Origin: Kitasatospora azatica KCTC 9699
Lineage (GTDB): Bacteria; Actinomycetota; Actinomycetes; Streptomycetales; Streptomycetaceae
Assembly: GCF_000744785.1 (NCBI RefSeq)
Contig: NZ_JQMO01000002.1
Coordinates: 1,488,001-1,552,000, forward strand
DNA length: 64,000 nt
Direction of reading: 5' to 3'
The notes beneath the pieces are model-generated. The model was not told the DNA's origin. It searched no databases and saw only the letters and a list, made by a program, of their open reading frames with translations. Below are positions 1 to 64,000 of the stretch, piece after piece; the stretch's first letter is position 1, and every line of letters starts with the position of its first letter. The position numbers and the translations under genes were made by a program.

Positions 1-546
1 AGCTTCTTCGACGGCGCCGGGCTGCTCTACCCGGAGGGCATCCTCTACGAGGACGCCCCGGTCAGCGTCCCGCTGCACTACCTGGCGCAGAGCGTGGACG
101 TGCTCTCCGACGTGCTCTACAACTGGCGCGAGCGCGAGCCCGACGACCCGTCGATCACCCAGGGCCGGACCAACCCGCGCGGCCTGGTGGACCGGGTCCG
201 CTCGATGGAGCTGGTCCGCGAGTGGCTGAGCTCGCGGGACGAGCCGAAGTTCGCCGAGAACCTGCGCTCCTACGACCACAACTGCCTGGTCGAGGAGATC
301 CCGATGTTCTTCTGGTGGGTGCCGGACGGCGACAAGGCCTACCGCGCGCTCTACCAGGAGCACGTCTCCCGGCTGCTGCGCGAGATCGGCGTGGAGCGGA
401 TCGCCCGGCTGCGCAGCAGGCCGACCCGGGTGAAGTACCAGCTGACGCTGGCCAACCGGATGGACGAGTTCGTCGCGGTGCAGCGCCTGCAGCGGCTGTA
501 CCGGCGCGGCCAGCGGCTGCGCCGACGGGTCACCGCGCGGGTCTGA
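1..546 (+). CDS. Glycosyltransferase family 2, C-terminal part (5' end outside window)
   Basis: The reading frame is open from base 1 to the TGA at 544-546 and the start lies upstream, so only about 181 C-terminal residues are seen. The stretch YEDAPVSVPLHYLAQS followed by YNWRERE and a serine/threonine-rich turn is the pattern found after the catalytic core of GT2 enzymes, including those fused to CDP-glycerol glycerophosphotransferases in wall teichoic acid assembly. The tail is rich in Arg and Lys, consistent with a membrane-surface cytoplasmic enzyme. The GT2 assignment is moderately firm; the acceptor and the teichoic-acid role are inference. A hairpin follows immediately. Confidence 0.6.
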   Translation, partial: SFFDGAGLLYPEGILYEDAPVSVPLHYLAQSVDVLSDVLYNWREREPDDPSITQGRTNPRGLVDRVRSMELVREWLSSRDEPKFAENLRSYDHNCLVEEIPMFFWWVPDGDKAYRALYQEHVSRLLREIGVERIARLRSRPTRVKYQLTLANRMDEFVAVQRLQRLYRRGQRLRRRVTARV

Positions 547-557
547 ACGGCCCCCGA

Positions 558-591
558 GAGCCCGGGGCTTGCTTTGGAAGACCCCGGGCTC
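558..591. terminator. Hairpin between convergent genes
   Basis: Perfect 10-bp arms GAGCCCGGGG (558-567) and CCCCGGGCTC (582-591) enclose a 14-nt loop that can pair further. It lies between the glycosyltransferase stop and the end of the convergent SDR gene, so it probably ends transcripts from both sides. Confidence 0.6.
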
Positions 592-600
592 GGCTTCGCC

Positions 601-1527
601 TCAGCCGACCCGGCCCCGGTCACGGGCGGCCTCGTCGGCCGCACCGCCCGCGCCCACCGCGCGCAGCCGGGTGGCGGCCGTGGCGGCCAACCTCGGGGCG
701 AGCCGGGCCACTTCGCGGGAGCCGACGGCGGCGATCAGCGGCGGCAGCAGCCAGCGCACCGGCTGCATGCCGCGCAGCCAGGCCTGCGCGTAGACATGTG
801 CGGAGCGGCGGGCGATCCCGGCCACCAGGCGGTCCACGGCCGGGCCGATCGGGTAGGTGCGGTTGGCCGGCCAGGGCAGCTTGGTCCGCATCTCGCGCAG
901 CACGTCGTCCTGGTCGGCCCCGCGCACCATGTCGGTGTCGGTCCAACTGAGGTAGCCGACACCGACCTTGACGCCCTGGTGGGCGACCTCGGCGCGCAGC
1001 GCGTGGGCGAAGGACTCCACGCCCGCCTTGCTGGCGCAGTAGGCGCTCATCAGCGGGGCCGGGGTGATCGCGGCCAGCGAGGCGATCTGCAGCAGGTAAC
1101 CGCGGCTCTCGATCAGCGCGGGCAGGAAGGCCCTGGCGGTGGTGACGCTGCCCAGCAGGTTGACCTCGATCACCCGGTTGAAGGCGGCCGGGTCGCTGTC
1201 CAGCAGCGGGCCGCCGATCGCGATCCCGGCGTTGGCCACCACGGTGTCGATCCGGCCGTACTTCTCCTTGATCCCCTGGGCGGCGACGCTGAGTTCGGTC
1301 AGGTCGGTGACGTCGGCCTGCCACCAGCTCGCCTCCGGACCGCACTGCGCGGCGGCCTCCTTGAGCAGCTCCGGTTCCAGGCCGACCAGCGCCACCCGGG
1401 CGCCGCGGTCGGCGATCTTGCGGGCCATCAGCGCACCGAGGCCGCGGGCGGCCCCGGTGACGACGACCACCTGCGCGTTCAGTGGCGCAGCAGCTCGACT
1501 CAGGGGTCCCTCGCTTCGCTCGCTCAT
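601..1527 (-). CDS. Short-chain dehydrogenase/reductase (SDR)
   Basis: A 308-residue NAD(P)-dependent oxidoreductase of the classical SDR fold. The cofactor motif TGAARGLG is at residues 24-31, the NAG motif (VVANAG) near 97-101, catalytic Ser about 150 and the YxxxK pair Y163/K167 (YCASK). The C-terminal 60 residues are longer than in minimal SDRs and Ala/Arg rich. Its ATG (1527) overlaps the TGA of the upstream hydrolase by four bases, so it is the third, translationally coupled gene of the monooxygenase-hydrolase-SDR operon. A role in oxidising or reducing an alcohol/ketone intermediate of the same pathway is inference; the substrate is unknown. Confidence 0.85.
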   Translation of the reverse strand: MSERSEGPLSRAAAPLNAQVVVVTGAARGLGALMARKIADRGARVALVGLEPELLKEAAAQCGPEASWWQADVTDLTELSVAAQGIKEKYGRIDTVVANAGIAIGGPLLDSDPAAFNRVIEVNLLGSVTTARAFLPALIESRGYLLQIASLAAITPAPLMSAYCASKAGVESFAHALRAEVAHQGVKVGVGYLSWTDTDMVRGADQDDVLREMRTKLPWPANRTYPIGPAVDRLVAGIARRSAHVYAQAWLRGMQPVRWLLPPLIAAVGSREVARLAPRLAATAATRLRAVGAGGAADEAARDRGRVG

Positions 1528-2423
1528 GCGACTTCAGTCCTCTCGGCAGAGCTCAGGTGGGTGCTGACGAGGCGTCGGATCTCCGAGGACACCTCGTCCG
1601 GGCGCTCCAGCGGCGCCATGTGGCCGACGCCGGGCAGCTCCAGGTAGCCGTCGTTGCTGCGCAGCGCGGTCCGCATCGCCCGCGCCTGCACCGGCGGGGT
1701 CAGCTTGTCGGCGGTGCCGACCACGATCGCGGCCGGCGCCTCCAGCATGGTCAAGCCCGGCCGTACGTCCAGCCCGGCCAGCACCCGGCCCCAGCGGGCC
1801 CGTGCCGAGGCCGGGCAGGCGTGCACGATCTCGGCGCAGGCCTGCACCTGGTCCCGGGTGGCCGCCCTGCCCATCACGGCGTGCTTGAGCACGGCCTTGC
1901 CCACCGGGGTGACCGGCCCGAGCGGCAGCCGGGAGTGCAGGATCTGCCGGGTCAGCAGTCGCCGCAGGCCGGCCGGCGCTCGCTCCGGGACCACCAGCGC
2001 GTGCTCGACCAGGTCGGCCGGGCCGGTGCTGCAGAGCAGCGCGGCGGCGGTGCGCGCGGCGATCGCGCCGTGGCCGCCGGCCGCCATGATCGTCATCCCG
2101 CCCATGCTGTGGCCGGCCAGCACGGCCCGCTCGCCCTCCGGCACGAAGTGGGTGACCACGGCCTCCAGGTCCTCGGCCAGCGCCCGGGTGGAGTAGCCGT
2201 GCCGGGTGGCCGGGATGTCGCTGCGGCCGTGGCCGCGCTGGTCGTAGGCGAGCACCCGGTGGTCGGCGGCCAGCCGGTCGATCACCGGCGCCCAGAAGTC
2301 GGTATTGCAGGTCCAGCCGTGGGCCAGTACCACCCGTGGGGCGCCCTCGGGGCCGTAGGCCTGGGTGTTCAGCCAGGTGCCGTCGGCGGAGCGGACCCGG
2401 GTCCGCCGGAAGTCCTGGGTCAT
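1524..2423 (-). CDS. Alpha/beta hydrolase
   Basis: 299 residues with the alpha/beta hydrolase core: HGWTCN oxyanion region (35-40), nucleophile elbow GHSMGG with Ser106, and the catalytic His in GVGHMAPLERP near the C terminus. An AGGAGG ribosome site sits ahead of the ATG at 2423. The start overlaps the monooxygenase stop as ATGA and the gene's own stop overlaps the SDR start as ATGA. Placed behind a Baeyer-Villiger monooxygenase, it is well suited to hydrolyse the ester or lactone that enzyme makes, but this is inference from context. It has no signal peptide, so it should be cytoplasmic. Confidence 0.85.
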   Translation of the reverse strand: MTQDFRRTRVRSADGTWLNTQAYGPEGAPRVVLAHGWTCNTDFWAPVIDRLAADHRVLAYDQRGHGRSDIPATRHGYSTRALAEDLEAVVTHFVPEGERAVLAGHSMGGMTIMAAGGHGAIAARTAAALLCSTGPADLVEHALVVPERAPAGLRRLLTRQILHSRLPLGPVTPVGKAVLKHAVMGRAATRDQVQACAEIVHACPASARARWGRVLAGLDVRPGLTMLEAPAAIVVGTADKLTPPVQARAMRTALRSNDGYLELPGVGHMAPLERPDEVSSEIRRLVSTHLSSAERTEVA

Positions 2424-3979
2424 GCGGAGACCTCCTGGGCAGGGGCGGCGGCCGGGGTGGGCTGACGCTTGATCAGGTCGTACTCGGTCAGGTCGAGGCG
2501 GCGGGTGGCGCGACGGAAGGAGCCGGTGGAGCCGGGCCACAGGGTGGTGTTCTTGCCGTCCTCGGTCAGGTACCAGCTGCGGCAGCCGCCGGTGGTCCAC
2601 ACCGTGCGTGCCATCTTGTGCTGCAGGCGCTGGTTCCAGTGCCGTTGGGCCCGCCGGGTGGGCTGCAGGGCGGTGGCGCCGACCGACTGAAGGGTGGTCA
2701 GCGCATCGATCAGGTAGTTCAGCTGGGACTCGATCATCAGGATCATCGAGCTGTTGCCCAGCCCGGTGTTGGGGCCGATCACGAAGAACAGGTTGGGGAA
2801 GCCGCGCACGGTGGAGCCGCGCAGCGCCTCCATGCCCTCCTTCCACTCCTCGGCCAGGCTCTGCCCCTCGGCGCCGAAGACCTTCGAACCGATCGGCATG
2901 TCGGTGACGTGGAAGCCGGTGCCGAAGATGATCACATCGGCCTCGGTCTCGGTGCCGTCGGCGGCGACCAGGGTGCTGCCGCGCACCTCGCGCAGACCGC
3001 TGGTGACCACCTCGGTGTTGGGGGCCGCGAGCGCCGGGTAGTAGGTGTGGCTGAGCAGGATCCGCTTGCAGCCGATCCGGTAGTCCGGGGTGAGCTTGGC
3101 GCGCAGTGCGGGGTCGCCGATCTGCTGGGCCAGGTGCCGCTCGGCGAGGCGCTGGACCAGGCGCAGCGCGCCGGGACGGCGTACGAAGGCGTCCACCTGC
3201 AGCTCGCGGACGGCGAACAGCACGGCGCGGCGCAGCGCGGCGGTGGCCGGGACGGCGCGGTGGATCCGCTTCTCCAGCGCGCTGATCTCGCGGTCGATCT
3301 TCGGCAGCACCCAGGCGGGGGTGCGCTGGAAGACCGTCAGCCGGCCGACCTTGGGTTGGATCGAGGGGACGATCTGGATCGCCGAGGCACCGGTGCCGAC
3401 CACCGCGACCCGCTTGCCGGTGAGGTCGAACTCGTGGTCCCACTGGGAGGAGTGGAAGACCTTGCCGGGGAACTCCGGCAGGCCCGGGATCTCGGGGATC
3501 TGCGGGGCGGAGAGCGGTCCGGTGGCGGAGACCACGGCGTCAGCCGTCCACTGGCCCTGGCTGGTGGTGACCCGCCAACGGGTCTGCTCCGGCTCCCAGC
3601 GGGCCTCGGTGACCTCGTGCCGCAGCCGCAGGTGCGGGCGCAGGCCGTAGGTGTCGGTGACCCGCTCCAGGTAGGCGCGGATCTCCTCCTGGCCGGAGAA
3701 GCTGCGCGGCCAGTCGGGGTTGAGCGCGAAGGAGAAGGAGTAGAGGTGCGAGGGCACGTCGCAGGCGCAGCCCGGGTAGCTGTTGTCACGCCAGGTGCCG
3801 CCGACCGAGTCGGCCCGCTCCAGGATCACGAAGTCGGTGATCCCGGCCCGGCGCAGTCGCACGCCGGCGCCGATCCCGCCGAAGCCGGAGCCGATCACGG
3901 CGACCCGCACGTGCGGGACTGCGCTGTCGTGGCGCTGCGGGTCTGGGGTGGTGCGCGGTTTGGGGGTTCGGGCTGCCAT
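2420..3979 (-). CDS. Flavin-containing Baeyer-Villiger-type monooxygenase
   Basis: 519 residues counted from the ATG at 3979. The FAD-binding GxGxxG (GSGFGG) is at residues 30-35 and the NADPH Rossmann motif GTGASA at 195-200. Between them lies FPGKVFHSSQWD (170-181), which fits the Baeyer-Villiger fingerprint FxGxxxHxxxW[P/D]. These enzymes insert one oxygen from O2 next to a carbonyl, making esters or lactones. It is the first gene of a three-gene operon with 4-bp overlaps (monooxygenase, hydrolase, SDR). Reading upstream of 3979 stays open but has no conserved content. The natural substrate cannot be read from the sequence. Confidence 0.85.
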   Translation of the reverse strand: MAARTPKPRTTPDPQRHDSAVPHVRVAVIGSGFGGIGAGVRLRRAGITDFVILERADSVGGTWRDNSYPGCACDVPSHLYSFSFALNPDWPRSFSGQEEIRAYLERVTDTYGLRPHLRLRHEVTEARWEPEQTRWRVTTSQGQWTADAVVSATGPLSAPQIPEIPGLPEFPGKVFHSSQWDHEFDLTGKRVAVVGTGASAIQIVPSIQPKVGRLTVFQRTPAWVLPKIDREISALEKRIHRAVPATAALRRAVLFAVRELQVDAFVRRPGALRLVQRLAERHLAQQIGDPALRAKLTPDYRIGCKRILLSHTYYPALAAPNTEVVTSGLREVRGSTLVAADGTETEADVIIFGTGFHVTDMPIGSKVFGAEGQSLAEEWKEGMEALRGSTVRGFPNLFFVIGPNTGLGNSSMILMIESQLNYLIDALTTLQSVGATALQPTRRAQRHWNQRLQHKMARTVWTTGGCRSWYLTEDGKNTTLWPGSTGSFRRATRRLDLTEYDLIKRQPTPAAAPAQEVSA

Positions 3980-4023
3980 CCGGCGGGGTCCTCTCTGGGC
4001 GCACGAGGGTGGCTCGGTGGGTG

Positions 4024-4060
4024 AGCGTAGAGGAGAGTGATCGCGCCAGTAATCACTGGC
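4024..4060 (-). promoter_or_regulatory. Predicted promoter of the monooxygenase operon with overlapping palindrome
   Basis: On the minus strand TTACTG (4052-4047) and TACGCT (4029-4024) are spaced by 17 bp, as expected for a sigma-70-like promoter 45 bp ahead of the monooxygenase ATG. The -35 element lies inside a perfect palindrome with arms GCCAGT (4045-4050) and ACTGGC (4055-4060). A second weaker inverted repeat, ACTGGTTCTAGT, lies at 4084-4095. The palindrome is well placed for repression by the divergent MerR-family gene or another regulator; this is inference. Confidence 0.45.
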
Positions 4061-4147
4061 ACGGTTGGTAGGGTAGCTGTTGACACTGGTTCTAGTAAGG
4101 GGGCAGGAGTGGCGAAATTCCAGGGCGCCTCGCCCTATGCTGGCCGC

Positions 4148-4903
4148 GTGGCGCAGACCGAGAACGAGCCGGGGCAGCCCCGCGAGTACCGGGTGGAGGA
4201 GCTCGCCGAGGCCGCCGGCATCACCACCCGCACGCTGCGCTTCTACCGCGAGCGCAAGCTGCTGCCGCCGCCGCGCAAGCAGGGCCGGATCGCCTGGTAC
4301 GGCGAGTCGCACCTGACCCGGCTGCGGGTGATCGCCGAACTCCTGGACCGCGGCCACACCCTGGGCGGCATCGCCGAACTGATCGGTGCGGGCGAGAGCG
4401 GCCAGGACGTCGCGGAGCTGATCGGCCTGGCCGACGCGATCACCTCGCCCCTGTCGGACGAGACCCCGGTCTCCCTCGGCTGGGACGAACTGGCCGCCGC
4501 CTTCGGCGACCAGCTGACCGAGGCCAACACCGCGAAGTCGCTGGCCCAGGGCTACATCACGGTCACCGAGGACGGCATCACCCACGTCAGCCGCCGGCTG
4601 ATGGACGCCACCGTGGCGCTGATCGCCGAGGGCATCCCGCTGGCCGCCGTGCTGGACGCCAGCCGCGAGGCCCAGGAGTACGCCGACGCGGTGGCCGAGG
4701 TCTTCGTCGGCCTGATCCGCGACCAGCTGCTCGGCGCCCTGCGGGGCGATGAACCACTGCCCCCGGGCGAGGCGGCCCACCTGACCGAGCAGCTGCACCG
4801 GATCCGGCCGCTGGCCCGGACGGTGGCGGACGCGCAGTTCGGCCTGGCGCTGGACCGGCGGGTGCGCGCGGAGTACGAGGGGCTGCTGCAGCGCCGACAC
4901 TGA
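4148..4903 (+). CDS. MerR-family transcriptional regulator
   Basis: About 251 residues. The N-terminal winged helix reads YRVEELAEAAG followed by TTRTLRFYRERKLLPPP and the wing Arg-Ile-Ala-Trp-Tyr, the hallmark of MerR DNA-binding domains; the remaining 170 residues are a helical effector region without the Cys pattern of metal sensors. The frame is open from ATG 4037. GTG 4148 is preferred because a -10-like TATGCT ends 6 bases before it, consistent with a leaderless start; GTG 4109 behind a purine-rich stretch is the alternative. It is divergent from the monooxygenase operon and is its probable regulator. Confidence 0.8.
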   Translation: MAQTENEPGQPREYRVEELAEAAGITTRTLRFYRERKLLPPPRKQGRIAWYGESHLTRLRVIAELLDRGHTLGGIAELIGAGESGQDVAELIGLADAITSPLSDETPVSLGWDELAAAFGDQLTEANTAKSLAQGYITVTEDGITHVSRRLMDATVALIAEGIPLAAVLDASREAQEYADAVAEVFVGLIRDQLLGALRGDEPLPPGEAAHLTEQLHRIRPLARTVADAQFGLALDRRVRAEYEGLLQRRH

Positions 4904-5034
4904 GGACTGGATGATCATACGATTACGGTCCGTGCTCGGTCCGTTCTACCGTCGAGACTCACCCGCTGGTTGCTCACCTGTGGGGTCGACGACGGGGAGG
5001 CGGGCGCCCCGGGTCGACCCGATGGGGGGCGTCC

Positions 5035-6255
5035 ATGGCCGCCGTGGGGAAGTTCCGTACCGCCGTTGGACTGACCGGGGGTCGGGTCCTGACCTGGTCC
5101 CTGTTCGGACGCCTGCCGGCCGCGATGGCTCCGATCGGGACCCTGCTGATGGTCAGTCAGCAGACCGGCAGCGTCTGGCGCGGCTCTGCGGTGACCGGTG
5201 CACTGGCGCTTGGCCAGGCCGTCGGCGGGCCCCTGGTGGGCCGAGCCGCTGACCGGCGAGGCCAGCGGCGGATCGGCCTGCCGGCCGCCGCAGTCAACAC
5301 GCTGGCCCTGCTCGCCCTGGTCGCCGCCTCCCAGTTCGACGCCGCACTCGGCTTGCAACTGCTGATCGCTGCTACCGCCGGCCTCTCCGTCCCGGCCGTC
5401 GGCCCGCTCTCGCGCAGCCGCTGGCTCTGGCTTGCCGAGGGGAAGGCCGAGCAGACCTCGGCCGCACTCTGGCTGGACGGCCTGATCGACGAGATCAGTT
5501 TCACCACCGGCCCCGCGATCATCGGCCTGCTCGCCGCGCTGTTCGCACCCGCCGCCGGGATGCTGCTGGCGGCCGCCCTGGTCGGCTGCTGCGCCACCCT
5601 CTTCGCCCTGCACCCGACCGCACCGCCCGGCGCGGTGGTCACCGCCACCCGGCCCGCCTTGAGCGCGCCGGTCCGGCTGCTGACCGTGCCGTATGTGCTG
5701 CTGTTGGCCGGCATGGCGCTGCTCGGGGTCGGCTTTGGTTCGATCCAGGTCGGCGTCACCGCGACCACCGTGCACCTCGGCCACCCGGGCACGGCCGGCC
5801 TGATCTACGGCCTGATGGGCGGAGTGAGCGCTTGCTCAGGCATCGCGATGGCCGCGCTGCCGACCCGCTTCGACCTGCCCGCCCGGCTGCGGGCGGGCAC
5901 CGTACTGCTGCTCGCCGCCACCCTGCTGCTTCCGCTGATCGGCGACACGTTGGGCGGCCTGGCGGTGGCGGTGGGCTGCGTCGGACTGGCCATCGCGCCA
6001 CAGATGATCACCATGTTCGGCCTGGTCGAGCGGACCGTGCCCGGAGCCCGGCTGGGCGAGGCGATGGCCGGCCTGGTCAGCAGCATCACGCTCGCCCAGT
6101 CGGCCGGCACCGTACTGGCCGGCTGGGCAGCCGACGTCGGCGGCCCGGCCGCCCCTTTCGGCGTGAGCTGCGGCGCCGCCGGCGCGGCCCTCTTGCTCGC
6201 GGCCACCACCGCCACCGCGCGCCGCTACGCCCAGCCGGCGGGGGTCATCGCCTGA
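5035..6255 (+). CDS. MFS transporter
   Basis: 406 residues with about twelve hydrophobic helices and the loop 2-3 motif GRAADRRGQRR near residue 65-75, typical of major facilitator proteins. It is preceded by a G-rich ribosome site (GGGGGG). The substrate is not indicated; the family suggests a small-molecule exporter in the cytoplasmic membrane. It lies 130 bp after the MerR gene in the same direction and may be co-transcribed or independent. It contains one copy of the dispersed palindrome TGAGCGCTTGCTCA (5825-5838), here encoding Val-Ser-Ala-Cys-Ser. Confidence 0.8.
   Translation: MAAVGKFRTAVGLTGGRVLTWSLFGRLPAAMAPIGTLLMVSQQTGSVWRGSAVTGALALGQAVGGPLVGRAADRRGQRRIGLPAAAVNTLALLALVAASQFDAALGLQLLIAATAGLSVPAVGPLSRSRWLWLAEGKAEQTSAALWLDGLIDEISFTTGPAIIGLLAALFAPAAGMLLAAALVGCCATLFALHPTAPPGAVVTATRPALSAPVRLLTVPYVLLLAGMALLGVGFGSIQVGVTATTVHLGHPGTAGLIYGLMGGVSACSGIAMAALPTRFDLPARLRAGTVLLLAATLLLPLIGDTLGGLAVAVGCVGLAIAPQMITMFGLVERTVPGARLGEAMAGLVSSITLAQSAGTVLAGWAADVGGPAAPFGVSCGAAGAALLLAATTATARRYAQPAGVIA
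5825..5838. repeat. Isolated copy of the TGAGCGCTTGCTCA palindrome
   Basis: Exact copy, inside the MFS gene, of the 14-bp palindrome that forms arrays at 24966-25177 and 41987-42063. The codon register (TG/AGC/GCT/TGC/TCA) differs from that in the other genes, so the shared feature is the DNA rather than a peptide. Confidence 0.7.
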
Positions 6256-6321
6256 AGGGGCTCCGGGACGAGCGAGTTCGCCAGCCGATCTCCGGCCCGT
6301 GGCTCGATGCCCGACGAACCG

Positions 6322-7203
6322 TCAGCCGACCAGCCCCCAGGTCCGCTCGGCCGCCCACCGCTCCATCGTGTGCCAGGCGACTTGGGGGCTCTCCGCGTGC
6401 AGCGCGTCCAGATCCACCTTCAGGCCCACTTCCTGGAAGTAGCGGAACATCGCGGCGAGGTCCGCCGAGTAGGTCTCCACCACTGCGAGCGGGACCTCGC
6501 GGGCGGCGATCTCCCGTCCGCTCGCCGCGCTGATCGCCGCTGCGATCTGGGCGGGGGTGCGCCACTGGGAGGCGAGCTCGATCCGGCGGCCGGCGAAGCG
6601 GGCCGGGTCACTCAGGGCCAGCGCGGCGAAGGCGCCGATGTCGGCGGCGGCCACCAGCGGGAGGGGGCTGTCGGCCGGCATCGGGATGGCGAAGTAGCCC
6701 TCGCGGAGGGATTCCAGCGTCCAGTCGTTGGCGTAGTTCTCCATGAAGGCGCCCGGGCCGAGCACCGTCCAGGGCAGCCCGAGGGTGGCCAGGTGCTGCT
6801 CGATCCGCCACTTGCTGTCGAAGTGCGGGATGCCGGTCCCCAGGTCGGCGTTCATCGCCGAGGTGAAGACGATGTGGCGCACCGAGCCGACGGCCTTCGC
6901 CGCGTCCAGCAGTGCGATGCCCTGGCGGACCTCGGTGTCGAAGTCGGTGCCGAAGGGCGTGGACATCGCGAAGAGCGCGCCGGTTCCGTCGAGGGCGGCG
7001 AGCAGTGACTCGTGGTCGTCGAAGTCGGCCCGGACCAGCTCGGCGCCGAGCTCGCGAAGCTCGACAGCGGCCCGTGAGAGGGGGTCGCGGGTCAGCGCGC
7101 GGACGGGTCGGCCGGCGGCGAGGAGCGCACGGGCGGCGGCGCCGCCCTGGGCGCCGGTGGCACCGGTCACGGCGACCGGCGCGGAGTAGAATTCCTGCGT
7201 CAT
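6322..7203 (-). CDS. NmrA-like NAD(P)-binding protein
   Basis: 293 residues from ATG 7203. The N-terminal GATGAQGG motif (about residues 14-21) is the glycine-rich dinucleotide site of atypical SDRs of the NmrA/HSCARG/TMR type, and no YxxxK catalytic pair is evident. Such proteins are redox sensors or quinone/isoflavone-type reductases. A longer start at 7263 would overlap the divergent MarR gene and is less likely. It is divergent from a MarR regulator with 58 bp between the starts, which suggests that MarR controls it. The substrate is unknown. Confidence 0.75.
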   Translation of the reverse strand: MTQEFYSAPVAVTGATGAQGGAAARALLAAGRPVRALTRDPLSRAAVELRELGAELVRADFDDHESLLAALDGTGALFAMSTPFGTDFDTEVRQGIALLDAAKAVGSVRHIVFTSAMNADLGTGIPHFDSKWRIEQHLATLGLPWTVLGPGAFMENYANDWTLESLREGYFAIPMPADSPLPLVAAADIGAFAALALSDPARFAGRRIELASQWRTPAQIAAAISAASGREIAAREVPLAVVETYSADLAAMFRYFQEVGLKVDLDALHAESPQVAWHTMERWAAERTWGLVG

Positions 7204-7219
7204 GCAGAGAACGCTACGG

Positions 7220-7231
7220 GCAGATGTCTGC
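7220..7231. promoter_or_regulatory. Candidate MarR operator between divergent genes
   Basis: Short perfect inverted repeat GCAGA-TG-TCTGC, roughly midway in the 58-bp gap between the NmrA-like and MarR genes. Position and symmetry suit a MarR dimer; no experimental consensus is available for this protein. Confidence 0.35.
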
Positions 7232-7261
7232 GTGGCGCAACTATTTTCGACGGAGGCTGCC

Positions 7262-7723
7262 ATGACCCGTGAAGCCCTGCTGGCCGAGCTGCGCGCCGAG
7301 TCGCGGCGCTACGTCGCCTCGTACGTGCTGTTCAACCAGGCCGTCGCCGACCACCTGGGCCTGCACCCCACGGACGTGCAGTGCCTCAGCCTGCTCTCGC
7401 TCGAACCGGAGGCCGTGACCACCGGGCAGATCGCCGAGCTGACCGGCCTGACCAGCGGATCGGCCACCCGGTTGGTCGACCGGCTGGAGAGGGCCGGCTA
7501 CGTCACCCGGGAGCGGGACAGCCAGGACCGGCGCCGAGTACTGGTCCAGCTGGTGCCCGAGGCGATGACCCGCTTCGGCGCCCTGTGGCAGGAGCTGGCC
7601 GTGGACTGGGACGCCCTCTTCGACGGCGACACCGAGGCGGAGCTCGGGCTGCTGATCCGGCACATGCGCCGCACCACCGAGCTGGGGCGCCGTCAGGTGG
7701 CACGGCTGGCGGCCCGCCGCTGA
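7262..7723 (+). CDS. MarR-family transcriptional regulator
   Basis: 153 residues from the ATG at 7262, which has GGAGG at the right distance. The winged helix-turn-helix runs from VTTGQIAELTGLTSGSATRL to the wing RERDSQDRRRVLVQL (about residues 50-95), the standard MarR layout with dimerisation helices at both ends. No cysteine-based sensor is evident. It is divergent from the NmrA-like gene, its likely target, and probably autoregulated through the inverted repeat at 7220-7231. Confidence 0.85.
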   Translation: MTREALLAELRAESRRYVASYVLFNQAVADHLGLHPTDVQCLSLLSLEPEAVTTGQIAELTGLTSGSATRLVDRLERAGYVTRERDSQDRRRVLVQLVPEAMTRFGALWQELAVDWDALFDGDTEAELGLLIRHMRRTTELGRRQVARLAARR

Positions 7724-7806
7724 GCCGTGTCCGTCCACCGGGTGGTCGCCGCAGGTCGCGGGCGACCCGGCGTGCGAGAGTGGTAGCGAGCGAAGGGAGC
7801 GCCGGG

Positions 7807-8616
7807 GTGCTCATGGAGAAGGTGGCCGAGATCCTCACCGAGGCATCCGCCGAGGCCGTCGAGCCGCGGTTCCGGGCGCTGGCGGCCGGCGAGGTGATGG
7901 AGAAGGCCCCCGGCGACATGGTCACCATCGCCGACCGCGAGGCCGAGGTGATCATCGCCCGGCGGCTGCGCGAGCTGCTTCCGTTGCCGGTGGTCGGCGA
8001 GGAGGCGGTGGCCGCCGACCCGGCCCTGGCCCGCGCCCTGCACAACGAACCGGCCTGCTGGCTGGTCGACCCGGTGGACGGCACCGCCAACTTCATCGCC
8101 GGCCGCCCCGACTTCGCCGTGATGGTCTCGCTGGTGCGCGACGGCCAGGCGGTGGCCGCCTGGATCTGGCAGCCGATGACCCGCACCTCGTACGCGGCCG
8201 AGCTCGGCGCGGGCGCCTGGCGCGACGGCCGGCGGCTGACCCGCCTGCCCGCCGGGCACGACCCCGAGAAGTGGCGCGGGTCGGTCAAGCGCTATCTGCG
8301 CCGCCCCGGCCTCTTCCCGGGTTTGCACACCCGAATACCGGCCTTCGGCGAGCTGACGGAGGGTCGGCGCTCGGCCGGCATGGAGTACCCGCTGGTCGCC
8401 GACGGCGAGTTGGACTTCCTGCTGTACTGGCGCACCCTGCCCTGGGACCACGCCCCCGGCTCCCTGCTGGTCCGCGAGACCGGCGGCGTCTCGGCCCGAC
8501 TGGACGGCTCCCCCTACCGCGCCGACCCGCCCGGCGGCGAGGACGGCCTGCTGGTCGCCTGCGACCCGCAGACCTGGGAGCGCACCCGGGCGATCCTGCT
8601 GGGGCTGCACGACTAG
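7807..8616 (+). CDS. Inositol-monophosphatase-family phosphatase
   Basis: About 269 residues. The metal-binding motif WLVDPVDGTANF (near residues 90-101) and the second motif PWDHAPGSLLVRETGG (about 218-233) define the Mg-dependent IMPase/FBPase/CysQ superfamily, and GEEA supplies the upstream Glu ligand. Substrates in this family include inositol phosphate, histidinol phosphate and PAP, and the sequence does not choose between them. GTG 7807 is preferred because AAGGGAG ends 7 bases before it; ATG 7813 is the alternative. It converges on the beta-propeller gene. Confidence 0.8.
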   Translation: MLMEKVAEILTEASAEAVEPRFRALAAGEVMEKAPGDMVTIADREAEVIIARRLRELLPLPVVGEEAVAADPALARALHNEPACWLVDPVDGTANFIAGRPDFAVMVSLVRDGQAVAAWIWQPMTRTSYAAELGAGAWRDGRRLTRLPAGHDPEKWRGSVKRYLRRPGLFPGLHTRIPAFGELTEGRRSAGMEYPLVADGELDFLLYWRTLPWDHAPGSLLVRETGGVSARLDGSPYRADPPGGEDGLLVACDPQTWERTRAILLGLHD

Positions 8617-8666
8617 GGCGTGTCCGGACAGGCACTGGCGCTGGCGCTGACGGCCCCAGAGGCGTC

Positions 8667-8704
8667 GGCGCAGGCGCTGTCTGTCAGGTGACAAGGCCTG
8701 CGCC
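8667..8704. terminator. Candidate terminator hairpin between convergent genes
   Basis: Arms GGCGCAGGC (8667-8675) and GCCTGCGCC (8696-8704) are perfect complements around a 20-nt loop, between the ends of the phosphatase gene and the beta-propeller gene. The long loop makes this less certain than other hairpins here. Confidence 0.4.
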
Positions 8705-8717
8705 GATCCCGTTCCGG

Positions 8718-10091
8718 TCAGTGGCGGGGCAGGCGCAGGGTGAACAGCTGTGGGGTCTGGTTGGTGTCGCCGGGCAGCAGCTTGCTGCCGTCCGCGCCCA
8801 ACAGCAGGGTGCTGCCCGCCGCGTCGACGGCCGAGCCGGTCACCTCGGTGCCGGCGTTCGCCAGGTCCGGGATGCCCGGCAGGCGCTGGGTGCGGCCGGT
8901 GCGCAGATCGCGCCGGTAGTAGCCGAAGCTCTGGCCCGGGGCGCCGCCGCCAGGCAGCAGGTTGCCGGCGCTGGACGAGAAGTAGGACCAGCGGCCGTCG
9001 GGGCTCAGCCCGACCATCGAGGAGTCCTGGTCGCCCGCGGTGCCGTCGGGCGCGGTGCTGACCACCGTGGTGGTACCGCGGTCCAGGTCACGCACCATCA
9101 CCTGACTGGGTGCCAGGTAGTTGTTGTCGAGCGAGGTGAACTCCGCATGGCGGCCGTCGGCGCTGATCATGCCGTCGGTGACGTCCGCGGTGGTGCCGTC
9201 CGGCTCGGCGCTCGCCACGGCGGTGCGGCCGGTGCGCAGGTCGTGCGTGAAGAGCGGGTAGAAGCGGGCCTTGCGCGGCGCGGCCTCCTGCCCGGCCGCA
9301 GCGACGGCCGACACGGCAGCCGGCGCGGCGGCGCTGCCCGCCAGGCCGCGGTCCCGGGAGGTGAACACCACCCGCGAGCCGTCCGCGCTGATCGAGGGCC
9401 GGAACGACCCCGCGGCGGCCGGGGAGCCGTCGCTGTGCACGGAGACCAGCACCGTGGTGCCGGTGCGGCGGTCCCGGACGAACACGTCGGCGGCCGAGTC
9501 GGTGTCCCCGGGCACCAGGTCGGCGCGGTTGGAGCTGAAGGCGACGTAGCGCCCGTCCGCGCTGACGGCCGGCTGGGAGCTGCCGCCGACCTGCGGTCCG
9601 CCGCCGGTGCCGACGCTGATCAGCTCGGTGTGGTGGCGCCGCAGGTCGCGCAGGTAGACGTTCTCGATCCCCGGGGTGGCGCCCGGCGCGAGGTTGCCGG
9701 CGGCCGAGGTGAAGACCACGTACCGTCCGTCAGCGCTGAGCGCGCCCTCGTAGGAGAAGCCGTCGGGCTGGGCTCCCGAGTCGCTCACGTCGGCCCGCTC
9801 GACGCGTCCGCTGCGCAGCTCGCAGGCGAAGATGCCGCCGTTGCCGTTGTTGCCGCCCGGCACCAGGTTGGTGGCGAGCGACTCGAAGAGGGCGGTGCGC
9901 CCGTCGGCGCTGAGCCCGTCCGGGTAGGAGGCCTGGTCCGGCTGCGCGCCGCCGGGCGCCAGGCAGACCTGCACCGGTGCGGCAGGCGCGGGCGTCGCAC
10001 CCACCGGCGTCGCACCCGCGGCCGCCAGCGCGGCGGTGACGGCCACGGCACCGGCCGCGGTCAGCATCCTGCTTCGACCGATTCCGAACAT
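8718..10091 (-). CDS. Secreted WD40-like (PD40/TolB-type) beta-propeller protein
   Basis: 457 residues with a clear Sec signal peptide (about residues 1-32: Arg-rich start, alanine-rich core, Ala-x-Ala end). The mature protein repeats a unit of the form LSADGRYVVFTSAAGNLAPG...VYLRDLRTG about six to seven times. This is the PD40/TolB-like blade pattern, including SADGR turns and DLxTG strands. It most likely forms an extracellular beta-propeller that binds protein or sugar partners; no catalytic residues are recognised. A GGGAGGGG ribosome site precedes ATG 10091. It stands alone, without operon partners. Confidence 0.8.
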   Translation of the reverse strand: MFGIGRSRMLTAAGAVAVTAALAAAGATPVGATPAPAAPVQVCLAPGGAQPDQASYPDGLSADGRTALFESLATNLVPGGNNGNGGIFACELRSGRVERADVSDSGAQPDGFSYEGALSADGRYVVFTSAAGNLAPGATPGIENVYLRDLRRHHTELISVGTGGGPQVGGSSQPAVSADGRYVAFSSNRADLVPGDTDSAADVFVRDRRTGTTVLVSVHSDGSPAAAGSFRPSISADGSRVVFTSRDRGLAGSAAAPAAVSAVAAAGQEAAPRKARFYPLFTHDLRTGRTAVASAEPDGTTADVTDGMISADGRHAEFTSLDNNYLAPSQVMVRDLDRGTTTVVSTAPDGTAGDQDSSMVGLSPDGRWSYFSSSAGNLLPGGGAPGQSFGYYRRDLRTGRTQRLPGIPDLANAGTEVTGSAVDAAGSTLLLGADGSKLLPGDTNQTPQLFTLRLPRH

Positions 10092-10200
10092 GGGATTCCC
10101 CTCCCGTATCGGCCGCCCCCGCGGCCGGTCGCCCGACGGCGAACCCCATGAGCCAACCCCCGACGCCCCAACGCGTCAACAGGTCCGGCCCGAACGGGCA

Positions 10201-10232
10201 GCGCCGCAGCCGGTCCCCGTCGGCTGCGGCGC
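10201..10232. terminator. Strong hairpin terminator after the P450 gene
   Basis: Perfect 12-bp arms GCGCCGCAGCCG (10201-10212) and CGGCTGCGGCGC (10221-10232) with an 8-nt loop, 18 bp beyond the stop of the minus-strand P450 gene. It closes the two-gene cyclodipeptide operon. Confidence 0.7.
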
Positions 10233-10249
10233 GGCTGGCTCCGGTCCGG

Positions 10250-11446
10250 CTACCAGATCATCGGGAGGCGCTCCGGCAGGCGCTTGATGAAGCCCGGGCG
10301 CCAGGCGAGTTGGTCGACCGGCAGGGCCAGGCGCAGCGCGGGCAGCCGCTCGACCAGGGCGGTGATGGCGATCTCGGCGTGGGTGCGGCCGAGGGCCGAG
10401 GCCGGGCAGAAGTGCTGGCCGCCGCCGAAGGCGAGGTGCGGGTTGCTCTGCCGGTCGAAGTCGATCCGCTCGGGGTCCGGGAAGACCTCCGGGTCGTAGT
10501 TGGCACCCTCGATCAGGACCAGCACCAACTCACCCTGCTTGACGAGTACTTCGCCGACCTGGACATCCGCCAGCGCGATCCGGGGCAGCGCGTCCCCGAT
10601 CGACAGGTTGACCCGCAGCATCTCGTCCACCGCGCGGCCGATCAGGGCCGGTTCCCCGCGCAGGCGCTCGGCCAGCTCGGGGTGCTGGGCGAGCATGATG
10701 ATGGCGTGCAGCAGGAAGGAGGAGGTGGAGACCGCGCCCGCGCCGAACAGCGAGAGGGCGACGGTGGCCAGCAGCTCGTCGCTGACCTGATCCGAGACGT
10801 CCGGCGAGCGGCGCAGCTCGACGAACCGGCCGAGCAGGCCCTCCTTGGGCGCGGGATCGGCGTTGAGCTTCTCGAGCATGTAACCGAGATCCTTGTACCA
10901 GTTGGGAGTTGAGCCCTCGAAGGGCTGCGGGCTGGTGATGAAGGCGACATCGATGCCCGACATCAGCCGGCGCCAGTCGTCGGTGGGTACCCCGAGCAGG
11001 CGGCAGTGCAGCGCCGCCGAGTACGGCTCGGTGAAGGCGTCCCGCAGGTCGGCCGGGCCGCCCTGGGCGATCACCGTGTCGAGCAGGCGGTGCGCCTCCG
11101 CCTCCAGCCAGCCGCCCAACTCCTTGTCGGCGCGCGGCGAGAGAGTCTTCATCACGGCGTTGCGCAGGCCGGCGCTGTTGATGTTGCCCATGTTGTTGAC
11201 CACCTCCGGCGGGATGGTCAGCGCGTACTGGCGCGGCACGCCCGGGTTGGCGGTGTCCTTGAGGCTGAACCGCTCGTCCTCCAGGACCTGCTTGGCCAGC
11301 GCGTAGCTGCTGACCAGCCAGGCCTCGTCACCGGTCATGGTCCGCACCCGGGCCACCGGCTGCTCGGCACGCAGCCGCTCGGCCTCCGGGGGCAGCACGT
11401 CGCCGCGCCGGGAGAGTGGGAAGGTCGGCAGGTCGGCAAGAGTCAT
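10250..11446 (-). CDS. Cytochrome P450, CYP121-like, partner of the cyclodipeptide synthase
   Basis: 398 residues. The haem-binding loop AFGGGQHFCPASALG carries Cys347. Long stretches match mycobacterial CYP121 (mycocyclosin synthase, Rv2276) as I recall it: PPEVVNNMGN (79-88), FGAGAVSTSSF in helix I, EGANYDPE and the ending PERLP. The usual helix-I acid/Thr pair is missing, as in CYP121. At the positions of CYP121 Gln385/Arg386, which contact the substrate, I read Ile387/Lys388. CYP121 joins the two tyrosine rings of cyclo(Tyr-Tyr); related streptomycete enzymes couple, hydroxylate or add guanine to cyclodipeptides. It is the second gene after the synthase, with a 51-bp gap and an AAGGAG site. 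Confidence 0.85.
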   Translation of the reverse strand: MTLADLPTFPLSRRGDVLPPEAERLRAEQPVARVRTMTGDEAWLVSSYALAKQVLEDERFSLKDTANPGVPRQYALTIPPEVVNNMGNINSAGLRNAVMKTLSPRADKELGGWLEAEAHRLLDTVIAQGGPADLRDAFTEPYSAALHCRLLGVPTDDWRRLMSGIDVAFITSPQPFEGSTPNWYKDLGYMLEKLNADPAPKEGLLGRFVELRRSPDVSDQVSDELLATVALSLFGAGAVSTSSFLLHAIIMLAQHPELAERLRGEPALIGRAVDEMLRVNLSIGDALPRIALADVQVGEVLVKQGELVLVLIEGANYDPEVFPDPERIDFDRQSNPHLAFGGGQHFCPASALGRTHAEIAITALVERLPALRLALPVDQLAWRPGFIKRLPERLPMIW

Positions 11447-11497
11447 CAGGGCACTGCTCCTTGGGAGTTGGATGAGATGTACTGAGGGCGGAAGGGC

Positions 11498-12241
11498 TCA
11501 GGCCGCGGCGCTGAGCCGGCTGGGGCGGACCACCGCGTAGCCCTGTTCGGGCTCGGCCCGCAGCCCCTCGCCGCGCCCGAACAGGACGGGCGTGAGCGGG
11601 AGTTCGACGTGGTAGCAGGAGATCGAGCTGGCCACGTCGAGCAGCCGCGGGGTGTCCAGGAAGAACGGCAGTTCGGCGCAGATGTACCGCAGCCCGGCGG
11701 CCAACTGCTCGGCGGTGACGGTCTGCTCGGGCGCCAGTCGGGCGGCCAGGAAGCCCCGGGCCATGCCCTCGGCCGCCGTCCGGAACTCCGGGTCCTCGTG
11801 CAGCGCCTGCTCGATCTCGCCGCGCAGCCGCTGGTAGCCGCGGTCGGGCAGGAAGTCGGAGAGCGCGTGCACGCCGACCCCGTCCCGGCCGGCCTCGGCC
11901 ACGCCGCGCTCGATCCGCCGCGCGGTGGTCTTGACCTCCTTGGCGGCTCGACGGCGGGCGTGCTCGGGGGTGTAGCCGAAGGCCTCGAACTGGGTGTCCA
12001 CGTGCAGGTCCGCGTAGACGATGTCCACGCCGGCGAAGAACTCCCGTCCCCAGCGGACGAGTTCGGCTATTCGAGGGGCGCTGAAGTAACTGTTGCCGGG
12101 GCTGACTCCGATCAGCAGATGGTCACCGAGCTCCCACACCTGGCGGCAGCGGTCGGAAAAGGGGAAAGCCTCGTACGGGCCGGGCTGAGTCCTCGAGGGC
12201 GGGGTGCTCAAGGGCTTGGTGCTGAGGAGCGAATTGCTCAT
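11498..12241 (-). CDS. Cyclodipeptide synthase (CDPS), NYH subfamily
   Basis: 247 residues from ATG 12241, which has GGAGG 7 bases upstream; more upstream starts lack this site. CDPSs take two aminoacyl-tRNAs and release a cyclic dipeptide. The hallmarks are present: HLLIGVSPGNSYFS with the acyl-accepting Ser47 and Asn50, the Tyr186/Glu190 pair (YICAELPFFL), and Tyr210-His211 (SCYH). Asn, Tyr and His together define the NYH subfamily. Basic helix residues (ARRRAAKEVKTTARRI) would bind tRNA. The arrangement CDPS then CYP121-like P450 mirrors Rv2275-Rv2276 of Mycobacterium tuberculosis. The amino acids used cannot be read with confidence; a tyrosine-containing product is the natural guess. Confidence 0.88.
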   Translation of the reverse strand: MSNSLLSTKPLSTPPSRTQPGPYEAFPFSDRCRQVWELGDHLLIGVSPGNSYFSAPRIAELVRWGREFFAGVDIVYADLHVDTQFEAFGYTPEHARRRAAKEVKTTARRIERGVAEAGRDGVGVHALSDFLPDRGYQRLRGEIEQALHEDPEFRTAAEGMARGFLAARLAPEQTVTAEQLAAGLRYICAELPFFLDTPRLLDVASSISCYHVELPLTPVLFGRGEGLRAEPEQGYAVVRPSRLSAAA

Positions 12242-12407
12242 CGCGCGGCCTCCGCGTCGCATGGCTGAGTTCACAGCAAGTCAGGGGAAAGGCCCGGCGC
12301 CGAGGGCACCGGGAAAAGCGCGCAGCCGTTCACGGATGCGCGGAAGAATGCAGAAGATGACACGGCGCGCGGGACATCGCGCAGCAGGTGCGACTATTGA
12401 CGCGCGT

Positions 12408-12551
12408 TCATCGGAATGTGACGCTGAATTCACGTACGGCGCAGGCCCGAGGCGCGCCGCCGGGGGTGGACACCACGGACGCCGGGGCCGTCACCGGCCG
12501 CGCCCGATCGCTACGACATGACGCAGCCACCGCGAAGCCGCGGTTGCGCAT
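12408..12551 (-). CDS. Possible small ORF (47 aa) upstream of the CDPS
   Basis: ATG at 12551 preceded by AAGGGGAG at a good distance, ending in TGA at 12408. The product begins Met-Arg-Asn-Arg-Gly-Phe-Ala-Val and ends Ser-Val-Thr-Phe-Arg; it resembles nothing I know. It lies about 170 bp upstream of the CDPS on the same strand, so it could be a leader peptide. Only the ribosome site argues for it. Confidence 0.2.
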   Translation of the reverse strand: MRNRGFAVAASCRSDRARPVTAPASVVSTPGGAPRACAVREFSVTFR

Positions 12552-12567
12552 GACGGACTCCCCTTGT

Positions 12568-12608
12568 GCCGCTAGTCCCTGGGAGCCGTGTGCTCCCGGT
12601 GTGGCGGC
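12568..12608. other. Nested hairpin in the CDPS upstream region
   Basis: Inner perfect stem GGGAGC (12581-12586)/GCTCCC (12592-12597) with a 5-nt loop, enclosed by GCCGC (12568-12572)/GCGGC (12604-12608), with CTAGT/ACTAG pairing possible outside. It could be the terminator of the iron-regulated operon or a structured leader of the CDPS transcript. Confidence 0.3.
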
Positions 12609-12834
12609 GACTACTAGACGTTATCTCCCGTGCTCCGGCGATACGCAAGTAGTGCCTGGTAGTTGGCTGAATATCGTGCCTCGCTCGGCCGAAAACAGCC
12701 CACCGGCTTTCACTGGTCAGGACCGGGTTCAACTGCTTCCCGAAATGCCTCACGGAGTGTCACTGATATGTGTTTTCCTCCGATTCCCGGCGCACGGAAT
12801 CGGACTCCGACTGTGGGCTGCGGGACTTTCCCTC

Positions 12835-14340
12835 TCAGCGCATCTCGGCTGCCGTGCGCACCACCTGGTCCAGCAGCCGGGCCAGCTCGGCCTCGGTGGT
12901 ATGCGGATTGAGCAGGGTCAGTTTCAGCCGGACCAGGCCCTCCGTCACACCCGGTGCGGGCGACGGCAGTTCGGTCCGACCGAGGACGGCCCGGCCGGTG
13001 GCGAGCAGTCGGCGGCGCAGCTCGGCGTTGTGGCGGTCGACGGCGGCGGGGTCGGCTCGGGCGGCCGGATCGCGGGGCAGCGCGCGGAACAGCACCGTGC
13101 TCAGCAGCGGGTGGCCGTGCAGTTCCAGCTCGGGCCGGGCGCGGACCAGCTCGGCGGCGGCCAGCGCCAGTTCGTGGCAGCGGTCGACCAGGCGGCCCAG
13201 GCCGGCCCGACCCAGGGTCCGCAGGGTGACCGCGATCTTGAAGGCGTCGGCCCGGCGGGTGGTGCGCAGCGAGCGGCCGAGCAGACTCGGGTAGCCGGCC
13301 TGCTCGTCGTCGGCCGGGTTCAGGTAGACGGCGCGCCGGGAGAGCGAGGCGTAAGTCTCGGCCCGGCGGACCAGGAAGACGCCGGCCGCCACCGGCTGCC
13401 AGCCGAACTTGTGCCAGTCCAGCGAGACCGAGTCGGCCAGTTCCACACCGTCCAGCAGCGGGGCGAGCCGGTCGGAGAGCAGCGCTCCGCCACCGTAGGC
13501 GGCGTCCACGTGCAGCCAGCTGCCGTATTCGGCGGCCAACTGCGCACAGCGGCGCAGCGGGTCGACGGCGCCGGTGTCGGTGGTGCCGGCGGTGGCGACC
13601 ACCGCCACCGGGGTCTCGCCCAGCCGCCGGCTCGCGGCCAGGGCCTCGGCCAGCGCCCCGGCGTCCAGTCGCTGCTCGGCGTCGACCGGCAGCGCGACCA
13701 CGGCCCGCTCGCCGAGACCGAGGACGGCTGCGGCCCGCTGCACGGAGAAGTGCGCGACTCGGGAGGCGAAGATCCGGGGGCGCCGGGCCGGGTCCAGTCC
13801 GTCGAGTTCCGGGCGGGACAGGGGTGTGCGCAGGGCCTGGTCGCGGGCCAGTATCAGGCCGAGCAGGTTGGACTCGGTGCCGCCGGAGGTCAGCACGCCG
13901 GCACTCTCGCCTGGCTGATAGCCGACCAGCGCGGCGAGTTCGGCGAGCAGCTCGGTCTCCAGCACGGTGGCGGCGGGGGCCTGGTCCCAGGAGTCGAGCG
14001 AGGGATTGAGGGCGCTGACCGCCAGATCGGCGGCCACCGCGACGGCCAGCGGGGGGCAGTGCAGATGGGCCGCGCAGGCCGGGTCGGCGGGGTCGGCGGC
14101 GCCGTGGGCGAGCAGTTCGGTGAGGGTGGCGAGGGCGTCGGCCGCCGGTGCGTCAGGGCCGGCTCCGGCGGCCAGCGCGCGGGTCACCGGCTCGGCCAGC
14201 GACGCGGGGTCGCCGGCCGGGAGCGGGCCGCCGCGCCGCGCGGCTCCGGCGGCCAGCGCGTCCAGCACGGTGGCGAGCAGCGGGCGCAGCGCGGCGGGGC
14301 CGTCGACACCTCCGCTGAGCGCGTCCAGGTCCGCCGTCAC
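12835..14340 (-). CDS. ddc: PLP-dependent decarboxylase, probable L-2,4-diaminobutyrate decarboxylase
   Basis: 501 residues of the group II PLP decarboxylase family. SGGTESN (152-158) binds cofactor phosphate, HVDAAYGG (277-284) supplies the Asp facing the pyridine nitrogen and LDWHKFGW contains the Schiff-base Lys311. It starts at GTG 14340, overlapping the aminotransferase stop by 4 bp (GTGA). The pairing with a diaminobutyrate aminotransferase identifies the likely reaction: L-2,4-diaminobutyrate to 1,3-diaminopropane plus CO2. The same fold covers glutamate, tyrosine and lysine decarboxylases, so the substrate rests on context. It should be co-regulated with its partner by the iron box at 15798-15816. 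Confidence 0.8.
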   Translation of the reverse strand: MTADLDALSGGVDGPAALRPLLATVLDALAAGAARRGGPLPAGDPASLAEPVTRALAAGAGPDAPAADALATLTELLAHGAADPADPACAAHLHCPPLAVAVAADLAVSALNPSLDSWDQAPAATVLETELLAELAALVGYQPGESAGVLTSGGTESNLLGLILARDQALRTPLSRPELDGLDPARRPRIFASRVAHFSVQRAAAVLGLGERAVVALPVDAEQRLDAGALAEALAASRRLGETPVAVVATAGTTDTGAVDPLRRCAQLAAEYGSWLHVDAAYGGGALLSDRLAPLLDGVELADSVSLDWHKFGWQPVAAGVFLVRRAETYASLSRRAVYLNPADDEQAGYPSLLGRSLRTTRRADAFKIAVTLRTLGRAGLGRLVDRCHELALAAAELVRARPELELHGHPLLSTVLFRALPRDPAARADPAAVDRHNAELRRRLLATGRAVLGRTELPSPAPGVTEGLVRLKLTLLNPHTTEAELARLLDQVVRTAAEMR

Positions 14341-15767
14341 CTGGTCACCCCGGCGATGGTCGTCCGGTCACCGGTCGTCCGGTCGCCAGCTGTGTAGTCG
14401 CCGGTCGTCCGCTCGGCGGCCGCCGCGATCGCGTCGGCGAGCCGGTCGACCACGGCGCGCGCCTGCTCGTCCGTGATGGTCAGCGGGGGCAGCAGTCGCA
14501 GTACGGCGTCGTGCCGGCCGCCGAGCTCCACGATCAGCCCGCGCGCCAGACAGGCCTCGCGGACCCGCAGCGCGAGCGCCGGGTCGGCCGGGCGGGCCCC
14601 GCAGGCATCCGGCTCGGCGGTGGCGTCCACCAGCTCGACGCCGAGCATCAGCCCGCGCCCGCGCACCTCCCCGATCACCGGCAGCCGCGACTGCAGGGCC
14701 GTCAGCTCGGCGGCCAGGAACCGCCCGACCTGCTCGGCCCGCGCCACCAGCCCGTTCGCGGCCACGTAGCGCAAGGTGGCGGCGCCGGCCGCCATGGCGA
14801 GCGTGTTGCCGCGGAAGGTCCCGGTGTGCGCGCCGGGCCGCCAGCCGTCGAACTCCTCCCGGTAGACCACCACGGCCAGGGGCAGGCTGCCGCCGATCGC
14901 CTTGGAGAGCACCATCGCGTCCGGCACGATCCCGCTGTGCTCGACCGCCCACATCGCGCCGGTGCGGCCGACCCCGGTCTGCACTTCGTCCACGATCAGC
15001 GGGATGCCGCGCTCGGCGGTGATCCGGCGCATCTCGCGCAGCCAGTCGTCGGGGGCCGGCACCACACCGCCCTCGCCCTGCACGGCTTCGAGGATCATCG
15101 CGGCCGGTCGGACCACGCCGCCGGCCGGATCGTCGAGCAGCCGCTCGGTGTAGACGGCCGCCAGCCGGTGGGCCGCCTCGCCGCCGACGCCGAACGGGCA
15201 GCGGTAGGCGTACGGGTACGGCAGCCGGACGACCTCGCCGCCGGTCGGCAGCGGCTCCTTGACCGCGACATTGCCGGTGACGGCCAGCGCGCCGGCCGTC
15301 ATGCCGTGGTAGCCGCCGGTGAAGGCGAGCGCGCTCCGCCGGCCGGTCGCCGTCTGCATCAGCTTGAGCGCGGCTTCGACCGCGTCGGTGCCGGCCGGCC
15401 CGCAGAAGTGCACCCGGGCCCGGGCGGCGAACTCGGCGGGCAGGCTCTCCAGCAGGGCGGTGGTGAAGTCGTCCTTCTCGGCGGTGGCGAGGTCCAGCAG
15501 GTGCAGCGGAGCGCCACTGTCCAGGGTGCGGCGGATCGCGCCGAGCACCACCGGGTGGTTGTGGCCGAGCGCGAGGGTGCCGGCCCCCGCCAGACAGTCC
15601 AGGTACCGCCGGCCGTCGGCGCCCTCCACCGTCATGCCGTGCGCCCGGACCGGCACGATCGGGAAGGAGCGGGCATAGGTGCGGGCAGCGGACTCCCGGA
15701 CCCGCTGACGGCGCAGGATCGCACTGCCGGGCGCGGTGGACTCGGTGCTGGGCGCGGTGAGGGTCAC
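14337..15767 (-). CDS. dat: Class III aminotransferase, probable diaminobutyrate-2-oxoglutarate transaminase
   Basis: About 476 residues from GTG 15767, which has GGAG six bases upstream; a TTG at 15779 is possible. Features of class III PLP aminotransferases: GPAGTDAVEAALK (123-135), GGYHGMT (151-157), IVDEVQTGVGRTG with Asp260, and LSKAIGGSLP with the PLP Lys289. EctB/Dat enzymes convert aspartate semialdehyde plus glutamate to 2,4-diaminobutyrate. No ectA/ectC follow; a decarboxylase follows with a GTGA overlap, so the product is probably 1,3-diaminopropane. An iron box covers the promoter region, tying the pair to iron starvation. Confidence 0.83.
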   Translation of the reverse strand: MTLTAPSTESTAPGSAILRRQRVRESAARTYARSFPIVPVRAHGMTVEGADGRRYLDCLAGAGTLALGHNHPVVLGAIRRTLDSGAPLHLLDLATAEKDDFTTALLESLPAEFAARARVHFCGPAGTDAVEAALKLMQTATGRRSALAFTGGYHGMTAGALAVTGNVAVKEPLPTGGEVVRLPYPYAYRCPFGVGGEAAHRLAAVYTERLLDDPAGGVVRPAAMILEAVQGEGGVVPAPDDWLREMRRITAERGIPLIVDEVQTGVGRTGAMWAVEHSGIVPDAMVLSKAIGGSLPLAVVVYREEFDGWRPGAHTGTFRGNTLAMAAGAATLRYVAANGLVARAEQVGRFLAAELTALQSRLPVIGEVRGRGLMLGVELVDATAEPDACGARPADPALALRVREACLARGLIVELGGRHDAVLRLLPPLTITDEQARAVVDRLADAIAAAAERTTGDYTAGDRTTGDRTTIAGVTR

Positions 15768-15788
15768 AGCAGACTCCAAGATCAGGAG

Positions 15789-15816
15789 AGTCTAAGATTA
15801 GGTAAGGCTAACCTTA
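15789..15816 (-). promoter_or_regulatory. Iron box (DmdR/IdeR type) over the dat-ddc promoter
   Basis: TTAGGTAAGGCTAACCTTA (15798-15816) matches the 19-bp actinobacterial iron-box consensus TTAGGTTAGGCTAACCTAA at 17 positions. A minus-strand -10-like TAGACT (15794-15789) lies just downstream, so a DmdR1/IdeR dimer loaded with Fe(II) would block the promoter. The dat-ddc operon is therefore predicted to be switched on by iron limitation. Confidence 0.8.
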
Positions 15817-15892
15817 GTTCATGCCCTGTCGACTGCCGCGCTGCCCGGTTCAACGACACGGGGCTCCGGGGGTCACGGGTAGGCTCGCGACC

Positions 15893-16513
15893 ATGAACGA
15901 CGCGCCGCTGGACCATGCCGCCGAACTCGCCCGCACCAGGGAGTTCTTCGCGGTCCGCGCCGCCGACTGGGAGGTCCGCTTCCCCGATGACGGCCCGCGT
16001 TACGAGGCGGCGGTGGCCGAGTTGGGGCTGCACCCGGGCCAGGCGGTGCTGGACGCGGGGTGCGGCACCGGGCGGGCGCTGCCCGCGCTGCGCCGGACGG
16101 TCGGCCTGGACGGCACGGTACTGGGCCTCGACCTGACGCCCGAGATGCTCCAGCAGGCCGCCCGCGCGGGCCGCGCCGCGGTGGCCGCGCTGGTCGTCGG
16201 CGACTGCGGGCAACTGCCGGTGCGCACGGCCGCGTTGGACGCCGTCTTCGCCGCCGGCCTGATCGCCCACCTGCCCGAGCCGGCCGCCAACCTGGCCGAA
16301 CTCGCCCGAGTGACCCGCCCCGGCGGGCGGCTCGCGCTCTTCCACCCCATCGGGCGGGCCGCACTGGCCGCTCGCCACGGCCGCCGGATCACCCCCGAGG
16401 ACCTGCGCGCCGAGCCCAACCTGCGCCCGCTGCTGGCCGGCGCCGGCTGGCGGCTGGAGCGGTACGTGGACGAGGACAGCCGTTTCCTGGCGCTGGCGGT
16501 CCGGGTCGGCTGA
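15893..16513 (+). CDS. Class I SAM-dependent methyltransferase
   Basis: 206 residues from ATG 15893. Motif I VLDAGCGTGRALPAL (near residues 45-59), GLDLTPEML (acidic motif II) and an ARVTRPGGRLALF strand show a Rossmann-fold methyltransferase of the UbiE/Methyltransf_11 type. TAGGCT (15880-15885) ends 7 bases before the ATG and no ribosome site is present, so a leaderless mRNA is likely. The substrate is unknown. It diverges from the iron-box operon but its own promoter does not overlap the box. Confidence 0.75.
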   Translation: MNDAPLDHAAELARTREFFAVRAADWEVRFPDDGPRYEAAVAELGLHPGQAVLDAGCGTGRALPALRRTVGLDGTVLGLDLTPEMLQQAARAGRAAVAALVVGDCGQLPVRTAALDAVFAAGLIAHLPEPAANLAELARVTRPGGRLALFHPIGRAALAARHGRRITPEDLRAEPNLRPLLAGAGWRLERYVDEDSRFLALAVRVG

Positions 16514-16531
16514 CCGGCGGTGGCTGCCGAT

Positions 16532-16557
16532 GGCCCGGCCGCCGCCGCTGCCGGGCC
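16532..16557. terminator. Hairpin between convergent genes
   Basis: GGCCCGGC (16532-16539) and GCCGGGCC (16550-16557) form a perfect 8-bp stem around 10 nt, between the methyltransferase stop and the end of the convergent HAD gene. Confidence 0.5.
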
Positions 16558-16562
16558 GTGGA

Positions 16563-17273
16563 TCAGCCCAGCAGGTCCAGGATCGGGGTCAGCGCCGCCG
16601 GGCGAGCCGCCACCGGGAGGTGGGCGACCTGGTGGAAGGCGCAGCCGAGGGCGGTGGCGCCACCGTCGGCGGCGAGGTGGTCGCCGACCATCAGCACGTC
16701 GACCGGGGCCAGCCCGAGGTGGTCGCACGCAGCCTGAAAGATCGTCGGATCCGGCTTCTGCGCGCCGAACTCGTAGGAGAGCAGATAGGCGTCGACGAAC
16801 TGGTCGAAGCCGTGGCTGCGGAAGACCGGGCGCAGGTCCCAACCGATATTGCTCACCACGGCCACCGGGACGCCCCGACGGCGCAGCTCGCGCAGCGTCG
16901 ATTCGGCATCCGGGTAGGGGCGCCAGGCGGCCGGGCTCATATGACGGTCGTACAGCGCGTCCGCGTCCAGGCCCGCCAGGGGTGCGGCCGCCCGGGTCAG
17001 GGCGGTGTACGCGGCCCGGTGCTGAGCCGATGTCAGATCCCGGACCTCCCAGAGGTCCACGACCTCGGCGGGTAGCTCGCTGGGGGCGACGCCACCGGGC
17101 AGCGCGCCGAAGTGCTCCAACCGCCGCACCAACTCGGCGAGCTCGGCCTCGGCCCCGGTCTCGCCCTCGGCCGGCGTGAGGCCCGCGGCGGTGGCCACCG
17201 CGGCCACCCACTCCGCGGTCGACTCGACCCGGAACAACGTGCCACTGAAGTCGAACATGACGCCCTTGATCAC
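16563..17273 (-). CDS. HAD-family hydrolase
   Basis: 236 residues from GTG 17273. Motif I MFDFSGTLF near the N terminus (nucleophile Asp, but Ser where the second Asp is often found), motif II VVSNIG near residue 140, the motif III Lys in FGAQKPDPTIF and motif IV VLMVGDHLAADGGAT. This is a cytoplasmic phosphatase or dehalogenase-like enzyme of HAD subfamily IA. The unusual Ser in DxSGT leaves the phosphatase mechanism open to question. A TAGGCT -10-like hexamer ends 7 bases before the GTG without a ribosome site, again suggesting leaderless translation. Confidence 0.75.
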   Translation of the reverse strand: MIKGVMFDFSGTLFRVESTAEWVAAVATAAGLTPAEGETGAEAELAELVRRLEHFGALPGGVAPSELPAEVVDLWEVRDLTSAQHRAAYTALTRAAAPLAGLDADALYDRHMSPAAWRPYPDAESTLRELRRRGVPVAVVSNIGWDLRPVFRSHGFDQFVDAYLLSYEFGAQKPDPTIFQAACDHLGLAPVDVLMVGDHLAADGGATALGCAFHQVAHLPVAARPAALTPILDLLG

Positions 17274-17525
17274 GGCAACGAGCCTATGACAGCGGTGGGG
17301 GCGGGCACCAGAGCAGGCCACTCTCGGCAGATTGGCCCTGTCGAAGCGGTCCACTTGACGGCCACGCTGGGGACATGAATCTCCGTCAGCACTCGCGACC
17401 GTCCACCCAGATCACCGACTCCGTCGAGCGCGCCCGGCAGCAGCGGCAGGAGGACTGGCAGGTCCGGCCACTGCTACCACCAGGGCTCCTGCGCCGAACC
17501 GTGGCCGTCCTGAGACCGGTCGGCC

Positions 17526-18584
17526 TCAGTCGTAGTCGCAGCCGCTGACCGCCCAGGCCAGACCGGTGGCCGGATCCTCCAGGGCCAGGTGCAGATGCCA
17601 GATCTCGTCCGCCGGCCCGCACCAGGTGAAGCAGCGCATCCGGGCCACCAGGGCGTCCACCTCGGCGGAAGTGCACTGCCCGGACGGGTCGGCCATCGCC
17701 GCCAGCACCCGCCAGACGGCCAACCGCCCGCGCGCCGCGCCACCCGAGCGGCCGTAGGCTCCCGCACCCGAGCCGGCCCGCACCAGCGCGGGGTAGGCGG
17801 CGGCGAACGGGAGGTAGCCCGCCGTGACCGGTGCGTCGCGAGCGGCGGGGGCGAACAGTGCGGCGGCCTGCGGGGCGGTGCCGCGCACGCAGCGGGCTTC
17901 CAGCCACTCGCACAGTCCGCGCAGCGCGACGGTGGCGGGCTGCGCGGCACCGGGCAGTGCGACCGCCGGCTTGGGCAGCCGCAGCGGGGCCAGGCCCTCG
18001 CGGCTGTCGGGGAGCGGGAAGTGCGGAGTGGCCGCCGCGCCACCGGGGCGGTAGCTGGTGACCCGGTCGGCGGGCTCCCATCGGGCCTGCTCCCAGGGGC
18101 GCAGGGCGAGGGGGACCTCGCAAGGGGAGTCGGCGCCGGGTCGGCGGGCTCGGCCGGCTCGGCGGGCCGCCGGTTCCGCGAGCTCCCCGAGCTCCGCCAG
18201 CTCCGCCAGCTCCTCGCCGAGCAGGATCCGGGTGTGGGCGATCAGCGTGCGGACCGGTTCGGCGATCGGCAGCGGGGCCAGCTCCGCCCAGCGGTGCCGG
18301 CCGGCCAGCACCTCCCAGAGCGGGCCGACCCAGCCGTCCCGCTCCCCCGCCACCGCACCGGGGCCGGCCTCGGACTCCGCCGCCGGATCGAAGAGCCCCG
18401 CCGCGATCGGCGCCGGCGCGGCGAGCGCCAGCTCGTGGCCGAGCGCGGCCGACTCGGCAGCCGCCGCCGGCTCGCCGCCCCGGGCGAAGGCGGCCGCCCT
18501 GGTCCGGCGGTAGCTGCCGAGCAGTTCGGTCCAGCGCCCCTGGGGCGACGGCTCGCGGCGCCGCTGCTCCTCGTGCGTGATCAT
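17526..18584 (-). CDS. Conserved hypothetical protein (possibly DUF6183-like)
   Basis: 352 residues from ATG 18584. I do not recognise a catalytic motif. It is Ala/Glu/Pro rich, with an acidic leucine-rich helix near residue 130 (repeats of ELAELGELAE) and a conserved-looking C terminus ending WHLHLALEDPATGLAWAVSG. The ending, with its two-stranded pattern and terminal acidic residues, reminds me of DUF6183 proteins common in Streptomyces, but this is weak. It has no signal peptide or membrane helix. It is transcribed alone on the minus strand. Confidence 0.55.
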   Translation of the reverse strand: MITHEEQRRREPSPQGRWTELLGSYRRTRAAAFARGGEPAAAAESAALGHELALAAPAPIAAGLFDPAAESEAGPGAVAGERDGWVGPLWEVLAGRHRWAELAPLPIAEPVRTLIAHTRILLGEELAELAELGELAEPAARRAGRARRPGADSPCEVPLALRPWEQARWEPADRVTSYRPGGAAATPHFPLPDSREGLAPLRLPKPAVALPGAAQPATVALRGLCEWLEARCVRGTAPQAAALFAPAARDAPVTAGYLPFAAAYPALVRAGSGAGAYGRSGGAARGRLAVWRVLAAMADPSGQCTSAEVDALVARMRCFTWCGPADEIWHLHLALEDPATGLAWAVSGCDYD

Positions 18585-18694
18585 ATTTGTCAGCGTACGG
18601 TCCACTCGCCGCCGTTTCCTGACACCACGTCAGCTCCGGTGCGTCGCCCACGACCCCGGAGTGCCCGTGGCCTGGAGCGCCCGGGCCGGAGCTG

Positions 18695-19763
18695 TTACTC
18701 GTACTCGGTGCCGCCCTTGCGGGTCAGGTACGCCCCGCTGACCACCTTGGCGATCGCCCGGCCGCCCAGCACCGCGCTGTGCCGCTCCTCGACCGGCCGG
18801 ACCACCACGCCCTCGCGCAGGTGCAGGGCGCGGCCCGAGACGGTTTCCCGGCCGTCCGCGTGGGCCAGCACCACGGCCGGGTCGAACGGGCCGCGCCAGA
18901 CCTCGGGGACCAGCGGCAGTCGGCCCGCGAGCAGCTCGGCGGCGGACAGCCAGCGCAGCTGACCGTCGATCAGCGCCGAGACGTCGAAGGCCGCGTAGCC
19001 GGGCAGCTCGGTGCGGGCCGAGGTGCCGTAGCCGAGGTCCTGCACGCCCACGCCGAAGACCTCGCCGAAGATCCCGACCCGCTCCGCGCCCAGCTGCTCG
19101 GCCAGGCGGGCCGCCACCTCGGCGACGCCGTGGGCCCGTACCGCACGCCAGTAGAGGTTGCGCTCGTCCTCCTTGAGCGCCAGGTACTGGGCGCCGATGC
19201 CCTTGGAGGAGACCTGCACCGTGCCGGTGGCGGCGTGGTAGGTGAGCAGGCAGCAGCTGCCGTGCAGCTTCTCGGTCAGCACCACCGGCTCGCCGGGCTC
19301 GAAGATGTCGGGGAAGCGCTGCAGGTTCTCGATGTCCACCCAGGGCAGCAGGTCGGGCGCGGCCTCGACGTCGCCGTTCATCGCGGTCGGGATCGGCGGA
19401 CGCCACTTGGTGATGCCCAGCAGCTCGGCGAAGTCCTGCCCGGTGGCGGCGGCCTCGGCCAGGTCGGTGCCGGCCAGCGCGCGCGGCCGGCAGACGATGC
19501 CCTGGGAGAGCTCGCCGCGCAGCCGGACCGCCTTCACCCGGTCGGCGGCCGGGCCGGCGAGCCGGCCGGTCAGCCCGAGCTCCTCGATCAGCTCGGCGGG
19601 CAGCACCGACTGCTCGGGTATGTACACGGCGTACTCCCCCGGTGCGGTAGGCGCCCTTGGCCACGACCGCGCGGTAGAGGCCGATCTGGGCCAGCTCCAG
19701 CGCGTCGGCGTTCGGGTGGTCGAGCACGGTCAGCCGCTCGGCGGTGACCCGCAGCGTGGACAT
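18695..19763 (-). pseudogene. RNA ligase (DRB0094-type), interrupted by a single-base frameshift
   Basis: The start at ATG 19763 (G-rich ribosome site) encodes MSTLRVTAERLTVLDHPNAD and on to AYRTG; after a run of five C on the plus strand (19636-19640) the homologous frame continues as EYAVYIPEQSVLPAEL to the stop at 18695. Removing one base from that run joins both parts into about 355 residues, the usual size of DRB0094-type ATP-dependent RNA ligases. The adenylation motif EKLHGS with its Lys, the IFGEVFG motif and the final REGVVVRP/KVVSGAYL motifs are all present. The gene is thus a recent frameshift, a phase-variable run or a sequencing error. Downstream of the shift alone, 310 residues retain the nucleotidyltransferase core. 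Confidence 0.8.
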
Positions 19764-20120
19764 CGTCTCCCCCTGGTTGCGATCTTGTGCGATTCGGCTC
19801 GCGCGATTCGGCTTGGACGAATCGGCGAGCCCCCACTCTGACGGGTCGTCGGCACGTCCGGCCAGCGGTTTTCCCACGATTCGCACAGCTCGGGCAGGGT
19901 GTCCGTGTCAATCTGACTGTGTGAAGGCACAAGGGATTCAAGGCTCGCATCTGCGGCACTATGATCGGCACAACGACCGCAGCTGCGAGGAGCTCCCTCA
20001 CCCGGGGCACCCGGCCGGCGGCACCAGGGCCGCCCCCTTCCGTCGCACCGCGCGGCGGACCGGCCCGCACTTGACCGCACCGCCGTGCCCCTGTCGGGCG
20101 CGGCAGGAGGGGAACCGCTC
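19764..20120. other. 357-bp intergenic region between RNA ligase and modA
   Basis: No gene is supported. It holds a perfect inverted repeat CGATTCG (19804-19810)/CGAATCG (19818-19824) and a direct repeat of GCGATTCGGCT near the ligase start, which may control the divergent ligase gene, and the predicted modA promoter at 19937-19965. Confidence 0.5.
19937..19965 (+). promoter_or_regulatory. Predicted modABC promoter
   Basis: TTCAAG (19937-19942) and TATGAT (19960-19965) are separated by 17 bp. This is a reasonable housekeeping sigma match, 155 bp upstream of the modA start. No ModE-type site was recognised. Confidence 0.4.
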
Positions 20121-20993
20121 ATGACCACCACCCGGACCCGTACCGCCGCCACCACGCTGGCCGCGCTCGCCCTGGCCGCCGGCCTGACCGCCTGCTCCAG
20201 CAGCGGCTCGTCCTCGAAGGCCTCCTCGGACAGCTCGGCCGGCAGCTCGGCCAGTGCCTCCGGGCCGAAGCTCTCGGGCACCGTGACCGTGTTCGCCGCC
20301 GCCTCGCTGCAGGGCAGCTTCACCGAACTCGGCAAGAAGTTCGAGGCCGCCCACCCGGGCACCAGCGTGAAGTTCAACTTCGGCGGCAGCTCGGCGCTGG
20401 CCCAGAGCATCGTCGGCGGCGCCCCGGCGGACGTCTTCGCGGCGGCCTCGTCGGCCACCATGAAGACCGTCACCGACGCCAAGGGCAACGCGTCCGACCC
20501 GAAGGTCTTCGTCCGCAACACGCTGGAGATCGCGGTCCCCAAGGGCAACCCGAAGCACATCGCCGCGCTCAAGGACCTCGCCGCGCCCGGCGTGAAGGTC
20601 GCGCTCTGCGCCCCGCAGGTGCCGTGCGGCTCGGCCGCGCAGACCGCGCTGAAGGCGGGCAACGTCTCGGTCACCCCGGTCACCCAGGAGCAGGACGTCA
20701 AGGGCGCGCTGACCAAGGTGGAGCTCAACGAGGTGGACGCCTCGCTGGTCTACCAGACCGATGTGAAGGCCGACGCCGGCAAGGTCGAGGGCGTGGACTT
20801 CCCGGAGGCCGCCAAGGCCGTCAACGACTACCCGATCGCCGACCTGGCCAAGTCGACGAACCCCGACGCGGCCAAGGCCTTCGTGGCGTACGTCGAGTCC
20901 GCCGAGGCGCAGCAGGTGCTGACCGCGGCCGGCTTCCAGGCGCCGACGGCTGCCTCGCCCTCGCCCTCGGCCTCGGCCTCGCCCTCCTCGTGA
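20121..20993 (+). CDS. modA: Molybdate ABC transporter, substrate-binding lipoprotein
   Basis: 290 residues. The signal sequence ends in the lipobox LTAC (Cys near residue 25), followed by a long Ser linker and the ModA domain: VTVFAAASLQGSFTELGKKF, FNFGGSSALAQSI and APADVFAAAS are the oxyanion-binding segments. It captures molybdate outside the membrane and delivers it to ModBC. GGAGGGG precedes ATG 20121; the stop overlaps the modB GTG by 4 bp. The protein also has a Pro/Ser C-terminal tail. Confidence 0.92.
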   Translation: MTTTRTRTAATTLAALALAAGLTACSSSGSSSKASSDSSAGSSASASGPKLSGTVTVFAAASLQGSFTELGKKFEAAHPGTSVKFNFGGSSALAQSIVGGAPADVFAAASSATMKTVTDAKGNASDPKVFVRNTLEIAVPKGNPKHIAALKDLAAPGVKVALCAPQVPCGSAAQTALKAGNVSVTPVTQEQDVKGALTKVELNEVDASLVYQTDVKADAGKVEGVDFPEAAKAVNDYPIADLAKSTNPDAAKAFVAYVESAEAQQVLTAAGFQAPTAASPSPSASASPSS

Positions 20994-21787
20994 GTCGGCG
21001 CGCCTCCCGGAGCCGGATCCCGGTAGCCCTGCTGCTACCGGCGCTGCTCGGGCTGCTCTTCCTGGTGCTGCCGGTGGTCGGACTGCTGGTCCGGGCCCCC
21101 TGGCGGGCGTTGCCGGAGCAGCTGACCAGCCCCGAGGTCTGGGAGGCGCTGAAGCTCTCACTGTTCTGCGCCACCGCCGCCACAGCGGTGTCGCTGGTCC
21201 TCGGGGTGCCGCTGGCCTGGCTGCTGGCGCGCACCGAGTTCCCCGGGCGGCGGCTGATCCGCGCGTTGGTGACGCTGCCGCTGGTGCTGCCGCCGGTGGT
21301 CGGGGGCGTGGCGCTGCTGCTGGTGCTGGGCCGCAACGGGATCGTGGGGCGCTGGCTGGACTCGGCGTTCGGGATCACCCTGCCGTTCACCACCACGGGG
21401 GTGGTGATCGCCGAGGCCTTCGTGGCGATGCCGTTCCTGGTGATCAGCGTGGAGGGGGCGCTGCGCGCGGCCGACCCGCGCTACGAGGAGGCGGCCGCGA
21501 CGCTGGGCGCCTCGCGGCTGACGGCCTTTCGGCGGGTGACGCTGCCGTTGATCGCCCCGGGCGTGGGGGCCGGGGCGGTGCTGGCCTGGGCGCGGGCACT
21601 GGGCGAGTTCGGCGCGACCATCACCTTCGCCGGGAACTTTCCCGGGCGCACCCAGACCATGCCGCTGGCGGTCTACTTGGCGATGGAGAACGATCCGCAG
21701 GCGGCGATCGCGCTCAGCCTGGTGCTGCTCGTGGTCTCGATCGCGGTACTGGTCGGGCTGCGCGGCCGTTGGATGAGCACGCCGTGA
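20990..21787 (+). CDS. modB: Molybdate ABC transporter, permease
   Basis: 265 residues with five to six membrane helices and the inner-membrane transport signature EEAAATLGASRLTAFRRVTLPLIAPG (around residue 165-190, the EAA loop that touches ModC). The Pro-rich segment LPLVLPPVVGGVALL is typical of ModB. It starts at GTG 20990, overlapping the modA stop, and ends overlapping a possible modC GTG start. Confidence 0.92.
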   Translation: MSRRASRSRIPVALLLPALLGLLFLVLPVVGLLVRAPWRALPEQLTSPEVWEALKLSLFCATAATAVSLVLGVPLAWLLARTEFPGRRLIRALVTLPLVLPPVVGGVALLLVLGRNGIVGRWLDSAFGITLPFTTTGVVIAEAFVAMPFLVISVEGALRAADPRYEEAAATLGASRLTAFRRVTLPLIAPGVGAGAVLAWARALGEFGATITFAGNFPGRTQTMPLAVYLAMENDPQAAIALSLVLLVVSIAVLVGLRGRWMSTP

Positions 21788-21801
21788 CGGAGGATCAGGT
21801 C

Positions 21802-22854
21802 ATGTCCCTGGATGCGCAGCTACGGGTGGAGCGGCCGGGCTTTCTGCTCGACCTCTCGCTGCAGGCGGCCGCCGGCGAGGTGGTCGCGCTGCTCGGGCCG
21901 AACGGCGCCGGCAAGTCCACGGCGCTGCGCGCGCTGGCCGGCTTGCTGCCGCTCAGCGGGGGGCGGTTGAGCCTGGACGGGACGGTGCTGGAGGACCCGG
22001 CGGCGGACCGGCACACGCCCGCCGAGAAGCGTCCGGTGGGCGTGGTCTTCCAGGACTACCTGCTCTTCCCGCACCTGAGCGCGCTCGACAACGTCGCCTT
22101 CGGGCTGCGTTGCCGGGGCCGTTCCAAGCAGTCGGCGCGGGCGGAGGCGCTGACCTGGCTGACCCGGATGGGCCTGGAGGGTCATGCCGCCGCCCGCCCC
22201 GGCAAGCTCTCCGGCGGTCAGGCGCAGCGGGTCGCGCTGGCCCGGGCGTTGGCGGTGCGGCCGCGGCTGCTGCTGCTCGACGAGCCGCTGGCCGCCCTGG
22301 ACGCCCGTACCCGGCTCGATGTGCGCTCTCAACTGCGAAAGCACCTGGCCGAGTTCGAGGCGGTGGCGGTGCTGGTGACGCACGATCCGCTGGATGCGAT
22401 GGTGCTGGCCGACCGGCTGGTGGTGATCGAGGACGGCGCGCAGGTTCAGGCCGGCACGCCGCAGGAGGTGGCCCGGCATCCGCAGACCGACTACATCGCG
22501 CGTCTCGTCGGGCTCAACCTCTTCCAGGGGGTGGGCGGCGCGCAGCAGGTGACCTTGGCGAACGGAATGGTGCTGGCCACGGCCGAGACCGTACCCGGCC
22601 CCGCCTTCGTCGCCTTCCCGCCCTCGGCGGTGACCCTCCACCGGAGCCGGCCCGAGGGCAGCGCCCGCAACGTCTGGGAACTCACCGTCACCGGCCTGGA
22701 CCTGCACGGCGACCAGGTCCGCGCCGAGCTCACCGGCGCGCTGGAGCTGGCCGCCGACCTGACGCCCGCGAGCGCCGCAGCGCTCGACCTCGCGCCCGGC
22801 ACGGCGGTCTGGGCGGCCGTGAAGGCCGCCCAGACCCACGCGTACCAGGCCTGA
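21802..22854 (+). CDS. modC: Molybdate ABC transporter, ATP-binding protein
   Basis: About 350 residues from ATG 21802, chosen because GGAGG sits 8 bases upstream; GTG 21784, overlapping the modB stop, is the alternative. Walker A GPNGAGKS, Q-loop VVFQDYLLFPH, signature LSGGQAQR, Walker B LLLLDEPLAALD and the switch His in VTHD are all present. The C-terminal 100 residues resemble the MOP/TOBE domain that binds molybdate and limits uptake. It completes modABC. Confidence 0.92.
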   Translation: MSLDAQLRVERPGFLLDLSLQAAAGEVVALLGPNGAGKSTALRALAGLLPLSGGRLSLDGTVLEDPAADRHTPAEKRPVGVVFQDYLLFPHLSALDNVAFGLRCRGRSKQSARAEALTWLTRMGLEGHAAARPGKLSGGQAQRVALARALAVRPRLLLLDEPLAALDARTRLDVRSQLRKHLAEFEAVAVLVTHDPLDAMVLADRLVVIEDGAQVQAGTPQEVARHPQTDYIARLVGLNLFQGVGGAQQVTLANGMVLATAETVPGPAFVAFPPSAVTLHRSRPEGSARNVWELTVTGLDLHGDQVRAELTGALELAADLTPASAAALDLAPGTAVWAAVKAAQTHAYQA

Positions 22855-22863
22855 CGGCCGGGC

Positions 22864-23568
22864 TCAGGACTTCAGCAACGAGGCGGCATGAGTGAGGAGT
22901 TGCTCGTAGACGGCCGGCTGGTCCTGGTCGATGACCGGGTAGCCGCTGCCGAAGTCGCCGTTCAGCCAACGGGCCGAGATTCCGGGGTTGGCGCTGTCGG
23001 TGCCGTCGGTCAGGAAGAGGTGCGGGCTGCAGTTGACCCGACCGTCCTGGGCACTGTGGAACTGGGACATGATCGCGTGGCGGGCCGAGCCGGTGTCCAG
23101 CGCGGCGGCCAGCACCGGGACGTCCACCGCGCCGGTCTCCTCGGCGACCTCCAGGATCACGTGGCGCAGTGAGATGCACCGGCCCTGCGCCCAGAACGCC
23201 CGGCGCAGCGCCCGGTCCAGCTGCTCGCTGGCGTGCCAGCCCTGGGACTTGGCCGCGTGGACGGCCTCCAGGGCGGGCAGCGTGGTGACCGGGTAGGTCC
23301 AGTCGGGGCCCTGCCACAGGCGCCAGCCCGCCTCGGGTTCGAGGGCGCCGAGCACCGATATCTCCGAGTCCACTCCGGGGCGGGCGTTGACCTCCCGGTT
23401 GAACAACTCCAGGGGGAAGGCCCGGAAGTCGAACCAGAGCGTGCCTTCCAGACCGAGCCGCCGCCTGGTCTCGTGCAGGCGGTGCACGGCGACATGGGCG
23501 AAGGAGCAGTTGAGGTCGGTGTAGACGGCGATGGTGTCGGCGGTGACGGGCAGGCGCGGGTCCTGCAT
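22864..23568 (-). CDS. DsbA-family (thioredoxin-fold) oxidoreductase/isomerase-like protein
   Basis: 234 residues from ATG 23568 with AAGGAG upstream. The start VYTDLNCSFAHVAVHRLHE resembles the active-site strand and helix of the DsbA/HCCA-isomerase/FrnE group, with a single Cys instead of CxxC; the middle helices and the PHLFLTDGTD-like cis-Pro loop fit the fold. It is probably cytoplasmic with a glutathione- or mycothiol-type thiol role. It lies 97 bp downstream of the nitroimidazole-like operon on the same strand and could be its last gene or independent. Confidence 0.65.
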   Translation of the reverse strand: MQDPRLPVTADTIAVYTDLNCSFAHVAVHRLHETRRRLGLEGTLWFDFRAFPLELFNREVNARPGVDSEISVLGALEPEAGWRLWQGPDWTYPVTTLPALEAVHAAKSQGWHASEQLDRALRRAFWAQGRCISLRHVILEVAEETGAVDVPVLAAALDTGSARHAIMSQFHSAQDGRVNCSPHLFLTDGTDSANPGISARWLNGDFGSGYPVIDQDQPAVYEQLLTHAASLLKS

Positions 23569-23604
23569 GGGTGGGGCTCCTTGCTGTCGGGCGCGGTCAG
23601 GCTG

Positions 23605-23643
23605 TGCGGTCAAGCGGTGCGGTCAAGCGGTGCGATCAGGCGG
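23605..23643. repeat. 13-bp tandem repeat, three units
   Basis: TGCGGTCAAGCGG occurs at 23605-23617 and 23618-23630, then as TGCGATCAGGCGG at 23631-23643, in the 97-bp gap between the methyltransferase and DsbA-like genes. Confidence 0.7.
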
Positions 23644-23665
23644 TTCTGTGTCAGGCCGAGCAGTG

Positions 23666-24694
23666 TCAGGCGGTGCGGTGGTCGAAGCGGGTGAGGGTGC
23701 GAGTGCCGGAGCGCGGGCTGGAGATCACCCGGCCGCTCCAGCGGTAGCCCTGGCGGAAGGTCCGGTCGCCGTCCGGCTCGGTGACCCGGGCGAAACTGAG
23801 CACGATCCGGTCGCCCTGATGAACCGTCACCGGTTCGGCCACCGGCAGGTAGCAGTGCTTCCAACTGTCCGAGGTGGTCTCGCCGACCTGGTCGCCGGAG
23901 ATGTCCAGGGCCACGGTCGCCGAGAGCGCGGCCGCGAAGTACCCCTTGAAACCGGTGAATCGGCCGTCGCGCTGCGCCGTGAACGCCAACTCAACCTGGT
24001 AGTCGGGTGATTCGAGCGGGCTGTCGAACTCGAACCGGCGCAGCAGCCGGGGCGCGGCCAGGTAGCCGGAGAGCGGCAGGATCGTGTCGTAGTAGAGGTC
24101 GAAGGGTCCGCGTGCGCCGCGCCGGTCGAGCAGTCGGGCGAACTCCCGCTTGTCTCCGGCGTCCTGCACCTCGCCACCGGCCAACTGACTGAGCGCTTGC
24201 TCAGCGGCCACCGGGACCAGGTAGCTCTCCACCTGTCGCGGCAGCATCATCCCGCCCGGCTTGAGGAACCGGCTGCGGGCGTCGTCCAGGATCACCGGTG
24301 CGTTCTCGTTGTCCGCGAGGTTGCCGAGGATCTCGGAGACCACCAGGTCCACCCGCTCGGGCAGCTCCAGGTCGAAGGAGAGCCCGTGCAACGGGACGAA
24401 GCGGTCACCGAAGCCGGCCGCCGCCAGGTTCTCGGCGGCCTGGTCGAGGACCGACTTGTTGAGGTCGATCCCGTAGACCCGGGCGGCGCCGGCCTCCAGT
24501 GCCCAACGAGCCAGGATCCCGGTGCCGGTGCCCAGGTCCAGTACGGTGTCGCCCGGGCGGACCGCCTCGGTGATGGCGGCCTGGTAGGCGGTCATCCGCA
24601 GCCGGTCGCCGAGCATCAGATCGTGAAAGCTGTCGTCCCACTGCAGCAGCCGCTCGGAAGCGGGCAGCCAGACCTGCTCCACCTGGTAGCTCAC
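23666..24694 (-). CDS. SAM-dependent methyltransferase, PRMT-like
   Basis: 342 residues from GTG 24694 (GGAGG upstream, overlapping the Rieske stop as GTGA). Motif I VLDLGTGTGILARWALEAG and YGIDLNKS are followed by VVSEILGNLADNEN, which resembles the double-E loop of protein arginine methyltransferases, and a beta-rich C-terminal half as in PRMTs. It is the last coupled gene of the operon. Given the guanidino chemistry inferred for this operon, it could methylate a pathway intermediate, the nitroimidazole or a protein. One palindrome copy (24190-24203) is embedded and encodes Glu-Gln-Ala-Leu-Ser-Gln. Confidence 0.7.
   Translation of the reverse strand: MSYQVEQVWLPASERLLQWDDSFHDLMLGDRLRMTAYQAAITEAVRPGDTVLDLGTGTGILARWALEAGAARVYGIDLNKSVLDQAAENLAAAGFGDRFVPLHGLSFDLELPERVDLVVSEILGNLADNENAPVILDDARSRFLKPGGMMLPRQVESYLVPVAAEQALSQLAGGEVQDAGDKREFARLLDRRGARGPFDLYYDTILPLSGYLAAPRLLRRFEFDSPLESPDYQVELAFTAQRDGRFTGFKGYFAAALSATVALDISGDQVGETTSDSWKHCYLPVAEPVTVHQGDRIVLSFARVTEPDGDRTFRQGYRWSGRVISSPRSGTRTLTRFDHRTA
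24190..24203. repeat. Isolated palindrome copy in the methyltransferase gene
   Basis: TGAGCGCTTGCTCA, identical on the plus strand to the copy at 5825-5838 and complementary to the units of the arrays at 24966-25177 and 41987-42063. It is flanked by C and G to give a 16-bp palindrome. Confidence 0.75.
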
Positions 24695-25182
24695 TGGGCG
24701 CCTCCACTCTGATGCACGGTTGTCTGATGCACGGTCAGCGGATCGGTGGTGGGCCCCGCCACCGGGCAACCGGTGGCGAGGTCGAAGGTGGTGCGGTGCA
24801 GCGGGCAGGTGATCCGCAGGGTGCGGGCGTTGACGTAGCCGTGCACCAGGCGGCCCTTGCGATGCGGGCAGGCGGCGTCGATCACGAACTCCCGGCCGGC
24901 GACCCGCACCCGCAGGCGCTCGCCGCCGTCCAGCTCGGTGAGGACGGGATCGCCGGCGGGGTCGCTGAGCAAGCGCTCAGTCAGCTGGGCGGGCTCTCTG
25001 AGCGAGCGCTCAGTCACTTCGGCGGGGTCGCTGAGCAAGCGCTCAGTCACCTCAGCAGGCTCACCGAGCAAGCGCTCAGCCACCTCGGCGGACTCCCCGA
25101 GCAAGCGCTCAGTCACCTCGGGGGACTCGCTGAGCGAGCGCTCAGTCACCTCGGGGGACTCGCTGAGCAAGCGCTCAGTCAT
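24691..25182 (-). CDS. Rieske [2Fe-2S] ferredoxin-like protein with N-terminal 11-residue repeats
   Basis: 163 residues. The C-terminal 90 residues carry the Rieske motif CPH...(17)...CPLH, so a His2Cys2 2Fe-2S cluster is expected, as in small Rieske ferredoxins. The first 78 residues are seven copies of an 11-residue unit of the type VTERLLSESPE, created by a 33-bp DNA repeat. ATG 25182 overlaps the oxidase stop (ATGA) and the stop overlaps the methyltransferase start. Next to a haem-oxygenase-like diiron oxidase, it is a likely electron donor for N-oxygenation. The repeat-coded arm is absent from normal Rieske ferredoxins; translation could alternatively begin further in. Confidence 0.8.
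   Translation of the reverse strand: MTERLLSESPEVTERSLSESPEVTERLLGESAEVAERLLGEPAEVTERLLSDPAEVTERSLREPAQLTERLLSDPAGDPVLTELDGGERLRVRVAGREFVIDAACPHRKGRLVHGYVNARTLRITCPLHRTTFDLATGCPVAGPTTDPLTVHQTTVHQSGGAQ
24966..25177. repeat. Seven-copy 33-bp array of the palindrome TGAGCAAGCGCTCA
   Basis: Copies begin at 24966, 24999, 25032, 25065, 25098, 25131 and 25164, exactly 33 bp apart. Cores are TGAGCAAGCGCTCA, TGAGCGAGCGCTCA or CGAGCAAGCGCTCA, so the GAGC/GCTC arms are invariant while the 19 bp between cores vary more. It lies inside the Rieske coding sequence in frame. The 33-bp period is close to three DNA turns, so bound dimers would lie on nearly one face. Confidence 0.9.
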
Positions 25183-26039
25183 ACCTTCACCCGCCGGGCC
25201 CGCTCGACCGCCGCCTCGAAGGCGGTGCCGAGCAGCTCGGACAGGAGCAGCGCCCCCACCCACAGCTTGCCCGCGTCCAACCCGCGCGCCGCCTCCAGCT
25301 CGCGGATCGCCACCTGCATCTCCTCCCGGTGGAAGGTGTCGATGTGCAGGTGCTCGGTGTAGTACCGCCCGTGCGCCAGCCCGAGCCGCTCGCAGGCCCG
25401 GGCCTGCACGGTGAAGGCGTCCGGAATGCTGGCCTCGAGGTAGGCCAGCGCACCGAGGAAGTACTCCACCGCCGGCGCCCGCTGGGTGAGCCAGTAGAAG
25501 ACGTTGAGGAAGCCGAAGGTCTCCTCGGAGGTGGTGTCCAGGAAGCTCTCCAGCTCCTGCGGCAGGCCGAGTTCGGCCAGCAGGTCGAGGTAGAGCTGCG
25601 AGTGGGTCTGCCGAAGGTTGCCGCAGCCGAACTCGTCGATCAGCACCCGCATCACCGCCATCTGCGCGCGGATCGGCAGCCGGGGCACGGCGGGGAAGAA
25701 GTTCTGCGCCTCGGTCAGCCCGTCCAGTGCGAACTCCCGTACCACGGCGGCGAACTGTTCGCGGTCGGCCTGTTCGGCCAGGTACTCGCCGGCCGGCGTG
25801 CCCGGCCGCTCGGCGGCCAACAGGCCGTCCAGCGCGGCCAGCCACTGGGCCCTGCTGGTCACCTCAGGACCGATGGCCTGGGCGAGTTGGCAGATCTTGG
25901 GCACGATCCACTGCCGTTCCAGCTCGAGGATCGCGGTCAGCCCGGCCACGCTGGGCAGTTCGCGGTTGAGCAGGAAGAGCCGTCGCATCGGCCGCTCGGT
26001 CACCGTCCCCGTCTGCGGCTCCGGCTCGACCACCGTCAC
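25179..26039 (-). CDS. Haem-oxygenase-like diiron oxidase, RohS-like candidate N-oxygenase
   Basis: 286 residues, GTG start 26039 overlapping the aldolase stop. The all-helical iron-containing redox enzyme family is indicated by LTEAQNFFPAVPRLP (Glu110), VLIDEFGCGNLRQTHSQLY (Glu136, His146), Glu in the LEASIPDAF helix and YYTEHLHIDTFHREEM (His230, Asp234, His237), which together can bind two irons. Members oxidise amines to nitro groups (RohS type), cleave C-C bonds or decarboxylate. Beside the RohP-like and aldolase genes, oxidation of 2-aminoimidazole to 2-nitroimidazole is the best guess. The Rieske gene next in the operon could feed it electrons. Confidence 0.75.
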   Translation of the reverse strand: MTVVEPEPQTGTVTERPMRRLFLLNRELPSVAGLTAILELERQWIVPKICQLAQAIGPEVTSRAQWLAALDGLLAAERPGTPAGEYLAEQADREQFAAVVREFALDGLTEAQNFFPAVPRLPIRAQMAVMRVLIDEFGCGNLRQTHSQLYLDLLAELGLPQELESFLDTTSEETFGFLNVFYWLTQRAPAVEYFLGALAYLEASIPDAFTVQARACERLGLAHGRYYTEHLHIDTFHREEMQVAIRELEAARGLDAGKLWVGALLLSELLGTAFEAAVERARRVKV

Positions 26040-26872
26040 GGTGCCTCACCGCCGTCGGCGGCGGTGAGCTCCGCACAGGTCAGATCGGCCACCGTGTACT
26101 CGGTGCTGAGCACGCCCCGGCCGGCCAGCGCCGTCTTCAACGGCCGGTACCAGTCGTCGCGGTCCAGCTCGTACCGGTCGCAGTGCGCCGCCAGTTCGGC
26201 CGCCATGGCCTGCCTGGCCGCCGGTGGGGCGTCGAACAGCCGGGCGCAGAAGGCGGGTTCGACATTGGCCAGGGCGACCACATAGCCGTCCACCGGGCCC
26301 GAGTCGAGCAGCAGTCGCTCCATGCCCTGGCAGACCGGGACACCGGGAGCCGCCTCGATCAGTCGGCGGATCGCAGCCGGGTCGTCGGAGGACTCCTTGA
26401 CCCCGACCACATTGGGCAGCCGGCAGATCCGTAGCAGGGTGGACAGTTCGGTGGTGTTGTTGGAGAGCGCGCTCTCGTTGTAGACGATCACCGGCAGGCC
26501 GGCCTCGGCACTCAGGATCTCGAAGTGCCGGTAGGCGGCCTGCTGGCTGACCTGCGGCCCGTAGGGGGTGGTGGCGACAACCGCCGCCGCACCCAACTCC
26601 CGGGCCTCGAGGGCCAGATCGAGGACCTGGCGGGTGGTCGCCCGCTGGATTCCGGCCAGCACCGGCACTCCGTCGGCGTGCCGGAGGGTGGCGGCCAGCA
26701 TGGCCAGCCACTGACTGTCCGTCAGGGCCCAGCCCTCGCCGGTGCTCAGGTTCGCCAGCAGCGCGCGGACGTGCTCGCGCACCGAGCCGACCAGCCGGGC
26801 GACGTCCTGCTCGGCCACCGCACCGCCGGGGGTCAGCGGCGTCACCAGGGCGGCGGTCACTCCACGGATCAT
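26036..26872 (-). CDS. DapA/NAL-family aldolase, RohR-like
   Basis: 278 residues forming a class I aldolase barrel: Tyr131 (VIVYNESAL) and Schiff-base Lys159 (VVGVKESSDD) stand where DapA has Tyr133 and Lys161, and NLSTGEG replaces the usual GTTGE loop. True DapA genes are housekeeping; this copy sits in a biosynthetic operon. In the published azomycin route a family member (RohR) splits 4-hydroxy-2-ketoarginine into pyruvate and guanidinoacetaldehyde, which fits this context. GGAGAGGAG precedes ATG 26872, 17 bp after the DUF6190-like gene. Confidence 0.75.
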   Translation of the reverse strand: MIRGVTAALVTPLTPGGAVAEQDVARLVGSVREHVRALLANLSTGEGWALTDSQWLAMLAATLRHADGVPVLAGIQRATTRQVLDLALEARELGAAAVVATTPYGPQVSQQAAYRHFEILSAEAGLPVIVYNESALSNNTTELSTLLRICRLPNVVGVKESSDDPAAIRRLIEAAPGVPVCQGMERLLLDSGPVDGYVVALANVEPAFCARLFDAPPAARQAMAAELAAHCDRYELDRDDWYRPLKTALAGRGVLSTEYTVADLTCAELTAADGGEAP

Positions 26873-26889
26873 GTCCTACTCCTCTCCAG

Positions 26890-27405
26890 TCACAACGCCG
26901 TGGGAGCCAGGCGCAGGGCCAGCGACTGCTGGTAGAGCCGCTCCAGCGGTTGGGGGAAGCTCGGCTCGGCAGCCGGCTCCGGGGTTGGTTGAACGGCCTG
27001 GGCCGGCAGTTCGGGTCGTCCGAGGAGGCGGGAGCTCACCGTACGCAGCACCCCGCCGCGGTTGATCACCATGCCCAGGGCCAGCCGCTCGTGGGTTGCC
27101 AGCTCGCCGTACTTCGCGCTGTCGGGAGCGTGGCGCAGGTCGTCCTCGGTGTAGCCGGTCCGGTCGATCGCCATCACGGTGTGCAGGAAGTCCATGAACG
27201 GGTAGTAGGCGTCCTGCACTTCGCGCGAGAACTGCCAGACCAGGTCGTCGCAGCGGCCGACCTGCTCCAGGCTCATCGTCACCCGCCCGGCCAGCCGGGC
27301 GACGAAGAAGGCCTTGCAGGCCACCCGGACGCTCTCCTCGGCACTGTTCATGCCGAGGAAGAGCGTCGCGTCGACGAACTCGACTGCCGCCGGTTCAGGC
27401 GACAT
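26890..27405 (-). CDS. DUF6190-like protein, candidate RohQ-type cyclase
   Basis: 171 residues. [18 protein letters not shown] at the N terminus with an early Asp, the segment [28 protein letters not shown] and a later Asp/Glu set resemble the small Streptomyces family I know as DUF6190, perhaps PIN-like in fold. Function is unproven. Its place between the arginine-oxidase-like and aldolase genes makes it the candidate for closing guanidinoacetaldehyde to 2-aminoimidazole. The ATG at 27405 lies inside the end of the aminotransferase-fold gene (11-bp overlap), so translation is coupled. Confidence 0.65.
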
Positions 27406-28597
27406 TGCGGTCCAGCACCTGACGGGTGATGTCCATCGCCTCGGCGAACATCTCGGGGTCGCGGGCCAGCGCGAAGCGGATGTAGGCGTCGCCGCGGCTC
27501 GGCTCGCTCCAGTAGAAGTACCGGCCGGGCAGCACGTAGACGCCCTCGACGTAGAGCAGGCGCTGCAGGTCGGTGGCGGTCAGCAGCGGGTGGTTGACCT
27601 TGGCCCAGGCCACGCTCACCTTCACGGCCGGCTCCTGGTACTGCAGGATGGTGCCGTCCAGGGTCTTCCGTACCTGGTCCCGGTTGCGGTTCAACACATC
27701 GCGTACCGATGCGAGTTGCTCGTGCCGGGCGTCCTCCAGGTAGTGCGCCAGCATGTTCAGGGTGAACGGCGAGACGTTGAGCAGCACGCTGGTGTGCAGG
27801 TTGTACACGGCCTCGCGGATGTCGTCGCTGGAGGTGATCATCGCGCACTTGGCGTCCTGCACCGGCCAGGTCTTCCCGGTGTCCTCGATCGCCAGGTAGG
27901 TCACCCCCGAGCTCTCCAGCAGCTCGTAGACGTCGAAGCGGGTGGCCTCGGAGTCGAACAGCGTGAAGGAGGCGAAGCAGAAGTCGATCACCAGGACCTT
28001 GTGGTGGTCCTTGCAGAAGCGGACCACCTCCTCGAAGCCGCGCCGCCCGAACTGCAGCAGGCTGAAGCCGGTGGGGTTGTTGGGGTCGACCAGGAAGAGC
28101 GCGTCGGTGCGGACCCGGCGCTTGAGCTCGCTGTAGATCCGGTCCGGGTCGTGCAGCGCGGACTCGTCCAGCGGGTAGGCGGCCACGCCGAGGTTGGCCA
28201 GCACGTCGTGCAGGTTGTCGAAACAGGGCTCGATCAGCGTCACGGCCATCCGGCGCTGCTTGAGGAACATGCCGGCCACCATCGTGGAGATCGAGGCGGC
28301 GTAGGAGAGCATGGTCTTGTTGCGGGCGAGCGCCGTGGGCTGGCGGTGCAGGCGGAAGAACGCCTCGGTGAACCGCTGCTCGTAGTGGGCCTGCAGGCCC
28401 TCCTCGGCCTGGTACCACAGCTTCGGCAACGAGGCCACGATCTCGCGCTGACGCGGCGACTGCTGCTGGTGGGTGTGCGCGTCGGCCAGGTTGTACCTGG
28501 TGCGCAGCGCCTCGATCTCGTGCTGGGTCAGATCGAGCAGATCGACGGCCGGGTCGACGGCCGAATCGATCGCGGTCTGGCTCTGGTTCGGGTTCAT
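27395..28597 (-). CDS. RohP/MppP-like PLP-dependent arginine oxidase
   Basis: 400 residues, fold type I. PLP Lys242 lies in [10 protein letters not shown], Asp205 in VIDFCF, NNPTG at 173-177 and Arg374 near the C terminus. The N-terminal NLADAH (36-41) followed by SPRQREIV and LPKLW matches MppP/RohP, where the equivalent Asp and His (MppP Asp27, His29) close over the substrate and convert an aminotransferase into an O2-using L-arginine 4-hydroxylase. Here they are Asp39 and His41. It is the first gene of the operon and sets its substrate as L-arginine or a near relative. Assignment rests on recalled family sequence. Confidence 0.8.
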
Positions 28598-28714
28598 AGG
28601 GGCCTCCTGTCACCCGTGGGTGGACGGGTGAACGTGGCACCCGCGGGTGGGCGGGTGGGCTGCATGGAACGCGAAGGTGAGGGTGGAGCAGAGGAGAGAG
28701 GTGGTGAGGAGAAA

Positions 28715-28728
28715 CGGACCATGGTCCG
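28715..28728. promoter_or_regulatory. Candidate TetR operator CGGACCATGGTCCG
   Basis: Perfect 14-bp palindrome just downstream of the predicted -10 of the operon promoter and 102 bp upstream of the divergent TetR start. Covering the transcription start region, it would block the operon when bound by the TetR protein. Confidence 0.55.
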
Positions 28729-28738
28729 GTCCTGCGGA

Positions 28739-28768
28739 AATATAGGCAGACGCGTTCGAGCCGGACAA
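28739..28768 (-). promoter_or_regulatory. Predicted promoter of the nitroimidazole-like operon
   Basis: Minus-strand TTGTCC (28768-28763) and TATATT (28744-28739) with an 18-bp spacer form one of the better sigma-70-like promoters in the window, about 140 bp ahead of the RohP-like ATG. Confidence 0.55.
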
Positions 28769-28829
28769 GCGCGTACAACTGCGGATCCGTCAGGTCGGCC
28801 GATGGACAACGTCACCTAGGATGACCGGC

Positions 28830-29444
28830 ATGAATCCGGCACGAACCAGCAGCGTGCCCGTCGACCTCGGGCCCCGTCCGCCACGGGAGCGGTCCGATGC
28901 CGCGCGCAATCGCGGCCGCATTCTGGTGGTGGCCGCGCGTCTGTTCGCCGAGCAGGGCGTGGGCGCGGTCTCGCTGGACGCGATCGCGACCGCGGCAGGA
29001 GTCGGCAAGGGCACGCTCTTTCGCCGCTTCGGCAGCAAGGCGGGGCTGGCGGCCGCCCTGCTGGACGCCGAGGACCGGGCGCTGCAGGAACGCATCCTGT
29101 TCGGACCGCCGCCGCTCGGCCCGGGGGCCGACGCGGCCACCCGGATCATCGCGTTCTTCGACGCCTATCTCGAACTGCTGGAACGCAACCTCGAGTTGAT
29201 TCGCCTCTCGGAGACCGCGGCACCCGGCGCGCGGTATCGGGTGGGCTCCTACCAGCTGTGGCGCCAGCACCTGTCGATGCTGCTCGCGGAGTCCTGTCCC
29301 GGGCTGGACACCGAGGTGACGGCCCATCTGCTGCTGGCCCCGGTGGCCGGCGAGCTGCACCACGCGCTGCGCTCGGCCGAGGTGACGCCGGAACGGATCC
29401 GCTCCTCGGTAGCACTGTTGGTGCGGGGCGTCATCGCCAGTTGA
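28830..29444 (+). CDS. TetR-family regulator, divergent from the nitroimidazole-like operon
   Basis: 204 residues from ATG 28830. The helix-turn-helix is RGRILVVAARLFAEQGVGAVSLDAIATAAGVGKGTLFRRFGSKAG split over residues 31-75, the normal TetR domain, followed by a helical ligand domain. TAGGAT (28817-28822) ends 7 bases before the ATG and no ribosome site is seen, so the mRNA is probably leaderless; the in-frame ATG 28821 overlaps the -10. The palindrome at 28715-28728 in the shared upstream region is its likely operator. A pathway product is the likely inducer (inference). Confidence 0.82.
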   Translation: MNPARTSSVPVDLGPRPPRERSDAARNRGRILVVAARLFAEQGVGAVSLDAIATAAGVGKGTLFRRFGSKAGLAAALLDAEDRALQERILFGPPPLGPGADAATRIIAFFDAYLELLERNLELIRLSETAAPGARYRVGSYQLWRQHLSMLLAESCPGLDTEVTAHLLLAPVAGELHHALRSAEVTPERIRSSVALLVRGVIAS

Positions 29445-29454
29445 ACACGCGCTC

Positions 29455-29574
29455 GCAGGCGTGTACGGGTGCTGGCAGGCGTGCGGACGTAACCGCAGGC
29501 GTGTACGGGTGCTGGCAGGCGTGCGGACGTAACCGCAGGCGCGCACGGGTGCTTGCAGACGTGCAGACGTGCTC
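29455..29574. repeat. 40-bp tandem repeat, two exact units plus one diverged
   Basis: The unit begins GCAGGCGTGTACGGGTGCTG and ends GCGGACGTAACC. Units are 29455-29494 and 29495-29534 (identical) and 29535-29574 (diverged). Each 40-bp unit is itself two related 20-bp halves starting GCAGGCGTG. It lies between the TetR stop and the terminator at 29581; no gene is supported there. Confidence 0.85.
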
Positions 29575-29580
29575 GTAGAC

Positions 29581-29618
29581 GTGTGGGGTGGTCCGTCCAA
29601 CGACGGGCCACCCCACAC
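29581..29618. terminator. Strong hairpin between TetR and yceI genes
   Basis: Arms of 17 bases, GTGTGGGGTGGTCCGTC (29581-29597) and GACGGGCCACCCCACAC (29602-29618), pair with one G-U and a CAAC loop. It ends transcripts from both convergent genes. Confidence 0.75.
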
Positions 29619-29648
29619 AGTCATGACCGACGCCCCGAGCCTGCGGGG

Positions 29649-30224
29649 TCAGGCCTGCCGGACCGCCTCGAGCTCCAGCACCAGCTCGATCTCCTTGGAG
29701 ACCAGCAGGCCACCGGACTCCAGCAGCATGTTCCAGGTCAGGCCCCAGTCCTCGCGGTTGAGCTTGCCGCGGGCCGAGAAGACGATCCGGTCGTTCTCCC
29801 ACGGGTCCCGGGCGTAGCCGAGGTAGTCGATGTTCAGCGTGACCGGGTGGGTCACGTCCTTGATCGTCAGATCCCCGACGGCCGTCCCGCCGGTGCCCTC
29901 CCAGCTGACCGAGGTCGAGCTGAAGACGGCCTGCGGGTACTTCTCGGCCTCGAAGAAGTCCGCCGACTTCAGGTGCTCGTCACGCGCCTGGTCACCGGTC
30001 TCCAGACTGGTGATGTCGATCACGGCGGTGACGCTGCTCTCGGCCGGGACCTCGCCGATCACGATGGTGGCGTCCACGCCGCGGAAGCGGCCGCGGACCT
30101 TGGTCAGCATGAAGTGGCGGCCGACGAAGCCGACCTCGGCGTGGCCGGGGTCCAGCTTCCACTCCCCCGCCGCCGGCAGCTCGACGCCGCCGAGCGTGCG
30201 GGTGGGCGCGTTCTCGATGGTCAT
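29649..30224 (-). CDS. YceI-family lipocalin-like protein
   Basis: 191 residues from ATG 30224 with GAGGAG upstream. WKLDPGHAEVGFVGRHFMLTKVRGRF and later FFEAEKYPQAVFSSTSV and LTIKDVTHPVTL are the YceI signature strands of an eight-stranded barrel that binds isoprenoid quinones or other lipids. There is no signal peptide, as in other actinobacterial copies. It lies 59 bp downstream of the rhodanese gene on the same strand, so the two form a unit divergent from a MarR gene. Confidence 0.85.
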   Translation of the reverse strand: MTIENAPTRTLGGVELPAAGEWKLDPGHAEVGFVGRHFMLTKVRGRFRGVDATIVIGEVPAESSVTAVIDITSLETGDQARDEHLKSADFFEAEKYPQAVFSSTSVSWEGTGGTAVGDLTIKDVTHPVTLNIDYLGYARDPWENDRIVFSARGKLNREDWGLTWNMLLESGGLLVSKEIELVLELEAVRQA

Positions 30225-30283
30225 GTGGGTACTTCTCCTCGTCAGAAGGCGGACTCGGAATCCGGGCTCGAGCGCCAGTGGAC

Positions 30284-30610
30284 TCAGGCGCCGGTCTCGG
30301 TCGCCAGGCCGGCCTCGACCCAGTCCTCCTTGCCGGCGGCGTACTTGTAGACCTTGGTGTAGCCGAGCTCGATCAGCCGGTCGGCCGCGACACCGGAGTT
30401 GCTGCACGCGGTGTTGGAGCAGTAGACGACGATCTCGGCGTCCTTGTCGGTGAGCCGCTCGGCGGCGATCTTGTCCAGGTCGTCCAGCGGCAGGTTGAGC
30501 GCACCGGGGATGTGCTTGTCCTCGAAGTAGGAGGCCGGCAGCGCCTCCAGCACGGTGGCACCGTCCTGGATCTTCTTCTGGACCTCGTCGCGCTCGATGG
30601 TGGTAGCCAT
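30284..30610 (-). CDS. Single-domain rhodanese-like sulfurtransferase
   Basis: 108 residues. The rhodanese fold is shown by ALPASYFEDKHIPGALNLPLDDL and the active loop VVYCSNTACSNSG, where the first Cys is the persulfide site. It probably moves sulfane sulfur in the cytoplasm. It is co-directional with yceI downstream, and its start is 28 bp from a 40-bp dyad shared with the divergent MarR gene, suggesting control by thiol or oxidant stress. A GGGAG ribosome site precedes ATG 30610. Confidence 0.85.
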   Translation of the reverse strand: MATTIERDEVQKKIQDGATVLEALPASYFEDKHIPGALNLPLDDLDKIAAERLTDKDAEIVVYCSNTACSNSGVAADRLIELGYTKVYKYAAGKEDWVEAGLATETGA

Positions 30611-30637
30611 GCGGGTGATCTCCCTCGGAACGAATCT

Positions 30638-30677
30638 GTGCGGGTGCACACACTCTAAAATGTGTGTGCGCCCGCAC
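30638..30677. promoter_or_regulatory. 40-bp dyad operator between rhodanese and MarR genes
   Basis: Left arm GTGCGGGTGCACACAC (30638-30653) and right arm GTGTGTGCGCCCGCAC (30662-30677) are complementary at 15 of 16 positions around the AT-rich spacer TCTAAAAT. It sits between the divergent starts and is a strong candidate for autoregulation and rhodanese-yceI control by the MarR protein. Confidence 0.7.
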
Positions 30678-30701
30678 GCAAGTCCCGATAGACTCTTCCC
30701 C

Positions 30702-31163
30702 GTGAGCAAAGGTGATGAAGGACTTGAAGCGTGGCGAGCCATGCTGCTCGCGCACAGCGCGGCCCTACGGGCCATTGAGGCCGACGTCCAGCGAGGCGGC
30801 TCGATCCCGCTGACCTGGTACGACGTGCTGCTCGAGCTACGCGCCGCCGGCCCGGGCGGCCTGCGCATGCAGGAGCTCTCCGACCGTGTGGTGCTCAGTC
30901 GTACCCGGGTGAGCCGCCTGGTGGACGAGATGGCCAAGCAGGATCTGGTCCAGAAGTCCCCCGACGCCAACGACAAGCGTGTGGTCTGGGCGAGCATCAC
31001 CGCAGCCGGTGAGCAGGCCTTCCGCGAGACCGCGCCCGTCTATGTCCGCGGCATCCGGCAGCACTTCTCCTCCTTCCTCACCGAGGACGAGACCGAGGTC
31101 GTGGCCAAGGCCCTGCTCAAGGTCGCCCACGGTCACCAGCCCGAGGTCCGCTGGGGTCGCTGA
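30702..31163 (+). CDS. MarR-family regulator of the rhodanese-yceI unit
   Basis: 153 residues from GTG 30702. The winged helix is LRMQELSDRVVLSRTRVSRLVDEM with wing KSPDANDKRVVWASIT. It has no cysteine, so direct thiol sensing as in OhrR is unlikely and a ligand should be bound instead. TAGACT (30689-30694) ends 7 bases before the GTG, which suggests a leaderless transcript. Divergent orientation and the long dyad point to control of the rhodanese-yceI unit. Confidence 0.82.
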   Translation: MSKGDEGLEAWRAMLLAHSAALRAIEADVQRGGSIPLTWYDVLLELRAAGPGGLRMQELSDRVVLSRTRVSRLVDEMAKQDLVQKSPDANDKRVVWASITAAGEQAFRETAPVYVRGIRQHFSSFLTEDETEVVAKALLKVAHGHQPEVRWGR

Positions 31164-31182
31164 CGCCCGTACCCGGCGCCGC

Positions 31183-32436
31183 CTACTCGACGAAGTTCGC
31201 CGGAGGCGGCGCCGGGCGGTCGAAGAGCCCGGAGTCCTGGTGCTTGAGCTGCTGGTCGAAGAACCCGGCCAGATAGCCGCGTTCCAGGGCGATGGTGGCG
31301 CACGGCTCAGCGGTGCCCAGGTGCTCGGCGAGGAAGCCGTCCGGCAGCGGGGTCTGACGGGCGATCTGCGGCAGGAGGCTCTCGGCGTCGGTCAGTGCGC
31401 CGTGCTTGGCGGTGGGCAGGTTGAGGTCCCGCGTCCACCCCTGGGTGCGGTCCCAGAAGGCGCTCCACGCGGCCACGGTGTGGTGGGTGTTGGTCTGGCT
31501 GCCGATCAGCAGCAGTGGGCGGTCCAGCCCGTCCGCGGCGACCGGGGCGAGGTCGGTACCGCTCTCCAACTGGTTGTTGCCGAGCGGGCCGTCCATGTTG
31601 ACGCCGGCCTTGATCCGGTCGTCGTCGTGCATCGCCTCGGCGGCGGTGAAGCCACCTGCGGAGTGGCCGAACATGCCGATGGTGCCGGTGTCGGCCGCCT
31701 GGGCCAGCCCCGACGGCAGCGTCCCCGGTGTGCGGAGCTGGTCCAGCACGAAGCGGGTGTCGGCGACCCGGGTGTCCAACACCTTCTGCAGCAGCTCCTT
31801 CAGGGTGCCGTTCTGGACGGCCTGCCCGATCACCTCGTCGGTCAGCACCCCGGTGCGCACCGAGCCGTCGGGGAACTGGACGCCGGGCGACTCGTAGGTG
31901 TGGTCGATGGTCACCACCACATAGCCCCGACTCGCCAAGTCCTCCACCAGGGTGGTGTCCCAGTTGCGCGGATCACCGCCGCCCGGCGAGTAGAGCAGCA
32001 CCGGGAACGGGCCGCGCCGGGTGTCGGCCGGGGCGCCCTGGTGGGCGTGGGTGCGGGTGGCGGCCCAGTCGACCGTGCCGACCGGGACCGAGTAGTTCCG
32101 CAACCCGGTGTACGCGTCGAAGGCGGCGGCCTCCCCCGGGGTGAACTGCGGGGCGAGCGGATACCGCTGGGTGTGCACGGCGGGGTAGACCACACTGACC
32201 ATCAACTCGCGGTGCGGCACGGTACTCACCCAGGGGTCGGCACGGGAGCCGTCGACCAGGTGCAGCGAGACCGTGCCGAGCGGGTACCGGCCGGTGGGGT
32301 CCGGGAGTGTGAGGTGCGCCCGCTGGGCCGTCACCGGACCGGCGGGCGCGGCGAAGGCCGGGGTGGCGGCGCTGCCGAGCAGTGCGGCTGCCAGCACCGC
32401 GGCGGCCGTGGGAAGGATGCGCTTACGGATCGTCAT
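31183..32436 (-). CDS. Secreted alpha/beta hydrolase (PAF-acetylhydrolase/lipase-like)
   Basis: 417 residues with a Sec signal peptide (about 1-29, ending AFA-A). The mature enzyme has VLLYSPGGGDPRN (oxyanion region), the nucleophile motif FGHSAGG near residue 240, a catalytic Asp in GVNMDGPL-like or later loop, and His in the TAKHGALTD segment. This resembles the platelet-activating-factor acetylhydrolase/poly-ester hydrolase group. It is extracellular, likely acting on short-chain esters or lipids. A palindrome lies 12 bp before its start and no clear ribosome site is visible. Confidence 0.75.
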   Translation of the reverse strand: MTIRKRILPTAAAVLAAALLGSAATPAFAAPAGPVTAQRAHLTLPDPTGRYPLGTVSLHLVDGSRADPWVSTVPHRELMVSVVYPAVHTQRYPLAPQFTPGEAAAFDAYTGLRNYSVPVGTVDWAATRTHAHQGAPADTRRGPFPVLLYSPGGGDPRNWDTTLVEDLASRGYVVVTIDHTYESPGVQFPDGSVRTGVLTDEVIGQAVQNGTLKELLQKVLDTRVADTRFVLDQLRTPGTLPSGLAQAADTGTIGMFGHSAGGFTAAEAMHDDDRIKAGVNMDGPLGNNQLESGTDLAPVAADGLDRPLLLIGSQTNTHHTVAAWSAFWDRTQGWTRDLNLPTAKHGALTDAESLLPQIARQTPLPDGFLAEHLGTAEPCATIALERGYLAGFFDQQLKHQDSGLFDRPAPPPANFVE

Positions 32437-32447
32437 GGCACCAGTGT

Positions 32448-32464
32448 GCTGACGTCGCGTCAGC
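32448..32464. promoter_or_regulatory. Palindrome upstream of the secreted hydrolase
   Basis: Perfect inverted repeat GCTGACG-TCG-CGTCAGC, 12 bp ahead of the hydrolase ATG and 53 bp after the ArsR-type gene's stop. It is a possible operator for that gene; the regulator is unknown. Confidence 0.35.
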
Positions 32465-32516
32465 GAAACGATCGTGCCAGCACGAGAGTCGCGGGTTCGG
32501 TTTACCCCACCCCCGC

Positions 32517-33617
32517 TCAGCGCAGCACCGCCTCCACCAGGTCGGCCCCCAGCCGGGCGCTGGTGGACAGGTCGAGCGCGTAGAGCACGTAGCGGCCGCG
32601 CCGGCGGGTGGTCAGCAGGCCGGCCTTGCGCAGCACGGCCAGGTGGCGGGAGACCTCGGGGGCGGTGAGGTTCCAGGCGGCGGCCAGCTCACCGGTGGTG
32701 GACGGGCCGCGGGCGATGGTGCGGGCCAGCCGCAGTCGAACGGGATGGGCCAGTGCCTCCAGCCGTTGCTGGATCAGCGCCAGCGAGACCGGCTCGGCCA
32801 GTCCGGCCTCGGCGACGGGGTACTGCACCACCGGACGCCAGCCACGGGCGTGCACCACCACCAGGTGCGGGCGGCCGAAGACGGTGGGGATGAAAGTGGC
32901 GCCGCCGGCGCGGGTGGCGCTCACCGCGTTGTCCTGCAGCTTGTCCACCACGATCCGGCGGCCGCCGCTCCCGTCCAGCTCCAGCGTGACGGCCGATGAG
33001 ATCGCCGCCAGCGCCTGGCCGGCCCCGTGCCGGGCCAGCAGGTCGGCCTTCTGTCGGGCGTCGGCGGCCAGCGTGGGCACGATCTGACGCCAGGTCTCGG
33101 CGAAGAACGCCTGCTCGCAGTCCTCCAACAGCCGCCGGACCAGGGCCCGGACGGCCGGCGGGTCGGCCAGCAGCCGTTCGGTGAAGGCGGCCTGCCGCGG
33201 GCCCCGGGCCAGCGCCAGCTCCCGGGCCCGCTCCCGGGCGGGCCCGTCGGTCAGCGGTGAGGCGGCCGGCCGGTAGCTGAGCCGGGCGGAGCCGCAGGTG
33301 GTGATCAGCGCGGCCGCGACGTACCGCTCGTCGTCCAGCCGGTCGACGGCGTCCAGCTCCTCGGCGAAGGTGGCGCCAGGGCGGGCCGGCAGCAGGAAGT
33401 CGGCGCGGGAGTGGCGCCAGAGGAAGTCCGCCTCGTCCAGCCGGTCGGCCAGCTCGGGCTTGAGCGCCCCCGCCGTGGCGGTGGCCCAGCTGTGCCGCGT
33501 CGGGTGGTGCCCGGGCTCGGCGAGCAGGTGCAGCACGGCGACCAGCTCGGCGAGTGGGGACGGGGCGAAGAGCAGCCGCTCGTCGGGCAGCCCGGTGACG
33601 TCGATGGTGAGGCTCAC
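32517..33617 (-). CDS. ArsR-type winged-helix regulator with DUF5937-like N-terminal domain
   Basis: 366 residues from GTG 33617. The C-terminal 90 residues are an ArsR helix-turn-helix (RLRLARTIARGPSTTGELAAAW then APEVSRHLAVLRKAGLLTTRRRGRYVLYAL) and the 250-residue N-terminal part resembles DUF5937, common in actinomycetes and of unknown function. No metal-binding Cys pairs are seen. CAGGAT ends 7 bases before the GTG, a leaderless-type start. It is divergent from an MFS gene with the inverted repeat at 33660-33676 between them, a typical exporter/regulator layout. Confidence 0.78.
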   Translation of the reverse strand: MSLTIDVTGLPDERLLFAPSPLAELVAVLHLLAEPGHHPTRHSWATATAGALKPELADRLDEADFLWRHSRADFLLPARPGATFAEELDAVDRLDDERYVAAALITTCGSARLSYRPAASPLTDGPARERARELALARGPRQAAFTERLLADPPAVRALVRRLLEDCEQAFFAETWRQIVPTLAADARQKADLLARHGAGQALAAISSAVTLELDGSGGRRIVVDKLQDNAVSATRAGGATFIPTVFGRPHLVVVHARGWRPVVQYPVAEAGLAEPVSLALIQQRLEALAHPVRLRLARTIARGPSTTGELAAAWNLTAPEVSRHLAVLRKAGLLTTRRRGRYVLYALDLSTSARLGADLVEAVLR

Positions 33618-33659
33618 GGGGCCGATCCTGCCAGGGGCGTCGGGCCGGCTCGGCACGGG

Positions 33660-33676
33660 TTGACGGGAGTCGTCAA
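33660..33676. promoter_or_regulatory. Inverted repeat between ArsR-type and MFS genes
   Basis: TTGACG-GGAGT-CGTCAA in the 101-bp divergent gap. It could be the ArsR-type operator; TTGACG may double as a -35 element. Confidence 0.35.
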
Positions 33677-33718
33677 TCCGCGTGCCCGCGCGCCGCCCGG
33701 TGCCCCACCGTCGCTGGC

Positions 33719-34989
33719 ATGACGCTGATTCAGGAGATCCCTCGGGCAGCCAGGCTGCCGAAGTTCCTCGGTCGTCGACTCGTCGGTGGTGGACTCGTCG
33801 GTGGCGGACGCTACGCGCTGGCGCTGCTGGTGGACGCGCTCGGCGCCGGGCTGCTGCGGCCGTTCCTGCTGCTGTACGGGGTGAGCGTGCTCGGCCTGAG
33901 CGCCGGACGGGCCGGGTTGGCGCTCTCGCTGGGGCTGCTGGCCGGATGGGCGGCGATTCCGCTGACGGGCCGTTGGATCGACCGGGGCGCCCGCAGCCTG
34001 CCGGTGGCGGCCACCCTGCTGGCCCGGGCCGCCGGGGTGCTGGTGCTGCTCGCGGCGCACGGGCCGGTGGGCTTCACGTTGGCCGCGGTGCTGCTGGGGT
34101 TGGGCAGTCAGAACTGGCCGACGGCGCATGCCGCGACGGTGGCCGCGCTGGCCGACGGCCGGGCCCGGGACGCGGCGCTGGCGGCCGGGCGCACGGTGCG
34201 CAATGCCGGGCTCGGGGCCGGCGCTTTGATCGCCACCGTGGCGGTGGCCGGCGGGGCGGGCACCCTGCGGGCGCTGGCGGTGGTCACCGCGGCGGCCTGC
34301 GTGCTGGCGGCGGGGCTGGTCTGGTCGATGCACGTGGTGGGGCCGGTAGCCCGGCGGACCCGCTCGGGGTCGGGCGCGGGGTCGGGCGCGGGGTCGGGGG
34401 CGGGGCGGGGTCGGTGCCGGGCTCCGCCGGTGGTCGGAGCACCGTGCTGAGCGTGGCCAACCTGCCCTTCGCGTTCTGCTTCGACGTGCTGGAGGTGGCG
34501 CTGCCCGCGCTGCTGGTCACCCGGCTGCACGTGTCGCCCGCCTGGTCCTCGGGGATCTTCGTGGGCAACACCGTGCTGGTGATCGCCACCCAGCTGGCGG
34601 TGGTGCTCTGGCTGGCGCGGCGCTCCCGGCGCTCGGTGCTGACGGCGGGTGGCCTGGTGCTGGCCCTGTCGTACCTGGGTTTCTGGGCGGCGGGCTCGCT
34701 GGGCGGCCAGGCCGGTGCGGGCGCACTGTGCGGCGTCGCGGTGCTCTACACGGCCGGCGAGATCCTCTACTCCGGCGCCGGCACCGCCCTGGTGGTGGCG
34801 GCCGCCCCGCCGGACCGGCTCGGCCACGCGCTCTCCCGCTGGGAGCTCTCCAACGGCCTGGGCCGGGCCGCCGCGCCGGCCGCCCTGACGGCGATGCTGG
34901 CGATCGGGCCCGGCCTGCTGTGGGGCGTGCTGGCCGCCTGCACCGCGCTGGGCGCGGCCACCGTGCGGCGGTTCGGGCCCAGCGTCTGA
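33719..34989 (+). pseudogene. MFS transporter interrupted by a frameshift in a G-rich repeat
   Basis: From ATG 33719 the first frame encodes six membrane helices and a linker ending in Gly-Ser-Gly-Ala repeats, with its stop at 34448-34450. From about 34430 a different frame encodes the other six helices and ends VRRFGPSV at 34989. The shift falls within repeats of GGGTCGGGCGCG near 34370-34420, and the whole span is one base short of a single frame. The second half also has its own GTG at 34444 overlapping the first stop, so two coupled half-proteins are possible. A slippage mutation, phase variation or sequencing error in the G-rich repeat is the simplest reading. Substrate unknown. Confidence 0.75.
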
Positions 34990-35061
34990 TCCGGGCCGAC
35001 CGTCTGGTCCGGGCCCGCCGCCCGAGGAGCCGTCAGCGCAGCGCCGGGTGGTCGGCGACCA
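34964..35061. repeat. Left copy of the duplication flanking the desaturase island
   Basis: The segment starting TGCGGCGGTTCGGGCCCAGC (end of the MFS gene) through a GC-rich spacer to GTGGTCGGCGACCA reappears at 38618-38751. The right half equals the 3' end of the PTH2 gene (38723-39445), so this is a detached copy of that gene's tail. Confidence 0.85.
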
Positions 35062-35123
35062 GAGTGCTTGCGTACCGCTCGGGCGAGGCGGCCAGACACA
35101 GTCGTGGACGGTCGAAGTACGCG

Positions 35124-36263
35124 TCAGCTGCCCCGCAGACCCACCGCCAGGGTCAGTTCGAGGACCCGGTGTGGCGAGGCGAGATCCGGAAACAGCTCCC
35201 GCAGCTGCGACATCCGGTACCGGACTGTCTGAGGATGGACGAACAACGCCGCCGCCACCTCGTCCCGCCTGCCCTGGTGCAGCAGCCACGCCCGCAACGT
35301 CTCCTCCAACCGCCGTGCGGTCGCGACAGGCAAGGTCCGCAACGGCGCGAGGGCTCGGGCACGCAGGTCTGCGAACGCGTCCATGTCGGCGCTCAGCACC
35401 AGCTCGGGCAGGTGGTCCTCGGTGTCGCGAATGTCGCAGGAGAGGGAGCGCGCGCGCACGGCTCGCGCGTAGGAGGCGGACGCACGAGTCCATGGCCGGG
35501 CCGGGCCGACCACGGCGGTGCGGTCGGTCAGCTGCCGCAAGAGGTGTGGTCGGTCGGCATCGGGGACGAGCAGCACACCGGTGGCGTCCGGCAGATCGTC
35601 GAGGACGAGAGTGCCCGGGTCGAGCACCCGGTAGGCAGGCCGGGCCTGGGCGGCGGGCAGCAGGACCGCGGTCAGCGAAACCGGAGGCTGCCACCCGGCT
35701 CGTTGAGCAGCGGCCAGCAGCACGTCCGGGCCCGCGTCGGCGAGGAGGTCGCGGGCCAGGTGTTCCAGGTGGCGCTCGCGGGCCCTCCCCCGGGCGGCCA
35801 GTTCGTCGGCATGGCCCGCGGCGCTCGCGGCGGAGAGCTCGTCGATGTAGGCGAAGGTCAGCTCGGCGAACTTGGCGACCTCGGCGGCGGGGAGACCTGC
35901 GGGCACGGCACCCGCTGCCAGGCACCGCCAGGCCACGCGGGCGCCGACGCGGTAGGCGCTGAGCAGGGCGTCCATCGAGCGGCCGTCACGCACCTCGCCG
36001 CGGCCCAGCTCGTATGCGGCGTCGCCGGCGTCACCGCTGGTGACGTTCCCGCTCGCGAGGTCCAGGTAGTGCCCCAGGGCGGTGCGGACGGCTCGGCGGA
36101 TGGTGCCGCCCATGCGGCCCGAAAGGGCGTTGGCGTAGGAAGGAACCTCGTCGATGATCGCCTGGACGACCTCGTCGGCGGTGGTCGTCAGCGCGGCCCG
36201 AAGTGCTGTGACCGTCGTCTCGTCCAGGGCCAGCTCGCCGGCCCTCCGGATTGCATAGCTCAC
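35124..36263 (-). CDS. PucR/CdaR-type transcriptional regulator
   Basis: 379 residues from GTG 36263 (TTG 36284 is also possible). The C-terminal helix-turn-helix LEETLRAWLLHQGRRDEVAAAL followed by VHPQTVRYRMSQLRELF is the HTH_30 domain of PucR-type activators, and a GGDEF-like CdaR middle domain precedes it. The N-terminal 170 residues are helical, as in the RsbRD-like arrangement. It is divergent from the ferredoxin reductase-desaturase pair and probably controls it. It lies inside the segment bounded by the duplicated sequence. Confidence 0.8.
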   Translation of the reverse strand: MSYAIRRAGELALDETTVTALRAALTTTADEVVQAIIDEVPSYANALSGRMGGTIRRAVRTALGHYLDLASGNVTSGDAGDAAYELGRGEVRDGRSMDALLSAYRVGARVAWRCLAAGAVPAGLPAAEVAKFAELTFAYIDELSAASAAGHADELAARGRARERHLEHLARDLLADAGPDVLLAAAQRAGWQPPVSLTAVLLPAAQARPAYRVLDPGTLVLDDLPDATGVLLVPDADRPHLLRQLTDRTAVVGPARPWTRASASYARAVRARSLSCDIRDTEDHLPELVLSADMDAFADLRARALAPLRTLPVATARRLEETLRAWLLHQGRRDEVAAALFVHPQTVRYRMSQLRELFPDLASPHRVLELTLAVGLRGS

Positions 36264-36303
36264 GTTCTTGTTCCCTGCGAACAATTCAGCCGACCAGATT
36301 TAC

Positions 36304-36319
36304 GTCCTATGGTCAGGAC
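36304..36319. promoter_or_regulatory. Inverted repeat between PucR-type and reductase genes
   Basis: GTCCT-ATGGTC-AGGAC lies 32 bp before the reductase ATG. It is a plausible activator site for the divergent PucR-type protein or part of a bidirectional promoter. Confidence 0.35.
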
Positions 36320-36350
36320 TTTACGCCCCGAGGCGCAGCAAGCTGGAGTC

Positions 36351-37409
36351 ATGACGAGTGCAGCCCTCCGCAGCAGGGCGTGGAAACTGCTGGAGATGGT
36401 CACGACGCCGCTGCTGCCGTCGGACTACCTCGACCTGGTCAGCCCGCTGCGTGCGGGCGCCGACCTTCGTGGGCGCATCGAGGCCGTGCACCCCGAGACG
36501 GGTGACGCCGCGACCGTCGTGATCAGGCCGGGACGGGGCTGGCGCGGCCACACGGCCGGTCAGTACGTGCGGATCGGGGTCGACGTCGACGGGCGGCGCC
36601 TGTGGCGTGCCTACTCCATCACCTCACCGACAGACCGCCAGGACGGCCGCATCACGATCACCGCGAAGGCGATCCCGGACGGCAAGGTCAGCAACCACCT
36701 CGTCCACAGGGCGACACCGGGCACGCTGATCCAGCTCGACCAGCCGACCGGTGACTTCGTGCTGCCGCAGGCCCGGCCCGCCAAGGTGCTCTACCTGACG
36801 GCCGGCAGCGGCATCACGCCCGTGATGGGCATGCTGCGCGACACCGAGTTCGACGACGTCGTCATGGTCCACTGCGCGCCGCAGCCGCAAGACGTGATCT
36901 TCCGCGACGAACTGCACGGCCTGGTCGCGGACAAGAAGCTGCGCCTCACCGAGGTGCACACCGCCACGGACGGCAGGCTCGACATCGCCCGTCTCGGCGA
37001 ACTCGTGCCCGACTGGGCCGAGCGCGAGACCTGGGCCTGCGGGCCCGCGGGCCTGCTCGATGCCGCAGAGGAGCACTGGACCGAGCACGGCGTCCAAGAG
37101 CGCCTGCACACCGAACGGTTCCGCCCCCGCATCGTCGTCGCCGGCGACGACGGCGGCGAGGTCACGTTCAGCGCCACCGGCAAGACCGTCGACGCGGACG
37201 GCACCACGCCGTTGCTGGACATCGGCGAGGAAGCCGGCGTGCTCATGCCCTCCGGGTGCCGCATGGGCATCTGCTTCGGCTGCGTCACGCCGCTCAGGGC
37301 GGGCGCCGTCCGCGACCTGCGCACCGGCGAGATCACCGAGGCCGAGCCGGGCGTCCTCATCCAGACCTGCGTGTCCGCCGCGGCGGGCCCCTGCGACATC
37401 GAACGGTAG
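36351..37409 (+). CDS. Ferredoxin-NADP reductase with C-terminal 2Fe-2S domain, desaturase partner
   Basis: 352 residues. FAD-binding RAYSITSP (about 87-94), NAD(P)-binding GSGITPVMGM, a WACGPAGL motif, and the plant-type ferredoxin loop CRMGICFGC plus a later Cys. The order FAD, NAD(P), 2Fe-2S matches mycobacterial Rv3230c, which passes electrons from NADPH to the desaturase DesA3. The desaturase gene follows after 7 bp. Start ATG 36351 has GGAG unusually close (2 bases). It belongs to the bracketed island. Confidence 0.87.
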   Translation: MTSAALRSRAWKLLEMVTTPLLPSDYLDLVSPLRAGADLRGRIEAVHPETGDAATVVIRPGRGWRGHTAGQYVRIGVDVDGRRLWRAYSITSPTDRQDGRITITAKAIPDGKVSNHLVHRATPGTLIQLDQPTGDFVLPQARPAKVLYLTAGSGITPVMGMLRDTEFDDVVMVHCAPQPQDVIFRDELHGLVADKKLRLTEVHTATDGRLDIARLGELVPDWAERETWACGPAGLLDAAEEHWTEHGVQERLHTERFRPRIVVAGDDGGEVTFSATGKTVDADGTTPLLDIGEEAGVLMPSGCRMGICFGCVTPLRAGAVRDLRTGEITEAEPGVLIQTCVSAAAGPCDIER

Positions 37410-37416
37410 AAGCGCC

Positions 37417-38535
37417 TTGACCACCATCGACCCCACCGCCCACCTGACTGCGGAGCAGATCGAGGAGCTCGGCCGCGAGCTGGACGTGATCCGCGACGAG
37501 GTGATCGCCGACCGCGGCGAGAAGGACGCCGCCTACATCCGCAGGGTCATCTCGGCGCAGCGCAAGCTCGAGCTGGCCAGCAGGGGCGTGCTGCTGTTCT
37601 CGATCTTCCCGCCCGCGTGGCTGCTCGGCACCGCCGGCCTGTCCGTGGCGAAGATCATGGACAACATGGAGATCGGCCACAACGTCCTGCACGGCCAGTG
37701 GGACTGGATGCGGGACCCGAAGATCCACTCCACCACCTGGGAGTGGGACCACGTCTCGCCGGCCGATCAGTGGAAGCACTCGCACAACGAGCTGCACCAC
37801 ACGTACACCAACGTGATCGGCAAGGACAACGACCTCGGCTACGGCATCATGCGCGTCGACGAGGACCAGAAGTGGCACCCGCTCCACCTCGGTCAGCCGC
37901 TGTGGAACTTCGTCAACGCCTGCTTCTTCGAGTACGGCATCGCAGCGTACGACCTCGAACTCGGCAAGAACCTGCAGAAGCGCCACCGCAGGAACCCGGA
38001 GTTCCGCGCGCGGGCCAAGGCTGTGGGCCGCAAGATCCGCAAGCAGGTGCTCAAGGACTACGTGATCCATCCGCTGCTGTCGGGCCCGTCGTTCCTCACC
38101 ACGCTCGCCGCCACGTTCACCGCGAACCTGGTCCGCAACATCTGGTCCCACTCGGTGATCATGTGCGGGCACTTCCCCGAGGGCGTACAGGTCTTCGAGC
38201 GCCAGTCGGTCAACGGCGAGACGCGCGGCCAGTGGTACCTGCGCCAGATGATGGGCTCGGCGAACATCAGCGGCAGCAGGGCCATGCACTTCATGACGGG
38301 CAACCTGTCTCACCAGATCGAGCATCACCTGTTCCCGGACCTGCCGAGCAACCGGTACGCCGAAGTCGCGGTGAAGGTGCGCGCGCTGTTCGAAAAGTAC
38401 GAGCTGGAGTACGTCACCGGGCCGCTGCCCAAGCAGGTGCTCTCCGCGTGGCGCAAGGTCTTCCGGCTCTCGCTGCCGAACAAGAAGCCCAAGGGCAAGA
38501 CACCGGCCCGCGAGAAGGAGCTGGTCGCGGCCTGA
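37417..38535 (+). CDS. Acyl-CoA/fatty-acid desaturase, DesA3-like
   Basis: 372 residues from TTG 37417; no earlier ATG fits. The three histidine boxes of membrane desaturases are present: HNVLH (HxxxH), HNELHH (HxxHH) and HQIEHH (HxxHH), with two hydrophobic stretches. Segments such as NMEIGHNVLHGQWDWM and GQWYLRQMMGSAN match DesA3 of Mycobacterium tuberculosis (Rv3229c), a stearoyl-CoA delta-9 desaturase. It acts in the membrane with the reductase encoded just upstream. Probable product: oleoyl-type chains that adjust membrane fluidity. Confidence 0.88.
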   Translation: MTTIDPTAHLTAEQIEELGRELDVIRDEVIADRGEKDAAYIRRVISAQRKLELASRGVLLFSIFPPAWLLGTAGLSVAKIMDNMEIGHNVLHGQWDWMRDPKIHSTTWEWDHVSPADQWKHSHNELHHTYTNVIGKDNDLGYGIMRVDEDQKWHPLHLGQPLWNFVNACFFEYGIAAYDLELGKNLQKRHRRNPEFRARAKAVGRKIRKQVLKDYVIHPLLSGPSFLTTLAATFTANLVRNIWSHSVIMCGHFPEGVQVFERQSVNGETRGQWYLRQMMGSANISGSRAMHFMTGNLSHQIEHHLFPDLPSNRYAEVAVKVRALFEKYELEYVTGPLPKQVLSAWRKVFRLSLPNKKPKGKTPAREKELVAA

Positions 38536-38617
38536 TTCCCGGTATTGGTTCTCCGCGTGACGACATCCGCACGGGAGCCCTCGCCGCGCTCGACGGCCCG
38601 AAGAGCCGTCGGAGGCA

Positions 38618-38751
38618 TGCGGCGGTTCGGGCCCAGCGTCTGATTCGGGCCCGCCGCCTGATTCGGGCCCAGCGTCTGATTCGGGCCCAGCGTCTGATTC
38701 GGGCCCGCCACCCGAGGAGCCGTCAGCGCAGCGCCGGGTGGTCGGCGACCA
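38618..38751. repeat. Right copy of the duplication flanking the desaturase island, with internal tandem repeats
   Basis: It begins TGCGGCGGTTCGGGCCCAGC like the MFS gene end and finishes GTGGTCGGCGACCA like the segment at 35011-35061 (one mismatch in about 51 bp). In between, a unit containing GCGTCTGATTCGGGCCC is tandemly repeated. The last 29 bp are the genuine 3' end of the PTH2 gene. Confidence 0.85.
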
Positions 38752-39445
38752 CCGTGCAGGAGCCGGGGGCGATCTCGGTGAACCCGGCGTCGCGCACCAG
38801 CGGGAGCCCACTGGCCGTCAGCGCGGCCCAGCGGGCGGGGTCGGCGGTGCGGACGGCGAGCGCGAAGCCCGTTCCGGCCCACTCCTTGCGCTGGGTCTCG
38901 TCCAGCCGCCACCAGGCGAGCTGGGCGGCGTGACCGGTCTGGGCCATGGTCTTGCCCGCGCTCATCTCGAGCTCGGGGTTGAGCCAGAGCACCGGGACGG
39001 ACGGGTCGGGGACCGGCAGTTCGAGGTCGTCCGGGTCGCTGAGGTCGGTACCGGAGACCTGGAGCTTCGCCAGCTCCTTCGGCCAGCCGTCCAGCGGGAT
39101 CGGCGGGAAGACCCGCACCCGGGCCTGCTCGCCGGTGACCGTGATGCCGGGCAGTTCGCCCGTCTTGCGCCACTCGCCGCCGCGGGCCCGCCGGACCACC
39201 TTGCGGATCCGGGCGTCCTCCCAGGCCAGCACCGCCTCGGCCCACTCGCCCTCGCCGGTCGCGCGCGGGTCGGCGAGCAGGGTCAGCACCGCGCGGGCCG
39301 AGGTCTCCAGTGCGTCGGTCCGGGCCGGTGGGTCGGCCTTCTCCAGTTGGACCACCAGCGGCAGCACGTACTGCGGCCGGGAATCGCGGTCGTTGGGGTC
39401 GTCGGCCGGGCTCGGGGCGTCGAAGGGCGTGGTAGCTGAGGTCAC
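38723..39445 (-). CDS. Peptidyl-tRNA hydrolase 2 (PTH2)-domain protein
   Basis: 240 residues from GTG 39445. The C-terminal 120 residues contain MSAGKTMAQTGHAAQLAWW, the PTH2 (Bit1) signature with its Lys and AQxxHA stretch, and end GFTEIAPGSCTVVADHP. PTH2 releases peptides from stalled peptidyl-tRNAs. The N-terminal half is unlike archaeal PTH2 and of unknown role; actinomycetes commonly carry this longer form. The 3' end is duplicated at 35033-35061. A TAGCCT hexamer 6 bases before the GTG suggests a leaderless mRNA. Confidence 0.7.
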   Translation of the reverse strand: MTSATTPFDAPSPADDPNDRDSRPQYVLPLVVQLEKADPPARTDALETSARAVLTLLADPRATGEGEWAEAVLAWEDARIRKVVRRARGGEWRKTGELPGITVTGEQARVRVFPPIPLDGWPKELAKLQVSGTDLSDPDDLELPVPDPSVPVLWLNPELEMSAGKTMAQTGHAAQLAWWRLDETQRKEWAGTGFALAVRTADPARWAALTASGLPLVRDAGFTEIAPGSCTVVADHPALR

Positions 39446-39454
39446 CGGCCCAGG

Positions 39455-40375
39455 CTACCTGCGGTAGCCGCGGCCCGGGTCGCGCTCCTCGGCCTCCTCG
39501 TAGCTGAGGAACCAGCCCTCGGGGTGGGTGGCGGCGAGCAGGTTCTCCAGCCGGACGGCGGCGTCCTCCTCCGGGTCCTGGCCGGCCATGTCGTAGACCC
39601 CGAGCAGCTCGTCGGTGCAGCCCTCCCAGTCGTAGTCGTACAGGTCGGCGGGCAGCTCGCCCATCAGGTCCGCCACCGCCTGCGGCTGGGTGTTCAGCAG
39701 TGAGCGGGCGTCGGCGAGCGCGCAGCGCAGCGCCAGTTCCTCGCCGGGGCAGCGCGGCAGCGGCCACTCGCCGAGTCCGAGGTCCTCGGCCAGGTCGTCG
39801 AAGGTGCGGGCCATCGCGCGGCGCCAGGCCCGGTGCATCCGCCAGCTGGTCCGGGGGAGCCGGGCGAAGACCGCCCACTCCTGGTCCTCGCCCTCGATCA
39901 CCGGTTCGTCGCCGTGTTCCTCGAGGTCGTCGTAGGCGGCGTCGGCGAGCGCGAGCAGCTGGGTGTGCAGCAGGCAGGCGGTGCGCGGGGTGAGGGTCCA
40001 GTCGCCCGCCTCGCCGTCCTCGCCGTCCAGCGGGAAGAGTTCGGCGAAGTCGGGGGCGAAGTCGTCGGTGGTGCTGATCTCCAGGGTGCCGCCGAGCGCC
40101 TCGATGCCCGGCAGCGCGCCGATCAGCCGGTCCGGGTGGAGCAGCGCGCCGAGTGCGGCGTGCGGGTCCTCGGACACCTCGCGCAGCAGCTCCATGCGTT
40201 GCGCGGCGGGGTCGATCCCGGAGAAGTCGAGCTCCTCGACAGCGGCGACGGCGGCGGCGCGCAACGCGGGCCAGTCGGTGACCCGGATCCCGAGGACCAC
40301 GGTCGCCTCGATCTCCAGCGCCCCCGGATTGTCCGTCGCGCCCGGCCCCTGCGGATGATCACTACGCTCGCCCAT
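39455..40375 (-). CDS. Conserved hypothetical protein
   Basis: 306 residues from ATG 40375. Very acidic (many Glu/Asp clusters such as DGEDGEAGDW and VIEGEDQEW), no signal peptide, no membrane helix and no motif I recognise. LHTQLLALADAAYDDL and WRMHRAWRRAMARTFDDLAEDL suggest a helical fold. It lies 9 bp upstream of the PTH2-domain gene on the same strand and is probably co-transcribed. Soluble and cytoplasmic; function unknown. Confidence 0.65.
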   Translation of the reverse strand: MGERSDHPQGPGATDNPGALEIEATVVLGIRVTDWPALRAAAVAAVEELDFSGIDPAAQRMELLREVSEDPHAALGALLHPDRLIGALPGIEALGGTLEISTTDDFAPDFAELFPLDGEDGEAGDWTLTPRTACLLHTQLLALADAAYDDLEEHGDEPVIEGEDQEWAVFARLPRTSWRMHRAWRRAMARTFDDLAEDLGLGEWPLPRCPGEELALRCALADARSLLNTQPQAVADLMGELPADLYDYDWEGCTDELLGVYDMAGQDPEEDAAVRLENLLAATHPEGWFLSYEEAEERDPGRGYRR

Positions 40376-40491
40376 GCGCTAACGGTACGGCTTTTCGCAG
40401 CGGTGCTCACCGCCCTGGTCCAGGTTTTCGGGCTCGACGCCATCGAGTGGCGCTGCCGGGATCGGGGCGAGCGGGCGCGCAGGATGGGGGG

Positions 40492-40863
40492 ATGAGCAAC
40501 CTCGACGAGTACGGTGGCGGTCCCGGGCCGGGTACGGACGTGCTGGTGGTCACCACCAACGACGTGCCGGGACACCGGGTGGACAAGGTGATCGGGGAGG
40601 TCTTCGGGCTCACGGTGCGCAGTCGGCACCTGGGCACGCAGATCGGTGCCTCGTTCAAGTCGATGCTGGGCGGGGAGCTGAAGGGTCTGACGAAGACCCT
40701 GGTGGAGTCGCGGAACCAGGCGATGGAACGGCTGGTCGAGCAGGCCAGGGCGCGCGGCGCGAACGCGGTCCTGGCGATGCGCTTCGACGTCACGGAGGCG
40801 GCGGATCTGGGGACGGAGATCTGCGCGTACGGGACGGCCGTGGTGATCAGCCCGGCGGGATGA
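40492..40863 (+). CDS. YbjQ-family (UPF0145) protein
   Basis: 123 residues from ATG 40492. VLVVTTNDVPGHRVDKVIGEVFGLTV, LGGELKGLTKTLVESRNQAM and ARARGANAVLAMRFDV are the three conserved blocks of the YbjQ/UPF0145 family, small pentameric proteins sometimes linked to metal binding. No function is established. G-rich sequence directly precedes the ATG. Divergent from the acidic hypothetical gene. Confidence 0.8.
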   Translation: MSNLDEYGGGPGPGTDVLVVTTNDVPGHRVDKVIGEVFGLTVRSRHLGTQIGASFKSMLGGELKGLTKTLVESRNQAMERLVEQARARGANAVLAMRFDVTEAADLGTEICAYGTAVVISPAG

Positions 40864-40934
40864 GCCCCCGATGACCCCCTGATGCCCCCCGATGACTGCG
40901 GGATGATTAGCCGCGCCCGGGATGTTTCACGGGC

Positions 40935-42077
40935 GTGACTGTTGATGCGGCAACCAAAGTCGACGTGGTCGTGATCGGCGCGGGTCAGGCCGGCCTCTCC
41001 GCCGCCTACCACCTGCGCCGGCGCGGCTTCGCGCCGTACCGCGACTTCGTGGTGCTGGACGCCGACCGCGCGCCGGGCGGTGCCTGGGCGCACCGCTCGC
41101 CCTCACTGCGGATGGCCACGGTGCACGGTTTTCACGACCTGCCGGACTTCGAGCTGCCGCCGCCCGACCCGGACGCGCCCGCCCGCGAGGTGGTGCCCGG
41201 GTACTTCGCCGCGTACGAGGCCCGGCACGCGCTGCCGGTGGTGCGCCCGGCCAGAGTGAGCGCGGTGCGTGAGGCCGGTGGGCGGCTGCTGGTGGAGTCC
41301 TCCGCCGGCGACTGGTCGGCCCGTGCCCTGATCAACGCCACCGGGACCTGGACCCGCCCGTTCCTCCCCCACTACCCCGGCCGGTTCGCCGGCCGGCAGC
41401 TGCACTACGCCGACTACCGGGGACCGGCGGGCTTCGCCGGGCAGCGCGTCGTGGTGGTGGGCGGCGGCGCCTCGGCGATCCAGGTGCTCTCGGAGCTGGC
41501 CGAGGTCGCCGAGACGGTCTGGGTGACCCGGCACGAGCCGGTCTTCCGGAACGGGCCGTTCAGTCCGGAGGCGGGGCGCGCGGCGGTGGCCCTGGTCGAG
41601 CAGCGGGTGCGCGAGGGCCTGCCGGTGCGCAGCGTGGTGAGCGTGACCGGGCTCGGCCCCTCGGTGGCGCTGCGCCGGGCCGAACAGCTCGGCGCGCTGC
41701 ACCGGCGCCCGATGTTCGACCGGCTGACCGAGCACGGCGTCGCCTGGGGCGACACCGAGCTGGCGGTGGACGCGATCGTCTGGGCGACCGGCTTCCGGTC
41801 CGAGGTCGGCCACCTGGCACCGCTCGGGCTGCGCGAGCCGGGCGGCGGGATCCGGCTGGACGGCACCCGGGCGGCCGCCGACCCACGGGTGCACCTGGTG
41901 GGGTACGGGCCCTCGGCGAGCACCATCGGCGCGAACCGGGCGGGACGGGCGGCGGTGAACGGGATCGTCAAGCTGATCGGCGCTCCTGAGCAAGCGCTCA
42001 CTCAGGCAGAGCAAGCGCTCGCTCAGGCAGAGCAAGCGCTCGGCCAGCGCGAACAAGCGCTTGCTCAGGCGTCGTAG
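40935..42077 (+). CDS. FAD/NAD(P)-binding monooxygenase-like oxidoreductase with repeated C-terminal tail
   Basis: 380 residues from GTG 40935. FAD motif VVVIGAGQAGLSAAY (10-24), NADP motif VVVGGGASAIQVL (about 172-184) and the ATGF motif (VWATGFRSE) show a two-dinucleotide-fold flavoprotein of the FMO/CzcO type. The last 30 residues repeat AEQALAQ four times, encoded by four palindrome copies at 21-bp period. This tail is not part of the enzyme fold. Its 3' end overlaps the convergent paaE stop by 13 bp. Substrate unknown. Confidence 0.8.
   Translation: MTVDAATKVDVVVIGAGQAGLSAAYHLRRRGFAPYRDFVVLDADRAPGGAWAHRSPSLRMATVHGFHDLPDFELPPPDPDAPAREVVPGYFAAYEARHALPVVRPARVSAVREAGGRLLVESSAGDWSARALINATGTWTRPFLPHYPGRFAGRQLHYADYRGPAGFAGQRVVVVGGGASAIQVLSELAEVAETVWVTRHEPVFRNGPFSPEAGRAAVALVEQRVREGLPVRSVVSVTGLGPSVALRRAEQLGALHRRPMFDRLTEHGVAWGDTELAVDAIVWATGFRSEVGHLAPLGLREPGGGIRLDGTRAAADPRVHLVGYGPSASTIGANRAGRAAVNGIVKLIGAPEQALTQAEQALAQAEQALGQREQALAQAS
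41987..42063. repeat. Four-copy 21-bp array of the same palindrome
   Basis: Cores start at 41987 (TGAGCAAGCGCTCA), 42008 and 42029 (AGAGCAAGCGCTCG) and 42050 (CGAACAAGCGCTTG), each exactly 21 bp after the last. AAGCGCT is invariant. 21 bp equals two DNA turns. The array encodes the C terminus of the monooxygenase and ends next to the convergent paaE stop. Confidence 0.88.
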
Positions 42078-43135
42078 TCCACCGTCACCCGGTCCGAGAC
42101 CGGGCGGGCCTGACAGGTCAGCACATAACCCGCCGCCAGCTCCTTCTCCTCCAGCGCGAAGTTGCGCCGCATCTCCACCTCGCCCTCGGTCACCAGCGCC
42201 CGGCAGGTGCCGCAGACCCCGCCCTTGCAGGCGAACGGCAGGTCCGGGCGGGAGTGCTGGGCGCCGTCCAGCACACTGCGCTCGCGCGGCAGTCGCAGCG
42301 TGCTGCGCCGCCCGTCGAGCACCACGGTGACCTCGGCGAAGCCCTCCTCGTCGGGCTCCTGCTCCGCCGGGCGGTCCGCGATCGGCTCGTCCTCGGCGTG
42401 GAACAGCTCCTGGTGCACCCGCTCCGGCGCCACCCCGAGCGAGCCGAGCAGCGCCCGCGCCTCGGCCACCATGCCGAACGGCCCGCAGAGCCACCAGTGA
42501 CCCACCGCCGGGACGTCCACCAGGGCGGTGAGCAGCGCGCGCACCCGCTCGGTGTCCAGCCGGCCGCTGAGCAGCTCGGCGTCCCTGGCCTCCCGGGAGA
42601 GCACGTGCAGCAGCTCGAACCGGTCGAGGTAGCGGTCCTTCAGGTCGGCCAGCTCGTCGGCGAACATCACCGTGTCGCTGCGCCGGTTGCCGTAGAGCAG
42701 GGTCACGGTCGACTCGGGGTGGGCGGCCAGCACGGTGGCCGCGATCGAGAGCATCGGGGTGATCCCGGAGCCGGCCGCGAGCAGTACGTGCCGGGCCGGG
42801 ACGCTCAGGTCGGCGGTGAACGCGCCCCCGGGCGGCAGCACCTCGACGGTGTCCCCGACGGCGGCGCGGCGGACCAGCTGCCCGGAGAAGAGCCCGCCCG
42901 GCACCTCGCGCACCGCGATCCGCAGCGGCCCGCCGACCGGCGAGCAGATCGAGTAGGAGCGCCGCTCGTCGGCCCCGTCCGCGAGCTGACGCAGCGTCAG
43001 GCTCTGGCCGGCCTTGAACTCGAAGTCGGCGACCAGTGGGGCCGGGACCTCGAAGGTGACGGCCACGGCGTCGTCGCAGAGCCGGTCCAGGGCGGCGATC
43101 CGCAGGGGGTGGAACTGCGCGCGGCGGGTCGCCAT
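42065..43135 (-). CDS. paaE: Phenylacetyl-CoA epoxidase, reductase subunit
   Basis: 356 residues. Flavin site RRSYSICSP, NADPH site AAGSGITPMLSI, and a C-terminal plant-type ferredoxin with CKGGVCGTC and a final Cys (LTCQARP). PaaE transfers electrons from NADPH to the PaaA diiron site during ring epoxidation of phenylacetyl-CoA. It is the last gene of paaABCDE; its ATG shares one base with the paaD stop. It overlaps the monooxygenase gene tail-to-tail. Confidence 0.93.
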   Translation of the reverse strand: MATRRAQFHPLRIAALDRLCDDAVAVTFEVPAPLVADFEFKAGQSLTLRQLADGADERRSYSICSPVGGPLRIAVREVPGGLFSGQLVRRAAVGDTVEVLPPGGAFTADLSVPARHVLLAAGSGITPMLSIAATVLAAHPESTVTLLYGNRRSDTVMFADELADLKDRYLDRFELLHVLSREARDAELLSGRLDTERVRALLTALVDVPAVGHWWLCGPFGMVAEARALLGSLGVAPERVHQELFHAEDEPIADRPAEQEPDEEGFAEVTVVLDGRRSTLRLPRERSVLDGAQHSRPDLPFACKGGVCGTCRALVTEGEVEMRRNFALEEKELAAGYVLTCQARPVSDRVTVDYDA

Positions 43136-43623
43136 CAGATCTCCTTCATGCGTTCGAACGGCTCCCGGCAGGCCCGGCAGCGCCAGAGCGCCTTGCAGGC
43201 GGTGGAGCCGAACCGGGACAGCTCCTCGGTGTCGCCGGAGCCGCACTGCGGGCAGTGCACGGCCAGCCGGGTGCGGCCGAGCCGGAGCAGCCCGGCCGGG
43301 CCGGGCGGGGCGATGCCGGCGGCGGCCAGCTTGGCGCGGCCCGCCGGGGTGATCAGGTCGGTGCTCCACGGCGGGTCCAACCGCAGCCGGACCTCGACCT
43401 CGGTGAAGCCGGCCCGCTCCAGCCGGTGCCGCACGTCGGCGGCCATCTCGGCGACGGCCGGACAGCCGGAGTAGGTCGGGGTGAGCCAGACCGTGACGGT
43501 CGGCCCGTCCTGCTCGACCTCGGCCAGCACGCCGAGCTCGGCGAGCGTGAGCATCGGCAGCTCGGGGTCGGGGACGGCGCCGGCGAGCTCGGCGGCGTGC
43601 CGGGCGGCCAGGGTGGTCACCAT
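43135..43623 (-). CDS. paaD: Phenylacetyl-CoA epoxidase maturation protein PaaD
   Basis: 162 residues: an MIP18/DUF59-like domain with PTYSGCPAV (conserved Cys) and VEVRLRLDPPWSTDLI, then a zinc-ribbon-like tail CPQCGS...CRAC. PaaD supports cluster assembly for the reductase or metal loading of the oxygenase. It lies 49 bp after paaC. Confidence 0.9.
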   Translation of the reverse strand: MVTTLAARHAAELAGAVPDPELPMLTLAELGVLAEVEQDGPTVTVWLTPTYSGCPAVAEMAADVRHRLERAGFTEVEVRLRLDPPWSTDLITPAGRAKLAAAGIAPPGPAGLLRLGRTRLAVHCPQCGSGDTEELSRFGSTACKALWRCRACREPFERMKEI

Positions 43624-43672
43624 GTCGGCCTCCGGTGCGCACGGGCCGGCCGCGCGGGCCCGGCCGGGGTGG

Positions 43673-44551
43673 TCACCATGTCGCCCCCGGGTGTTCGCGG
43701 GCCACGCACTGCAGTTCGGCGAGCAGCCGGCCGAGCGCCTCGGTGTGCACGCCCTCGCGCCCGGCCCGGCCGCCGACCCGGGCCAGCGCCCGGCCGGCGG
43801 GGACGGTCAGGGTGGCCCGCTCGATCGCCTCGGTCAGCGAGGCCAGCACGGCGGGGCGCAGCTGGGCCGGGTCCAGGCCGAGGCGCAGCTCCACCTCGTG
43901 CGCGGTGAACAGCTCGTCGAGCAGCGGCCAGACGGCGTCCAGGCCGGCCTGCATCCGCTGCGCCGAGTACGGCGTGCCGTCGCCCAGGCGCAGCAGCCAG
44001 GCGGTGGCGTACTCCTGGTGGTAGGCGAGTTCCTTGACGCCGCGGGCGGCCACCGAGCGCACCACGGCGTCCGGGGCCCGGTCGGCGAGCAGCTCGTAGA
44101 GCGCCCGGCGGGCGGTGGCGAAGAGCAGCAGCCGGGCGATCGAGTAGGCGAAGTCGCCGTTCTCGGTCTCGACCAGGCGGACGTTGTGGAACTCGTGCTC
44201 GGCCCGCCAGTAGGCGAAGTCGTCCTCGGTGCGGCCGCTGCCGTCGGCCTGGCCGGCCCGGGTGAGCAGCAGCCGGGCCTGGCCGAGCAGGTCGAGGCCG
44301 AGGTTGGCCAGCGCCACCTCCTCCTCCAGCTCGGGCGCCCGGGTGCACCACTCGATCAGGCGCTGGGCCAGGATCAGGGCGTCGTCGCCGAGCAGTTGGC
44401 AGTAGAGCGAGAGGTCGGCCCCGTCGACGCCGGGTGCGAGCGCGGTGTCGACGCCGAGCAGCGGGTCGGCGAAGCCGGTGCCGTAGGCCCAGCGGGCCTC
44501 GGCCTCGTGGTCACCCTCGGCGAGGGTGAGGTAGACGTGATCGTCCGTCAT
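43673..44551 (-). CDS. paaC: Phenylacetyl-CoA epoxidase, structural subunit
   Basis: 292 residues from ATG 44551; an upstream in-frame ATG at 44599 would overlap paaB by 17 bp and is less like known starts. Ferritin-like helices include DDALILAQRLIEWC and KELAYHQEYATAWLLRLGDGT. PaaC is the non-catalytic partner that forms the PaaAC core. Confidence 0.9.
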   Translation of the reverse strand: MTDDHVYLTLAEGDHEAEARWAYGTGFADPLLGVDTALAPGVDGADLSLYCQLLGDDALILAQRLIEWCTRAPELEEEVALANLGLDLLGQARLLLTRAGQADGSGRTEDDFAYWRAEHEFHNVRLVETENGDFAYSIARLLLFATARRALYELLADRAPDAVVRSVAARGVKELAYHQEYATAWLLRLGDGTPYSAQRMQAGLDAVWPLLDELFTAHEVELRLGLDPAQLRPAVLASLTEAIERATLTVPAGRALARVGGRAGREGVHTEALGRLLAELQCVAREHPGATW

Positions 44552-44582
44552 CGGTGGCTGCCCAATCAGCTCGAGGGCCCGG

Positions 44583-44870
44583 TCAGATGTGCGGGACATC
44601 CTCGGGAATGTCGTAGAAGGTGGGGTGGCGGTAGACCTTGTCGCCGCTGGGCTCGAAGAACGGGTCGCGCTCGTCGGGGGCGGCGGCGGTGATCGCGGTG
44701 GACGGGACCACCCAGAGGCTGACGCCCTCGTTGCGCCGGGTGTACAGGTCCCGGGCGGCGAGCAGCGCCATCCGGTCGTCGGGGGCGTGCAGCGAGCCGA
44801 CGTGCACGTGGTTGAGGCCGCGCCGGGGGCGGACGAAGACCTCGTAGAGCGGCCAGGACTGGTCAGGCAT
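44583..44870 (-). CDS. paaB: Phenylacetyl-CoA epoxidase subunit PaaB
   Basis: 95 residues. [24 protein letters not shown] is the family signature of PaaB, a small bridging subunit of the epoxidase complex. Its ATG overlaps the end of paaA by 8 bp. Confidence 0.93.
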
Positions 44871-45834
44871 TGCGTTCGTTCTCCTTCTGCGCGTACGCCA
44901 CCGCGGCCTCGCGGACCCAGGCGCCCTCCTCGTGGGCGGTCCGGCGGACCTCGATCCGCTGGGTGTTGCAGGGTCCGTCGCCCTTGATCACCCGCATCAG
45001 CTCGGACCAGTCGGGCTCGCCGAAGTCCCAGCTGCCGCGCTCCTCGTTCCAGCTGAGCTCCGGGTCGGGCAGGGTGACGCCGAGGTGTTCGGCCTGCGGG
45101 ACCGTCATGTCGACAAATCGCCGCCGCAGCTCGTCATTGGTGTGCCGCTTGATCCGCCAGGCCATCGACTGGGCGGTGTTCGGCGAGTCGCCGTCCGGCG
45201 GGCCGAACATCATCAGCGACGGCCACCACCAGCGGTCCACCGCGTCCTGCACCATCGCCCGCTGCGCCTCGGTGCCGCGCATCAGGGTCATCAGCAGCTC
45301 GTAGCCCTGCCGCTGGTGGAAGGACTCCTCCTTGCAGACCCGCACCATGGCCCGGGCGTACGGACCGTAGCTGCAGCGGCAGAGCGGGACCTGGTTGCAG
45401 ATCGCCGCGCCGTCCACCAGCCAGCCGATCACGCCGACGTCGGCGAAGTTCAGGGTGGGGTAGTTGAAGATCGAGGAGTACTTCTGCCGGCCGCTGATCA
45501 GCTTCTCGGTCAGCTCCGCCCGGTCCACCCCGAGGGTCTCGGCCGCGGCGTAGAGGTAGAGCCCGTGGCCGGCCTCGTCCTGGGCCTTGGCCAGCAGGAT
45601 CGCCTTGCGGCGCAGCGAGGGGGCCCGGGTGAGCCAGTTGCCCTCGGGCTGCATGCCGATGATCTCGGAGTGCGCGTGCTGGGCGATCTGGCGGATCAGG
45701 GTGGCCCGGTAGGCCTCCGGCATCCAGTCCCGCGGCTCGATCCGCTGCTCGGCGGCGATCACCGCCTCGAAGCGCTCGGCGAGTTCGGCGCTCTGCGCCG
45801 GATCCGAAGGCTCCGCCGTCTGCACTGGCACCAT
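44863..45834 (-). CDS. paaA: Phenylacetyl-CoA epoxidase, catalytic diiron subunit
   Basis: 323 residues from ATG 45834 with GGAGG 7 bases upstream (the in-frame GTG 45840 is too close to that site). Ferritin-like helices carry the diiron ligands, visible as [20 protein letters not shown] and [12 protein letters not shown]. PaaA epoxidises the ring of phenylacetyl-CoA with O2. It is first in the operon; a PaaR-like operator lies directly upstream. Confidence 0.95.
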
Positions 45835-45848
45835 CACCACTCCTCCCG

Positions 45849-45870
45849 ACTGACCGTTCGGTCGGTTCCA
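45849..45870. promoter_or_regulatory. PaaR-like operator upstream of paaA
   Basis: The sequence starting ACTGACCGTTCGGTCGGT fits the corynebacterial PaaR consensus (ACT-N-ACCG-NN-CG-NN-CGGT-N-AGT) except for the last three bases. It is 15 bp upstream of the paaA ATG. A TetR-type PaaR relieved by phenylacetyl-CoA is the expected regulator; its gene is not in this window. Confidence 0.6.
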
Positions 45871-45901
45871 TTGTGTAGCCAGTGACCTACTGATGACAAG
45901 A

Positions 45902-45942
45902 ACCGAAAAGGAGCGGGCCCGAAGGACCCGCTCCTTTTCGGT
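45902..45942. terminator. Very strong hairpin terminator after the M20 peptidase gene
   Basis: Perfect 16-bp arms ACCGAAAAGGAGCGGG (45902-45917) and CCCGCTCCTTTTCGGT (45927-45942) with a 9-nt loop, 20 bp past the peptidase stop and upstream of the paa promoter, insulating the two minus-strand units. Confidence 0.8.
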
Positions 45943-45961
45943 GACCTACCGCGGCGATCTG

Positions 45962-47317
45962 CTACTGGCCACGACCGCGCAGCGGTTCGGGCGCCGCCCC
46001 AGGACGGCTGCGCAACCGCGGCAGCGGCACCGCGAGCAGCCCGGCCAGCAGGGCGATCCGCGGCGCCAGCTGGTCCAGCTTGATCCGCTCGTCCCTGGCG
46101 TGCGCCCCCGCGCCGAGCGCGCCGAGGCCGTCCAGGGTCGGCAGGCCGCGGGCTCCGGCCAGGTTGGTGTCCCCGGCCCCGCCGGCCGGCGCGCCGTCCA
46201 GCTGCAGCCCGAGCGCGGCGGCCAGCGAGCGGACGTGCCGCAGCAGCAGGTTGTTGCCGGACCGCTCGACCCAGGCCGGCCGGCTGGACAGCACCTCGGT
46301 GCGGACCAGCGCTCCCGGGCGCAGCGCGGTCAGGTGGGCCAGCGTGTCCAACGTGCTGGCCTGCGCCTCCGGCGTCGAGAAGCGCAGCCCGAGCTCGGCC
46401 TCCGCCTGCCCGGCCACCACGTTCGCCCGGGTCCCGCCACGGATCCGGCCGGTGTTGAGCTCGGTGCCCGGCTGGTGGCCCAGCTGGTCCCGGACCGCGA
46501 CCAGCTGGTCCACCAGCTCGTCCACGGCCGAGGTGCCGTCCTCGGGGTGACTGCCGGCGTGCGCCTCATGGCCGGTCACCATCAGCCGCACCCGGGTGGA
46601 GCCGCGGCGGGCGGTCTTCAGGCGGCCGTCCTCGTGCGGCGGTTCCAGGCCCAGGACGGCGGCGGCGCCGGGGAGCTGGCGCTCCACCACGCGGCGGCCG
46701 TCCGGGCTGCCGACCTCCTCGTCCGCGGTCACCACCACCCGCACCGTGCGGTGCGGTCGCAACCCCAGGTCGGCGAGGAGGGCGAAGGCGCCTTCGAGAA
46801 GGGCCAGACCGGCCTTCATGTCGAGCACGCCAGGGCCGCTGAGCACACCGTCGTGCTCGGTCACCGGCCAGTCGGCCAGGGTCCCGGCCGGCCAGACGGT
46901 GTCGTGGTGGCCGACGAAGAGCAGGTGCGGAAGGCTCTCGTCCTGTCCTGGCCACTGCAGCAGGAGGTGGTCGCCGGCCGCGCCCGCCACCCGACGGGCC
47001 TCGGCGCCGGTCGCCCGGTACCCGGCCATCAGCTCCTCGGCCAGCCGGTTGAGCCGCTCGGCGTCGCCGCTCGGGGACTCGATCTCGGCCAGCTCGGTAC
47101 AGCGGCGGCGGACCGCGCCGGAGAGCGTCCGGGCCCGGGCCGTGAGGGTGCTCGGCAGGCCGGGCAGCGCCTCGACGCCCGGGGTGGCACCTGGGGCGGG
47201 GTCGGCGGTGGTGGGCTGGGCGCCCTGCTGGGCGTTCTGCTGGGCGTTCTGCGGGGTGCTCTGCTGGGCGCCGGAGCCGGTCGCGGCGGGCGCCGACGGG
47301 GTGGCGTGCGGACTCAT
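45962..47317 (-). CDS. M20-family metallopeptidase (carboxypeptidase G2-like)
   Basis: 451 residues from ATG 47317 with GGAGG upstream. Zinc-site residues: the HxD-type motif GHHDTVWP (His137-Asp139), Asp166 in GPGVLDMKAG, Glu200/Glu201 in VVTADEEVGS, and later Glu and His in the LGLEPPHED and dimerisation segments. The family removes C-terminal glutamate or cleaves N-acyl amino acids. The first 50 residues are a low-complexity Gln/Ala/Pro extension with NAQQ repeats. A 51-codon ORF upstream overlaps its start by four bases. Confidence 0.82.
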   Translation of the reverse strand: MSPHATPSAPAATGSGAQQSTPQNAQQNAQQGAQPTTADPAPGATPGVEALPGLPSTLTARARTLSGAVRRRCTELAEIESPSGDAERLNRLAEELMAGYRATGAEARRVAGAAGDHLLLQWPGQDESLPHLLFVGHHDTVWPAGTLADWPVTEHDGVLSGPGVLDMKAGLALLEGAFALLADLGLRPHRTVRVVVTADEEVGSPDGRRVVERQLPGAAAVLGLEPPHEDGRLKTARRGSTRVRLMVTGHEAHAGSHPEDGTSAVDELVDQLVAVRDQLGHQPGTELNTGRIRGGTRANVVAGQAEAELGLRFSTPEAQASTLDTLAHLTALRPGALVRTEVLSSRPAWVERSGNNLLLRHVRSLAAALGLQLDGAPAGGAGDTNLAGARGLPTLDGLGALGAGAHARDERIKLDQLAPRIALLAGLLAVPLPRLRSRPGAAPEPLRGRGQ

Positions 47318-47469
47318 CGGGCACCTCCGCGGAGGCGATCCGTACTCAGCGCACCGCGGGCCGACGGACGCCCGCCGGCGATCGAGGTGGCCGGACAGTG
47401 CAGCAGGCGCCGGGAGCGGACCGCTGGTGGCCGAAGGGTGTGTGGTGCGATGGAACGGCTGGTCGACAT
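47314..47469 (-). CDS. Possible 51-residue upstream ORF coupled to the M20 peptidase
   Basis: ATG 47469 has a near-perfect ribosome site (GAGGAGG, 4-5 bases away) and the TGA overlaps the peptidase ATG as ATGA. The product is basic, begins MSTSRSIAPHTLRPP and contains RRLLHCP; no family is recognised. The ribosome site and coupling are the only support; it could be a leader peptide. Confidence 0.35.
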   Translation of the reverse strand: MSTSRSIAPHTLRPPAVRSRRLLHCPATSIAGGRPSARGALSTDRLRGGAR

Positions 47470-47961
47470 GCGTCCTCCTCGCTCGGTCCGGAGGCCCCGA
47501 CACGACCGGGACCCCCGAGGGGCAGCGGCCTCCGGGCGGCGGCGTGGGTGTCACCGTGGCAGGGGAAGCCGAAGTGAGCCTAGAAGAACGCTTCGGTCCC
47601 CGGCGAGTGGCCCTGGTTGCCGCCAGGTGCGGTGCCGGGTCGGGCCGGGGTCGTGCGCGGGGCCGCCAAGGTGTGCTGGCGGGGCCTCGGGGCGCGGCTG
47701 ATGGCGCGTCGCGGCGCTCGACCCGGACCGGCCGGTGCGGGCGCGGTCACCGGATCGAGCCCACTCCTCCACGATGGACCCGCGCGGTCCCGTCGGCCCG
47801 ACGAACGGCCCAGGGCGCACCGATCCACGCCGGATGGGTGACGGGCGGGTCGGCCGCTGAGACCAGCACGGCGACTCACAGGACGTCAGCTCGCCGCCCT
47901 CGGCCGACGGGTGACGGCGGGGATGATGGGTGACACAGCCACAGCTACGAGGAGCAACCGG
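47470..47961. other. 492-bp region without a recognised gene
   Basis: It lies between the start of the peptidase unit and the divergent GNAT gene and must hold both promoters. A minus-strand TAGGCT hexamer near 47577-47582 is the only -10-like element noted. Open frames here are GC-driven shadows without ribosome sites. Confidence 0.5.
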
Positions 47962-48264
47962 ATGACCGTGATCGTGCGTGACAACCCGTCGGCGGACCAG
48001 TTCGAGGCCGAGATCGACGGCGAGCCCGCCGGCTTCGCGACCTACCTGCGCAGCGAGGACCTGGTGGTCTACCCGCACACCGTGGTGGAGTCGCGGTTCG
48101 AGGGCCGGGGGGTCGGCAGTGCGCTGGCCCGGGCCGCGCTGGACGACGCCCGCAAGCGCGGGCTCGCGGTGCTGGCGACCTGCCAGTTCATCCACGGCTG
48201 GATGGAGCGCCACCCCGAGTACCAGGACCTGGCCTACCAGAACCGGAGCCGGGTCAGCGACTGA
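47962..48264 (+). CDS. GNAT-fold N-acetyltransferase, YjdJ-like
   Basis: 100 residues from ATG 47962 with GAGGAG upstream. VVESRFEGRGVGSALARAALDDARKRG is the acetyl-CoA pyrophosphate loop, followed by LATCQFIHGWMERHPEYQDL, matching the short YjdJ/Gcn5-type proteins that keep a Cys in place of the usual Tyr. The acceptor is unknown. Converges on the GH59 gene with a strong hairpin between. Confidence 0.83.
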   Translation: MTVIVRDNPSADQFEAEIDGEPAGFATYLRSEDLVVYPHTVVESRFEGRGVGSALARAALDDARKRGLAVLATCQFIHGWMERHPEYQDLAYQNRSRVSD

Positions 48265-48303
48265 GCGCCGACCGCGGCGGGCGCCCGGGGCGATCCCGTG
48301 CGG

Positions 48304-48342
48304 CGGCGGCCGCGGTACGGGTGAGCCGTACCGCGGCCGCCG
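48304..48342. terminator. Perfect 17-bp hairpin between convergent genes
   Basis: CGGCGGCCGCGGTACGG (48304-48320) and CCGTACCGCGGCCGCCG (48326-48342) with a 5-nt loop separate the acetyltransferase and glycoside hydrolase genes. Confidence 0.78.
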
Positions 48343-48367
48343 CGGTGGGTGCGGGCCGGGCGGGTGG

Positions 48368-50830
48368 TCAGCCGACCTTGACCAGCTGCCAGCGCTGGTT
48401 GGCGCCGCCGTTGGCCGGCCACTGGATCGCGTGGGCGCCGGTGTTCAGCGACCCGCCCTCGATGTCCAGCAGGTCACCGTCCGAGCGGGCCTCCAGCGTG
48501 TAGCGCCCGCCGCCGGCCGGAACCACCAGCCACTGCTGGTTGGCGCCGCCGTTGGCCGTCCAGAGCTGGAGCTGGGTGCCCGGGACCGCCGTGGCGTTGG
48601 GGACGTCCAGCGCCTTGCCACTGGCCACGCCGGTGATCGTGTAGTAGCCGGTACCGGTGGCGGCCAGCCGCCACTGCTGGTTGCTGCCGCTGTTGGACGT
48701 CCATTGGATGACCGGGGTGCCGTCGATGGTGCCCTGGTTGGCGGCGTCCAGCACCTGGCCGCTGTTGGCGTTGACCAGCTGGTAGCTGCCGTCCAGCGGG
48801 GTGGCCGGACCGGGGGTGATGGTCAGGTTGCTGAACTGGGCCGGGTAGTAGCCGCCGGTGCCGAGGGCGATCTGGCCGGCGGCGTAGCTGCTGTCGCTGA
48901 CGGTGGCCAGGGTGGTGCCGTCCAGCTTGGCGGTGATGCTGCCGCCCTGGAAGGTCAGCGCCAGGTGGTGCCAGCTGTTCAGGCCGGGCGCCGGGACGGT
49001 GCCGGAGGCCAGCGTGGTGAACGACCAGGTGGTGTCGCTCTTCAGGATGGTCCAGGCGCCGTTGTCGCCGACCCGCAGGTTGTAGGCGTTCAGGCCGTTG
49101 TTGTTGCGCCCCTGGGTGCCGACCCGGCCGAGCAGCTCGGCGGTGCCGGACTTCTCCAGGAGTGCGTCCACGCCCACCGTGTAGTCGCTCCAGCTCAGGT
49201 CGCCCATGGTGGCGTAGGGCTGGTCGGCCGGCTCGTTGGTCCACCGGATCGGGGTGGTCGGAGCCTGCTGGCGCAGGCACCGGCCCGCACGGCCGCCGGC
49301 GCACGGCACGGTCTCGAAGGCGCCGTTCATCGCGCTGAAGTAGCGGGCCTCCTGGCCGGTCGCGGTGCCGGCCAGGCTGTCGCTGTACGGCAGCGCGAGC
49401 AGGCCGCGCTGCGGGGCGGCTGCGGCGCCGGCGCCCTGGCCGGTGGTGCTGGTCACGGTGTAGATGTGGCCCGGCTGCAGGGTGAGCTGGTAGCTCCCGC
49501 CGGTGGCGGTGAGGTCCGAGCCGGGGACCAGGTGCGCGCTGGCGGCGTTGCTCGAGAAGTCGGTGGACCAGACGTGCAGGGTGCCGCCGGGCAGGTTCGC
49601 CGTCCTGAGGGTCACCGTCTGGGCGGCGGTGGCGTCCATGGTCTCGAAGACGGTGCTCCAGGCGGAGCGGTCGGGGGCGGCGTAGCTGACGTAGCTTCCG
49701 TTGGCGCGGTTGCCGGCCAGGTAGCCGGAGGCGGTGTCCAGGTACTTCCAGCCGGGGGCGGTGAACTGGGTGGTCTGGGCGGTGGCCCAGGTACTGCGGC
49801 CGACCGTGTAGGCGCCGGACCAGGGCTGGTTCGCGGTCACCAGGCCCATCGTGTTGAAGCCGAGGTTGGGGTAGAGGGCGGCGACCACCGGCCAGTTGAT
49901 GAAGGCGGTCATCTTGCCGTCGAGGTAGCCGCGGTTGATCGCGCGGGCCATCGGGGCTGCGCCGGTGTCGGCGTCCTCGGAGCCGTTCTCGCTGGCCCAC
50001 AGCTGTTTGCCGGTGGCGACGGCGTCGGCGGTGCTGGAGCATTTGGTCATCGCGGACATGTAGCCGCACGGGTAGTGGGTGCCGACGATGTCGACGGCGT
50101 TGTTCAGTGCGCTGTCGGAGCGCATGGCGGTGGCGATCGACCAGTTGTCGTCGGCGCCGACCACCTTGGTGCCGGTGTAGCCCTTGGCGGCCAGGGTGGC
50201 GTGCAGGTTCTCGTACCAGGCGGCGTTGTAGCCGCGCTCGTTCCAGCCGCCGAGGTAGTCGATGGCCAGGCCGTGCTGCTGGGCGCAGCCGAGCCAGGAC
50301 ATCAGGTAGTCGACCATGTCCTGGGACCAGAAGTTGCCGTTGCCGACCCAACCGGGGGCGCCCCAGGAGAGCGCGTACAGCTTGATCGCGGGGTTGCGGG
50401 CCTTGGCCTGCTCGGCCAGCCAGAACTCGTAGCCGGCGTTGCAGTCGACGGTGCCGCGGGTGTGCTCGATGGAGGACTCGGCGCCGTCGGTGGAGTTGGT
50501 GTCGCCGCCGATCTCCACCTTGAGGATCTGCAGGGCGGCGCCGTAGCCGGGCTTGAACAGGTAGTCCAGGATCTGGCTGCGCTGGGGCTCGGGATAGTCG
50601 AGCAGCAGGCGGGAGTTGCCACCACCGCCGCTGATCGCGCCGACGCCGTCGAAGGTGCGGCCGGGGGAGGTGCCGTCGACGGTGAGGTTGGTGGTGGCAG
50701 CGGTAGCGGCGGCGGAAGTGGCTGCGGTGGGGCTCGCCGTGGCGGGGGTGGGGATGCCGAGCAGAGCCAGGCAGAGGGCGAGCGGAGCGAGGAGAGCACG
50801 AAGGGTGGTGGCACGAGGAGTGGTGCGCAT
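48368..50830 (-). CDS. Secreted GH59-type glycoside hydrolase with ricin-B lectin domain
   Basis: 820 residues. Sec signal peptide (1-32), then a galactocerebrosidase-like catalytic domain: FDGVGAISGGGGNSRLLLDY (60-79), acid/base Glu198 in GGWNERGYN and nucleophile Glu281 in LWASENGSED. A beta-sandwich resembling a laminin-G/GH59 C-terminal region spans about 470-680, and the last 135 residues contain three QxW repeats (NQQWRL, NQQWLV, NQRWQL) of a ricin-type CBM13. It is expected to release beta-galactose from plant or glycolipid polymers outside the cell. It stands alone; the 340 bp upstream are shared with the aldo/keto reductase. Confidence 0.85.
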   Translation of the reverse strand: MRTTPRATTLRALLAPLALCLALLGIPTPATASPTAATSAAATAATTNLTVDGTSPGRTFDGVGAISGGGGNSRLLLDYPEPQRSQILDYLFKPGYGAALQILKVEIGGDTNSTDGAESSIEHTRGTVDCNAGYEFWLAEQAKARNPAIKLYALSWGAPGWVGNGNFWSQDMVDYLMSWLGCAQQHGLAIDYLGGWNERGYNAAWYENLHATLAAKGYTGTKVVGADDNWSIATAMRSDSALNNAVDIVGTHYPCGYMSAMTKCSSTADAVATGKQLWASENGSEDADTGAAPMARAINRGYLDGKMTAFINWPVVAALYPNLGFNTMGLVTANQPWSGAYTVGRSTWATAQTTQFTAPGWKYLDTASGYLAGNRANGSYVSYAAPDRSAWSTVFETMDATAAQTVTLRTANLPGGTLHVWSTDFSSNAASAHLVPGSDLTATGGSYQLTLQPGHIYTVTSTTGQGAGAAAAPQRGLLALPYSDSLAGTATGQEARYFSAMNGAFETVPCAGGRAGRCLRQQAPTTPIRWTNEPADQPYATMGDLSWSDYTVGVDALLEKSGTAELLGRVGTQGRNNNGLNAYNLRVGDNGAWTILKSDTTWSFTTLASGTVPAPGLNSWHHLALTFQGGSITAKLDGTTLATVSDSSYAAGQIALGTGGYYPAQFSNLTITPGPATPLDGSYQLVNANSGQVLDAANQGTIDGTPVIQWTSNSGSNQQWRLAATGTGYYTITGVASGKALDVPNATAVPGTQLQLWTANGGANQQWLVVPAGGGRYTLEARSDGDLLDIEGGSLNTGAHAIQWPANGGANQRWQLVKVG

Positions 50831-51055
50831 CGGGTGCGTCCTCCCGTGGGGGGTGGGTGGGGTGAGTGGGTGGGTGGTTGGTTGTGCGCGATTTCGATCA
50901 GAAAGCCAACGGAATTAAGCAGAAGCAAACGTAGGGAGGGTGTGAGGGCACGTCAAGGGGGCGCGCATGAAGTGGAGTTGACGCGAGCCGGGTGGCACGC
51001 GGCGCGAGTGGCGAGTCGCGGCGTGCATGACGCGAGTCGAGTGACGCGCGGACAG

Positions 51056-51101
51056 ATGACGGATGACAGATATTGAAATCTGTCATCCGTCATGCCATAG
51101 T
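51056..51101 (+). promoter_or_regulatory. 16-bp-arm dyad and promoter ahead of the aldo/keto reductase operon
   Basis: ATGACGGATGACAGAT (51056-51071) and ATCTGTCATCCGTCAT (51078-51093) are perfect complements around ATTGAA. A promoter TTGAAA (51073-51078), 17 bp, CATAGT (51096-51101) runs through it, so a bound protein would block transcription. The TetR gene two genes downstream is the likely binder. Confidence 0.65.
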
Positions 51102-51172
51102 TGTCATCGCAAGGGTTTCGACCGTCCCGGCCAAGCCCCACCCGACCACTCCCCCAACCCCCGGAGCCTCGA

Positions 51173-52177
51173 ATGAGCGCCATCGCCACCCGCCAACTCG
51201 GCCGCACCGGCCCGATCACCTCCGCTCTCGGCCTCGGCGCCATGGGCATGTCCGACCTCTACGGGCCGGCCGACGAGGCCGAGAGCATCGCCACCATCCA
51301 CGCCGCCCTCGACGCCGGCCTCACCCTGATCGACACCGGCGACTTCTACGGCATGGGCCACAACGAGCTGCTGATCCACGACGCACTGCGCGGCCGTGAC
51401 CGCGAGTCGGTCCAGATCAGCGTCAAGTTCGGTGCCCAGCGCGGCCCGGACGGCGCCTGGGTCGGCTACGACGCCAGCCCCGCCGCCACCAAGACCGCCC
51501 TCGCCTACACGCTGCGCCGCCTGCGCACCGAGTACGTCGACATCTACCGCCCGGCCCGGCTGGACCCGAACGTTCCGATCGAGGAGACCGTCGGCGCCAT
51601 CGCCGAGCTGGTGAAGGCCGGCTACGTGCGCCACATCGGCCTCTCCGAGGTCAGCGCCGCCACGCTGCGCCGGGCCGCCGCCGTGCACCCGATCAGCGAC
51701 CTGCAGATCGAGTACTCCTTGATCTCCCGCAGCCTGGAGGCCGAGGTCCTGCCCACCGCCCGCGAACTGGGCATCGGCATCACCGCCTACGGCGTCCTCT
51801 CCCGCGGCCTGCTCAGCGGCCACTGGGCGCCGGACCGCGAGCTGCACGGCGGCGACTTCCGCGGCGCCAGCCCGCGCTTCCAGGGCGACAACCTGACCCA
51901 CAACCTCTCCCTGGTGGAGCAGCTGCGCCGGATCGCCGAGGCGAAGGGCGCCAGCGTCGCGCAGGTCGCGATCGCCTGGGTGGCCGCGCGCGGCGAGGAC
52001 ATCGTGCCGCTGGTCGGCGCCCGCCGCCGCGAGCGGCTCGCCGAGGCGCTCGGCGCCCTGGACATCCGGCTGGACGCGGCCGACCTGGCGGCCATCGAGG
52101 CGGCCGTCCCGGCTGGTGCCGCCGCCGGCGACAGGTACGCTGCCGCACAGATGGCCCACCTGGACAGCGAGCACTGA
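51173..52177 (+). CDS. Aldo/keto reductase
   Basis: 334 residues. The AKR barrel is shown by LGRTGPITSALGLGAMGMSDLYG, LIDTGDFYGMGHNE (catalytic Asp and Tyr), the catalytic Lys in ISVKFGAQ, a normal-family HxxxSE-like segment IGLSEVSA and a C-terminal NADPH loop VPLVGARRRERLAE. In place of the usual catalytic His after strand 4 this protein reads YRPARLDPN, a variation worth noting. It is likely an NADPH-dependent carbonyl reductase in the cytoplasm, co-transcribed with the TetR gene 103 bp downstream. Confidence 0.85.
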   Translation: MSAIATRQLGRTGPITSALGLGAMGMSDLYGPADEAESIATIHAALDAGLTLIDTGDFYGMGHNELLIHDALRGRDRESVQISVKFGAQRGPDGAWVGYDASPAATKTALAYTLRRLRTEYVDIYRPARLDPNVPIEETVGAIAELVKAGYVRHIGLSEVSAATLRRAAAVHPISDLQIEYSLISRSLEAEVLPTARELGIGITAYGVLSRGLLSGHWAPDRELHGGDFRGASPRFQGDNLTHNLSLVEQLRRIAEAKGASVAQVAIAWVAARGEDIVPLVGARRRERLAEALGALDIRLDAADLAAIEAAVPAGAAAGDRYAAAQMAHLDSEH

Positions 52178-52280
52178 TCGGGACCGAGGGCGCTGCTCCC
52201 AGCCGGGGGCGGCGCGCTGCTCGCGAACCCGAGTGAGCCCGAGCAAGCCGAGCAACCCCCAGTAAGGACGTAGCCACCCC

Positions 52281-52922
52281 GTGACCACCGATAGCACTCT
52301 CACCCCCGAGCAGATCCTGAGCGCGGCGGAGGACGTCCTGCGGCGGTTCGGCCCGACCAAGGCCACCGTGGTGGACATCGCCCGCACCCTCGGCGTCAGC
52401 CACGGCAGCGTGTACCGCCACTTCCCCAGCAAGGCGGCGCTGCGCGAGGCCGTCACCCAGCGCTGGCTCGACCAGGCGCACGACGCCCTGCAGGCGATCA
52501 CGGCGGAGACCGGCCCGGCCGGCGAGCGGCTGCACCGCTGGCTGACCACCCTCTTCGCGGCCAAGCGGAAGAAGGCGCTGGACGACCCCGAGCTGTTCGC
52601 CACCTACCTCACCCTGGTCGGCGAGCACAGCGGCACCGTCGCGGCCCACCTGGAGACGCTCACCGGGCAGATCGCGCACATCATCCAGGACGGCATCTGG
52701 CAGGGCGAGTTCAGTGCGGTGCCGGTGCAGAGCACGGCCCGTTCGGTCTTCCTGGCCACCGCGCACTTCCACGACCCGGTGCACGCGGCCGAGTGGGCCG
52801 ACGTGCGCCGCTCCGACGCGGACTTCGAAGCGCTCTGGGCGCTGCTCAAGGCCGGTCTGACCGGTACCTGGGGCAAGCCGGCCGCCGGGGGCCGGAAGCC
52901 GGGGCGAACCCCCGCGAAGTGA
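52281..52922 (+). CDS. TetR-family transcriptional regulator
   Basis: 213 residues from GTG 52281 with AAGGACG upstream. The domain LSAAEDVLRRFGPTKATVVDIARTLG then VSHGSVYRHFPSKAALRE is a canonical TetR helix-turn-helix, followed by a helical ligand domain and a basic tail (GRKPGRTPAK). It is the second gene behind the dyad promoter at 51056-51101 and is likely to autoregulate and to control the reductase. Confidence 0.85.
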   Translation: MTTDSTLTPEQILSAAEDVLRRFGPTKATVVDIARTLGVSHGSVYRHFPSKAALREAVTQRWLDQAHDALQAITAETGPAGERLHRWLTTLFAAKRKKALDDPELFATYLTLVGEHSGTVAAHLETLTGQIAHIIQDGIWQGEFSAVPVQSTARSVFLATAHFHDPVHAAEWADVRRSDADFEALWALLKAGLTGTWGKPAAGGRKPGRTPAK

Positions 52923-53407
52923 TCCACCGTCAGCCGGTGGTCGAGACCTGTCGAATCGTCAACACCACGACTGATCAGCCTAATTGAGAGTTTTGGGCTG
53001 GCAAAGGATCCGTCCGCCTCCTTGCCGCCCGATGTCAACGGCAACTAACGTCGGCCCCGCATCAGCCCGCCACCACCGGGACTGCTGCGGGGCTGCTGTG
53101 TGTCATGCCCTTGACACTCCTCCGTGCCATGCTGCCGCCCCTCCCCCGCGCTCCCCCTCACGCGGCCGCGGTCAACCGCCCGCGCTTCTGCACAGCGCGT
53201 CTCTCGCACCACCCCCGCACCACCCGTACCCCCTACGCCAGTTGGCGTCCGCCTGCGGTCTGCACCCGCAGACGGCGCCCCGGTCCGCGGCCACGAGCCG
53301 TCGGTCCGTCCGCACGTGCCGAGATCCGCCAGCACCGGGCGCGCCCCACCCGCCGGCCGTACCCCAGGCCGGCCGGACGCGCCCCGACCCCCACGGAGGG
53401 TTCTCTC
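52923..53407. other. 485-bp region without a gene ahead of the S53 peptidase
   Basis: The upstream frame of the peptidase stays open for 100 codons here but is Pro/Arg rich and non-conserved. A short inverted repeat GTGTCA-(6)-TGACAC lies at 53100-53117, overlapping a TTGACA. Otherwise nothing is recognised. Confidence 0.5.
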
Positions 53408-55447
53408 TTGCGCACACACTCCTCAGCCGGTCCACGCCCGCGCAAGCTGCGCGCGCTGACCGCCCTGCTGCCCGCCGCGGGCCTCGCCGTCCTGGGCCTG
53501 CTCGCGCCGACCGCCCACGCCGCGGGTACCAGCACCGGCACCGGCACCGGCACCGGCATCACGACGGCGAGCGTCGGCGCCGACGCCGGCAGCAGCCAGG
53601 TCGCCGTGAAGCGGGCCTGCGCCGCCCCGACCCACCCCGGTCAGATGGCCTGTCTCGCGCTGGCCCGCACCGACCTGGTCCAGCCGCACACCCTGTCCCC
53701 CAACGCCACCCCGTCCGGCTTCGGCCCCAGCGACCTGGCGTCCGCCTACGCGCTGCCCGCCTCGGCCGGCTCCGGTCAGACGGTGGCGATCGTGGACGCG
53801 ATGGACGACCCGAACGCCGAGTCCGACCTGGCCGCCTACCGCTCCCAGTACGGGCTGCCGGCCTGCACCACGGCGAACGGCTGCTTCAAGAAGATCGACC
53901 AGAACGGCGGCACCAACTACCCCACCGCCGACAGCGGTTGGGCGGGCGAGATCTCGCTCGACGTCGACATGGTCAGCGCGGTCTGCCCGAACTGCCACAT
54001 CCTGCTGGTCGAGGCGACCTCGGCGAGCATGGGCGACCTGGGCACCGCGGTCAACCAGGCCGTCGCCCAGGGCGCCAAGTTCGTCTCCAACAGCTACGGC
54101 GGCTCCGAGGACTCCACCGACACCACCTCGGACAGCCAGTACTTCAACCACCCGGGCGTGGCGATCACCGTCTCCTCCGGTGACTCCGCCTACGGCGCGG
54201 AGTACCCGGCCGCCTCGAAGTACGTGACCTCGGTCGGCGGCACCGCGCTCAAGCGCGACTCCAGCGCCCGTGGTTGGAGCGAGTCGGTCTGGCACACCAA
54301 CTCCACCGAGGGCACCGGCTCCGGCTGCTCGGCCTACGACGCCAAGCCGACCTGGCAGACCGACAGCGGCTGCGCCAAGCGCACCATCGCGGACGTCTCG
54401 GCGGTCGCCGACCCCGCCACCGGCGTCGCGGTCTACCAGACCTACGGCGGCTCCGGCTGGGCGGTCTACGGCGGCACCAGCGCCTCCTCGCCGATCATCG
54501 CCTCGGTCTACGCCCTGGCCGGCGCCCCCGGCGCCTCCGACTACCCCGCCAAGTACCCGTACTCCCACACCAGTTCACTGAACGATGTGACCACGGGCAA
54601 CAACGGCAGCTGCTCCCCGTCCTACCTCTGCACCGCCGCCCCCGGCTACGACGGCCCGACCGGCCTCGGCACCCCCAACGGCACCGCCGCCTTCGCCTCG
54701 GGCACCAGTACCGGCAACACCGTCACGGTGACCAACCCGGGCAGCCAGTCCACCACCGTCGGCGGCTCGGTCAGCCTGCAGATCCACGCCACCGACACGG
54801 CCTCCGGCACGGCCCTGAACTACTCGGCCACCGGTCTGCCCACCGGCCTGTCGATCAACTCCTCGACCGGCCTGATCAGCGGCACCGCGAGCACCGCGGG
54901 CAGCTACACGGTGACGGTCACCGCCACCGACTCCACCGGCGCCGCCGGCTCCACCACCTTCTCCTGGACCGTCGGTTCGGGCGGCGGCAACTGCAGCGCA
55001 GCCATCCAGCTGCTCGGCAACCCCGGCTTCGAGACCGGCTCCGCAGCGCCGTGGACCGCCTCCTCCGGCGTGGTCGACAACAGCTCCTCCGAGGCCGCGC
55101 ACAGCGGTAGTTGGAAGGCCTGGCTGGACGGCTACGGCAGCAGCCACACCGACACCCTCTCCCAGACGGTGACCATCCCGGCCGGCTGCAAGGCCTCGCT
55201 CAGCTTCTGGCTGCACGTCGACACCGCCGAGACCGGCAGCACCGCCTACGACAAGCTGACCGTGGCTGCCAACAGCACCACCCTGGCCACCTACAGCAAC
55301 GTCAACGCGGCCACCGGCTACGTGCAGAAGTCCTTCGACCTCTCCTCCTACGCCGGCAAGAGCGTGACCCTCAAGTTCACCGGTGTGGAGGACTCCTCCC
55401 TCCAGACCAGCTTCGTGATCGACGACACCGCGCTCAGCATCTCCTGA
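53408..55447 (+). CDS. Secreted S53 (sedolisin) peptidase with Ig-like and C-terminal sandwich domains
   Basis: 679 residues from TTG 53408, chosen because GGAGGG ends 7 bases upstream and a signal peptide starts there. Sec signal (1-39), Thr/Gly linker, then the sedolisin domain with Glu181/Asp185 (GEISLD), oxyanion-region [15 protein letters not shown] and catalytic Ser358 in GGTSAS. It has no obvious long pro-domain, unlike classical sedolisins. It is followed by a putative Ig/PKD-like domain (about 440-530) and a jelly-roll-like domain (to the end). An acid-acting extracellular protease is expected. Confidence 0.85.
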
Positions 55448-55467
55448 CCGCAGCACTCAGCGGACGC

Positions 55468-55501
55468 GAAGGGCCGTGGCGTACCAACGCCACGGCCCTT
55501 C
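55468..55501. terminator. Perfect 15-bp hairpin after the S53 peptidase gene
   Basis: GAAGGGCCGTGGCGT (55468-55482) and ACGCCACGGCCCTTC (55487-55501) around ACCA, 20 bp beyond the stop. Confidence 0.78.
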
Positions 55502-55512
55502 GGGCTGAAGTG

Positions 55513-55550
55513 GCCCGGAGTGCTCCGGAGCGGTCCGGAGCACTCCGGGC
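55513..55550. terminator. Second perfect hairpin (17-bp arms) at the same convergent junction
   Basis: GCCCGGAGTGCTCCGGA (55513-55529) and TCCGGAGCACTCCGGGC (55534-55550) around GCGG, 13 bp before the end of the convergent GlsB-like gene. Tandem hairpins probably serve opposite strands. Confidence 0.72.
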
Positions 55551-55563
55551 GGTCCGGAGCGGT

Positions 55564-55830
55564 TCAGCGGCGCGAGTTGCCGAAGAACAGCCGGTACAGG
55601 ATGAGCAGCACCAGCGCCCCCGCGATCGCCGAGCCCCAGGTCGCGAGGTCGAAGAAGTGCTTGTTGACCGGGCGGTGCAGGAAGTGCGTCGAGAGCCAGC
55701 CTCCGACGAAGGATCCCGCGATGCCGATCAGCGTCGTGACGATCAGACCGCCCGGGTCACGCCCGGGCAGCAGCAGCTTGGCGATGCCCCCGGCCAACAG
55801 GCCGAGCACGATCCAACTGACGATGCCCAT
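55564..55830 (-). CDS. GlsB/YeaQ/YmgE-family membrane protein
   Basis: 88 residues with three hydrophobic helices; GIVSWIVLGLLAGGIAKLLLPG and TTLIGIAGSFVGGWLS are the Gly-rich transglycosylase-associated signature. These small inner-membrane proteins are linked to general stress responses with unknown mechanism. ATG 55830 has AGGGGA upstream. Divergent from the two-component genes, 167 bp apart. Confidence 0.88.
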   Translation of the reverse strand: MGIVSWIVLGLLAGGIAKLLLPGRDPGGLIVTTLIGIAGSFVGGWLSTHFLHRPVNKHFFDLATWGSAIAGALVLLILYRLFFGNSRR

Positions 55831-55996
55831 GTTCTCTGGTCCCCTGCCCTGATGTGATGTTCTGCTGTTCGAGACGCACGTCGCCCCGGCTCGGTTGCGA
55901 CTGCCCCCGGACAGACCCCTGGGCCTGCTCATACCCTGGTGGAAAACTCTCATCCGCCCGTGTCACCGTGGGGTCCGCCAAGAGACGGAGGAGCCC

Positions 55997-56733
<737 letters not shown>

Positions 56734-56737
<4 letters not shown>

Positions 56738-58200
56738 GGCTCGCCACCCGGATCGCGCTCTGGGTCGCCCTGGTGGTCCCACTGCTGGTGTTCGCGGCCG
56801 GCGCGCTGCTGCTCGGCCTGGTCAACCACGACCTGCGCGCCGAACAGGACACCAAGCTGCGCGAGCGCGCGCAGCTCGTCCTGCCGAACGCCCGCGCGCT
56901 GCTCAACGCCGACCACCAGGGGCGGGCGGCGGCCGAGCAGAACCAGCACCGCAAGGTGCTGGACGCCGCGCTCGACGTCGGCGTCCGGGTGGACGACGCC
57001 AACGGCACCGAGGTCACGGCCGGCGGCCCGCTGCCCACCGCGCTGCCGGCGGCCGGCGGCGCGCTCACCCCCGTCACGGTCCGCTCCGACGGCCGCAGCT
57101 GGCGGGTGCTGGCCCGTCCGGTGAGCGGCGCCAACCCCGGGACGGTCTGGGTCGCCGCCCCGTCCTCCGCCGCGAACCCGCAGGTCGACGCGGTGCGCCG
57201 GCGGATCATCCTGGTCGCAGCGCTCACCGCGCCGCTCGCCGGGCTGCTCGTCTTCGGCCTGGCCCGGCGCGCCACCGCGCCGCTCAGCCGACTCGGCCGA
57301 CGGGCCGCCGCGCTCGACCCCAGGGCCGGCGCCGCCGACTTCGGCCACCAGCGCAGCGGGATCGGCGAGGTGGACGAGTTGGCCGCCGCCTTGGAGAGCG
57401 CGCTGGCCCGCTACGACGAGCAGGCCGACCGAACGGCGCAGGCGCTGGAGACTGCGCGCTCCTTCTCGGCGGCCGCCTCGCACGAGCTGCGCACCCCGCT
57501 GATGGGCCTGCAGACCAACCTGGACGTCCTCAGCGCCCATCCCGACCTGCCCGCCACCGAACGCGCCGAGATCCTCACCGACCTGCGGGCCGACCACCGC
57601 CGGCTGCTCGACCTGCTCACCGCACTGCGCACCCTGGCCCGCGGCGACCTGGTGGAGGAAGAGGCCTTCGGCCCGCTCGACCTGGCCGAACCGGTCTCCG
57701 CCGCGGTGGCCGAACTGCGGCGGCGACGACCGGAGTCGGCCGTCGGCGTGGAGCTGGCCGTCGGCGTGGAGCTGGCCGGCGGCGTGGAGCCGACCGGCGA
57801 GCTGCGCGTCTTCGGCTGGGAGGCGGGCCTGCGGATCGCCTGCGACAACCTGCTGCTGAACGCCGCCGTGCACGGCAGGGCGCCGATCGTGGTCACGCTG
57901 CGCCGCGAGGGCGGGCAGGCGGTGCTGACCGTGGACGACGACGGCCCCGGCATCCCCGTCGCCGAGCGGGCCGCCGTCTTCGACCGCTTCCACCGCCGCC
58001 GGGACAGCCCCGGTACGGGCCTCGGCCTGACCCTGGTCGCCCAACAGGTGGCGCTGCACCGCGGCACGGTCACCGTCGGGACGCCACCTAGCGGGCGCGG
58101 GTGCCGCTTCGAGATCCGGCTGCCGCTGGTCGCCCCGGACGCGCCGACCCTGCCGCTGCCGGCCCGCCGGGACTGGATCGGCGGCGCACAACAGCCGTAG
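56734..58200 (+). CDS. Sensor histidine kinase
   Basis: 488 residues. Two membrane helices (about 8-30 and 158-176) flank an extracellular sensor of about 125 residues; HAMP follows, then HisKA with His250 in SHELRTPLMG and HATPase motifs DNLLLNAAVH (N box), VDDDGPGIP (G1) and GTGLGL (G2). A small in-frame repeat, AVGVELAVGVELAGGVEP, lies between HisKA and ATPase domains. It phosphorylates the regulator encoded just upstream. The signal sensed is unknown; an envelope signal is likely. Confidence 0.9.
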
Positions 58201-58279
58201 GCGCTACTGCCTTAGGCGCTACGGCGGCAGATGCCACGACGGCAGGTGCCCCAGCCGCAGGTGCCACGGCGGCTCACAA

Positions 58280-58307
58280 GGAATCCACAAAGAGAAGCCC
58301 TACCGTC
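58280..58307 (+). promoter_or_regulatory. Possible ECF-type promoter
   Basis: GGAATC (58280-58285), 18 bp, then CGTC (58304-58307), similar in form to sigma-E-like envelope-stress promoters (GGAAC, 16-18 bp, GTC), 58 bp before the secreted-protein ATG. The match is partial. Confidence 0.25.
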
Positions 58308-58364
58308 CTGCCCAGTCGGGCGGGGTCGCCGCCCGGGTACCAGCAGAGACTGGAGGACCTCGTC

Positions 58365-58778
58365 ATGCTCTCCTACCGCAAGGCCGGCGCCGCCCTGGGC
58401 GCCCTCGCACTGGGCGGCACGCTGCTCGCAGCCGCCGCGCCCGCCCAGGCCGCCGGCGGCACGCCGTCCCCGAAGACCCTGCCTTCGCCCACCAGCGACG
58501 GTGCGAAGGGCATCTGCAAGCGCCTGTCGAAGACCGAACAGCGCGTCCAGGCCTCGCTGAACCGGCTCAACGGGCCGGTCACCGAGGCTGGTTCGATCGC
58601 CCGCCTGGAGCAGCGGGTGGACGAGGCCAAGAAGGCCGGGCACACCGAGGTGTACACCTACCTCAACGACCGGCTGACCTTCCGCAAGAGCCTGGTGCCG
58701 ACCCTGACCACCCGTCAGAACGACCTCAAGGCGGTGGACACCTGGTGCACCTCGCAGGGCCTGGGCGGCGCCCAGTGA
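58365..58778 (+). CDS. Small secreted protein of unknown function
   Basis: 137 residues from ATG 58365 with GGAGG upstream. Signal peptide 1-30 (core AALGALALGGTLLAAAAPAQA), then a Pro/Ser segment and a predicted helical bundle with two Cys (GICKRL and VDTWCTS) that could form a disulfide. I do not recognise a family. It follows the two-component genes by 164 bp and overlaps the lipoprotein start as GTGA, so the two small envelope proteins form a unit. Confidence 0.7.
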   Translation: MLSYRKAGAALGALALGGTLLAAAAPAQAAGGTPSPKTLPSPTSDGAKGICKRLSKTEQRVQASLNRLNGPVTEAGSIARLEQRVDEAKKAGHTEVYTYLNDRLTFRKSLVPTLTTRQNDLKAVDTWCTSQGLGGAQ

Positions 58779-59017
58779 AGCATGCGCTCGGACTCGCCGC
58801 GGCGGTGCTGGTGGCCTCGGTGACCCTGACGGGCTGCGGCGGCTCGGGCTCCGGCGCGGCCGGTGGCTCCCCGCAGCAGCCCGCCCCGGCCGCAGCCGCC
58901 TCCGCCGGAGCCGGCTCGTCCACCGGCGACCCTCAGCTCGGCGACATGCAGCAGAAGATCGACGCCGCCGAGAGCGCGGCCGCCGCGGCCGAGTCGGACG
59001 CGTCGCAGAACAACTGA
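58775..59017 (+). CDS. Small putative lipoprotein
   Basis: 80 residues from GTG 58775. The signal sequence ends in the lipobox LTGC (Cys near residue 21), then a Gly/Ser/Ala/Pro linker and an acidic helical tail (MQQKIDAAESAAAAAESD). It would be anchored outside the membrane. Coupled to the upstream secreted-protein gene by a 4-bp overlap. Function unknown; the helical tail might contact the wall or the partner protein. Confidence 0.65.
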   Translation: MKHALGLAAAVLVASVTLTGCGGSGSGAAGGSPQQPAPAAAASAGAGSSTGDPQLGDMQQKIDAAESAAAAAESDASQNN

Positions 59018-59087
59018 CCCGCACAGCAACTGACCCGCACCGACACCGTCACCAACACCAACACCGCCGGCGGCAGCGCCCGGGTGC

Positions 59088-59480
59088 TCACAAAGTGATC
59101 GAACCGCCGAAGTCCCGGCCCTGGACCAGCTTCGTCACCTGGGCGTTGTCGCGGACGGTGTTGCTGACGGTGCTGGTCTGATCGATCTTCACCACGAACA
59201 CCTGCGTGCCCACCCAGTCGGCCAACTCGGCGGCCAGCTCCGGGTCCTGCTCACGACGGTCGATCAGCGTGGTGATCAACTCGCGGACCTGCTGCTGGTC
59301 GGCCGGGTCCACCGGCTCCTCGGACACGGTCGTCAGCTCGGCGCCCGGCTCGCCCCGCCTGAAGGTGCGACGGGCCACGGCCTGCAGAGCCTCCCACGCC
59401 TGGCGGCCGACGGCGGTACCGGCCGCGCCGGCGGCGGCGGTGATCGCTTCGGTGATGGTGCTGGCTGCGTCGATGTCCAC
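59088..59480 (-). CDS. Small helical protein with C-terminal amyloid-signalling-like motif (possible Bell-BASS effector)
   Basis: 130 residues from GTG 59480. The N-terminal 90 residues are predicted helices beginning with an Ala/Gly-rich amphipathic segment (TITEAITAAAGAAGTAVGRQAW) and continuing ELITTLIDRREQDPELAAELADWV. The last 25 residues contain NTVRDNAQVTKLVQGRDFGG, a pattern like the N-x3-G...VxQ-x-x-D-x-x-G motifs found at the ends of bacterial amyloid-signalling proteins and NLR-like ATPases. Such helical N-terminal domains (Bell, compared to fungal HeLo) are proposed cell-death executioners. No NLR partner is seen in the window. The family call is from memory and pattern. Confidence 0.55.
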   Translation of the reverse strand: MDIDAASTITEAITAAAGAAGTAVGRQAWEALQAVARRTFRRGEPGAELTTVSEEPVDPADQQQVRELITTLIDRREQDPELAAELADWVGTQVFVVKIDQTSTVSNTVRDNAQVTKLVQGRDFGGSITL

Positions 59481-59783
59481 AGAAGGCCCCCACGTCCTCG
59501 TGCACGGTGCCGCATGAACGCGACACGTCCCCACGATAACCGTCGAGGTCCGAGCCAGGGGTCGATTCGCCCGACAAGAAACCCGCCCCGGCGCCGCCCA
59601 GAACCCGCCCGCCACGGCCCTGCACGAGGGCCTGGGCCGCCGCGCGTCCGCACCCACGGGTGATCCCCCACCCCGTGCCGCCACGGCCTTCCGGGCGCTC
59701 GCCCAGAGCATCGGCGCACCCGTCCCGAGCTGGGCTTCTGCCGCCTTCGTGGCTAGCATCTCCCCATCGGGAGAGGGGACTTG
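59481..59783. other. 303-bp divergent intergenic region
   Basis: It lies between the small helical protein and a methyltransferase gene. It is less structured than neighbouring gaps; TAGCAT near 59754-59759 could serve the methyltransferase. No gene is supported. Confidence 0.4.
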
Positions 59784-60524
59784 ATGGACCGGAAGATCCG
59801 AACGATCGAGGACGTACTGGAGCTCCTGGACGGCCTCTTCGCACCGGACGCCGACCGCTGGACGGCCGACGGGGCCCGCTGGTGGGACGCCTTCTACGCC
59901 GACCGCGCAAAGCCGGTCCCGTTCTTCGCGGCCAAGCCGGACGAGAGCCTGGCCGACTACCTCGAGCGTGGGCTGATCGTCCCCGGACGGGCGCTGGACC
60001 TGGGCTGCGGACCGGGCCGCAACGCCCTGCACCTGGCCGCTGCGGGCTTCCAGGTAGACGCGGTCGACCTCTCTCCGACGGCCCTCGCCTGGGCTGCCGG
60101 TCGGGCCCGCGAGGCGGGGGCTGCGATCCGCTTCCACTGCGGGGACGCCTTCGCGCTCACCGGCGCCGAGTTGACCGGCCCGTACGACCTGATCTACGAC
60201 TCGGGGTGCTTCCACCACCTGCCGCCGCACCGCCGGATCAGCTACCTGGCGCTGCTCGACCGCCTGCTGGCCCCCGGCGGTCACTTCGGCCTCACCTGCT
60301 TCGCGGCCGGCGCGATGGGCTCCGAGCTGCCCGACGCGGACTTCTACCACCAGTCCCGGCTGCACGGCGGTCTCGCGTACACGCCGGACTCGCTGCGCTG
60401 GATCTTCTCCGAGCTCGCCCAGGTCGAGCTGCGCCGGATGCGGGACGAACCGGACGACTCCCCGCTCTTCGGCGAGCCGTTTCTCTGGACCGCCCTGTTC
60501 CGCCGAACCGCATGGCTCGCTTGA
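59784..60524 (+). CDS. Class I SAM-dependent methyltransferase
   Basis: 246 residues from ATG 59784 (GAGAGGGG upstream; TTG 59781 also possible). Motif I ALDLGCGPGRNALHLAAAGF near residue 75, VDAVDLSPTAL, GPYDLIYDSGCFHHLPPHRR and LLAPGGHFGL make it a TehB/thiopurine-type Rossmann methyltransferase. The substrate is unknown. It stands ahead of a sulfur-metabolism unit but has no evident link to it. Confidence 0.8.
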   Translation: MDRKIRTIEDVLELLDGLFAPDADRWTADGARWWDAFYADRAKPVPFFAAKPDESLADYLERGLIVPGRALDLGCGPGRNALHLAAAGFQVDAVDLSPTALAWAAGRAREAGAAIRFHCGDAFALTGAELTGPYDLIYDSGCFHHLPPHRRISYLALLDRLLAPGGHFGLTCFAAGAMGSELPDADFYHQSRLHGGLAYTPDSLRWIFSELAQVELRRMRDEPDDSPLFGEPFLWTALFRRTAWLA

Positions 60525-60556
60525 CGTGCCGGTGGCCGATCAACCAGTATCGCGGC

Positions 60557-60634
60557 ATGGAGCACGGCACCACTCTCGTCTGCCGCCTGCACGTCGATCT
60601 GCGACGCCAGGCGAGCGACATGTGTGCCTGCTGA
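60557..60634 (+). CDS. Cysteine-rich leader peptide ahead of the cysteine dioxygenase gene
   Basis: A 25-residue ORF: ATG 60557, middle CRLHVDLRRQASD, final residues Met-Cys-Ala-Cys then TGA. Streptomyces genomes carry a family of short leader peptides with the core R-x-HVDL-x-R-x-x-S and a Cys near the end, placed before sulfur genes. Two of the last three codons are Cys, so a ribosome starved of charged tRNA-Cys would stall there and change folding of the 144-nt region before the dioxygenase. No strong ribosome site is visible. Confidence 0.6.
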   Translation: MEHGTTLVCRLHVDLRRQASDMCAC

Positions 60635-60778
60635 CCGGCTGACCTCTGTCGCCGCTTTTCCGCGTTTCACCCCTGTGACCATCTGCCGGGGGACGGGCGC
60701 ACCCATGTCGCCACCACTTCACCGCTGCCCTGTGTCCGCCACCCGTGCGCGGCGCACTCAAGCTTCCCGAGGACCGCC

Positions 60779-61327
60779 ATGAGCACAGATCTCGCGAGCC
60801 CAACGCCCACAGCCACACCCACACCCACACCCACACCCACATCCACCGCCGCACCGGTACCCGCACCGATCACCCCGCTCAGCCCCGCCGCGCTGCGGGC
60901 GGTGGTCGCCGAGCTGGCCGAACGGCCGCAGGAGTGGATCGACAAGGTCCGCCTCTCCACCGAGGAACGCTGGTACGAGCGGCTCAGCCTGACCGAGGAC
61001 CACGAGGTCTGGCTGATCAGCTGGCTGCCCGGCCAGTCCACCGGGTTCCACGACCACGGCGGCTCGCGCGGCGCCTACGCCGTGGCGCTCGGCGAGTTGG
61101 AGGAGCTCTCGCTGGGCGGTGAGCACGGCGAGTTGCACACCCGCCGACTGCCGGCCGGGTCCATCCGCGCCTTCGGTCCCGAGTTCCTGCACGACGTCCG
61201 CAACACCGGTGGCGGCCCGGCGGTCAGCCTGCACGCTTACTCGCCGCCGCTCAGCGAGATCGCGCGCTACGAGCTGCGGGCCAGCGGCCTGCGCCAGACC
61301 GTGGTGGAGGTGGCGGAGCAGTGGTGA
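60779..61327 (+). CDS. Cysteine dioxygenase
   Basis: 182 residues. The cupin iron site is His91, His93 (GFHDHGGS) and His138 (FLHDVRN), with the family Tyr154 near the C terminus; it oxidises L-cysteine to cysteine sulfinate with O2. The N-terminal 25 residues are a Thr-Pro repeat coded by an ACCCAC-type microsatellite. GAGG precedes ATG 60779. Its stop overlaps the rhodanese start. The upstream leader peptide suggests control by cysteine supply. Confidence 0.88.
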   Translation: MSTDLASPTPTATPTPTPTPTSTAAPVPAPITPLSPAALRAVVAELAERPQEWIDKVRLSTEERWYERLSLTEDHEVWLISWLPGQSTGFHDHGGSRGAYAVALGELEELSLGGEHGELHTRRLPAGSIRAFGPEFLHDVRNTGGGPAVSLHAYSPPLSEIARYELRASGLRQTVVEVAEQW

Positions 61328-61710
61328 CCGTGGACGAGCTGGTGGCCCGGGCCCGGGCGGGCGTGCACCGACCGGGGCCGGTGGAGGCGCACCAGGCCTG
61401 GCAGCGGCAGGATGCCCTGCTGGTGGACATCCGCCCGGCCGCGCAGCGGGCCCGGGAGGGCCAGATCCCCGACGCGCTGGTGATCGAGCGCAATGTGCTG
61501 GAGTGGCGGCTGGATCCGACGGGGAGTCACCGGATCCCGGAGGCCACCGGATACGAGCTGCCGGTGGTGCTGGTCTGCTCCGAGGGCTACGCCTCCTGCC
61601 TGGCGGCGGCCTCGCTGCGCGAGCTCGGCCTGCACCGCGCCACCGACCTGGACGGCGGATTCGTCGCCTGGGCGGCCGCGGGGCTGCCCACCGTGCCGGG
61701 GGGCGACTGA
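61324..61710 (+). CDS. Rhodanese-like sulfurtransferase
   Basis: 128 residues from GTG 61324, overlapping the dioxygenase stop (GTGA). LLVDIRPAAQRAREGQIPDALVIERN and the active-site strand VVLVCSEGYASCLAAASL (Cys at the persulfide position) are diagnostic, with DLDGGFVAWAAAGLP at the end. The tight coupling to cysteine dioxygenase places it in cysteine catabolism or sulfane-sulfur handling. Confidence 0.87.
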   Translation: MTVDELVARARAGVHRPGPVEAHQAWQRQDALLVDIRPAAQRAREGQIPDALVIERNVLEWRLDPTGSHRIPEATGYELPVVLVCSEGYASCLAAASLRELGLHRATDLDGGFVAWAAAGLPTVPGGD

Positions 61711-61904
61711 GCCGGGCCTGGCCCATCCCCCGTAGCGACCGGCCCCGTCCCCCGTACCGCTCGGCGTGTCGGATGCGTCACTGATCACCGTTCAGGGTTT
61801 CCCTTGGTCCTGGCGGGGGCAGGCAGCCTCGGATGTCGGCCCCTGACACCGTCTCACCCGCCGTACCCGAAACCGGTGCCCCGGCACCCAGGCAGGAAGC
61901 TCAC

Positions 61905-63044
61905 GTGATCAGATTCGACGGCGCCGGCAAGCGCCATCCCGACGGCACGGTCGCCGTCGAGGGGCTCGATCTCAGCGTGCCCGCGGGCCGGACCACCGTG
62001 TTGGTCGGTCCGTCCGGCTGCGGCAAGACGACCATCCTGCGGATGGTCAACCGGATGGTCGAACCGACCTCGGGCCGGGTGCTGCTGGACGGGACGGACG
62101 TGGCCCGGCTGGAGCCCGCCAAACTGCGCCGCGGCATCGGCTACGTGATCCAGCAGGCGGGTCTCTTCCCGCACCGCAAGGTGCTGGACAACATCGCCAC
62201 CGTGCCCTACCTGCTGGGCTGGGACCGCAAGCGGGCCCGGGCCCGGGCGATGGAGCTGCTGGAGCTGGTCGGGCTGGCACCGGAGACGGCCAAGCGCTAC
62301 CCGTTCCAGCTGTCCGGCGGCCAGCAGCAGCGGGTCGGTGTGGCCCGGGCGCTGGCCGCCGATCCGCCGCTGCTGCTGATGGACGAGCCGTTCAGCGCGG
62401 TCGACCCGGTGGTCCGGGCCGGTCTGCAGGAGGAGCTGCTGCGGCTGCAGGCCGAGTTGAACAAGACGGTGCTCTTCGTGACGCACGACATCGAAGAGGC
62501 GGTGCGGCTCGGCGACCAGATCGTGGTGCTGCGCGAGCACGGGCGGATCGGGCAGGTGGCCGACCCGGCGACGCTGCTCGCCGCCCCCGCCGACGACCAG
62601 GTGGCGCACTTCCTCGGCCGGGACCGGGGGCTGCGCGGTCTCGGGCTGCGCCCGGCGGGCGGGATCGCGCTGCGGCCCGCCGACGAGCCGTACGAGGGCT
62701 GGACCCTGACGGTGGACGACGAGGGCCGGCCGAGCGGGTGGCGGGGGCCCGGGGAAACGATCCGTCAGGTCGCGGTCTACCACCCGGGGACGGACACCCT
62801 GCGCAGCGCCCTGGACAGCGCGGTGCTCTCGCCGGCCCGCGCCGCCGTGGCGGTGGACGCCCAGGGCCGGGTGCTCGGTCTGGCACCCCGCGCGGCGGTC
62901 CTGGACGCACTGGACGCCTCGGGCCCCGAGGCGCCGGCCGGTGGCGTCGTGGACACCCCGTCGGACCCCGGGGCGCCGGCCGACAGCGCTGCCGATCCGG
63001 GTGGCGCCACCGACATAGCGGCGGGGACCGGCCATGGGCGATGA
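61905..63044 (+). CDS. Osmolyte (betaine/choline-type) ABC transporter, ATP-binding protein
   Basis: 379 residues from GTG 61905 (AGGAAG 7 bases upstream; ATG 61833 would add a 24-residue Pro/Ala extension). Walker A GPSGCGKT, VIQQAGLFPHRKV (Q-loop), signature LSGGQQQR, Walker B LLLMDEPFSAVD and His in VTHD. A CBS-like region and an Asp/Ala/Pro tail follow. The FQLS and MVNRM...GYVIQQ details fit OpuCA/ProV-type proteins. Permease genes overlap downstream. Confidence 0.88.
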   Translation: MIRFDGAGKRHPDGTVAVEGLDLSVPAGRTTVLVGPSGCGKTTILRMVNRMVEPTSGRVLLDGTDVARLEPAKLRRGIGYVIQQAGLFPHRKVLDNIATVPYLLGWDRKRARARAMELLELVGLAPETAKRYPFQLSGGQQQRVGVARALAADPPLLLMDEPFSAVDPVVRAGLQEELLRLQAELNKTVLFVTHDIEEAVRLGDQIVVLREHGRIGQVADPATLLAAPADDQVAHFLGRDRGLRGLGLRPAGGIALRPADEPYEGWTLTVDDEGRPSGWRGPGETIRQVAVYHPGTDTLRSALDSAVLSPARAAVAVDAQGRVLGLAPRAAVLDALDASGPEAPAGGVVDTPSDPGAPADSAADPGGATDIAAGTGHGR

Positions 63045-63702
63045 ACCCCTGGTCCGCTGGCACTGGCTCGGCACCCACGTCGACTACCTGCGCGGCCTGC
63101 TCCTGGACCACGCGGTGATCTCGCTGCTCCCGGTGCTCTTCGGCCTGCTGCTCGCCCTCCCGCTGGGCCTGCTCTGCACCCGGTTCCCGCGGCTGTACCA
63201 GCCGCTGGCCGCGGTCTTCAACGTGGTCTACGCGCTGCCCGCGCTCGCGGTCTTCGTGGTGCTGATCCCGTACACCGGCCTGGCCACCCAGGCCACCGTG
63301 ATGATCCCGCTCACCTGCTACGCGCTCGCCGTGCTGCTGCCGACCACGGTGGACGGGCTGCGCGCGGTGCCCGAGCCGGTGCGCCAGGCCGCGACGGCGC
63401 TCGGGTACGGACCCTGGCGGCGACTGGCCGCCGTCGAACTGCCCGCGGCCGTGCCGTACCTGGTGGCGGGGCTGCGGGTGGCGGCGGTCTCCAGCATCTC
63501 GCTGGCGAGTGTGGGCGCGCTGGTCGGGCGCGGCGGGCTGGGCTACCTGTTCATCACCGGCTTCCAACTCACCTTCCCGACGCCGATCGTGGCCGGGATC
63601 GTGCTGGTGGCCGCGCTCGCGCTGGTCACCGACGCGGTGCTGCTGCTGGCCCGCCGGGTGCTGGCGCCGTGGGCCCGGCGTGAGGCGGTGGTGGGGCGGT
63701 GA
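63034..63702 (+). CDS. Osmolyte ABC transporter, permease (OpuCB-like)
   Basis: 222 residues with five to six membrane helices; RQAATALGYGPWRRLAAVELPAAVPYLVAG is the EAA loop and the segment VSSISLASVGALVGRGGLG is typical of the quaternary-amine permeases. Its ATG lies inside the end of the ATPase gene (11-bp overlap). Confidence 0.88.
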   Translation: MGDEPLVRWHWLGTHVDYLRGLLLDHAVISLLPVLFGLLLALPLGLLCTRFPRLYQPLAAVFNVVYALPALAVFVVLIPYTGLATQATVMIPLTCYALAVLLPTTVDGLRAVPEPVRQAATALGYGPWRRLAAVELPAAVPYLVAGLRVAAVSSISLASVGALVGRGGLGYLFITGFQLTFPTPIVAGIVLVAALALVTDAVLLLARRVLAPWARREAVVGR

Positions 63703-64000
63703 ACTGGCTCTCCTGGCTGTCCGACTTCTTCGGCTCGCCCGACCGGCAGCACGGTGCCGACTCGATCGTGCACCGGATCGGCGAGCACCTGCTGCTCTCC
63801 GGCGAGGCGCTCGGCCTGGCCGCGCTGCTGGCGATCCCGCTCGGTCTGCTGCTCGGCTACACCGGGCGGGCGGCCGGCCTGGTCACCGCGCTGACCGGTA
63901 CCGCCCGCGCGCTGCCGACCCTCGGCCTGGTGACGCTGGCGGTGCTGGTGGCGGGCGTCGGCGACACCGCCGTGCTGGTGCCGCTGGTGGCGCTGGCCGC
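63699..64000 (+). CDS. Second osmolyte ABC permease, N-terminal part (cut by window end)
   Basis: GTG 63699 overlaps the previous stop (GTGA); 100 residues are visible, beginning VNWLSWLSDFFGS, with helices EALGLAALLAIPLGLLLGY and the conserved ARALPTLGLVTL segment. It is the OpuCD-like partner; the substrate-binding protein probably follows beyond the edge. Confidence 0.82.
   Translation, partial: MNWLSWLSDFFGSPDRQHGADSIVHRIGEHLLLSGEALGLAALLAIPLGLLLGYTGRAAGLVTALTGTARALPTLGLVTLAVLVAGVGDTAVLVPLVALA

Follow-up and report, generated by a model that had tools for sequence, protein, structure and literature searches.

A Kitasatospora azomycin-type operon of the Streptomyces eurocidicus kind with coupled Rieske and PRMT-like genes

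Six minus-strand genes at 23666-28597 of the window (the whole stretch of 64,000 nucleotides that was analysed) in a Kitasatospora-type chromosome probably form an azomycin-type operon of the S. eurocidicus kind, in which a Rieske protein likely feeds the N-oxygenase homologue RohS and a guanidine-like compound of the pathway is the predicted methylation target of a PRMT-like enzyme. We give this reading a probability of about three in four. Azomycin, the natural 2-nitroimidazole, underlies a class of antimicrobial drugs. Judged from the encoded proteins, the locus is an azomycin roh cluster with all five azomycin genes, rohT being assigned by its position, and thus adds a solid new member to a cluster type already known. 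By homology to enzymes whose reactions were shown in other strains, RohP would convert L-arginine with O2 and PLP to 4-hydroxy-2-ketoarginine, RohR would split off pyruvate to give guanidinoacetaldehyde, RohQ would close the ring and dehydrate it to 2-aminoimidazole, and RohS would turn the amino group into the nitro group. The helper genes for the Rieske and PRMT-like proteins are two open points that are directly testable.

Table 1. Features of the roh locus and its surroundings (positions in the window)
Feature	Position	Strand	Remarks
DsbA-fold protein, recurrent cluster neighbour	22864-23568	-	234 aa; Pfam DSBA 40.3 bits
PRMT-like SAM-dependent methyltransferase	23666-24694	-	342 aa, GTG start; 4-bp overlap with Rieske gene (GTGA)
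One further exact TGAGCGCTTGCTCA copy, inside PRMT-like gene	24190-24203	+	
Rieske [2Fe-2S] protein, rohT position	24691-25182	-	163 aa; 4-bp overlap with rohS (ATGA)
33-bp tandem array, 6.9 copies	24954-25181	-	in frame, 5' end of Rieske gene
RohS, haem-oxygenase-like diiron N-oxygenase homologue	25179-26039	-	286 aa; 4-bp overlap with rohR
RohR, DapA-fold retro-aldolase homologue	26036-26872	-	278 aa; 17-bp gap to rohQ
RohQ, cyclodehydratase homologue, DUF6190, PIN-like fold	26890-27405	-	171 aa; 11-bp overlap with rohP
RohP, PLP- and O2-dependent arginine oxidase/hydroxylase homologue	27395-28597	-	400 aa
TetR-family regulator, divergent from rohP	28821-29444	+	Pfam TetR_N 59.6 bits

The operon and its core enzymes

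The first-pass annotation had described this six-gene set as an azomycin-type operon, and both the gene set and its identity hold: neighbouring genes either overlap or are separated by no more than 17 bp, none of the six reading frames is broken, and RohP, RohQ, RohR and RohS were recognised from their matches to solved structures and from an identity of 61-73% with the proteins of S. eurocidicus ATCC 27428. Gene order and content recur in many genomes, so the operon is not a chance assembly, and the lack of conserved co-occurrence that had been named as a counterargument was not encountered. The annotation had placed the azomycin chemistry in S. cattleya; the available parts of PMC12713392 and PMC10724926 instead assign the pathway to S. 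eurocidicus and Kitasatospora azatica.

The order P-Q-R-S-Rieske-PRMT is common to our locus and to that of the reference strain ATCC 27428 (locus L012), with 61-82% protein identity. In L012 the Rieske and PRMT-like genes stand directly behind rohS, as fifth and sixth genes, and the earlier view of them as extra genes is therefore rejected. The two loci differ in that S. eurocidicus has a gene for a 1262-aa multicopper oxidase between the PRMT and DsbA-like genes, which is absent here, whereas a 33-bp repeat array opens the Rieske gene here. The five-gene core is shared with the rohPQRST clusters of Pseudomonas (DF41, CMR5c and the P. syringae complex), which are adjoined by luxRI; the RohP of CMR5c is 54.6% identical to that of S. 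eurocidicus, as given in the available text of PMC12713392.

For the wider comparison we used the best 80 of 116 loci, which were selected by RohQ, so that PRMT or Rieske genes distant from RohQ would be missed; in an independent PRMT check the 10 best candidates were scored per genome. In a survey for gammaproteobacterial spread of RohQ, one of 368 genomes other than the query genome gave a match, which was below the cut-off and had an internal stop. Plasmid relatives comprised two RohP-like proteins with 30% identity.

In a profile comparison with structure chains, RohP (Pfam Aminotran_1_2) matched PDB 6c3a, which we take to be RohP of S. cattleya, with 681.7 bits over residues 14-398. MppP followed with 193.9 bits and 7n79 ('Aminotran_1_2 domain-containing protein') with 166.2 bits, whereas chains named as ordinary aminotransferases reached at most 28.9 bits. 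An ordinary aminotransferase, the other outcome that had been thought to speak against the operon, can thus be rejected, and the 6c3a match together with 73% identity to S. eurocidicus RohP identifies a PLP arginine oxidase of the RohP type. The NCBIfam MppP model gave 174.3 bits, below its cut-off of 450 bits. D39, H41 and K242 of RohP as well as Y131 and K159 of RohR, all named beforehand, were found exactly at these positions; among the best 80 of 116 loci they are conserved in 74 of the 74 with RohP and in 76 of the 76 with RohR, respectively. RohR belongs to the DHDPS family (Pfam, 108.8 bits), is 61% identical to its S. eurocidicus counterpart and is a putative retro-aldolase with Schiff-base lysine and tyrosine. 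RohQ (Pfam DUF6190, 221.8 bits) shares its fold with the VapC/PIN-domain toxins at about 10% identity, but its match to the solved RohQ marks it as a cyclodehydratase.

RohS (Pfam Haem_oxygenas_2) scored 194.9 bits against PbrRohS (9pfx) and 47 bits against SznF. In the alignment, its residues E136, H146, E202, H230, D234 and H237 fall on the SznF ligands that the accessible part of PMC11705231 names, and these six positions plus E110 are conserved in all 76 loci with RohS (best 80 of 116), pointing to a diiron N-oxygenase with intact ligands.

The RohS tree separates these 76 loci (best 80 of 116) into 28 with and 48 without a PRMT gene by a single label change (support 100/98); it is unrooted, and the bootstrap had not settled. 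The PRMT group comprises 29 rows, the window and the 28 loci, and solely L009, L055, L058 and L060, which are without RohS, were left out. Long rows include L080, L088 and L081, and the joining of the Proteobacteria was flagged as a possible long-branch effect. The 28 PRMT-bearing loci (best 80 of 116) span three phyla, and the two lineages show clean differences at or near the iron ligands, with PbrRohS carrying the marker residues of the PRMT lineage. This two-lineage split with its marker residues is new here and allows a quick choice of pairs of RohS and partner to assay.

The PRMT-like methyltransferase

The PRMT-like protein is matched by Pfam methyltransferase models and PRMT5_C and has the Rossmann domain and beta-barrel of the PRMT superfamily fold. 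E121 and E130, which we take to be the 'double-E loop' glutamates, are invariant in 28 of 28 PRMT loci (best 80 of 116), and in the alignment their spacing equals that in 3r0q and 6cu3. In PRMTs the double-E glutamates grip the guanidinium group. Residue 277, presumably the position of the 'THW-loop' histidine of type I PRMTs, is serine here and in 28 of 28 PRMT loci (best 80 of 116). We therefore class the enzyme as PRMT-like and not as a type I PRMT, and its substrate or mechanism may differ. It differs from PRMT1, 5, 6 and 8 in having serine at the THW histidine position, in being encoded in a biosynthetic operon and, among some relatives, in forming a fusion with a Rieske domain.

Such a fusion was found in 10 Streptomyces loci; in 12 PRMT loci the two are separate genes, and in six (L052, L080, L087 and three Nostocaceae, in which the PRMT gene is upstream) they share one frame with a stop between them (all among the best 80 of 116). 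The PRMT gene does not adjoin the Rieske gene everywhere: in Paraburkholderia and in one Alteromonadaceae genome it stands upstream of rohP, in Nostocaceae upstream of rohQ, and in L088 another open frame comes before it. The Nostocaceae keep it together with RohQ and a RohS::Rieske fusion, and a search of 3 of their genomes revealed no RohP, the best match scoring 31.6 bits. A late step is thus the predicted place of the PRMT-like enzyme, with either 2-aminoimidazole, which is a cyclic guanidine, or the product as its substrate, since the enzyme retains the guanidinium-gripping glutamates, is fused to the Rieske domain in the ten Streptomyces loci (best 80 of 116) and accompanies RohQ and RohS even where Nostocaceae genomes gave no RohP match. 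Its absence from 48 of 76 RohS loci (best 80 of 116) shows that it is dispensable for the core chemistry.

A similar pairing is described in the available text of PMC11705231 for streptozotocin synthesis, in which the arginine-guanidino methyltransferase SznE, likened here by its description, is paired with the HDO N-oxygenase SznF; unlike RohS, SznF possesses a cupin domain, and its product is an N-nitrosourea. The PRMT-like enzyme and RohS might work together on one guanidine in the same manner. Taken further, RohS, the Rieske protein and the methyltransferase could form one physical unit, in which a PRMT acting on the cyclic guanidine hands over a methylated substrate to a dedicated diiron N-oxygenase fed by the Rieske protein, leading to an undescribed N-methyl-2-nitroimidazole or a related methylated nitro or nitroso imidazole. 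We regard this as a tentative and rather improbable proposal. It fits the zero or trace amounts of azomycin that the accessible literature reports for two RohS homologues with bare 2-aminoimidazole and an artificial reductant. According to the available part of PMC10724926, RohS activity differs between homologues. Speaking against a methylating role in the pathway, RohS of Actinokineospora terrae, a species with a PRMT gene, made 12.2 uM azomycin from bare 2-aminoimidazole in vitro. Among the literature matches listed, judged by title and abstract, no account of a nitroimidazole or 2-aminoimidazole methyltransferase was found; Hedges and Ryan 2019 may cover it. The cluster lineage to which the proposal of a physical unit applies spans three phyla. 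If the enzyme does methylate a cyclic guanidine, the PRMT fold would here serve on a small molecule, and methylated nitroimidazoles would then be predicted from several phyla.

It might also be possible, if rather doubtful, that the enzyme protects the producer through methylation of azomycin, of a toxic intermediate or of a protein of the cell, with no change to the product pathway. S. eurocidicus has a PRMT gene in its roh locus and is known for plain, unmethylated azomycin (PMC12713392, available text), and the loci without PRMT bear other accessory genes, since a YdcZ exporter and an MBL-fold protein were each found in 37 of 52 loci without and in 0 of 28 with PRMT (best 80 of 116). However, protection by itself leaves the fusion of methyltransferase and Rieske domain unexplained. 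Methylation of free arginine before RohP, giving a methylated 2-aminoimidazole or nitroimidazole via N-omega-methylarginine, appears unlikely: the precedent of SznE, which methylates the arginine guanidino group and pairs with an HDO enzyme (PMC11705231, in part), and the conserved double-E glutamates would suit it, but Nostocaceae keep PRMT, RohQ and RohS::Rieske with no RohP found in the 3 genomes searched, and in 10 loci (best 80 of 116, examined for fusions with the Rieske domain) the PRMT is fused to the Rieske domain.

The Rieske protein as electron donor

The Rieske protein (Pfam Rieske, 39.8 bits) is 82% identical over 74 aa to the product of gene five in the S. eurocidicus locus, and its gene likewise follows directly after rohS. 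It carries the ligand pattern of Rieske ferredoxins, C-X-H ... C-X2-H, as CPH and CPLH, and the four [2Fe-2S] ligands are conserved in 75 of the 75 loci with a Rieske match (best 80 of 116). That it is RohT is suggested by gene order and by five accessions that run consecutively in the available text of PMC12713392; our literature search did not find RohT together with azomycin.

A Rieske sequence adjoins RohS in 76 of 76 loci, in one of them broken between frames (best 80 of 116), and in Nostocaceae the domain is fused to RohS. The Rieske protein is therefore the best candidate for the natural electron donor of the predicted N-oxygenase, and the dedicated donor proposed in the first-pass annotation is indirectly supported. 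RohS depends on a supply of electrons. In the assays described in the available part of PMC10724926, RohS was slow with artificial reductants and reached about 5% of the AurF and PrnD rate; phenazine methosulfate plus NADH served as added reductant. Should the Rieske protein prove to be the natural donor, its addition is expected to increase the enzymatic yield of the nitro group and, more generally, would reveal how one HDO enzyme regains its reduced state. Furthermore, the fusions to RohS on the one hand and to the PRMT on the other suggest a working unit of RohS, Rieske protein and PRMT, which is new here. No account of a Rieske protein with azomycin, nor of a fusion between an HDO enzyme and a Rieske domain, was found among the papers searched; the founding paper, Hedges and Ryan 2019, may already describe them.

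Fusion to two different enzymes would equally suit a structural or regulatory role in which the Rieske protein keeps RohS and the PRMT together, and no Rieske reductase is among the eight proteins scanned at the locus. We consider this role quite improbable, since a mere scaffold would not need the four [2Fe-2S] ligands kept in 75 of 75 loci (best 80 of 116), and an added reductant was used in the RohS assays of PMC10724926, as far as its text is available.

The repeat array and neighbouring genes

Here the Rieske gene opens with an in-frame array of 33-bp palindromic repeats, which is new here. The array makes up about the first 75 codons, its units carry TGAGCGCTTGCTCA or a one-base variant, and the palindromic repeat is almost confined to the host genome. 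The distance between the RohS and Rieske matches is 234 bp here versus 15-117 bp in the 25 PRMT loci listed, and no such array was seen in the related Rieske genes compared from these loci. The array lengthens the Rieske N-terminus and could impair the protein. Both the array and the DsbA-like gene had been missed in the first-pass annotation.

The repeat presumably resembles operators of the TetR type. As an operator of the neighbouring TetR gene it was rejected, because the stretch from this gene to rohP contains no copy, even with up to 3 mismatches allowed, and many copies elsewhere in the genome sit inside long open frames. Spread by simple insertion fails to explain the copy in the PRMT-like gene, which is present without a change in length compared with 20 relatives in the alignment. 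A REP transposase was considered as mover of the repeat, and one Y1-transposase region was found in the genome.

Decay of the operon to little or no product, for which the array at the Rieske start and the missing multicopper oxidase could be cited (17 of 28 PRMT loci, best 80 of 116, have the oxidase gene, which does not lie between the PRMT and DsbA-like genes here), is very unlikely given six intact, tightly coupled frames with their catalytic residues and four further loci (L014, L018, L020 and L076) in which the oxidase gene is likewise missing and the DsbA-like gene follows PRMT closely. Some loci are cut by contig ends (e.g. L025 and L077), so that absence of the oxidase or DsbA-like gene is unsure there.

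The DsbA-like gene follows 97 bp after the PRMT gene, and a match was found in 64 of 76 RohS loci (best 80 of 116). Its link to the cluster is loose, as it also occurs in 14 of 191 related genomes without DUF6190. The TetR-family protein is a possible regulator of the cluster; L010 and L018 have a gene that starts like the TetR gene here and is likewise divergent from rohP.

The roh operon and its distribution

The operon in the window belongs to the azomycin cluster type, as a new member of the S. eurocidicus kind. The window covers contig positions 1488001–1552000 in a genome of 8.27 Mb. The operon consists of six genes on the minus strand, each overlapping the next or separated from it by no more than 17 bp. 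Pfam assigned their products to Aminotran_1_2 (RohP), DUF6190 (RohQ), DHDPS (RohR), Haem_oxygenas_2 (RohS), Rieske and, for the PRMT-like protein, methyltransferase models together with a PRMT5-type C-terminal domain. The first-pass annotation had proposed an azomycin-type operon and named catalytic residues for RohP (D39, H41, K242) and RohR (Y131, K159); all of them were found in the window proteins and are invariant in the loci having the gene (74/74 for RohP and 76/76 for RohR). The Rieske protein is a well-motivated candidate for the electron donor.

One scan of genome contigs yielded 116 RohQ-bearing loci, and the best 80 of these 116 were kept. The complete set of RohP, RohQ, RohR, RohS, Rieske and PRMT was present in 25 of the 80, and 47 contained the same set without PRMT. 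RohQ, RohS, Rieske and PRMT without RohP and RohR were found in three loci, all from Nostocaceae; one locus (L069) has RohP, RohQ, RohR and RohS plus a Rieske-like sequence broken between frames, and another (L055) has RohQ alone. DUF6190 occurs in 8 of 199 related genomes, and PRMT matches, with the 10 best candidates scored per genome, in 16 of the 199. Four of these 16 are strong (>480 bits), each located at most 2.3 kb from rohQ; the remaining 12 scored 60–88 bits.

A gene for a DsbA-fold protein is found near roh clusters of both lineages, upstream or downstream, in 64 of the 76 loci with RohS, and in 6/8 related genomes with DUF6190 versus 14/191 without it.

Coordinates of features in the window and in roh loci of other genomes
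Feature	Location	Remark
roh operon	window 28597–23666	minus strand
DsbA-fold protein	window 22864–23568	
TGAGCGCTTGCTCA repeat	window 5825–5838	
TGAGCGCTTGCTCA repeat	window 24190–24203	
TGAGCGCTTGCTCA repeat array	window 24954–25181	Rieske gene start
Second TGAGCGCTTGCTCA repeat array	window 41987–42067	forms last codons of open frame 40935–42077
YdcZ-type exporter and MBL-fold protein	L017 5086–6874	example locus without PRMT
Multicopper oxidase, 1262 aa	L012 (S. eurocidicus ATCC 27428) 12591–16379	after PRMT gene
RohP, RohQ, RohR	L009 (Kitasatospora sp. GAS204B) 7770–10343	
RohQ, RohR	L058, L060 (Woesearchaeota) 8018–11267	
PRMT, RohQ, RohS::Rieske	L071, L072 (Nostoc/Desmonostoc), about 7828–10656	

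Two RohS lineages

In an unrooted tree of 77 RohS sequences, 29 from loci with PRMT (window included) and 48 from loci without, a single change with a support of 100/98 separates the two groups, and none of 500 shuffles was as low. The PRMT side covers Actinomycetota, Cyanobacteriota and Pseudomonadota, the proteobacterial sequences forming long branches. The lineages also differ close to the metal ligands: position 111, adjoining E110, is Ala in 28/28 loci with PRMT and Ser in 48/48 without, and position 206, four residues past ligand E202, is Pro (28/28) versus Leu (48/48). At position 232, which lies between ligands H230 and D234, all 28 loci with PRMT have His; of the 48 without, 42 have Tyr and 6 have His. 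The solved structure PbrRohS (9pfx) carries the PRMT-side marker residues.

Neighbouring genes also differ between loci with and without PRMT. A multicopper oxidase gene, located behind the PRMT gene in many loci and missing from the window, is present in 17/28 loci with PRMT versus 0/52 without, the latter including four loci without RohS. Conversely, genes for a YdcZ exporter and for an MBL-fold protein were each found in 37/52 loci without PRMT versus 0/28 with PRMT.

Rieske fusions and incomplete loci

RohS and the Rieske domain share one open frame in all three Nostocaceae loci (368 aa in L071 and L072), and among the matches listed 19 of 120 homologues of this fusion contain both Pfam domains. 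Rieske and PRMT are joined in one open frame in 10/28 PRMT loci, all from Streptomyces; here, 22 of 120 PRMT homologues among the matches listed contain both domains. Since the Rieske domain is fused to either partner, domain arrangement suggests that RohS, Rieske and PRMT work together.

The three Nostoc/Desmonostoc loci (L071, L072, L073) contain PRMT, RohQ and the fused RohS::Rieske, with no RohR nearby and no RohP match above 31.6 bits in their genomes. The Kitasatospora locus L009 has only RohP, RohQ and RohR and lacks RohS, Rieske and PRMT; possibly, this cluster makes only 2-aminoimidazole or is decayed. In the two Woesearchaeota loci RohQ and RohR are the only roh genes, without a RohP or RohS match within the locus, and inspection by eye placed them next to a radical-SAM-like enzyme and an amino-acid-dehydrogenase-like protein.

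A palindromic repeat in the Rieske gene

The Rieske gene begins with a 33-bp tandem array (6.9 copies) that makes up roughly its first 75 codons and encodes units like TERLLSESPEV. The spacing between the RohS and Rieske matches is 234 bp in the window versus 15–117 bp in 25 relatives with PRMT. The array units contain in-frame GTG codons, thus the Rieske start could lie inside the array; a start at the first ATG is favoured by the ATGA overlap with rohS.

The palindromic repeat has the core TGAGCGCTTGCTCA and the extended form CTGACTGAGCGCTTGCTCAG. Exact copies of the core number 30 in the window's genome, and 3 of 60 other genomes searched contain one apiece. Allowing one mismatch, with C or T at position 9, gave 67 matches on both strands versus 2 for the reversed pattern. 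The copies sit inside as well as outside long open frames, several of them clustered or in tandem arrays.
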